Under the pieces are notes generated by a model. It ran no database searches. It saw only the letters and a list, made by a program, of their open reading frames with translations, and was not told where the DNA came from. From a virus: a stretch of DNA of 21,593 nucleotides. This document shows, one piece after another, positions 1 through 21,593 of this stretch. Within the stretch, counting starts at the first letter, position 1, and each line of letters starts with the position of its first letter. The DNA lies in IMG/VR virus record IMGVR_UViG_3300031840_000343, positions 1-21,593 of that record. One strand, given 5' to 3'. Made by a program: the position numbers and the translations under genes.

Positions 1-9
1 ATAAATAAA

Positions 10-237
10 ATGACAAATTTATATCAATGTACATTTTTAGATGAGTTTAGCGAATCTAAAATGATTATTTGCGACCTACCAACGAGCAACCCTAAAGAAA
101 TTTTAAACATCATTAATTCTTGTGGTCTTGAAGGTGGCTTTGAATTTATGACTACATTAAACGGTTTAATATCAATTAAGCAACAGGATGAAAATTTCAA
201 ACCAAATAATAAAACAATAAAATTTTATATCATTTAA
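10..237 (+). CDS. Hypothetical small protein (75 aa)
   Basis: A 75-residue protein that I do not recognise. It has no membrane segment, signal peptide or obvious metal site, and it ends in a hydrophobic stretch (KFYII). It is the first of six small rightward genes that end at the terminator near 1580. The start ATG lies ten bases into the window behind an A-rich leader, so the promoter is outside. Position and size fit an accessory or early phage gene. The call as a real gene rests on its collinearity with the next genes and the short gap (13 bases) to the following start. Confidence 0.6.
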   Translation: MTNLYQCTFLDEFSESKMIICDLPTSNPKEILNIINSCGLEGGFEFMTTLNGLISIKQQDENFKPNNKTIKFYII

Positions 238-250
238 AACAAAAACAATA

Positions 251-373
251 ATGAAAAACTTATCAAAATTATCAAAAAAAGAAATTATAGAAAATTTAGC
301 TATTTCAAGTCTAATAACCTTAAGCGTTTTTTTTATCGCATGTACTTTTGTGGCTATTATATCAATATTTTAA
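251..373 (+). CDS. Small single-pass membrane protein (40 aa)
   Basis: A 40-residue ORF. Residues 1-15 are charged and basic (KKLSKK-like), and residues 17-40 form one hydrophobic segment (ISSLITLSVFFIACTFVAII), so an N-in single-pass inner-membrane protein is likely. It lies 13 bases after the preceding gene and 21 before the next. Its start is preceded by the same A-rich leader (AAAACAAAAACA) as its neighbours. The function is unknown; small phage membrane proteins of this type can act in superinfection exclusion or lysis, but nothing here decides that. Confidence 0.55.
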   Translation: MKNLSKLSKKEIIENLAISSLITLSVFFIACTFVAIISIF

Positions 374-394
374 GAACTTAAAACAAAAAACAAG

Positions 395-1012
395 ATGAAA
401 AATATAATTACACAAAATAGTAAATTAAAAGAAACAAGTAAAAAATTAGGCTTAAGAGTATTTAATTTTGGCATAACCGCATACAAAACTAAAAGCGGTA
501 AATTGACGTGTCCGTTTGCAGATAAATGCGTTAAATTTTGCTATGCTAAAAAAGGGGCTTATATATGGTCTAATGTTGCAAAAGTTTTCGAGCAAAGATA
601 TCAGCTAACAAAAAGTGAAAATTTTATCAATATAATGAAACAAGAAATAATAAAAAAACGTGTAGACTTTTTACGTGTGCATGATAGCGGAGACTTTTAT
701 TCTAATAAGTATTTTTTGGATTGGATGCAAATCGCCAAAAGTTTACCTAATGTAAAATTTTATGCGTATACGAATAGTATACAGATAGTAAAAAATAATA
801 AAAATAATATACCTGAAAATTTTGATTTTATTTTCTCAGATAGTGGTAAACAAGTAAACCTAATAAACAAAAATAAAGATAGGCATACAAAGATATTCAA
901 AACAGAAAACGAACTTTTAGAAGCGGGATATATCAATGCTTCAAAAATAGACTTAAATGCTACTAAATTTATTAATCCAAAAAATAAAAAAGTAGGTTTA
1001 GTTTATCATTAA
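395..1012 (+). CDS. Gp88-family protein
   Basis: A 205-residue protein resembling the phage Gp88 family (named after a mycobacteriophage gene product, biochemical role not established). Family-like features seen here are a cysteine cluster (C39, C45, C49 in CPFADKCVKFCYAKKG), an Asn/Val-rich helix after it, a VHDSGDF motif (residues 95-101) followed by YFLDW, and a strand of the FYAYTNS type near residues 122-128. The conserved Cys and the His-Asp-Ser-Gly-Asp motif suggest a metal- or cluster-binding enzyme, but that is inference. It is the largest gene of the small rightward operon and starts behind the A-rich leader AAAACAAAAAACAAG. Confidence 0.7.
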   Translation: MKNIITQNSKLKETSKKLGLRVFNFGITAYKTKSGKLTCPFADKCVKFCYAKKGAYIWSNVAKVFEQRYQLTKSENFINIMKQEIIKKRVDFLRVHDSGDFYSNKYFLDWMQIAKSLPNVKFYAYTNSIQIVKNNKNNIPENFDFIFSDSGKQVNLINKNKDRHTKIFKTENELLEAGYINASKIDLNATKFINPKNKKVGLVYH

Positions 1013-1038
1013 TTAATAAACATTAAAAATAAAACAAC

Positions 1039-1197
1039 ATGAAACGATACAATGAACTACATAAAAAATTACAAAAAGGTATTATCTCTAATGTAGAGAT
1101 ATTAGAATTAAACTTTTTAGCCTTTGGAAAATCCTATATGGAAAGTAACGATAAAGGAACATTAAAAGAATATAATAAAAAATTAACACTAAAATAA
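1039..1197 (+). CDS. Hypothetical small protein (52 aa)
   Basis: A 52-residue ORF, charged and helix-prone (MKRYNELHKKLQKG at the start), with no recognised domain. It begins 26 bases after the Gp88-like gene behind an A-rich leader (AAAATAAAACAAC) and ends six bases before the next gene, which supports it as a true member of this operon. The pattern resembles short phage proteins with one helix-turn-helix-sized helical pair, but no DNA-binding motif can be claimed. Confidence 0.5.
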   Translation: MKRYNELHKKLQKGIISNVEILELNFLAFGKSYMESNDKGTLKEYNKKLTLK

Positions 1198-1203
1198 AAC
1201 ATC

Positions 1204-1407
1204 ATGACAATTAATATACTTAAAGCTTTAAGAATATATACAAGTAAAAAAGACTTTATTGTTTACACTTTAAAAGATAATACAATTGACAAATATATTT
1301 TAACTAATGATTTGACAAGGCACCGTAAAACCTTTGGCAAAGAATCTAAATTTTTATTAACTGATATATTAAAACAACAACTTAATAATATTACTTTAAA
1401 TTTATAA
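1204..1407 (+). CDS. Hypothetical small protein (67 aa)
   Basis: A 67-residue protein of unknown function with mixed strand and helix character and a basic centre (LTRHRKTFGKESKF). It has no membrane segment or cysteines. It sits six bases after the previous stop and four bases before the next start, in the same A-rich leader style, so it is probably translated as part of the 10-1549 operon. Confidence 0.55.
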   Translation: MTINILKALRIYTSKKDFIVYTLKDNTIDKYILTNDLTRHRKTFGKESKFLLTDILKQQLNNITLNL

Positions 1408-1411
1408 TACT

Positions 1412-1549
1412 ATGAACACATTAACTACAAAAGAATTAATTAAAGAATATAATTTAATTATCGATGAATATTACAAAACAAATCAAGTACATTCTTTGTC
1501 TGATTTTGAAGAAATTATATTAGAATTGAATAAGAGACAAGAAATATAG
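1412..1549 (+). CDS. Hypothetical small acidic protein (45 aa)
   Basis: A 45-residue ORF starting MNTLTTKELIKEYNLIIDEYY and ending NKRQEI. It is predicted to be two amphipathic helices. It is the last gene of the small rightward operon, with the intrinsic terminator beginning about 20 bases after its stop. The function is not recognisable. Confidence 0.5.
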   Translation: MNTLTTKELIKEYNLIIDEYYKTNQVHSLSDFEEIILELNKRQEI

Positions 1550-1570
1550 TAATATACTAAACAACTATAT

Positions 1571-1594
1571 AAAGCCCTTAAAGGGGCTTTTTTT
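1571..1594 (+). terminator. Intrinsic terminator, probably bidirectional
   Basis: AAAGCCC (1571-1577) pairs with GGGCTTT (1584-1590) over a six-base loop, and the T run continues to 1594. This is a clear rho-independent terminator for the rightward small-gene operon. Read on the minus strand the same stem is followed by TTTATATAG, so it may also stop the leftward transcript from 2975, which would then carry a 3' untranslated region of roughly 300 bases. Confidence 0.85.
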
Positions 1595-1910
1595 ATGCTT
1601 AAAACTTAAATAATATATACTACAATTATTTTTGTAATGTATTGATTTTTATTGTTGGTATATTATAGGAAATTAAACCACTACTTTAAACTCAATTTTA
1701 ACACTTCTAACCCACTCAAATATCTTTTTAATACTAAACTATCAAATGAATTTAGATAATAGCTTAGAAGGTCGATTTAACGTGATATGAAAGTTTGGTA
1801 TGTGTAGTATGTCATTTCAATGAATTCAAACCATGCTCAAATAGTGAAATATCTTTTCGATTAAAATCGACTAATCAATTTTGAAAATATAAAAAATAGT
1901 CCGATAAATA
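1595..1910. other. Non-coding stretch between convergent units
   Basis: No convincing ORF on either strand. On the plus strand 1627-1634 reads TATTTTTG, an exact match to the Bacteroidetes -7 box (TAnnTTTG), but there is no TTTG at the expected -33 position. An eight-base inverted repeat GTCGATTT (1771-1778) / AAATCGAC (1864-1871) encloses a shorter one, GTTTG (1793-1797) / CAAAC (1827-1831). The stretch could be a 3' untranslated region of the leftward transcript or hold a small RNA; neither is shown. Confidence 0.5.
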
Positions 1911-2162
1911 TTATATCGTATCTGAGTTAGGTGTTGTAAGAGGAGAACGTGCTAATTTGTGTAGTCTGGACATTGTGTTGATATGATTAGCTTCCATAAT
2001 CATCTTGTATCTAAAATTATATTTCTTGATTCTGGTCAGCTCTTTTTGTGAGAGCTTCCCAGTTTCATTATACTTTAGTAATAATTTCTTTATGTCTAGT
2101 TGTACTTTCTTAGTAGCAACATCATAATACTTTACAAGATTAACTATGTATTTGTCTATCAT
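1911..2162 (-). CDS. Hypothetical basic protein (83 aa)
   Basis: An 83-residue, lysine-rich, largely helical protein (for example VKYYDVATKKVQLDIKKLL, then a basic helix with NFRYKMIMEANHIN). No family recognised. It is the last gene of the leftward cassette. A 20-codon ORF immediately upstream stops within its start (ATGA overlap at 2159-2162), which supports the chosen start. The high pI and small size would suit a nucleic-acid-binding or anti-host protein, but that is only inference. Confidence 0.6.
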   Translation of the reverse strand: MIDKYIVNLVKYYDVATKKVQLDIKKLLLKYNETGKLSQKELTRIKKYNFRYKMIMEANHINTMSRLHKLARSPLTTPNSDTI

Positions 2163-2221
2163 GCCTTATTGTATTTGTCTCTCGAACATAGTCGTTCCAT
2201 AGGGTTTCGCAATGCGTACAT
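2159..2221 (-). CDS. Possible microprotein (20 aa)
   Basis: An ATG at 2221 (minus strand) opens a 20-codon frame, MYALRNPMERLCSRDKYNKA, whose TGA overlaps the ATG of the 83-residue gene (ATGA). Four bases upstream of its start is AGTTAT with an ACA element at the same spacing seen before four rightward units. The translational coupling and the upstream element make it plausible as a leader peptide or microprotein; length alone gives no support. Confidence 0.35.
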   Translation of the reverse strand: MYALRNPMERLCSRDKYNKA

Positions 2222-2223
2222 AA

Positions 2224-2248
2224 AGATAACTATTTTTCTGGTATTTGT
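2224..2248 (-). promoter_or_regulatory. ACA-N14-AGTTATC element
   Basis: On the minus strand ACA (2248-2246) is followed after 14 bases by AGTTATC (2231-2225). The ACA to AGTTAT distance is identical to that of the elements at 3046, 10991, 12710 and 14861. It lies directly upstream of the 20-codon ORF and the 83-residue gene, so it may be an internal promoter for the distal part of the leftward cassette. Confidence 0.45.
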
Positions 2249-2312
2249 TCGCTTATTTTAGATGATTGTTATAAATATAACACATTTGTATTATTTGTTT
2301 AAATTTAAACAA

Positions 2313-2384
2313 TTATCTCCATTCCTCTATTATTGCAAATAAGTACAACATAAAAGGAACGAAGATTGTTAATGATACTATCAT
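2313..2384 (-). CDS. Possible membrane microprotein (23 aa)
   Basis: A 24-codon frame starting at 2384, one base after the stop of the 116-residue gene: MIVSLTIFVPFMLYLFAIIEEWR. Almost all of residues 2-19 are hydrophobic, with acidic and basic residues only at the end, so it would be a single membrane helix. Immediate coupling to the upstream stop and the coherent composition support it; such a short ORF could still be chance. Confidence 0.4.
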   Translation of the reverse strand: MIVSLTIFVPFMLYLFAIIEEWR

Positions 2385-2385
2385 A

Positions 2386-2736
2386 TTAGTCTATCCTTAA
2401 AAACTCACTTGCTGTATGTTCTAAGAACCATTCTTTATTATCTGCATACTTGTTTATTACAGATTCTAAGATTACTAATTCTTCTAACTGGTATTGTCCA
2501 ATCTTACTTACAAGACTTTCTATTTTATTAAGTATATTGGTAGTCATCTCTGGGTCTGATTCGTATATCTTATCAAACTCTTCTCTAACGATAGGTTCTA
2601 TAAGTTTGTTAGTTCTGTTTACTTGTTGCTTTAAATCTTGTCTGTATCTATTGGTATGAGATAAAGATTCATTGGTTTCTAGTAATAACTGTGATAGTAT
2701 TACTGACTTTAGGTAGTTTAATGTTTCTGTGTTCAT
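2386..2736 (-). CDS. Hypothetical helical protein (116 aa)
   Basis: A 116-residue protein, acidic and almost entirely helix-prone, with heptad-like leucines (LNYLKSVILSQLLLETNESL, later YQLEELVILESVINKYADNK). No family recognised. It starts two bases after the stop of the 78-residue gene, so the two are an operon read from the promoter at 3006-3036. The Met at 2736 is the only start that fits this spacing. A coiled-coil or helical-bundle fold is likely; the function is unknown. Confidence 0.65.
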   Translation of the reverse strand: MNTETLNYLKSVILSQLLLETNESLSHTNRYRQDLKQQVNRTNKLIEPIVREEFDKIYESDPEMTTNILNKIESLVSKIGQYQLEELVILESVINKYADNKEWFLEHTASEFLRID

Positions 2737-2738
2737 GA

Positions 2739-2975
2739 TTACTTTTCTATTTGTTCTACGTTATTAAATCTCTTTTTTAATTCTGTTCTTGTTAATGTTC
2801 TACGCACACCATCTTCTCTCATAATCTCATCTAGCACAAAATGTGCTTTATCTAAATAATTTGGTTTCTTTAAATCGAATGTAGTAGTAGATGACCTTAT
2901 CTCATAACACTTATTTGTATCTAAGCATTTCCAACATCTAAATTCAACCGACATCTTATCATCTACTAGCTCCAT
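2739..2975 (-). CDS. Hypothetical protein with CxxC motif (78 aa)
   Basis: A 78-residue protein, first gene of the leftward cassette. Residues 14-23 contain C-W-K-C followed by a third Cys (FRCWKCLDTNKCYEI), reminiscent of half a zinc ribbon; only three cysteines are present, so a canonical four-Cys site is incomplete. The C-terminal part is a charged helix (LTRTELKKRFNNVEQIEK). Its start is about 24-30 bases downstream of the expected transcription start of the TTTG/TATATTTG promoter. Function unknown; a small regulator would fit the context. Confidence 0.65.
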   Translation of the reverse strand: MELVDDKMSVEFRCWKCLDTNKCYEIRSSTTTFDLKKPNYLDKAHFVLDEIMREDGVRRTLTRTELKKRFNNVEQIEK

Positions 2976-3005
2976 TCTTTATGAATAAATTATACTTGTA
3001 CGTAG

Positions 3006-3036
3006 CAAATATATTGATTTATTTTAATGTACCAAA
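3006..3036 (-). promoter_or_regulatory. Bacteroidetes-type promoter for leftward cassette
   Basis: On the minus strand TTTG (3036-3033) is followed after 19 bases by TATATTTG (3013-3006). This matches the Bacteroidetes primary sigma consensus of TTTG at -33 and TAnnTTTG at -7 with normal spacing. Transcription would start near 2999 and read the 2975-1911 genes. Confidence 0.75.
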
Positions 3037-3045
3037 CTTTTTAAC

Positions 3046-3070
3046 ACAAAAATATTAAATAGAGTTATCT
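3046..3070 (+). promoter_or_regulatory. ACA-N14-AGTTATC element before the tail operon
   Basis: ACA (3046-3048), 14 bases, then AGTTATCT (3063-3070), with the ATG of the tail chaperone gene at 3075. If AGTTAT acts as a -10-like box the transcript would be leaderless or nearly so. The element shares exact spacing with copies at 10991, 12710, 14861 and, on the minus strand, 2248-2224. Confidence 0.5.
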
Positions 3071-3074
3071 TAAT

Positions 3075-3788
3075 ATGAATAGCAATGAATTTAACATAAG
3101 CATACCATCATCTGCAAGAGATATTAAGCTTAGACAATGGCAGTCTTACATTGACGTACACAACAAAAATAAAGATGCTGAAGATACAGACTTCTTAGAG
3201 AAGAAGGTAATAAGCATATTTTGTGATATTAGCATGTCTAATGTAAATAAGATACCATTTAGTATCTATACAGATATATTAGAACACTTAACAACTATCT
3301 TAAACGATAAACCAGATTTAGTACATAGGTTTAAGTTAGAAGGTACAGATGGTGTTGTAGTAGAGTTTGGATTGATACCTAACTTTGATAAAATGAGTTA
3401 TGGAGAGTTTGTAGACTTAGAGAAATACTTGTTTGATGAGAAGAACTTACATAGAGCAATGGCAGTCTTATACAGACCATTAAAATCAAGTCACAAAGAT
3501 AACTATCTCATACATGATTACGAAGGTACAGAGTTCTACGCAGAACTGATGAAAGACACTCCTTTAGACGTTGCATTAGCTTCGAGGGTTTTTTTTTATC
3601 GTTTAGCGACAAAATTAGGGAACTATACAATGGCTTATACACTCAAAGAGTTACAACACAAGGAAGCGAACAAGACAGACAAGCTTTCGGAAAAAAATGG
3701 GGAGACTATCAAGCAATATTTACACTCGCTGGAGAAGATGTCAGAAGAATTGGAGAGGTTACAAGACTTCCAGTACATCAATGTTTAA
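3075..3788 (+). CDS. Tail assembly chaperone, short (0-frame) product
   Basis: A 237-residue protein. Residues about 60-175 look like the tail-chaperone-type family common in Bacteroidetes phages, with an IPNFDKMSYGEFVDLEKYL stretch, an AMAVLYRP motif and PLDVALASRVFFY. By analogy with lambda gpG and gpGT, chaperones of this kind bind the tape measure during tail assembly and are made as short and frameshifted long forms. After the T run at 3589-3597 the 0 frame adds 63 more residues, charged and coiled-coil-like. The gene lies first in the tail operon. Its TAA overlaps an ATG in the -1 frame (TAATG at 3786-3790). Confidence 0.7.
   Translation: MNSNEFNISIPSSARDIKLRQWQSYIDVHNKNKDAEDTDFLEKKVISIFCDISMSNVNKIPFSIYTDILEHLTTILNDKPDLVHRFKLEGTDGVVVEFGLIPNFDKMSYGEFVDLEKYLFDEKNLHRAMAVLYRPLKSSHKDNYLIHDYEGTEFYAELMKDTPLDVALASRVFFYRLATKLGNYTMAYTLKELQHKEANKTDKLSEKNGETIKQYLHSLEKMSEELERLQDFQYINV
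3590..3596 (+). other. Slippery site for -1 frameshift (T run)
   Basis: Nine consecutive T residues at 3589-3597 give the heptamer T TTT TTT in phase with the 0-frame codons (X XXY YYZ form). A -1 slip lets both phenylalanine tRNAs re-pair perfectly. RNA-polymerase slippage on the same run is an alternative mechanism. No clear downstream pseudoknot was seen by eye. Confidence 0.65.
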
Positions 3789-3856
3789 TGTATTTAGAGT
3801 ATATTAAAGAGAAATCAGAAATAGAAGAAAGAATTATTAAATCAAAAATGAAATGA
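3596..3856 (+). CDS. -1 frame extension of the tail assembly chaperone
   Basis: The -1 frame is open from 3518 to the TGA at 3854-3856 and contains no ATG until 3788, so most of it can only be made by frameshifting from the upstream gene. A slip at 3590-3596 yields a 260-residue product: residues 1-174 of the short form plus 86 new residues. The extension contains FGKKWGDYQAIFTLAGEDV and EVTRLPVHQCLMYLEYIKEK, which resemble the second part of Bacteroidetes phage chaperones. Its stop overlaps the ATG of the next gene (ATGA at 3853-3856). The 22-codon ATG-initiated part (3788-3856) might also be translated by coupling. Confidence 0.65.
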   Translation, partial: LSFSDKIRELYNGLYTQRVTTQGSEQDRQAFGKKWGDYQAIFTLAGEDVRRIGEVTRLPVHQCLMYLEYIKEKSEIEERIIKSKMK

Positions 3857-4311
3857 CACACGTTTACGACATATTAGACACTATAAAGGATGAGCTACTA
3901 GCTAGTCCTTCAGTAAATACTGTTACTTATGGAGATATTACAGATGTAGACTTAGATAAGACTACTATGTTTCCACTATCACACATATTAATGGATAGTG
4001 TTACATACGGAGAAAGAGTGGTTTCTTTTAACATACAGATACTTTGTGCAGATATTGTAGATTATAATAAAGATAAATCAGACTTTGAGTTGTTTTATGG
4101 TAATGATAATCTACATGATGTACTTAATACACAGTTTGAAGTCATTAACAGACTTATCTCTAAATTAATGAGAGGAGATTTATTTGAGGAGAATTACCAA
4201 GTTACAACACAGCCAACAGCAACACCATTCAAAGAAAGATTTAGCAATGAATTAGCTGGTTGGTCTGTAGACATGACTATTGATATACCTAACGGGATAA
4301 GTATTTGCTAG
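3853..4311 (+). CDS. Putative tail terminator or completion protein
   Basis: A 152-residue protein resembling a small structural protein conserved in flavobacterial phages. It begins with a helix (VYDILDTIKDELLASP), then strands around VNTVTYGDITDVDLDKTT and FPLSHILMD, and a later RFSNELAGWSVDMTIDIPN. The alpha/beta pattern and a position just before a gp10-like gene fit a tail terminator, which caps the tail tube and joins it to the head. Its start overlaps the frameshift product stop, and its stop abuts the next ATG. The role is inferred from fold-like pattern and neighbours. Confidence 0.5.
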   Translation: MTHVYDILDTIKDELLASPSVNTVTYGDITDVDLDKTTMFPLSHILMDSVTYGERVVSFNIQILCADIVDYNKDKSDFELFYGNDNLHDVLNTQFEVINRLISKLMRGDLFEENYQVTTQPTATPFKERFSNELAGWSVDMTIDIPNGISIC

Positions 4312-4833
4312 ATGGATAAAACTAATCTTAAAAAAGCATTAGAAGACTTAGTAGAAGAATATAAAGCTAAACTTAAAGCACAAGCTAAGATTGATAAGAC
4401 TTACGCTACTGGAAAGTTTGCTAACTCTTTTAAGAGTAAAGTAGTTGAAGATGGTTTTGAAATAACTTCTGATGTAGCATATGCTGGAGCTGTTGATGAT
4501 GGTTTAGATGGTGGTAAAAATAAAATAGCTAATATAAGTGCTATAGCCAAGTGGGCAGAAGCTAAGAATATTAGACCAATATCTAAATTAAGTGGTGGTT
4601 ATAAATTTAGAAGGATGAATACTGATAGTAGAAGTGCTTTTAGGTCTATGGTTTCTGCTATAGCTCGGTCAATCCATAAAAAAGGTACTATAAAGAGATT
4701 TAAGTATAAAGGTAGTGAGATATTCAGTAGAGTATATAACTCCATGCAAGAAAAGATAGGAAGTGAGCTTTCAGAAGCTTTCGCTATAGACTTAAAGAAT
4801 GATATAGCTAAAATAATAAATAAAACACAATAA
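4312..4833 (+). CDS. HK97 gp10-like tail completion protein
   Basis: A 173-residue protein with the typical order of HK97 gp10-like neck proteins: N-terminal charged helix (LEDLVEEYKAKLKAQA), a TGKFANSFKSKV segment, then a strand ITSDVAYAGAVDDGLDGG where a residue-rich loop follows the Y-A-x-x-V-x-x-G pattern, and a helical C-terminus. Such proteins help join head and tail. The ATG follows the previous stop with no gap. The family call is from pattern, not from search. Confidence 0.6.
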   Translation: MDKTNLKKALEDLVEEYKAKLKAQAKIDKTYATGKFANSFKSKVVEDGFEITSDVAYAGAVDDGLDGGKNKIANISAIAKWAEAKNIRPISKLSGGYKFRRMNTDSRSAFRSMVSAIARSIHKKGTIKRFKYKGSEIFSRVYNSMQEKIGSELSEAFAIDLKNDIAKIINKTQ

Positions 4834-4834
4834 A

Positions 4835-6001
4835 ATGGCACTAATATTAACAAGAAGTCCTTACTTAATATCCAATCAAGGATTTACAAATGCTGTAATG
4901 TCGTTAAGTATTCAAGATTATACCTTTGAAACTTATCCAACTACCTTAAAAACATACACTCTAACATTTAGAACTCAAGAATACATTGATATATCTCCTT
5001 TAGTTAGAGATTACTTAATAGATAGAGATATAGTAAGCGTAAGCGTTGTTATAAACGGAACTCCTAGTGGTTACTATACAGCATCACATTACGCTGTAGA
5101 TGGTTATGGTTACTATGAAGAAGGTATGAATAAAGACTTTTCTAGTGAATTATACAATAATGGACTTTATGCTGGTAGTAATAACGTTATACAGAGATAC
5201 ACAAACAAAGCTTTAGATATACCATTGCTAAACCCTATGGTTGGTAGTGCAGGATATGATATTAGTGAGAATGCTACAAACACTCTAATAAACTTTTACA
5301 AAGGAAGTGAGTTATTAAGAACAAAGACTACTAATTTTGGTTATTTCTCAACACCTTTGACTCAACTTACTACAGCAGATAGAATACAGTATATTACAGA
5401 AAGTACTTACGATACTTTTGAAGAGAGAGTAGAAGAAGATGGTGGTACATACGAGACTAATTCTTGTATAGAAGCTTTCTTAAAAGAGTTTCCAGACGAG
5501 TACGCTTATTATCCAGCTACTAGAGTGGAGATAGTGCCACAGTCTGACTACAATAGAGCATACAACCTTACAGTACAAAGGATAGACGAGTGTAAATACA
5601 CACCACATAGAATTAGGTTTACTAATAAATTAGGTGTTAAGGAAAACTTATGGTTCTTTAAGAAGTCTAGTGAATCTATAGCTACAGAAAAGGAATCGTT
5701 TAGAACAAATACTTTTAATGATTACGTTAGTGGAGATTTAAGTAAGCACGTTTACAGAAACTACAACTTAAATGGAAAAGAGTCTATGACTTTAAATACT
5801 GGTTTTGTGCCAGAGTCATTTAAGGAAAACTTTAAACAGCTTATGTTATCTGAAAAGGTATGGCTAGATAAAGATGGTGTAGACTTACCTATAAATATAA
5901 AGAACTCTGAATTGCAATTAAAGAAGTCTGTTAATGACAAGCTAATCAACTACACTATAGACATAGAATTTTCATACGATAAGATAAACAACATATTTTA
6001 A
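4835..6001 (+). CDS. Putative tail-tip (distal-tail-like) protein
   Basis: A 388-residue beta-rich protein of a type conserved in Bacteroidetes phages. The C-terminal half contains HRIRFTNKLGVKENLWFFKK, LNTGFVPESFKENFKQLMLSE and VNDKLINYTIDIEFSYDKIN, which fits a distal tail or baseplate component that connects the tail tube with receptor-binding parts. It is followed at once (TAATG overlap) by the large tail-tip protein, so the two are probably assembled together. No enzymatic motif was seen. The exact role is inferred from position. Confidence 0.55.
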   Translation: MALILTRSPYLISNQGFTNAVMSLSIQDYTFETYPTTLKTYTLTFRTQEYIDISPLVRDYLIDRDIVSVSVVINGTPSGYYTASHYAVDGYGYYEEGMNKDFSSELYNNGLYAGSNNVIQRYTNKALDIPLLNPMVGSAGYDISENATNTLINFYKGSELLRTKTTNFGYFSTPLTQLTTADRIQYITESTYDTFEERVEEDGGTYETNSCIEAFLKEFPDEYAYYPATRVEIVPQSDYNRAYNLTVQRIDECKYTPHRIRFTNKLGVKENLWFFKKSSESIATEKESFRTNTFNDYVSGDLSKHVYRNYNLNGKESMTLNTGFVPESFKENFKQLMLSEKVWLDKDGVDLPINIKNSELQLKKSVNDKLINYTIDIEFSYDKINNIF

Positions 6002-8772
6002 TGAAGCTAGTAACACAATTATACATAGATACATCTGGAGACCCTACTGGAACACCTACTTATGAAAGAGTTGAGTTATTTGACTTTGAAAGTATAGAGT
6101 TAACATCTACTATACAAGAGGTAAGAGATATAGGAAGCGTTTTTACGGACTTTTCTCAGTCTTTTAATGTACCAGCATCACAAAACAATAATAAGGTCTT
6201 AAAACACTATTATCAGACTAATTTAAGCGAGTCTTTTGATGCTAGGATAAAGCAGAGGGGATTAATAACTATAAATGGTATCACTTTTAAAGAAGGTTAT
6301 ATTAGATTGTCAGAAGCTACATTAAAGAATGGTAAGCCATCTACATACAGTTTAACTTTCTTTGGTTCATTAGTAACTTTAAAACAAGCTCTAGGAGATG
6401 ATGAGTTGCAAGACCTTATTGGTTTAGATGATTATAATCACGAGTATGATATAGATACTGTTTATGATGGTTTTATAGATGGCTTAGGGTTGGAAGGACA
6501 GAATATGGTTAAATCCTCTAACAGAGACATTATTTATCCATCTATATCGGCTAGTAATAGATGGTATTATAGCACTGATATAGCTGACTTAGGTGAACAA
6601 GATTTTCAAGGAGATAGAAAGTCTGTTAATATTTGGACTAACGGAACTACTACTTTAGAATACGGAATAAATTATGAGCAACTAAAACCAGCTATAAAAG
6701 TAAAGAATATTATATCAGCTATAGAGAAATATTACGAAGATAAAGGTATTGTCTTTAGTGATGACTTTTTTAATAACGTAGAGTTTAATCAACTTTATTT
6801 ATTACTACATAATTTTAAAGGAACTATATTAAATTCTAGTGAAGCAGAGAAGTCTTTAGATTATGTCGTGGGTACTTCAGAGTCTGATTCTGTTTTTGAA
6901 ACAGCTTCTGGTTATACTGAATTAAGACCTATTGAGGTTAGTTATGGAAATACTCCTTGGGATGGTCTAAATCAAGTTTCTTATGGTTTACAATTAAATG
7001 TAGAAGTAGTATCTCCATCTTCTGGAGCTGAATACACTATAGAACTTTTAGAAGGGGAGACCTTGATAGATAGTAAAGATATAACTGGAGATGGATTTAT
7101 GTACACATTATTAGAATATCCAAATGATGGTGGTCTGGAAGAATTAGAGAGTAAGACTTATGATAATTTAAGATATAGAGTTAAGTCTAGAGGTAATTTA
7201 GTTTCGTTTAATATAACTAGTCTGAGGATAGTTAGAGATTCTGAGTATGGTGTAGGTACAGCAAATCCAGTTTACGAAAGTGTAATTAGTGAATATGACT
7301 TTACTGGAGGTCAGCAAGATATGATTTCTCAAATAAGTATTACAAGGTTTATGCCTAAAATTAAAACATACGATTTCCTTAAAGGACTTTTTAATATGTT
7401 TAATTTAACAGCTTATGTTGATAATGGAGTTATAGTAGTTAAGACTTTAGATAAATTCTATAATGATTCTGGAGACCCTATTGATATATCAGACCAGATA
7501 GATACAAAAGATATAGGTATTAAAAGAATGGACTTGTATAGTGATATTAAGTTTGAATTTAGTACACCTAAAACATTTGGTATTATAAATCAAAACGAAG
7601 TAAATCAAGATGATTTTGGAGATTTAGAATATGAAGGACCTAGAGATAGTTTAATCTTTGATGGAACTAAATATAATATAAAATTACCATTTGAGAAGTT
7701 GTTTTTTGATAGACTTAGCGATGAGAATACTGGAAACTTAACTGCATTTGGAAATGGTTGGTTAGTAGATAAAGACCAAAACGAAACTATTACAGCACCA
7801 GTATTATTTTTTAATAAAAATACATCTGTAGATTTGGAAGAAAAAATTGGTTTTAAGAATAAATCATTTGCAATAACATCATACAACAGACCTAGTAATT
7901 CTTCTAATAATGAGTTATCTACAATACATTTTGGAGAAGAGCAAGATGAATATACTGGAAATCGTATAACAAATAGTTTGTTTCAATTACACTACAGTAA
8001 GTACATAGCTAATATCTTCAATCAAAACTCTAGGATATACACTATAAAAGCTTTTCTGAATTTAAATACAATATTCTCATACGAGATGAATGACAATTTT
8101 GTTATAAATAATAAAGAGTTTTTTATCAATAGCATTAGAACAGACTTATCTACTGGTGCTACAGACTTAGAGTTAATACCAGCTTACGAAACAGAAGAAG
8201 TTTTACCACCAGACACAGAAGCTCCTACAGTACCTACTAATTTAACATTTGTTAGTGCTACAGACAGTAAGATACAGTTTAGTTGGACTGAGAGTACAGA
8301 TAATATAGCTGTTACTGGATATGAAGTATGGGTAGATGGTTCTTTTGAGATTAGTATAGGTATTGGTTCTTTATACACATTAGGTGGTTTAGACCCTACT
8401 ACTGATTATGATATTCAGTTATTAGCTTTTGATGCACAGAATAATAAATCTGCATTGTGTACTGCTGTAGAAATGACTACTACTGCTGTTCCAGATAATA
8501 TTCCACCAACAACTCCTACTAACCTAAGACAAGGTATAGTTACATCAAGTAGTATAGGTCTTGCTTGGGATGCTTCTACAGATAATGTAGGTGTTTCTCT
8601 TTATAAAGTTTATGTAGATGGAGTGTTTAATCAAGACGTTAATCATCCAAGCACAAATGCTAATGTTACTGGATTATCTAGTCAAACATCTTATAGTTTT
8701 TACGTAAAGGCTGTAGATGCTAATTTAAACGAATCGCCAATATCAAACATTGTTAATATAAGTACATTATGA
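6001..8772 (+). CDS. Tail-tip protein with two fibronectin type III domains
   Basis: A 923-residue protein. Residues 1-135 hold a conserved strand-rich head (VFTDFSQSFNVPASQNN), followed by a long baseplate-hub-like body. Residues about 737-828 and 830-923 are tandem fibronectin type III domains: each opens with a proline-rich linker of the APTVPTNL / PPTTPTNL type, has an STDN-x-x-V motif, a VDG turn and a Y-x-x-x-x-A-x-D end strand. Fn3 domains on phage tails are thought to bind carbohydrate or extend the tip. Its TGA overlaps the next ATG (ATGA). A tail hub or fibre role is inferred from size, Fn3 content and place before the tape measure. Confidence 0.65.
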   Translation: MKLVTQLYIDTSGDPTGTPTYERVELFDFESIELTSTIQEVRDIGSVFTDFSQSFNVPASQNNNKVLKHYYQTNLSESFDARIKQRGLITINGITFKEGYIRLSEATLKNGKPSTYSLTFFGSLVTLKQALGDDELQDLIGLDDYNHEYDIDTVYDGFIDGLGLEGQNMVKSSNRDIIYPSISASNRWYYSTDIADLGEQDFQGDRKSVNIWTNGTTTLEYGINYEQLKPAIKVKNIISAIEKYYEDKGIVFSDDFFNNVEFNQLYLLLHNFKGTILNSSEAEKSLDYVVGTSESDSVFETASGYTELRPIEVSYGNTPWDGLNQVSYGLQLNVEVVSPSSGAEYTIELLEGETLIDSKDITGDGFMYTLLEYPNDGGLEELESKTYDNLRYRVKSRGNLVSFNITSLRIVRDSEYGVGTANPVYESVISEYDFTGGQQDMISQISITRFMPKIKTYDFLKGLFNMFNLTAYVDNGVIVVKTLDKFYNDSGDPIDISDQIDTKDIGIKRMDLYSDIKFEFSTPKTFGIINQNEVNQDDFGDLEYEGPRDSLIFDGTKYNIKLPFEKLFFDRLSDENTGNLTAFGNGWLVDKDQNETITAPVLFFNKNTSVDLEEKIGFKNKSFAITSYNRPSNSSNNELSTIHFGEEQDEYTGNRITNSLFQLHYSKYIANIFNQNSRIYTIKAFLNLNTIFSYEMNDNFVINNKEFFINSIRTDLSTGATDLELIPAYETEEVLPPDTEAPTVPTNLTFVSATDSKIQFSWTESTDNIAVTGYEVWVDGSFEISIGIGSLYTLGGLDPTTDYDIQLLAFDAQNNKSALCTAVEMTTTAVPDNIPPTTPTNLRQGIVTSSSIGLAWDASTDNVGVSLYKVYVDGVFNQDVNHPSTNANVTGLSSQTSYSFYVKAVDANLNESPISNIVNISTL

Positions 8773-8921
8773 TAAGAGAAACATTAGAATTACTAAAAAG
8801 TAGAGACTGGTTAATAGACGATAAAGAAATTAACATAGCTAAAGGCATGTATGAAATGCCTTCTACATTCACAGAATTAAAAATAAACAGGAAAAGAAAA
8901 AAACTAACAAATGGCAGATAG
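8769..8921 (+). CDS. Small conserved-position protein (50 aa)
   Basis: A 50-residue, charged ORF (MIRETLELLKSRDWLIDD at the start, RKRKK near the end). Its ATG overlaps the stop of the Fn3 protein (ATGA) and its stop lies inside the start of the tape measure gene, overlapping it by 11 bases in another frame. The double overlap supports translation. No family recognised; its place between hub and tape measure suggests a small tail assembly factor. Confidence 0.55.
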   Translation: MIRETLELLKSRDWLIDDKEINIAKGMYEMPSTFTELKINRKRKKLTNGR

Positions 8922-10989
8922 TAAAGAACAAATATTATTAGAATTAAAGATAAAGACTGATTTAGCTAGTGCTGCTTTAGAAAAAACTAATGTAGCTATA
9001 AAGAAAACTATACAATCTTTTAAGAAATTAAAAGAAGGAAGTTTAGATTATCAACAAGCTCAAGCAAAGTTAGCTAGTCTTCAAGCGAATTATGCTAAAC
9101 AATCATTAAATTACGCTAAGGCATTACAGAATCAGATAGGTGCTGGGAAGACTGGTTTAAATGGTGTTACTGGTGCTACAGGAGGTGCAACTGCTGCAAC
9201 ACTTGAATTAGGTAGGGTTATATCTGATATGCCTTATGGTATTCGTGGTGTTGCGAATAACTTATCTCAATTTGCTTCTCAGTTTAGCTTTATGTCAAAT
9301 AAAGTAGATGAAACTACTGGTAAGGTTGTTGGATTTAATGGTGCTATAAAAGGTTTAGGTAAAGCTATAAAAGCTAACGCAATTTTGCTAGCTATTCAAG
9401 CAATTATATCTGCTTTTGATTATTTTTCTGGAGGTGCTAAGAAAGCAGAAAAATCTACAGAGGATTTAACTAAATCTCTTAGAGAACAAGTTGAAGTATT
9501 AAATAGTTATAAAACAGCACTAGATGAATCTAATCTGTCTTTAGATGAAAGAGAAGGTTTAATAAAAGCTGTAACAATAAAAAGCAAAGAGTTTGCGAAA
9601 ATAATAGAGGAATCTAAAGGTGGTCTAACATCAGAAACAGAAGCTTTAAATAAGTTTGTAGCTAAAAAAGATAAGGAATTAGAGGTAAAAACTAAAATAG
9701 CTAATTTAGACAAAGCAAATGCTGTAATAAGAGAAGAAGAAATAAAGGGATTAAATAAAGTAAATGAGGAAATATCTCTATACGAAAAGATTGTATCGAA
9801 TACAGGTCTTGGTAATGAAGCAATGTTACTTAGGTTAGAACAATTAAGAAAAGTAAAGACAGCGTATGAAGACCAAAAAATAATACTATCACAGTTAAAT
9901 AAGTTAATAGAAGATAATCCAGAAAACAGCAATAAATTTAAAGAAGGTACTGTTGCTTGGTATAAGAAACAAATATCGGATAAAGAAAAGATAAGAGATA
10001 AGACAGCAGATAATACAAAAGAATACAAGAATCAAACAAAAGAAGTTACAAGACTTAGGAATGAATTAAAAAAACTTATAGGGGATGCAGAGGATAGAGA
10101 GAAAGCTAAAGGACTTGATAAGTTAAAACCTGTAGGTATAGGAGAAACTAAAAAGAAGATGCAAGAAATATTTAGTATTGTATCTGAAGGCTTAGGTGTA
10201 GACTTAAAAGACTCTCCTTTATCCATTGCTCCAGAATTAAATTTTGATTTATCAGAAGGCACTAAAAAAGGTATTGATGATTACAATAAAATAGTTCGTA
10301 AAACCATAACTGAAAAGTTTAATGCTGAAGATATAGCTGACAGTTTAGACGCTTTTAAAGAAGCTTTGTCAACTATAAGTGATTTTGCAGACGCTCAATT
10401 TGAGAGAGAATTAACTACAGAACAAAATAAAACAACAGCATTAAATCAAGAATTAAATAACAGACTTCTTAATGAGAATCTAGCTAAAGATGAAAGAATA
10501 AAAATACAGAATGAAATAGCACAAAATGATGAGAAGTTAAGAGTAAAGCAAAACGCTATAAAAAAGAAGCAATTTAACACACAGAAAGCATTTAATTTAT
10601 CTATGGCTTTAGTAGATACAGCTAGTTCAGCTTTAAAGGCTTATGGTTCTCAATTAATTATAGGAGACCCTACATCTATAATTAGAGCTAAAGTAGCTGC
10701 TGGTATAGCTACTGCTGTAGGTTTAGCTCAAGTAGCTACAATAGCCTCTCAAAAGTTTCAAGCAGACTCTGCGTCAACACCTATTAGAACATCTAGTGGT
10801 GGTGGAGCTGGTGGTGGTGTAGGAGATAGAAGTTTTGACTTCAATCTAGTAGGTGCTACACAAGGTAATCAAGTGTTAGATGCTATACAAGGTCAGTTTA
10901 ATAAACCAGTACAAGCTTATGTAGTATCAAGAGACATGACAAACCAACAACAATTAGATGCAAACATTAAAAACCAAGCATCATTTTAA
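8911..10989 (+). CDS. Tail tape measure protein
   Basis: A 692-residue protein that sets tail length and fills the tail tube before DNA ejection. It has long alanine- and lysine-rich helices throughout (coiled-coil-like at about 230-390 and 480-565), a hydrophobic segment at about 153-172 (ANAILLAIQAIISAFDYF) and a second at about 593-617. The end contains a Gly-rich linker (GGGAGGGVGDRS) and a closing motif near VQAYVVSRDMTNQQQ that I recognise from Bacteroidetes tape measures. Using a common rule of about 1.5 angstrom per residue, the tail would be near 100 nm. It is the last gene of the tail operon. Confidence 0.85.
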   Translation: MADSKEQILLELKIKTDLASAALEKTNVAIKKTIQSFKKLKEGSLDYQQAQAKLASLQANYAKQSLNYAKALQNQIGAGKTGLNGVTGATGGATAATLELGRVISDMPYGIRGVANNLSQFASQFSFMSNKVDETTGKVVGFNGAIKGLGKAIKANAILLAIQAIISAFDYFSGGAKKAEKSTEDLTKSLREQVEVLNSYKTALDESNLSLDEREGLIKAVTIKSKEFAKIIEESKGGLTSETEALNKFVAKKDKELEVKTKIANLDKANAVIREEEIKGLNKVNEEISLYEKIVSNTGLGNEAMLLRLEQLRKVKTAYEDQKIILSQLNKLIEDNPENSNKFKEGTVAWYKKQISDKEKIRDKTADNTKEYKNQTKEVTRLRNELKKLIGDAEDREKAKGLDKLKPVGIGETKKKMQEIFSIVSEGLGVDLKDSPLSIAPELNFDLSEGTKKGIDDYNKIVRKTITEKFNAEDIADSLDAFKEALSTISDFADAQFERELTTEQNKTTALNQELNNRLLNENLAKDERIKIQNEIAQNDEKLRVKQNAIKKKQFNTQKAFNLSMALVDTASSALKAYGSQLIIGDPTSIIRAKVAAGIATAVGLAQVATIASQKFQADSASTPIRTSSGGGAGGGVGDRSFDFNLVGATQGNQVLDAIQGQFNKPVQAYVVSRDMTNQQQLDANIKNQASF

Positions 10990-10990
10990 A

Positions 10991-11015
10991 ACAAAATAGG
11001 AATAATTAGTTATCA
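10991..11015 (+). promoter_or_regulatory. ACA-N14-AGTTATC element before the head operon
   Basis: ACA (10991-10993) lies 14 bases before AGTTATCA (11008-11015), 18 bases before the protease ATG. The upstream half, AAAACAAAATA (10988-10998), recurs exactly with the same offset at 14858-14868. It sits in the only 40-base gap after the tail genes, so a promoter is likely. Confidence 0.55.
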
Positions 11016-11033
11016 AATTATAACACAATAGGT

Positions 11034-11924
11034 ATGAAAGATTTAGATGTAATAGAATTATTTATAGATGAAACTAAGGAAGATGATGGTATAGAAGCTA
11101 TCTCTTTAGTAGAGTTTCCAGCAATAGAGGAGAACTTTGTTGCATTAAGTAAACATAAAGTAGAGTTTAAAACAGTAGATAGTGAAAAGAGAATTATCGT
11201 TGGTTTAGCTTTAGTTCCAGATAAGCTTATTTATAGACGTAGAGGAGATTATGAGTATAATATAGTATTCTCTAAGGAAACTGTAAGAAAAGCGTCTGAG
11301 CTATACTTAAAACGTCTTAAACTAAACAATGCTACATTAGAACATGATGACCAAATGACAAGTGGTGTATCTGTAATAGAGTCTTGGATAGTAGAAAATC
11401 CAGAACAAGATAAAACAGCTTTATACAACTTAAATGCAGTAGAGGGTGCTTGGGCAGTAACTATGAAAATAGATAATGATAAAGTATGGGAAGAAGTTAA
11501 AGAAGGAAAGTACTTAGGATTATCTATAGAAGGTATGTTTAGTGATAGCGTAGAAGATGTAGAGGAGATAGAGGCATCTAACGTACTAGAAGAGATAAAG
11601 AGACTATTATCTGAGGAGGAATTAGCTTCTTATAGTGATTATCCACAATCAGCAACAAACAATGCTAAGAGAGCTTTAGAATGGAAGAAAAAGAATGGTA
11701 CTTCTTGTGGGACGTCAGTAGGATGGGCAAGAGCGAATCAATTAGCGAACAGAGAACCACTAAGTCGTTCTACGATAGCAAGAATGGCATCGTTCAAGAG
11801 ACATCAACAAAACAAAGACGTACCTTATTCAGAAGGTTGTGGAGGCATTATGTGGGATGCTTGGGGTGGAAGTGCAGGTGTAAACTGGGCGATAAGCAAG
11901 TTAAAGCAAATAGATAAAGAATAG
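11034..11924 (+). CDS. Prohead protease, XkdF-like, with C-terminal domain
   Basis: A 296-residue protein. Residues about 20-170 resemble XkdF-type phage serine proteases that process the scaffold and capsid: AISLVEFPAI near the start, ATLEHDD with candidate catalytic His104, and LGLSIEGMF with candidate Ser164. Residues 202-293 form a separate domain (SATNNAKRALEWKKKNGTSC, later MASFKRHQQN and GGIMWDAWGG) that I have seen appended to phage head proteins; its role is not known. The position just upstream of scaffold and capsid genes fits. The start follows the 10991 element and a leader much like that of the scaffold gene. Confidence 0.75.
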   Translation: MKDLDVIELFIDETKEDDGIEAISLVEFPAIEENFVALSKHKVEFKTVDSEKRIIVGLALVPDKLIYRRRGDYEYNIVFSKETVRKASELYLKRLKLNNATLEHDDQMTSGVSVIESWIVENPEQDKTALYNLNAVEGAWAVTMKIDNDKVWEEVKEGKYLGLSIEGMFSDSVEDVEEIEASNVLEEIKRLLSEEELASYSDYPQSATNNAKRALEWKKKNGTSCGTSVGWARANQLANREPLSRSTIARMASFKRHQQNKDVPYSEGCGGIMWDAWGGSAGVNWAISKLKQIDKE

Positions 11925-11925
11925 T

Positions 11926-12555
11926 ATGTCTACAATAAAAAACACATCTTATAGAGTTAAGGCTGATGTAAACTCAGATGAAGAAAGATTATCATACAAT
12001 ATAGAGGAAGGTGCTTTTGTTACTACCTCATCTGGTATATGGTCTGTTCATAATGGAGAGTGGGTAAAGATACACCCTAAAGGTGGAACTGGTAGTGGTC
12101 TTGGATGGGCAAGATACGATGATACTTTTTGGACTTCTAGTAATAAACTACCATTACTACAAGATACAACTACTGTTATAAATAACAATGGAGGTAATAT
12201 CGTACTAAGTGATAATTCTATAAACTATTACGATAAAAACTCTTATAAAATTTTAGCAGATGCTGAGAACGAACTTTATATGGCTACTGTTGTATTTAAG
12301 TATTCTTCCCCTAATGCTAATCAAACATTTATAAGACTACAGTTGCAAGGTGGTAACGGAACTCCTTATGAAAGATTAGGTTCTGATATATCTCTACCTA
12401 AAGGCAATGATGTTACTCACGAATACCATCAAGTATTTCAATATTATGTAGATTCTGATTTTGTATCTAATGGTTCTCAGTGGGTTGCAACATCTCATGG
12501 AGGAGGTTCTCAGATATGGGATATAATATTCTTTATAAGTAAAATACAAAACTAA
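11926..12555 (+). CDS. Putative head decoration or fibre protein
   Basis: A 209-residue beta-rich protein. Residues 1-50 (SYRVKADVNSDEERLSYN, GIWSVHNGEWVKIHP) resemble a phage virion-attachment region, and the remainder looks like a jelly-roll sandwich with many Gly, Ser and aromatic residues. It starts one base after the protease stop, so it is translated with it. Its place between protease and scaffold suggests a capsid decoration or head fibre, but this is inference from context. Confidence 0.45.
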   Translation: MSTIKNTSYRVKADVNSDEERLSYNIEEGAFVTTSSGIWSVHNGEWVKIHPKGGTGSGLGWARYDDTFWTSSNKLPLLQDTTTVINNNGGNIVLSDNSINYYDKNSYKILADAENELYMATVVFKYSSPNANQTFIRLQLQGGNGTPYERLGSDISLPKGNDVTHEYHQVFQYYVDSDFVSNGSQWVATSHGGGSQIWDIIFFISKIQN

Positions 12556-12556
12556 T

Positions 12557-12697
12557 ATGAAAGCAGTATACTGTAAATGTAGAAACACATATTCTATAAA
12601 GTGTTCTAAAGATAAGAAGAATAAGAATTGTAAAGCACCTTACTATTGGGAACAAGGTATAGGTAGTATTTATAAAGAAGATACTGAAGATAATTAA
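12557..12697 (+). CDS. Small Cys-containing basic protein (46 aa)
   Basis: A 46-residue ORF that starts one base after the previous stop. It has four cysteines (C6, C8, C16, C25: CKCRNTYSIKC and NKNCKAPYYW) among many lysines, which could bind one zinc. It then turns acidic (KEDTEDN). No family recognised. The tight spacing in the head operon supports it as a real gene; the function is unknown. Confidence 0.5.
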   Translation: MKAVYCKCRNTYSIKCSKDKKNKNCKAPYYWEQGIGSIYKEDTEDN

Positions 12698-12709
12698 TTG
12701 AAAAATACG

Positions 12710-12734
12710 ACAGTAAAATAGTAAATAGTTATAT
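12710..12734 (+). promoter_or_regulatory. ACA-N14-AGTTAT element before scaffold and capsid
   Basis: ACA (12710-12712), 14 bases, then AGTTATAT (12727-12734), with the scaffold ATG 18 bases later, the same distance as before the protease gene. It fills a 55-base gap and could drive high expression of scaffold and capsid. Confidence 0.5.
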
Positions 12735-12752
12735 TAATATAAACCAATAAGT

Positions 12753-13220
12753 ATGAAAGCAACAGAAATCCTTGATAACGTTAAAGAGCTTTTAAACCTA
12801 TCTAAAGAAGAGGTTAAAGTTGAAGACGTTGTAATTGAAGATTCAGTAGAATTATCTACAGAAGAGGTTAAGGAGGAAGTAGAAGAGACTGTACTTGCTG
12901 AAGAAGAGGTTGTAGAAGCACCTAAAGAAGAAATCGTTGAAGACGAAGTTTCTATGGAGTATGCTACATCTGAAGATTTATCAGCATTAAAAGCAGAGAT
13001 ACTTTCTATGATTAACGCATTAATCGAAGATAAACCAATGGGAGAAGTAAAAGAAGTTCCAGAGGAGTTATCAAAACAAGAAGAAGTTGAATTATCTGAG
13101 GAGGTAGAAGAAGTAGTACATTCTCCAGAGAATTCAATCGAAGTAAAGAAAAATTTATTATCAAAACCAAACAAATCTATGTCAACTCAAGAAAGAGTGA
13201 ATAGAATGTTATTTAACTAA
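12753..13220 (+). CDS. Capsid scaffolding protein (putative)
   Basis: A 155-residue, extremely acidic protein with dense Glu-Glu-Val repeats (for example EEVEETVLAEEEVVEA), a central helix (SEDLSALKAEILSMINALIE) and a basic, capsid-contact-like C-terminus (NPK-type, ending TQERVNRMLFN). Size, charge, predicted helicity and position directly before the major capsid gene all fit a scaffold, which guides shell assembly and is then cleaved or lost. No direct sequence family is claimed. Confidence 0.65.
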   Translation: MKATEILDNVKELLNLSKEEVKVEDVVIEDSVELSTEEVKEEVEETVLAEEEVVEAPKEEIVEDEVSMEYATSEDLSALKAEILSMINALIEDKPMGEVKEVPEELSKQEEVELSEEVEEVVHSPENSIEVKKNLLSKPNKSMSTQERVNRMLFN

Positions 13221-13231
13221 AATTAAGAAAA

Positions 13232-14182
13232 ATGGCTACTACTACAAGCATTACTACAACTTACGCAGGACAGGCAGCAGGAGAATACATCTCAGCAGCT
13301 TTATTAGCTGGAAACACTATCGCAAATGGTGGATTAACAGTAAGACCTAACGTAAAATTCAAAGAAGTTGTTAAAAGATTGGAATTAGATGGTATCGTAA
13401 AAGATGGTACTTGTGATTTCGCTGACACTTCAACATTAACATTAACTGAGAGAATCTTAGAGCCTAAAGAGCTACAAGTAAACTTAGAGTTATGTAAAAA
13501 AGATTTCCGTTCTGATTGGGAAGCAATCCAAATGGGATATTCTGCATTTGATAACTTACCTCCATCATTCCAAGCTTATTTAATTTCTTATGTAGCTGGA
13601 AAAGTTGCACAAAAGAATGAGCAAAACATTTGGGGTGGAGATGATGCAAACGAAGGAGAATTTGATGGATTCGCTTCTTTATTAGCTGTTGATGCTGATT
13701 TACCAGCAGGACAAGAAATTGCTGGAACTACTATTACTGCTGCTAACGTAATTGATGAATTAGGAAAAGTTGCTGATGCAATTCCTTCTGCATTATACGG
13801 AAGAGAAGACTTATACATCTATGTATCTCAAAATGTATTTAGAGCATACAAAAGAAGTTTAGGTGGATTCCAATCTGGAGGACAAGGAGCAAATGGTGTT
13901 AACGGACAAGGTAACAACCAAGACATTAATATCTTATACTTTGATGGTGTAAAAATATTTATGGCTAATGGTTTAGCTGATAACACAATGGTTGCTACTA
14001 CTAAAGATAATTTACACTTCGGTACGGGACTTTTATCAGACCACCAAGAAGTAAAAATCTTAGATATGGCTGACCTAGATGGTTCGCAAAATGTAAGAGT
14101 TATTATGAGATTTACTGCTGGTGTTCAGTATGGTGTAATCGAAGATATTGTAACTTACGGAATTACAAATTCAGCTAACTAA
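13232..14182 (+). CDS. Major capsid protein, HK97-fold type
   Basis: A 316-residue protein that starts 11 bases after the scaffold gene. It fits an HK97-fold shell protein of Bacteroidetes phages: an N-arm (TTTYAGQAAGEYISAALLAG), a strand-rich P-domain, DLYIYVSQNVFRAYKRSL, a Gly/Asn-rich loop (QSGGQGANGVNGQGNN), DGVKIFMANGL, and a final strand VIMRFTAGVQYGVIEDIV. Codons ending in C (ATC, TTC, AAC) look more frequent than in neighbours, as for highly expressed genes. A strong terminator follows. Confidence 0.85.
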   Translation: MATTTSITTTYAGQAAGEYISAALLAGNTIANGGLTVRPNVKFKEVVKRLELDGIVKDGTCDFADTSTLTLTERILEPKELQVNLELCKKDFRSDWEAIQMGYSAFDNLPPSFQAYLISYVAGKVAQKNEQNIWGGDDANEGEFDGFASLLAVDADLPAGQEIAGTTITAANVIDELGKVADAIPSALYGREDLYIYVSQNVFRAYKRSLGGFQSGGQGANGVNGQGNNQDINILYFDGVKIFMANGLADNTMVATTKDNLHFGTGLLSDHQEVKILDMADLDGSQNVRVIMRFTAGVQYGVIEDIVTYGITNSAN

Positions 14183-14204
14183 GAATTAGCACTTAAATTA
14201 ATAT

Positions 14205-14238
14205 AAAAAGGGTGGGTGGTTTCCATCTGCCCTTTTTT
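14205..14238 (+). terminator. Intrinsic terminator after the capsid gene
   Basis: A stem of about 15-18 pairs, including several G-T wobbles: AAAAAGGG (14205-14212) and on to 14219, a TTT loop (14220-14222), then CCATCTGCCC (14223-14232) and a run of six T (14233-14238). Strong rho-independent terminator; partial read-through would feed the tail tube gene, which has no element of its own. Confidence 0.9.
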
Positions 14239-14262
14239 AATAACTAATAAAAATATAATAAT

Positions 14263-14796
14263 ATGGCTTGTGATTTTATTACAACAGGTAGAGAAGAACC
14301 TTGTAAAGATTCAGTAGGTGGTTTAAAAGCTGTTTACTTTGTAGACTTTGGGGATTTTGATGTAGCTAATGTTGTTTACGATGCTGATGGCACTACAATT
14401 ACAGATATAGGTTCTGCAGATGTACCAGCATACAAATACGAAATAAGAGGTGCTTCTACTTATACGGAGAACATTCAATCTAGTAGAGAGAATGGAACAA
14501 CTGCTTTTGAGCAAGTGTTAGAGTTGACACTTAAAAAATTAACTAAAGAAGACCATAAAGCAATTAAACTATTGTCTTTTGGTAGACCACATATTTTAAT
14601 AGAAGATAATAACGGAAACGTATTCTTATCTGGATTAGAATTTGGTTGTGATGTTACTGGTGGTACAGTTGTTACTGGTGGTGCAATGGCTGATATGAGT
14701 GGATACACTTTAAGTTTTACTGGAATGGAGAAAGCTCCAGCTAACTTTATAAGTGATGGAGATATTGGTGGTGCTGGATTTTTAGTTACTCCATAG
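14263..14796 (+). CDS. Major tail tube protein (putative)
   Basis: A 177-residue beta-rich protein. It begins MACDFITTGREEPCKDSVGG, has LEFGCDVTGGTVVTGGAMADMSGY and ends FTGMEKAPANFISD. Size, the GGTVxTGG strand and the place between the capsid and a structural gene fit a siphovirus tail tube subunit. Terminators on both sides suggest tightly set expression, as expected for an abundant virion protein. No other function is suggested by the sequence. Confidence 0.65.
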   Translation: MACDFITTGREEPCKDSVGGLKAVYFVDFGDFDVANVVYDADGTTITDIGSADVPAYKYEIRGASTYTENIQSSRENGTTAFEQVLELTLKKLTKEDHKAIKLLSFGRPHILIEDNNGNVFLSGLEFGCDVTGGTVVTGGAMADMSGYTLSFTGMEKAPANFISDGDIGGAGFLVTP

Positions 14797-14823
14797 TTTT
14801 TAATTGATATTCATAATTAATTG

Positions 14824-14849
14824 ACCCTGCCTTTTTGGTGGGGTTTTTT
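14824..14849 (+). terminator. Intrinsic terminator after the tail tube gene
   Basis: ACCCTGCC (14824-14831), TTTTT loop, GGTGGGGT (14837-14844), then T to 14849. Two of eight pairs are G-T wobbles. It lies 28 bases after the tail tube stop. It overlaps the TTG that could start the next ORF, which is one reason to place the next start at 14890. Confidence 0.85.
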
Positions 14850-14860
14850 ATTAAATAAAA

Positions 14861-14885
14861 ACAAAATAATATTTTTTAGTTATCA
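14861..14885 (+). promoter_or_regulatory. ACA-N14-AGTTATC element before portal module
   Basis: ACA (14861-14863), 14 bases, then AGTTATCA (14878-14885), with ATG at 14890. AAAACAAAATA at 14858-14868 matches 10988-10998 exactly. It sits directly after a terminator, where a new promoter is needed, which supports a promoter role. Confidence 0.55.
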
Positions 14886-14889
14886 TAGT

Positions 14890-15312
14890 ATGATAGTTTT
14901 ATTACCAAACACAACATTTCAGACAATAAGTATTATGCCTAGAGAGAATAATACTGACGGAACTATATCTATAAATCTAAGAAGAGATGGAGATAGTCTT
15001 ACTGAAGTTATAACAGACATAAAGTCTAGTGTTACAGATAACTTTGTAGAGCTAGGTTTTTCTTCTACTATTTTAGAGGAAGATTCTACTTATTACTTAG
15101 AAATAACTAAGAGTGGTAGTTTATGGTATAGGGATAAAGTTTATAGCACTTTCCAACAATACGAAAAAGACTTTATTTGGAGTGGATATGATGCTACATT
15201 TTCTGAAGCTATGGCTTCTTTTGGTGGGGATTTAGATGAGAAACATAAAATAGGTAATGGAAAACTGTATAAGACTTACGATTCAGTAGACGATAATACA
15301 TACATAATATAA
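14890..15312 (+). CDS. Conserved phage structural protein (140 aa)
   Basis: A 140-residue beta-rich protein of a kind I associate with Bacteroidetes phages (MIVLLPNTTFQTISIMPREN at the start; later SGSLWYRDKVYSTFQQYEKD). ATG 14890 was chosen because the longer frame from TTG 14821 would run through the terminator and needs a weak start. Its stop overlaps the portal start (TAATG). The exact role is unknown; a tail or neck component is plausible from its neighbours. Confidence 0.5.
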   Translation: MIVLLPNTTFQTISIMPRENNTDGTISINLRRDGDSLTEVITDIKSSVTDNFVELGFSSTILEEDSTYYLEITKSGSLWYRDKVYSTFQQYEKDFIWSGYDATFSEAMASFGGDLDEKHKIGNGKLYKTYDSVDDNTYII

Positions 15313-17060
15313 TGAGTAAGAAAAAAGAATATAAGGATAGTATTAGAATTGTTAATATGTCCTCTTACGAGATACCAGAGATAAAAGAAGTTCACAATAA
15401 AGAGTGGGTTACTTTTGGTATGAATAATGATTATTTTGATAAACTAATAGAAAGATACTTAGATAGTCCTACTAATGGTAGGTGTGTTAATGGTATTGTT
15501 GATATGGTGTATGGTAGAGGATTAGAGTCTACTAATTCTGATTTATTTCCAGAGGACTATATTAAAATGAAAAAGTTACTTAGACCTAGAGAAGTTAAAA
15601 GACTTGTTAATGATTACAAGTTATTAGGTCAAGGTGCTATGCAATTAACATACAACAAAGCTAAGACAAAAATACTAAAAATATCTCACTTTCCTATGGA
15701 GACGTTAAGAGCAGAGAAAGCTACTAACGGAAAGATAAAAGCATACTACTACCATCCAAGTTGGAAAGATTGTAAGAACTCAGATAATCCTAAAAGAATA
15801 CCTACATTTGGCAATGGTACTAAATCTCAAGTAAACGAGCTTTATGTATTTAAACCTTATAGAAGTGGTTTTTATTATTACGCTACAGTAGATTATCAAG
15901 CTTGTTTACAATATGCACAATTAGAGTCAGAGGTATCTAACTATCATATATCAAATATAGAAAACGGATTACAGCCTAGCTTATTTGTAAACTTTAATAA
16001 TGGTATTCCAAATGAGGAAACACAAACTATTATAGAGAGTAAGATAAATGATAAGTTTAGTGGGAGTTCTAATAGTGGGAAGGCAATTATAGCATTCAAC
16101 GAATCAGCAGAGACTAAAGCTGATATAGAAGCAATACATTTACCAGATGCACACGCACAATATCAATTCTTATCTGATGAAGCTAGAGAAAAGATAATGT
16201 TAGGACACGGAATTGTATCTCCAATATTATTAGGTATAAAAGACAATACTGGTTTTGGTAACAATGCAGAAGAATTACGTACAGCATCAGTACTAATGGA
16301 TAACGTTATTATTAGACCATTACAAGATGGTATTATATACGGATTAACAGAATTATTAGAGTTTAACAAGATATACCAAGACCTATACTTTGTAACATTA
16401 CAACCTATTGAATTTACAGAGTTAGACAACATATCAACTAAAATTAGAAGAGAAGAAGAAACTGGAGAGAAATTATCAGCAGAATCTAGTGATGACTTTT
16501 CAGATGATGAAGGAGATGATATGATAGACCAATTAGAAGGCTTAGGGGAGGTTTTAAGCGATGATTGGGAACTTATCCATAGTGAAGTATATGAAGAGGA
16601 AAAAGAGTCTGTTAAAATGGCTGAAATCAAGTATTCTGATAAATCATCAAAAGAAGACAATGATGTATATAAAGTTAGGTATGCTTATATGCCAGTAAGA
16701 AAGTCTCCTAATAGTAGAAACTTCTGTAAAAAAATGGAGGTACTTACTGATAGAAAGATAGTGTTTAGAAAGGAAGATATTAATATGATGTCTTTTAGAG
16801 GGGTTAATAAAGATTTAGGTCATAATAAACGTAATTATAGTTTACTAAAATATAAAGGAGGAAAAAATTGTCATCATTATTGGGAATTACAAGTTTATAA
16901 GAAGTCTAGTGGTAGAAAGGTAGACTCTGATAATGCTTATGAGAAAGGGTTAAAAGAACCATCTAATCCGTCAGAAATGGGAGAGAGAATGATAGATAGA
17001 CCAGACAATGGTGCTTACCCAAATATATTAAGTAGAATAAGAAAATTAATAGGACAATAA
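15312..17060 (+). CDS. Portal protein with Cys/His-rich C-terminal extension
   Basis: A 582-residue protein. Residues 1-390 resemble portal proteins: WVTFGMNNDYFDKLIERYLDSPTNG, LGQGAMQLTYNKA, IVSPILLGIKDNTGFGNNAEEL and a final helix into LQPIEFTELDNI. Twelve portal copies form the DNA channel at one capsid vertex. Residues about 391-420 are a very acidic linker (DDFSDDEGDDMID). Residues about 450-582 form an extra domain with SRNFCKKMEV (Cys472), FRKEDINMMSFRGVN and KGGKNCHHYW (Cys520, His521, His522), a possible metal site; similar tails occur on phage head proteins. The start overlaps the previous stop and the stop overlaps the adaptor start. Confidence 0.75.
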   Translation: MSKKKEYKDSIRIVNMSSYEIPEIKEVHNKEWVTFGMNNDYFDKLIERYLDSPTNGRCVNGIVDMVYGRGLESTNSDLFPEDYIKMKKLLRPREVKRLVNDYKLLGQGAMQLTYNKAKTKILKISHFPMETLRAEKATNGKIKAYYYHPSWKDCKNSDNPKRIPTFGNGTKSQVNELYVFKPYRSGFYYYATVDYQACLQYAQLESEVSNYHISNIENGLQPSLFVNFNNGIPNEETQTIIESKINDKFSGSSNSGKAIIAFNESAETKADIEAIHLPDAHAQYQFLSDEAREKIMLGHGIVSPILLGIKDNTGFGNNAEELRTASVLMDNVIIRPLQDGIIYGLTELLEFNKIYQDLYFVTLQPIEFTELDNISTKIRREEETGEKLSAESSDDFSDDEGDDMIDQLEGLGEVLSDDWELIHSEVYEEEKESVKMAEIKYSDKSSKEDNDVYKVRYAYMPVRKSPNSRNFCKKMEVLTDRKIVFRKEDINMMSFRGVNKDLGHNKRNYSLLKYKGGKNCHHYWELQVYKKSSGRKVDSDNAYEKGLKEPSNPSEMGERMIDRPDNGAYPNILSRIRKLIGQ

Positions 17061-17572
17061 TGAAAGCACTTTTTATAACAGTACAAGACTTAAAGGCTAA
17101 GTCAATTATAAGTGGTAACACAGATGCTGACAAGATAATTCATTTTATAGAAGTAGCACAAGATATGCATATCCAAAACTATCTAGGTGGTAAGCTTTAC
17201 GATAAGATGCAATCATTAATTATATCTGGAGATATAGACTTACCTGCTAATTCTGATTATAAGAGCCTTAGAGACACTTATATAAAACCTATGTTAATTT
17301 GGTTTACACAAGCAGAGTATTTTCCTTTTTCTATGTTTAAGATAGATAATGGAGGTGTTGCAAAGCATAGAGGAGAAGAGTCTGATGTTGTTAATTACAA
17401 TGATATTGATAGGATGATGAGTAGGATTAATGATAGAGCTGAGTTTTATACTAGAAGGTTCTTAGACTACATTTGCTTTAATAGTAATAAATTCCCAGAA
17501 TACACTAACAATCAGAATGGAGATATGTACCCAGATAAAGATACAGATAATTTTTCTAGTTGGGTATTGTAA
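17060..17572 (+). CDS. Head-tail adaptor, DUF6712-like (putative)
   Basis: A 170-residue helical protein that matches my memory of the small adaptor family placed after the portal in Bacteroidetes phages: a start like LFITVQDLKAKSIISGNTDADK, then QNYLGGKLYDKMQ, YIKPMLIWFTQAEYFP and KIDNGGVAKHRGEES. Such adaptors sit below the portal and receive the tail. It overlaps both neighbours by one base. The gene-level call is good; the family name is from memory. Confidence 0.65.
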   Translation: MKALFITVQDLKAKSIISGNTDADKIIHFIEVAQDMHIQNYLGGKLYDKMQSLIISGDIDLPANSDYKSLRDTYIKPMLIWFTQAEYFPFSMFKIDNGGVAKHRGEESDVVNYNDIDRMMSRINDRAEFYTRRFLDYICFNSNKFPEYTNNQNGDMYPDKDTDNFSSWVL

Positions 17573-17685
17573 TGAAACAAAAAAAACGAACATATAAAGT
17601 AAAAAAGGTTAACATTATAAAGCTAGATGCTTTTTATAAAAAGGTAAATAAAAACAAAAATAGCACAGGAAACAAGAGAATTTAA
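17572..17685 (+). CDS. Small basic protein (37 aa)
   Basis: A 37-residue, very lysine-rich ORF (MKQKKRTYKVKKVNIIK) whose ATG overlaps the adaptor stop (TAATG). Net charge is strongly positive, which would suit nucleic-acid or membrane contact. No function recognised. It ends five bases before the next gene. Confidence 0.45.
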   Translation: MKQKKRTYKVKKVNIIKLDAFYKKVNKNKNSTGNKRI

Positions 17686-17690
17686 TTAAT

Positions 17691-18950
17691 ATGGTAACAA
17701 AACCGAGTTTAGCTTTAATACCAAGTGGATACCAAGCAAATAAAGTGTATTCAGTACTACCTTCAGATGGTGTAGGAGATTTTCCATTTTCAAGAACTAC
17801 ACAAGCTTCAAGAGTAAACAAAGATGGACTAATAGAAACAGTTGATGCAAATGTACCAAGATTAAACTATGATTTAATAGATGGTGTTGTAAGTGGATGC
17901 CCGAGTTTACTTTTGGAGGCTAGTAGGACTAATCATTTTAATTATAGTCAATCATCTTCTGCCATAGAATATAATAATGTTAATCTTATAACTGATAATG
18001 ATGGAATTTCTCCAGATGGAACAAACAATGCTATTGGAATAAATGCAAATAGTGGAAACATTATAGATTCATATAGAAATATTGGGGCGAGTGTTATAAC
18101 TACTTTTTCTATTTTCTTAAAATATGGAAGTAATGATGTTGTAGAAATTAGTCATATATCTACTGGCTCAATTGCTTCTGTCGGTTTTAATTTAACTACT
18201 GGAACAATAACTTACACAAGTGGTTCTAAATATTTAGATAGTAGTATTGTATATTATGGTAATGGTTGGTATAGGTGTTCAATTACATTTACGTCTGGAA
18301 CTGGTGGTTATATAAATAGAATTAAAGCTTTAACTACTGGAGAATTTAAAGTTTTTGGTTTTCAATTAGAACAAGGTTCATATCCAACAAGTTACATCCC
18401 AACCAACGGAAACATAGAAACTCGTTCAGTAGATAATGTAAGAAATTTCCAACCTAACTATTGGCAAATTTTAGGTGGTATTCCTTATATCGATGCGTAT
18501 GGTAATTCAGTAGATGATGATATGTACAATGGTTTAGAGGGTGTTTTATATTTTGAAATGAAACCATCAGCATTAGATGGCATAAAAAAAATAATTACGT
18601 TATCAAGTGGTTATTTAGATAACAGAATTATATTGGGTTATAATACAAATAACTCTTTAATAGCAAGTGTATATAATAATGGATACCAAGCTGTTTTAGG
18701 AGGTCAAACTGAAGATATTGGTAAATTTAACAAGATAGCCTTAAAATACAAAGAAAATGATTTTAGCTTATTTATTAATGGGGTAGAAGTTGATACAGAT
18801 GCAGTAGGTTCAGTATTTGGTGCTGATACTTTAAGAATATTAAGGTTTTCAGGAGTTGGTGGAAATTATCCTTTTTATGGAAGTATTAGACAGTTTATGT
18901 ATTTTGATGTAGCATTAAGTTCAACAGAATTAATTGATTTAACAAAATAA
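17691..18950 (+). CDS. Adsorption protein with LamG-like C-terminal domain
   Basis: A 419-residue protein. Residues 1-75 carry a virion-protein start common in flavobacterial phages (SLALIPSGYQANKVYSVLPSD, FPFSRTTQASRVNKDGLIET, CPSLLLEASRTN). Residues about 80-245 form a carbohydrate-binding-module-like beta sandwich (GWYRCSITFTSG, GFQLEQGSYPTSYIPTNG). Residues about 280-415 look like a concanavalin/LamG fold (VLYFEMKPSALDG, FNKIALKYKENDFSLFINGV, YFDVALSSTEL). A surface-glycan or receptor-binding role is inferred. Start ATG 17691 follows the small basic gene by five bases. Confidence 0.65.
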   Translation: MVTKPSLALIPSGYQANKVYSVLPSDGVGDFPFSRTTQASRVNKDGLIETVDANVPRLNYDLIDGVVSGCPSLLLEASRTNHFNYSQSSSAIEYNNVNLITDNDGISPDGTNNAIGINANSGNIIDSYRNIGASVITTFSIFLKYGSNDVVEISHISTGSIASVGFNLTTGTITYTSGSKYLDSSIVYYGNGWYRCSITFTSGTGGYINRIKALTTGEFKVFGFQLEQGSYPTSYIPTNGNIETRSVDNVRNFQPNYWQILGGIPYIDAYGNSVDDDMYNGLEGVLYFEMKPSALDGIKKIITLSSGYLDNRIILGYNTNNSLIASVYNNGYQAVLGGQTEDIGKFNKIALKYKENDFSLFINGVEVDTDAVGSVFGADTLRILRFSGVGGNYPFYGSIRQFMYFDVALSSTELIDLTK

Positions 18951-18954
18951 CAAG

Positions 18955-19326
18955 ATGATTAAAATATCAAAATACAGGTTTAATTCTCAAGAACAAGCAC
19001 AAGATAAGATTGATGCTTTAAAAGTAGAAGTTGAAAATGATGATGGAGAATTAGAGTTAATAGCTTTACATACCCACACCATTGTTGAGTTGGGTTTTAT
19101 CGTTTTAGAACAAGGAGAGTACGATGAAGAGGGTAATGAAGTTACTGCTCCTGTATTATCTGATAAATATCACGTAGATGTTCTTTGGAATGGTTTAGAA
19201 GAAGATGAAAATGGAGAAATAGACCATCCTTATGGTTGGAAATCTTATTCAGTAGATAGAGAAATAACAGAAGGTCAAGGTTTTCATTCTTTTGCAGGTG
19301 TAGATTACCAATCAAATAAATTCTAA
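18955..19326 (+). CDS. Hypothetical acidic phage protein (123 aa)
   Basis: A 123-residue, very acidic protein with SQEQAQDKIDALKVEVENDD at the start, KYHVDVLWNGLEEDENG in the middle and WKSYSVDREITEGQGFHSFA near the end. It resembles small conserved proteins found next to fibre genes in flavobacterial phages, but I know no function. It begins four bases after the LamG-like gene. It could assist fibre folding or be a virion component; both are guesses. Confidence 0.55.
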   Translation: MIKISKYRFNSQEQAQDKIDALKVEVENDDGELELIALHTHTIVELGFIVLEQGEYDEEGNEVTAPVLSDKYHVDVLWNGLEEDENGEIDHPYGWKSYSVDREITEGQGFHSFAGVDYQSNKF

Positions 19327-19439
19327 TATGAAAGTTTGGGTAAAAGTAAAAGAGTTAAGAAAAATAGCATAAGACAAAACAGAAAATAATTATAACGAGA
19401 TAGTTTTATATTGTAATTAAATAAATAAAAAAAATAAAA

Positions 19440-20441
19440 ATGGGCGATTTAATAAATAAAAAAATAAAAGACACCTTTGCAGGTATTATAAAAACATCAG
19501 ACGAAAACGTTTTAGGTGAATCAACTGAAGATAGAAGTATATTAGAGGACGGTAGGGGTAATGATAGTGCTTTAAAACTCGGTAGAGTAGAAAAAGGAAT
19601 TGAGGTTATAGGTAATTCTGAAATTAAAGGGACTTTAGATGCATCCAAAGTTAGAGTAGGTTCAAGTTACGTTAATGCAGGTTTAGTTTTACAAGCGCAA
19701 CAGGATGGTTCGCATATTAGATTTCATAATGATATGGGACTTCAAGGGAATTACGGACAAGATGCTTATATACAGACAAGAGATGGAAACATTGGTATAG
19801 GTGGAACATTAGGTAATTCTACTAATAACTTAAACATAAGACAGAGCGATGGATTTGTAGGTATAAAGCAAAAAGCACCGTTAGCACCTTTGCACGTAAA
19901 AAGTAATGGAGAGGCAATTAGATTAGAAAGTAAAGGAAATAATAAATGTAGTATAGATTTTTGGCAAGGGAATACGGATGAATATAAAAAAAGAGGTAAA
20001 ATTGAATTTGATAATCAAAACGATAATTTAATACTCGAAACAACTAGACCTTCAGGTGATAGAAGTAAAATTACTTTTAAGGTTTCTGCAGGTTACAATA
20101 CAGCTGCAGAGGAGGTTATGCGTATTCAAGGTAGAGAATTTGGTTCTACTAAAAGACAAGTTGTTATAGGTAACCCTGAAGAAGTACCTGATGCAGTTGC
20201 AGCACTATATGTTGAAGGAGAAATAACTACTACAGGGGATTTAAATGTATTTGAAAAGAATATTACAGTAGGAGGATACGTTGATGCTCGTTCTTTTAAA
20301 TTAAAAAATTTGAATGATGACCCTATTGAAACAAATCAAATAGACGGTGCATATAAAGGAGAGATACGTTTTACTGCTGATTACATATACGTATGTGTTG
20401 ATGATAATGTTTGGAAAAGGGTAGCATTAACAAGTATTTAA
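19440..20441 (+). CDS. Tail fibre protein (putative)
   Basis: A 333-residue beta-rich protein with the layout of Bacteroidetes phage fibres: an N-terminal attachment part (NKKIKDTFAGIIKTSDENVL, then DGRGNDSALKLG), a shaft with repeated short strands (VGSSYVNAGLVLQAQ, IGIGGTLGNSTNNL, APLHVKSNGEAIRLESK), and an end part GEIRFTADYIYVCVDDNVWK. It lacks a visible autocleaving chaperone. It would bind host cell-surface receptors. The upstream gap (19327-19439) contains TAGTTTTA, close to the Bacteroidetes -7 box, but no -33 partner. Confidence 0.65.
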   Translation: MGDLINKKIKDTFAGIIKTSDENVLGESTEDRSILEDGRGNDSALKLGRVEKGIEVIGNSEIKGTLDASKVRVGSSYVNAGLVLQAQQDGSHIRFHNDMGLQGNYGQDAYIQTRDGNIGIGGTLGNSTNNLNIRQSDGFVGIKQKAPLAPLHVKSNGEAIRLESKGNNKCSIDFWQGNTDEYKKRGKIEFDNQNDNLILETTRPSGDRSKITFKVSAGYNTAAEEVMRIQGREFGSTKRQVVIGNPEEVPDAVAALYVEGEITTTGDLNVFEKNITVGGYVDARSFKLKNLNDDPIETNQIDGAYKGEIRFTADYIYVCVDDNVWKRVALTSI

Positions 20442-20450
20442 AGATAAATT

Positions 20451-20924
20451 ATGAGTTGGGGAAAAATATATTGCAAGAGTTGGTGGGGGTATCCGTTGAA
20501 TAAATTATCAGTACCTTATTTTCAGTTAGAATGTCCTATATTATACAATATAAAAAATGTAAATACAGGGAAATATATAACAGATGCAGGTTCAAGTAAT
20601 ACACCTGTGGTTTTAACGGATTTAGGGGATGAAGACAGTACGAAATATAGTTTTGTTAATACAGGTGACTTTGTTAATATAAATAGTGAGGTTTCAGGGG
20701 TTTTACGAAGAAACGGAAGTAACGAAGTTTTAACCACAAATGTAAAAGAGCCTACTGATTCAAGTGATAAAGTATTTGTTTTAGAAAAATATAACGATTT
20801 TTACAGAATAAAATACCATACGACAAATAGATATATTTACAATTCAATAGATGATAGCGTTACAACTACACAGGCTGACGAAACAGACACAAGAAGTCAA
20901 TGGGAACTTATACTTATAAAATAA
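20451..20924 (+). CDS. Beta-trefoil (ricin-type) lectin-like protein
   Basis: A 157-residue protein. After about 28 residues it contains repeated units in ricin-B style: YNIKNVNTGKYITD, then FVNTGDFVNINSEV, and DFYRIKYHTTNRYIYNS, ending with RSQWELI, a QxW-like close. This fits a single beta-trefoil that binds sugar. It lies right after the tail fibre gene, so it may be a fibre-associated receptor-binding accessory. Start choice is the ATG nine bases after the fibre stop. Confidence 0.5.
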   Translation: MSWGKIYCKSWWGYPLNKLSVPYFQLECPILYNIKNVNTGKYITDAGSSNTPVVLTDLGDEDSTKYSFVNTGDFVNINSEVSGVLRRNGSNEVLTTNVKEPTDSSDKVFVLEKYNDFYRIKYHTTNRYIYNSIDDSVTTTQADETDTRSQWELILIK

Positions 20925-20927
20925 AAT

Positions 20928-21083
20928 ATGAAATTAATTGACTTGAAAATATACGGATTAAATGGATTGGCAATGATAGCTAATTTCTCTGAAATAGAAA
21001 TAGGCTTAAAGATAGTTTTGACTATAGTTGTAATAGGTTACACTATTCAGAAATGGTATTTAATGAATAAAAATAAGAAATGA
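20928..21083 (+). CDS. Holin-like membrane protein (51 aa)
   Basis: A 51-residue ORF with one hydrophobic segment at about 23-45 (IEIGLKIVLTIVVIGYTIQKW) and a basic C-terminus (NKNKK). Its stop overlaps the start of the endolysin gene (ATGA at 21080-21083). Size, single membrane segment, charge pattern and coupling to a peptidase gene fit a small holin that times lysis. No family match is claimed. Confidence 0.6.
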   Translation: MKLIDLKIYGLNGLAMIANFSEIEIGLKIVLTIVVIGYTIQKWYLMNKNKK

Positions 21084-21463
21084 AACTAACAAAGAACTTT
21101 AGTAGGTCAGAATTTGATTGCAGTTGTGGTTGTGATATGCCTAAAGAAGTACTTAATAACGTACAGAAAGTAGCTAACCAATTACAAGCATTAAGAAACA
21201 TTGTAGGTAAATCTATAACTGTTAATAGTGGTTATAGGTGTCCAGAATACAATACTAAAGCTAGAGGTGTTAAAACAAGTCAACATATTTTAGGTAAAGC
21301 TTCTGATATTACTATTAAGGATATGACACCAGATGATGTTGCACACTTAATAGAACAAATGATTGATAATGGAGATATGTTACAAGGTGGATTAGGCAGA
21401 TACAACACATTTACACATTACGATATAAGAAAGACTAAAGCACGTTGGAATTTTAAAAACTAA
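21080..21463 (+). CDS. Endolysin, peptidase M15 family
   Basis: A 127-residue protein matching the Peptidase_M15_3 domain found in phage and host cell-wall enzymes. It has SGYRCPEYN (residues 50-58), SQHILGKASDI (67-77) with predicted zinc ligands His69 and Asp76, and THYDIR (112-117) with His113. Such enzymes cleave D-Ala or L-Ala-D-Glu bonds in peptidoglycan. A Cys cluster at 14-18 (CSCGC) is also seen in related enzymes. No signal peptide, so release depends on the upstream holin-like gene. It closes the late operon. Confidence 0.85.
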   Translation: MKLTKNFSRSEFDCSCGCDMPKEVLNNVQKVANQLQALRNIVGKSITVNSGYRCPEYNTKARGVKTSQHILGKASDITIKDMTPDDVAHLIEQMIDNGDMLQGGLGRYNTFTHYDIRKTKARWNFKN

Positions 21464-21593
21464 CATCTGTAAAGATTAAGCGATAAACTTAACAGATATA
21501 GACCAATATGTATAAAAAAGGGTACATATTACCCTTATACGTACTACGAGGGTACATAATACATTAATAGTAATAACTAAAAGTGAATATGGA
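21464..21593 (+). other. Window end: hairpins and GGGTACATA repeats
   Basis: No gene. ATCTGTAAAG (21465-21474) can pair with CTTAACAGAT (21488-21497), one mismatch, just after the endolysin stop. GGGTACATA occurs at 21520-21528 and again at 21550-21558. A possible ATG at 21589 begins at the window edge, so the following gene cannot be read. Confidence 0.5.
21518..21536 (-). terminator. Possible leftward terminator
   Basis: AAGGGTA (21518-21524) pairs with TACCCTT (21530-21536). On the minus strand the stem is followed by a T run (complement of 21514-21519), so it would stop transcription coming from the right of the window. On the plus strand no T run follows. Confidence 0.4.

Follow-up and report, generated by a model that had tools for sequence, protein, structure and literature searches.

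A two-block sequence, ACA-N14-AGTTAT, recurs before several genes in one stretch of viral DNA, which raises the question of what it does there and whether a phage or a host protein reads it. The window, that is the whole stretch of 21,593 nt that was analysed (IMG/VR record IMGVR_UViG_3300031840_000343), had been annotated initially with five copies, each in a gap before a gene or operon, and these were suggested to be either late promoters that depend on a phage-made factor or operators. Our search recovered exactly these positions and no others: 3046, 10991, 12710 and 14861 on the plus strand, and 2248-2226 on the minus strand. Shuffled sequences contained 0.75 matches on average (sd 0.91), and 0 of 100 shuffles reached 5. 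All five copies lie in gaps upstream of a same-strand ORF. A scoring matrix of 40 columns, trained on related loci with the window excluded, ranked 3046 (26.9 bits), 12710 (26.5), 14861 (25.8) and 10991 (21.3) as the four top places, while the shuffle maxima averaged 12.9 bits (20 shuffles). A place at 17590 (17.1 bits) and the minus-strand copy at 2248 (16.6 bits) were not better than the best shuffle (17.0). Four of the five sites are solid, and 2248 is weak when taken alone because of this score. Written in full, the element reads AAAACA-N14-[AC]GTTAT-nTTAnTAT. The 11 identical bases (AAAACAAAATA) noted earlier at 10988 and 14858 are indeed present, though the ACA itself falls inside them. 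A search of the window against Rfam gave nothing at E <= 0.5, and sigma-70 consensus promoters were uninformative, being fewer than in shuffles (90 versus 106.1).

The best-scoring element (3046..3076, plus; ACA-N14-AGTTAT-CTTAATAT) precedes the first gene of the tail-side unit (3075..3788, plus), with its AGTTAT block beginning 12 nt ahead of the start codon. The sole PHROG match of this gene is phrog_32199, of no known function; its orthologue is preceded by a counterpart of the element in loci L006, L022 and L044. The second element (10991..11021, plus) stands before the head maturation protease gene (11034..11924, plus; PF14550, Peptidase_S78_2) with a leader of about 20 nt, and many protease orthologues are preceded by elements of the form ACA-N-[AC]GTTA[TAC]. 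A leader of similar length (about 20 nt) follows the third element (12710..12740, plus), which is kept in close relatives of the major capsid protein; downstream lie a putative scaffold gene (12753..13220, plus), acidic and preceding the capsid gene, with no PHROG match, and the major capsid gene (13232..14182, plus), assigned by position and relatives. Of the gene names given initially, the protease is thus supported, while 'tail chaperone' and 'scaffold' are positional assignments. The fourth element (14861..14891, plus) comes directly after a hairpin with a T run resembling an intrinsic terminator (14823..14845, plus), an order repeated in many relatives. It precedes a unit formed by the gene at 14890-15312 and the portal gene (15312..17060, plus; phrog_33693, E 4.1e-96); its AGTTAT block again begins 12 nt ahead of the start codon of the former. 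The weaker minus-strand element (2218..2248) lies before a 20-codon ORF that overlaps an 83-aa ORF (ATGA), and a minus-strand element is also found at G004:4391-4417. The doubtful sixth site (17590..17620, plus) is inside a tiny ORF (17575-17685) before the gene at 17691-18950; similar sites occur in L015 and L041, and the conservation may have coding reasons.

A motif search of relatives found the element again before orthologous late genes across related contigs. For the spacing test, 13 loci were fetched via the sigma gene described below and not via the motif. In these loci AGTTAT occurred at spacing 14 in 10 unique intergenic sites and 1 coding site, while other spacings from 11 to 18 gave only 0-2 intergenic sites; the element is thus not as common inside genes. 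Columns outside the seed were conserved too (C, T, A, T, A after GTTA). Among related contigs, spacings 11 (33) and 17 (39) formed peaks besides 14 (73), which we suspect to be neighbouring ACA triplets. The terminase-unit gene had no element upstream in 4 of 59 loci. In the cultured Nonlabens phage P12024S, 7 elements were counted where 0.01 would be expected; every one precedes an annotated CDS, and their spacer and -10 (CGTTAnTATA) differ from those of the window. A de novo 5-mer search recovered the elements of P12024S and of the B lineage; those of the A lineage were not recovered from the sigma-side loci, in our opinion since late units are scarce in those loci and upstream stretches that were nearly identical had been removed. 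The minus-strand copy at 2248, which alone scores no better than shuffles, could have arisen by chance in an AT-rich genome. Given 5 copies versus 0.75 in the window, 7 versus 0.01 in P12024S and conservation in many contigs, we regard chance recurrence as having a negligible probability, and for the element class as a whole it was ruled out by the spacing test and the P12024S counts.

The element had been described as distinct from the Bacteroidota primary sigma promoter TTTG/TAnnTTTG (PMC6847099), and this was borne out. Promoters of this host type are present in the same phages before other, early-type genes, where they form a separate class (spacing 20: 15 intergenic, 6 coding sites, with one site, 18827 of G001, counted twice because of a 2-kb overlap between L087 and L088). 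In the five elements both of its blocks are absent from the required positions, since TAnnTTTG at 19-21 nt after TTG/TTTG was found at none of them. The sole intergenic host-type site of the window (3005..3035, minus) serves minus-strand genes and coincides with none of the five elements; it stands back to back with the 3046 element, a pair that is repeated in L091/G004 (host-type 7217 minus, late element 7227 plus).

Could the host primary sigma (sigma-ABfr) nevertheless read the element, with a phage activator substituting for the -33 contact? The activator MotA with AsiA of phage T4, acting on sigma-70, is a precedent, and in the lineage of the window GTTATCTTAG contains TATCTTAG, which gives the -10 block a partial resemblance to TAnnTTTG. 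The T-12 and A-11 geometry is also as reported for F. johnsoniae (PMC6847099). However, neither P12024S (CGTTAnTATA) nor the B lineage (TATTGTAT) retains the resemblance to TAnnTTTG, and the reading of TATCTTAG as a host -10 was therefore rejected. As true TAnnTTTG promoters form their own class in the same genomes and the long records encode their own sigma, we consider recognition by the primary sigma improbable.

Flavobacteria are rich in ECF sigma factors, and one of these, rather than a phage factor, might read the element. The pattern was not enriched in 15 genomes of relatives of the presumed host, the Polaribacter MAG G021 (26 matches versus 52 of a reversed control), while 8 phage records gave 16 matches versus 0. 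The variants of the element moreover track the lineage of the phage sigma. A host alternative sigma factor is thus a rather remote explanation.

The remaining candidate is a sigma factor of the phage itself. A sigma gene was identified in all 8 related records of at least 26 kb and in 10 of 22 overall, but not in G000, the record of the window; this record is fragmentary and does not cover the terminase region. PF04542 was matched at E <= 1e-3 in 7 of 21 records and over the cut-off in 3 of 21; counted per protein, 3 of 7 sigma proteins passed the Pfam cut-off and 6 of 7 matched phrog_1740 ('RNA polymerase sigma factor') at E <= 0.01. Sigma region 2 of the ECF-like sigma-70 family is thus present; a region 4 Pfam family over its cut-off was found in 0 of 7. 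The predicted structure, a middling model (pLDDT 74.3, pTM 0.40), contains helices at 96-171. The sigma profile matches chains of ECF SigE, SigL and SigW over about 4-162, the SigW chain 5wuq being a weak match. All 10 Foldseek matches of the model at E <= 0.001 were ECF sigma chains, while VIA-align listed ECF and primary sigma chains alike, tied at Z 8.1-9.1. Most likely, therefore, the phage protein is a small two-domain ECF-like sigma with a predicted C-terminal helix-turn-helix part. SigW of B. subtilis recognises TGAAAC-N16-CGTA; like such promoters, the phage element has a -35 with AAAC, a -10 beginning CGT and a comparable spacing, although it is phage-borne and A or TATT replaces C or CGTT in several lineages. 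As for a T7-like single-subunit polymerase, PF00940 was found in 0 of 9 records, with the control genomes likewise giving none, and the complete P12024S record, with its 59 features, has no such polymerase annotated.

Spacer and -10 vary together with the sigma. At the terminase-unit gene, loci with a sigma identity of at least 73% had A at the [AC] position with spacer 14 in 8 of 9 elements (one such locus received spacing 16 from the script, a value that was kept); at 56-59% it was C with spacer 15 in 7/7, and at 45-50% A with spacer 15 in 38/39. The B lineage has ACA-N15-TATT[GA]TA, with 27 intergenic sites against 0-5 at other spacings. Spacer and -10 thus track the sigma lineage, which is an association rather than proof because the divergence follows phage phylogeny. 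Between A and B, region 4.2 is 37-47% identical and region 2.3-2.4 12-23% (five comparisons). Region 4.2 of P12024S is just 17% identical to that of G002 despite a similar-looking -35, and since P12024S does not fit, whereas A versus B does, this comparison was left out of the evidence.

The start codon often lies at a fixed distance from the element. An ATG exactly 12 nt from the first -10 base was found in 27/59, 12/15, 15/24 and 6/7 elements of four lineages, compared with just 2/26 host-type sites. Because of this position, where F. johnsoniae prefers adenines (PMC6847099), the element might be an operator for a repressor or activator, or a signal for RNA processing or translation, and no promoter at all. 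But it is non-palindromic and nearly always co-oriented with the following gene, its TTAnTAT block persists at sites with a start codon 20-28 nt distant, and its two-block form and spacing suit a promoter, as does the copy after a terminator. An operator or RNA signal is therefore very unlikely, and of the two readings offered initially the late promoter is the one supported: the element is directional, precedes late units in relatives and is accompanied by a sigma gene in related records.

Hence we propose, with a probability of roughly 0.85, that the element is a bipartite late promoter for host RNA polymerase carrying the phage-encoded ECF-like sigma. Early genes, the sigma-gene operon included, would be transcribed from host-type TTTG/TAnnTTTG promoters. 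The phage sigma would then guide the polymerase to two blocks, a -35-like AAAACA and a -10-like [AC]GTTAT, which stand in front of the terminase, tail, protease, scaffold-capsid and portal units, so that host polymerase would be redirected from early to late (virion) genes in these marine flavobacterial phages. Here we infer the sigma binding, the timing and the transcript starts. Since the start codon is exactly 12 nt off the -10 at about half of the sites, near-leaderless late mRNAs are predicted, starting at the AUG or within about two bases of it.

The best reading is one of phage-sigma late promoters like those of Salmonella phage 7-11, but in Bacteroidota phages. According to PMC8948821, 7-11 encodes the sigma SaPh711_gp47, which has a sigma-24 of Winogradskyella among its closest homologues, and uses bipartite late promoters GTAAtg-16-aCTA; early genes are served by host polymerase and several late units have a promoter each. 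Here too a bipartite consensus at fixed spacing recurs in front of several late units, together with a phage sigma with a predicted region 4. Unlike in 7-11, the consensus deduced from sequence is AAAACA-N14/16-[AC]GTTA, the hosts are Bacteroidota with TTTG/TAnnTTTG early promoters, and the start codon is often 12 nt from the -10. The sigma gp36 of phiEco32, which in the same paper recognises single-element middle/late promoters (tAATGTAtA) and has no region 4, redirects host polymerase to late genes, as is proposed here; the present system differs in its two promoter blocks and in the predicted C-terminal helix-turn-helix part of its sigma.

In the open-access literature searched we found no report that describes late promoters of a flavophage or a functional sigma encoded by one, and late-gene timing in Bacteroidota tailed phages is little described. 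At least 600 capsid-pattern matches point to a very common marine phage group. More tentatively, the sigma might switch the host from leadered to near-leaderless transcripts by starting many late mRNAs at or beside the AUG; late translation would therefore bypass the A-rich leader contacts of flavobacterial ribosomes. Sigma and promoters might also diverge jointly, in which case marine phages that occur together would differ from one another in their late promoter codes (spacer 14, 15 or 16; -10 AGTTAT, CGTTA or TATTGTAT). The finding offers a concrete testable rule, consisting of a sigma gene, a promoter code and predicted transcript starts, with P12024S as a cultured member, and a natural series of sigma/promoter variants. 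The element could also serve to flag late units when a metagenomic contig carries no sigma gene.

The bipartite element is larger than the initial annotation had reported. All five ACA-N14-AGTTAT sites in the 21,593-base IMG/VR virus record lie exactly where they had been placed (3046, 10991, 12710 and 14861, plus strand; 2248, minus strand), while 0.75 were expected and none of 100 shuffles contained five. From at least 597 related loci confirmed by a capsid search, 80 were taken. Across these and the window, ACA and AGTTAT occurred 73 times at spacing 14, compared with 14-39 times at each other spacing from 8 to 20 and 23 times for the reversed control pattern at spacing 14. In 25 sites thinned from 56 unique ones, positions outside the seed were also conserved, with A-rich bases 5' of ACA and the series C, T, A, T, A following GTTA. 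In relatives, the proposed search located the element ahead of orthologues of the scaffold, protease, tail-side and portal-unit genes.

When scored with a matrix trained without the window, four of the five window sites ranked top, while the minus-strand site at 2248 scored like the best shuffle. A window site at 17590 likewise equaled the best shuffle. Some support for the 2248 site comes from outside the window, as the related record G004 also has a minus-strand element (4391-4417), though with no start codon nearby. On the minus strand at window positions 2160-2248, an ATG lies 4 nt beyond the weak late element and opens a 20-codon ORF; its stop and the start of an 83-aa ORF overlap (ATGA), in a leader-peptide-like arrangement.

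Thirteen loci picked by their sigma gene (at least 73% identical) and not by the element served as an independent set. At spacing 14, AGTTAT was found at 10 unique intergenic sites and 1 coding site; each of the remaining spacings between 11 and 18 yielded 0-2 intergenic sites. At all ten listed sites, a start codon lay at most 21 nt away. The Nonlabens (Persicivirga) phages P12024S and P12024L have capsid and portal proteins about 33% identical to the window's. The cultured phage P12024S contains seven AAAACA-N15-17-CGTTA-N6-8-ATG elements, where 0.01 would be expected, and every one precedes an annotated CDS (179, 3031, 5412, 21280, 23961, 25201 and 26802). ACA-N15-TATT[GA]TA occurred at 27 intergenic sites of the B lineage, which comprises capsid relatives L047-L085 and pieces of long records, vs 0-5 at other spacings. 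Eight phage records gave 16 pattern matches vs 0 for the reversed control, and fifteen genomes related to a presumed host, a Polaribacter MAG that carries a capsid relative, gave 26 vs 52.

A predicted sigma factor is probably the missing partner of the element. Gene 33 of P12024S is annotated 'Sigma-70 region 2' in its record, and 7 of 21 records had a match to Pfam PF04542 at E <= 0.001, 3 of them above the curated cut-off. A candidate for the phage-encoded factor envisaged earlier was recovered in relatives and not in the window itself: a profile of 32 such sigma proteins detected the gene in 10 of 22 records, among them every one of the eight with at least 26 kb, and none in the window. 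The proteins are about 160-190 aa long, with one open frame of 212. Among solved structures, the profile matched the ECF factors SigE and SigL at E 0.0006-0.0013, and SigW weakly at 0.021. The AlphaFold model (pLDDT 74.3, pTM 0.40) has N- and C-terminal helical parts with a low-confidence linker between them, and each of the ten Foldseek hits at E <= 0.001 was an ECF sigma chain. As VIA-align tied ECF and primary sigma chains at Z 8.1-9.1, the fold indicates a sigma factor, while assignment to the ECF class depends on length and sequence profile. The AAAAC and CGT of the element appear to resemble ECF promoters such as that of SigW.

Two further records were noted. The 58 kb contig IMGVR_UViG_3300046167_000289 (L133, L137) has two sigma genes of this family, each 49% identical to the query, and perhaps represents two joined phages or an assembly repeat. 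The flavophage capsid gene (58% identical) on the chromosome of a Woesearchaeota MAG (L187, CP070803.1) ends in an N run followed by unlike sequence, and is probably a scaffold misjoin.

Spacer and -10 block varied together with the sigma factor. The element was scored before the small gene opening the terminase unit, which 59 of 80 sigma loci hold, and was present in 55 of the 59. Of the 12 loci with sigma at least 73% identical, 8 had A with spacing 14, one had A with 16 and three had none; at 56-59% identity, all 7 had C with 15; at 45-50% (40 loci), 38 had A with 15, one C with 15 and one none. In P12024S the block is CGTTA at spacing 15-17, and in the B lineage it is TATTGTA at spacing 15. 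This covariation tracks the phage phylogeny and is an association; the loci are not a tally of changes that arose independently. Loci L109, L110, L111 and L153 carry an alternative form of the terminase-unit gene, whose upstream stretch differs and lacks the element; L109 holds two copies of the gene, one with and one without it.

The element had been considered distinct from the TTTG/TAnnTTTG promoter, and the same records indeed carry that second class separately. TTG-N20-TAnnTTTG was found at 15 intergenic and 6 coding sites (one site counted twice, as two pieces overlap), N19 at 8 and 11, N21 at 5 and 9, and other spacings at 0-4 intergenic sites. P12024S has a host-type site at 19609 ahead of gene run 29-33, sigma gene included, with late element 21250 next; in the window, host-type site 3035 (minus) and late element 3046 (plus) stand back to back. 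The early-type region holds a GP88-family gene (395-1012; PF17338, E 2.1e-37). Between early-type plus-strand genes and minus-strand genes lies a noncoding block (1560-1912) whose conservation is roughly 65-84% across relatives L160, L137, L156, L154, L150, L094, L091, L106/L089, L108 and L118/L087; the L091 equivalent contains a 50-nt direct repeat. Rfam gave no match to the block, a possible origin or site of packaging.

In the window lineage, the distance between the first base of the -10 block and the next ATG was exactly 12 nt in 27 of 59 intergenic elements, and 23-31 nt in a second group. The exact offset was also counted in 12 of 15 intergenic elements of a further lineage, 15 of 24 (B lineage) and 6 of 7 (P12024S), vs 2 of 26 host-type sites. 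In F. johnsoniae, according to PMC6847099, the -7 element starts at position -12, and leaders exceed 10 nt in 87% of predicted transcripts. If the phage -10 block shares this geometry, late mRNAs from elements with offset 12 would start on the AUG or immediately beside it.

An open-access literature search found no report of such promoters in flavophages. The word 'promoter' is absent from flavophage papers PMC4615864 and PMC8776804, where 'sigma' appears only as a supplier's name, and the accessible part of a phage sigma factor survey (PMC9429907) has no word starting with Bacteroid or Flavobacter. According to PMC8948821, sigma gp47 of phage 7-11 reads bipartite late promoters, GTAAtg-(16)-aCTA, while phiEco32 gp36 reads single-block promoters. 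Phage 7-11 is the nearest precedent, and the flavophage system, to the extent that its sequence shows, appears to operate likewise, but in another host phylum and with another promoter code.

We consider it very likely that the element is a real promoter class, and, at a lower probability of roughly 85%, that it is the late class of a regulon governed by a phage sigma. The original observation is correct and of wider reach than could be known from the window, and the predicted near-leaderless geometry is of interest.

Follow-up and report, generated by a model that had tools for sequence, protein, structure and literature searches.

A gene in the stretch of viral DNA analyzed here (21,593 nt of the IMG/VR record IMGVR_UViG_3300031840_000343; hereafter, the window) is predicted to give two proteins that share a 174-residue N-terminal domain (N) and separate by a −1 change of frame at a run of nine T, and the pair most likely acts like gpG and gpGT of phage lambda. 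Normal decoding would give N with a 0-frame tail (N+Z, 237 aa), and a programmed −1 frame change at the T run would give N with another C-terminal domain (N+E, 260 aa). The slip could be a −1 step of the ribosome or the addition of one U by RNA polymerase, and the peptide would be identical either way. Under this proposal, N+Z molecules would bind in large numbers to the tape measure protein, and the scarcer N+E molecules would use an additional domain to recruit the tail tube protein. We infer the expression of both forms, their ratio, and their chaperone role, and comparison among relatives shows a conserved slip site, a conserved frame relation, and selection on both frames.

The features of the locus are collected in table 1. 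The initial annotation had given the T run, its in-phase heptamer, the end of the 0 frame, and the open −1 frame with coordinates that proved exact: the 0-frame ORF occupies 3075-3788 (237 aa), the open −1 frame extends from 3518 to a TGA stop at 3854-3856, and the two frames are jointly open over 3597-3785, that is, 189 nt plus the 0-frame stop, which agrees with the roughly 190 bases of dual coding first reported. The slip region reads GTT TTT TTT TAT in the 0 frame, and its T9 is the only run of nine or more T in the whole window. The predicted N+E fusion has the size anticipated in the initial annotation (roughly 260 residues), and the overlap of the −1 stop with the next gene, also noted there, was evident from the TGA at 3854-3856 and the ATG at 3853. 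A one-base overlap of the E stop with the next-gene ATG was found at 110 of 163 loci. Since this ATG overlaps the stop of E and not that of Z, translation of the next gene may be coupled to the frameshifted form. If the T run lost one base, the protein would immediately terminate at the +1-frame TAG. The stretch from the Z stop to the start of the next gene (3789-3856 in the window, and its counterparts in relatives) was conspicuously poor in RNA structure: the mean MFE of 60-nt segments fell to −1.3, compared with about −8 elsewhere. The gene order across 3075-17060 is unusual, with tail-type genes and a tape-measure-like ORF preceding a major head protein candidate (13232) and the portal (15312), and a probable tail protein of 923 aa with C-terminal fibronectin type III repeats (phrog_38559) is encoded at 6001-8772; the ORF at 14263-14796 is a candidate for the tail tube gene.

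Table 1. Positions in the window of the recoded gene and the adjoining features
Feature	Position (strand)	Remarks
N domain, common to both products	3075..3596 (+)	174 codons; SRVFF (ARVFF-type motif) ends N at the slip site
Slip site, nine T	3589..3597 (+)	In-phase heptamer T TTT TTT at 3590-3596
Z, 0-frame C-terminal tail	3597..3788 (+)	63 codons plus stop 3786-3788; N+Z = 237 aa
E, −1 frame C-terminal domain	3596..3856 (+)	86 codons plus stop 3854-3856; predicted N+E = 260 aa; conserved core FGKKWGDYQ
+1-frame stop TAG directly 3' of the slip site	3604..3606 (+)	Read from the window sequence
Next gene, 152 aa	3853..4311 (+)	ATG overlaps the E stop (ATGA); phrog_30964, function unknown

The arrangement was kept in IMG/VR relatives, in one Bacteroidetes MAG, and in Nonlabens phage P12024L (28% identity), and the total sampling comprised 247 distinct 270-nt contexts that formed 136 clusters (<90% identical). 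The run was T9 in 111 and T10 in 25 of the 136 clusters, with no shorter, longer, or out-of-phase run; T10 came with a substituted codon (TTT as codon 1, or TT at the start of codon 4), so that the frames remained in register. A search with the window protein recovered 31 IMG/VR loci at 60-70% identity, and the 29 with enough sequence all had T9, a Z of 62-63 codons, and an E of 85-87 codons; in one of these 29, L015, the contig stops inside E, and the other two loci, L030 and L032, are cut just 3' and just 5' of the T run, respectively. A profile search extended the family to 38-48% identity, with E in frame −1 in 82 of 82 scored sequences (80 fetched sequences, P12024L, and the window). As a control for bias, a profile of E only, beginning 12 residues past the slip, recovered 81 loci, some of them extra copies of known contigs and two too short upstream for N to be scored, and all had T9 or T10 and E in frame −1. 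In addition, a profile of the N domain (upstream motifs only) gave 74 distinct sequences, 61 with T9 and 13 with T10, one further locus being cut off 5' of the slip site, and a search from P12024L, in which one of the six search motifs covered the slip codons, gave 63 loci (T9 in 62, T10 in 1). In every relative with sufficient sequence, E lay in the −1 frame relative to N. Two observations that the initial annotation had named as evidence against its reading did not appear among the relatives found: none encoded the extension in frame with N (no in-frame N-E fusion) without a slip site, and none had lost the open −1 frame.

The N domain, conserved in all relatives, corresponds to phrog_32199 and the E of relatives to phrog_38404, both of unknown function. 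The length of Z was 54-84 codons across the family, the exceptions being P12024L and its near-copy L197 (25 codons each) and L198 (16 codons). The overlap, which the initial annotation had called unusual, is indeed long here; the word "unusual" has to be amended, since a long overlap is a conserved trait of the family. The genome scan gave a single MAG match, a Bacteroidetes, and the host of P12024L is recorded as Persicivirga sp. IMCC12024; the virus appears to infect Bacteroidota-type bacteria.

The lack of an ATG before 3788 in the −1 frame, as first reported, held from the slip site on and extended to GTG and TTG. No conserved start codon in the E frame was found among the relatives either, an ATG 5' of the core being present in 4 of 67 representatives, and on this ground an internal start for E was rejected. 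A separate gene with its own start would match the annotation of P12024L_41, which begins as its own gene inside E, but this reading is contradicted by the missing conserved start. Sequencing error, a pseudogene, or phase variation was also considered as the source of the frame change; however, the run length and the frame relation agreed in all 247 distinct contexts, and the T9/T10 differences arose by substitutions of codons that keep the frame. We therefore regard all of these readings as extremely improbable. In the other ORFs of the relatives, runs of T7 or longer were avoided about 5-fold (6 seen vs. about 28 expected) and T9 was absent (0 seen vs. 0.7 expected), with the null recomputed after removal of the inflation caused by the slip ORFs themselves, in contrast to the T9 or T10 at this site in all 136 clusters; this avoidance is not decisive between ribosome and polymerase.

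We then considered the 0-frame tail Z, which might be mere filler, with non-slipping ribosomes running on to a chance stop and selection acting on E only. In a stop test, the E protein was held fixed, synonymous codons were resampled, and the openness of the 0 frame was scored. Given their E proteins, the 0-frame tails of 66 representatives were expected to hold about 225 stops, and none was seen; the 0 frame stayed open to its observed end in a median of 0.5% of the resampling trials. For the window alone, the probability of a 0 frame open this far with E fixed was 0.0075, and when the 0-frame protein was preserved instead, an open −1 frame resulted in 0 of 400 trials. The rate of silent E-frame change per weighted opportunity was determined in 47 disjoint pairs of close relatives. 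First comparisons were confounded by the last E codons, which adjoin the start of the next gene and also change slowly at silent sites, probably because of that start region; this was resolved by splitting on position, with identical sequences removed. The silent rate was 0.0183 in the overlap (codon 16 onward), 0.0420 in the first half of E past the Z stop, and 0.0423 in N. The synonymous comparison in both frames proposed in the initial annotation thus revealed a 2.3-fold lower rate of E-frame synonymous change within the overlap, which recovered right past the Z stop and which supports dual coding. Per-codon counts, reconstructed from the rounded rates, were compared by Fisher tests, with p=5e-7 for the overlap versus the part after it, p=9e-27 for the overlap versus N, and p=0.48 for the part after it versus N. 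Avoidance of stops cannot account for the drop, because only 2.9% of the opportunities for silent E changes would create a stop in Z.

These results indicated, at the level of sequence comparison, that selection is acting on both frames and that the amino acids of Z appear to be under constraint, although constraint on the RNA could give the same drop in silent rate; no conserved nested RNA structure was found. Z is the less constrained product: nonsynonymous changes per codon were 0.081 in Z, 0.045 in E, and 0.031 in N, in pairs that include repeat loci of the same contigs. Its faster evolution than that of E and N, its variable length down to the short tails of P12024L and L198, and the end of Z being modelled without confidence are what filler would lead one to expect. 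Against this stand the missing stops, the rate of E-synonymous changes that alter Z, at less than half that in N, and the recovery of the silent rate directly past the Z stop, and we consider filler very improbable.

The proposal of a tail chaperone made by a −1 frameshift, as in the initial annotation, was upheld in its architecture and in the frame relation kept by relatives; the role itself is without sequence homology, and is likely on the basis of architecture, position, and weak fold matches. No known chaperone sequence family was matched, neither N nor E having a match in Pfam or NCBIfam, and a sequence profile gave no match to PDB chains. The N+Z model of the window had a good N domain and a low-confidence Z end (mean pLDDT 77.7), and the N domain of the relative L212 was modelled at pLDDT 92; in PDB fold searches, neither model had a significant match. 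Besides many viral proteins without a name, the L212 model matched a single protein with the name tail assembly chaperone, A0A8S5V8Z8 (E 0.015, prob 0.99, TM 0.48). With the N+Z model, the HK97 chaperone 2OB9 was a weak, third-ranked match (Z 3.5, 67 residues, rmsd 3.7), and it was absent from the matches listed for the second, better model. The protein encoded two genes downstream had weak tail-completion matches (HK97-gp10-like, T5 p143). A 692-aa ORF at 8911-10989, which matched only phrog_30292 of unknown function, is a candidate tape measure gene, lying 5 kb downstream of the slip gene and not adjoining it. That distance, the position of the P12024L gene after the terminase, and the lack of any significant sequence or PDB fold match to a chaperone would also suit genuine recoding of a protein with a different role in morphogenesis, such as head-tail joining. 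We consider this unlikely, given the G/GT-type architecture, the viral structure match named as a tail assembly chaperone, the third rank of 2OB9 in one search, and the downstream gene with its tail-completion matches.

Frameshifting in tail chaperone genes is a textbook case of programmed recoding. As in lambda gpG/gpGT and its counterparts in long-tailed phages (PMC5009743), one N domain here would serve two products, the predicted long form arises through a −1 shift at slippery sequence near the end of the shared N part, the extension has no start of its own, and the neighborhood is of the phage tail type. In that phage, the tape measure protein is the binding partner of gpG, and the tail tube protein that of the T part of gpGT (PMC5009743). 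The present family differs in that the short form has its own tail of 54-84 residues over the extension core, under selection, whereas in lambda the shift occurs near the 3' end of G; moreover, its slip site is an uninterrupted T9-T10 for which no stimulator was found. Genes 40 and 41 of the Nonlabens phages P12024L and P12024S are the closest in kind, with 28% identity in N, a T9 and then ATCATTTAG at the slip site, and an E in the −1 frame, but the 0-frame tail has only 25 codons and the two are annotated as separate hypothetical genes. P12024L_40 and _41 (L033:5995-6689, JQ823123.1) have the appearance of a single recoded gene whose parts meet at T9 (locus position 6437), the annotated start of gene 41 being an internal ATG in E. 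The HK97-type chaperone cluster of GeneTack is likewise a phage tail chaperone with a tested −1 shift, which reached 6-7% in the reported assay (PMC3711429); the present family, however, has no sequence match to it in the Pfam, NCBIfam, and PDB searches. At homopolymers of nine or more A/T, transcriptional slippage has been described for Thermus dnaX and Shigella mxiE (PMC1088944), which have a run of nine or ten and, in mxiE, an added base that joins two overlapping frames; these are not phage tail genes, and such slippage in the present family is a proposal. Flavobacterium phage 6H gp10 (L379:10048-10927, minus strand; 191 aa, ending ...CFFYSTR) had a weak structure match to N, and a long −1-frame ORF lies in the unannotated gap after it. 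It was rejected as a distant analogue, the match being weak and a shift at T TTT TTC reaching a stop after one codon.

Whether the ribosome or RNA polymerase slips was addressed from the slip site itself. A heptamer of the X XXY YYZ type, T TTT TTT, was in phase in the window and in all relatives, and an uninterrupted homopolymer of about nine or more A/T was equally general (T9-T10 in 136 of 136 clusters); selection against slippage is evident from nine A/T in many bacteria (PMC1088944). At base 7 of the heptamer, a T-to-C change would be silent in both frames in 119 of the 136 clusters (Phe TTT to TTC and Leu TTA/TTG to CTA/CTG) and would leave U_UUU_UUC. The form H_HH.U_UU.Y (Y = U or C) ranks with the most efficient heptamers in Escherichia coli, and insertion sequences provide examples of U_UU.U_UU.C (PMC4066793). 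However, C was observed at base 7 in none of the 119 clusters, while silent sites in N were randomized at this divergence (codon identity was 0.483, and 0.469 was expected), which suggests that the uninterrupted run itself has been selected, as polymerase slippage predicts. No conserved nested RNA structure was found downstream (alifold 0.0 kcal/mol for the representatives other than P12024L), the downstream MFE was comparable to that elsewhere, and within the window's own clade alifold gave a weak structure (−3.5) with almost no covariation term; a stimulatory structure of nested folds was thus not supported. Ribosomal −1 frameshift sites often, though not necessarily, have a stimulator, either an SD-like sequence upstream or a structure downstream. 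A stop in the +1 frame occurred within 3 codons of the run in 132 of 135 clusters, compared with a 20% background. This fits transcriptional slippage, but we did not use it as proof because dual-coded Leu-Gly and Phe-Arg codons already dictate these bases, and the stop may be a by-product of those residues.

In a purely ribosomal −1 frameshift, two Phe-tRNAs would slip on U UUU UUU and the flanking T's would be driven by amino acids only. This reading is quite possible, somewhat short of an even chance: it agrees with the in-phase heptamer in all relatives and with the reviewed tail chaperone cases, which are ribosomal (PMC5009743), and the T's outside the heptamer could follow from the hydrophobic residues encoded there (V/L/I/F on its 5' side, Y/L/W/F on its 3' side, and L/F in the E frame). 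Against it stand the lack of a conserved stimulator, with no nested structure downstream and with upstream codons that vary among relatives, and the base-7 change, which keeps an efficient heptamer and yet is never seen where silent sites in N are saturated. The base-7 argument holds only if UUC and UUU are equivalent to Bacteroidota ribosomes; otherwise, the ribosomal reading stands, and the strict T could reflect ribosomal tuning in Bacteroidota. On the base-7 T and the missing structure, transcriptional slippage, which the initial annotation had raised as an alternative, is at least as likely as ribosomal frameshifting, if only slightly favored. For the slipping machine, we would give RNA polymerase about an even chance and the ribosome somewhat less, and a contribution of both is improbable. 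We tentatively propose, at a little below even odds for the proposal as a whole, that this Bacteroidota-type phage family sets the ratio of two tail chaperone forms by polymerase slippage at T9-T10 and not by ribosomal frameshifting, that the short form has its own selected tail in the other frame of the extension, and that transcripts with one U fewer would give the bare N domain.

Taken together, the frameshifted tail chaperone is a known kind of gene, and what is new is the pair of alternative C-termini with dual coding and the maintenance of the slip site as T9-T10, a combination for which open-access literature searches found no paper. The results suggest that PHROGs 32199 and 38404, like P12024L_40 and _41, together make up one recoded gene. 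This widespread phage family, so far assigned no function, shows the recoding architecture of tail chaperones with two differences, a dual-coded tail of the short form's own and a slip site apparently selected as an uninterrupted T run, and it offers a natural system for a direct comparison of ribosomal and transcriptional slippage.
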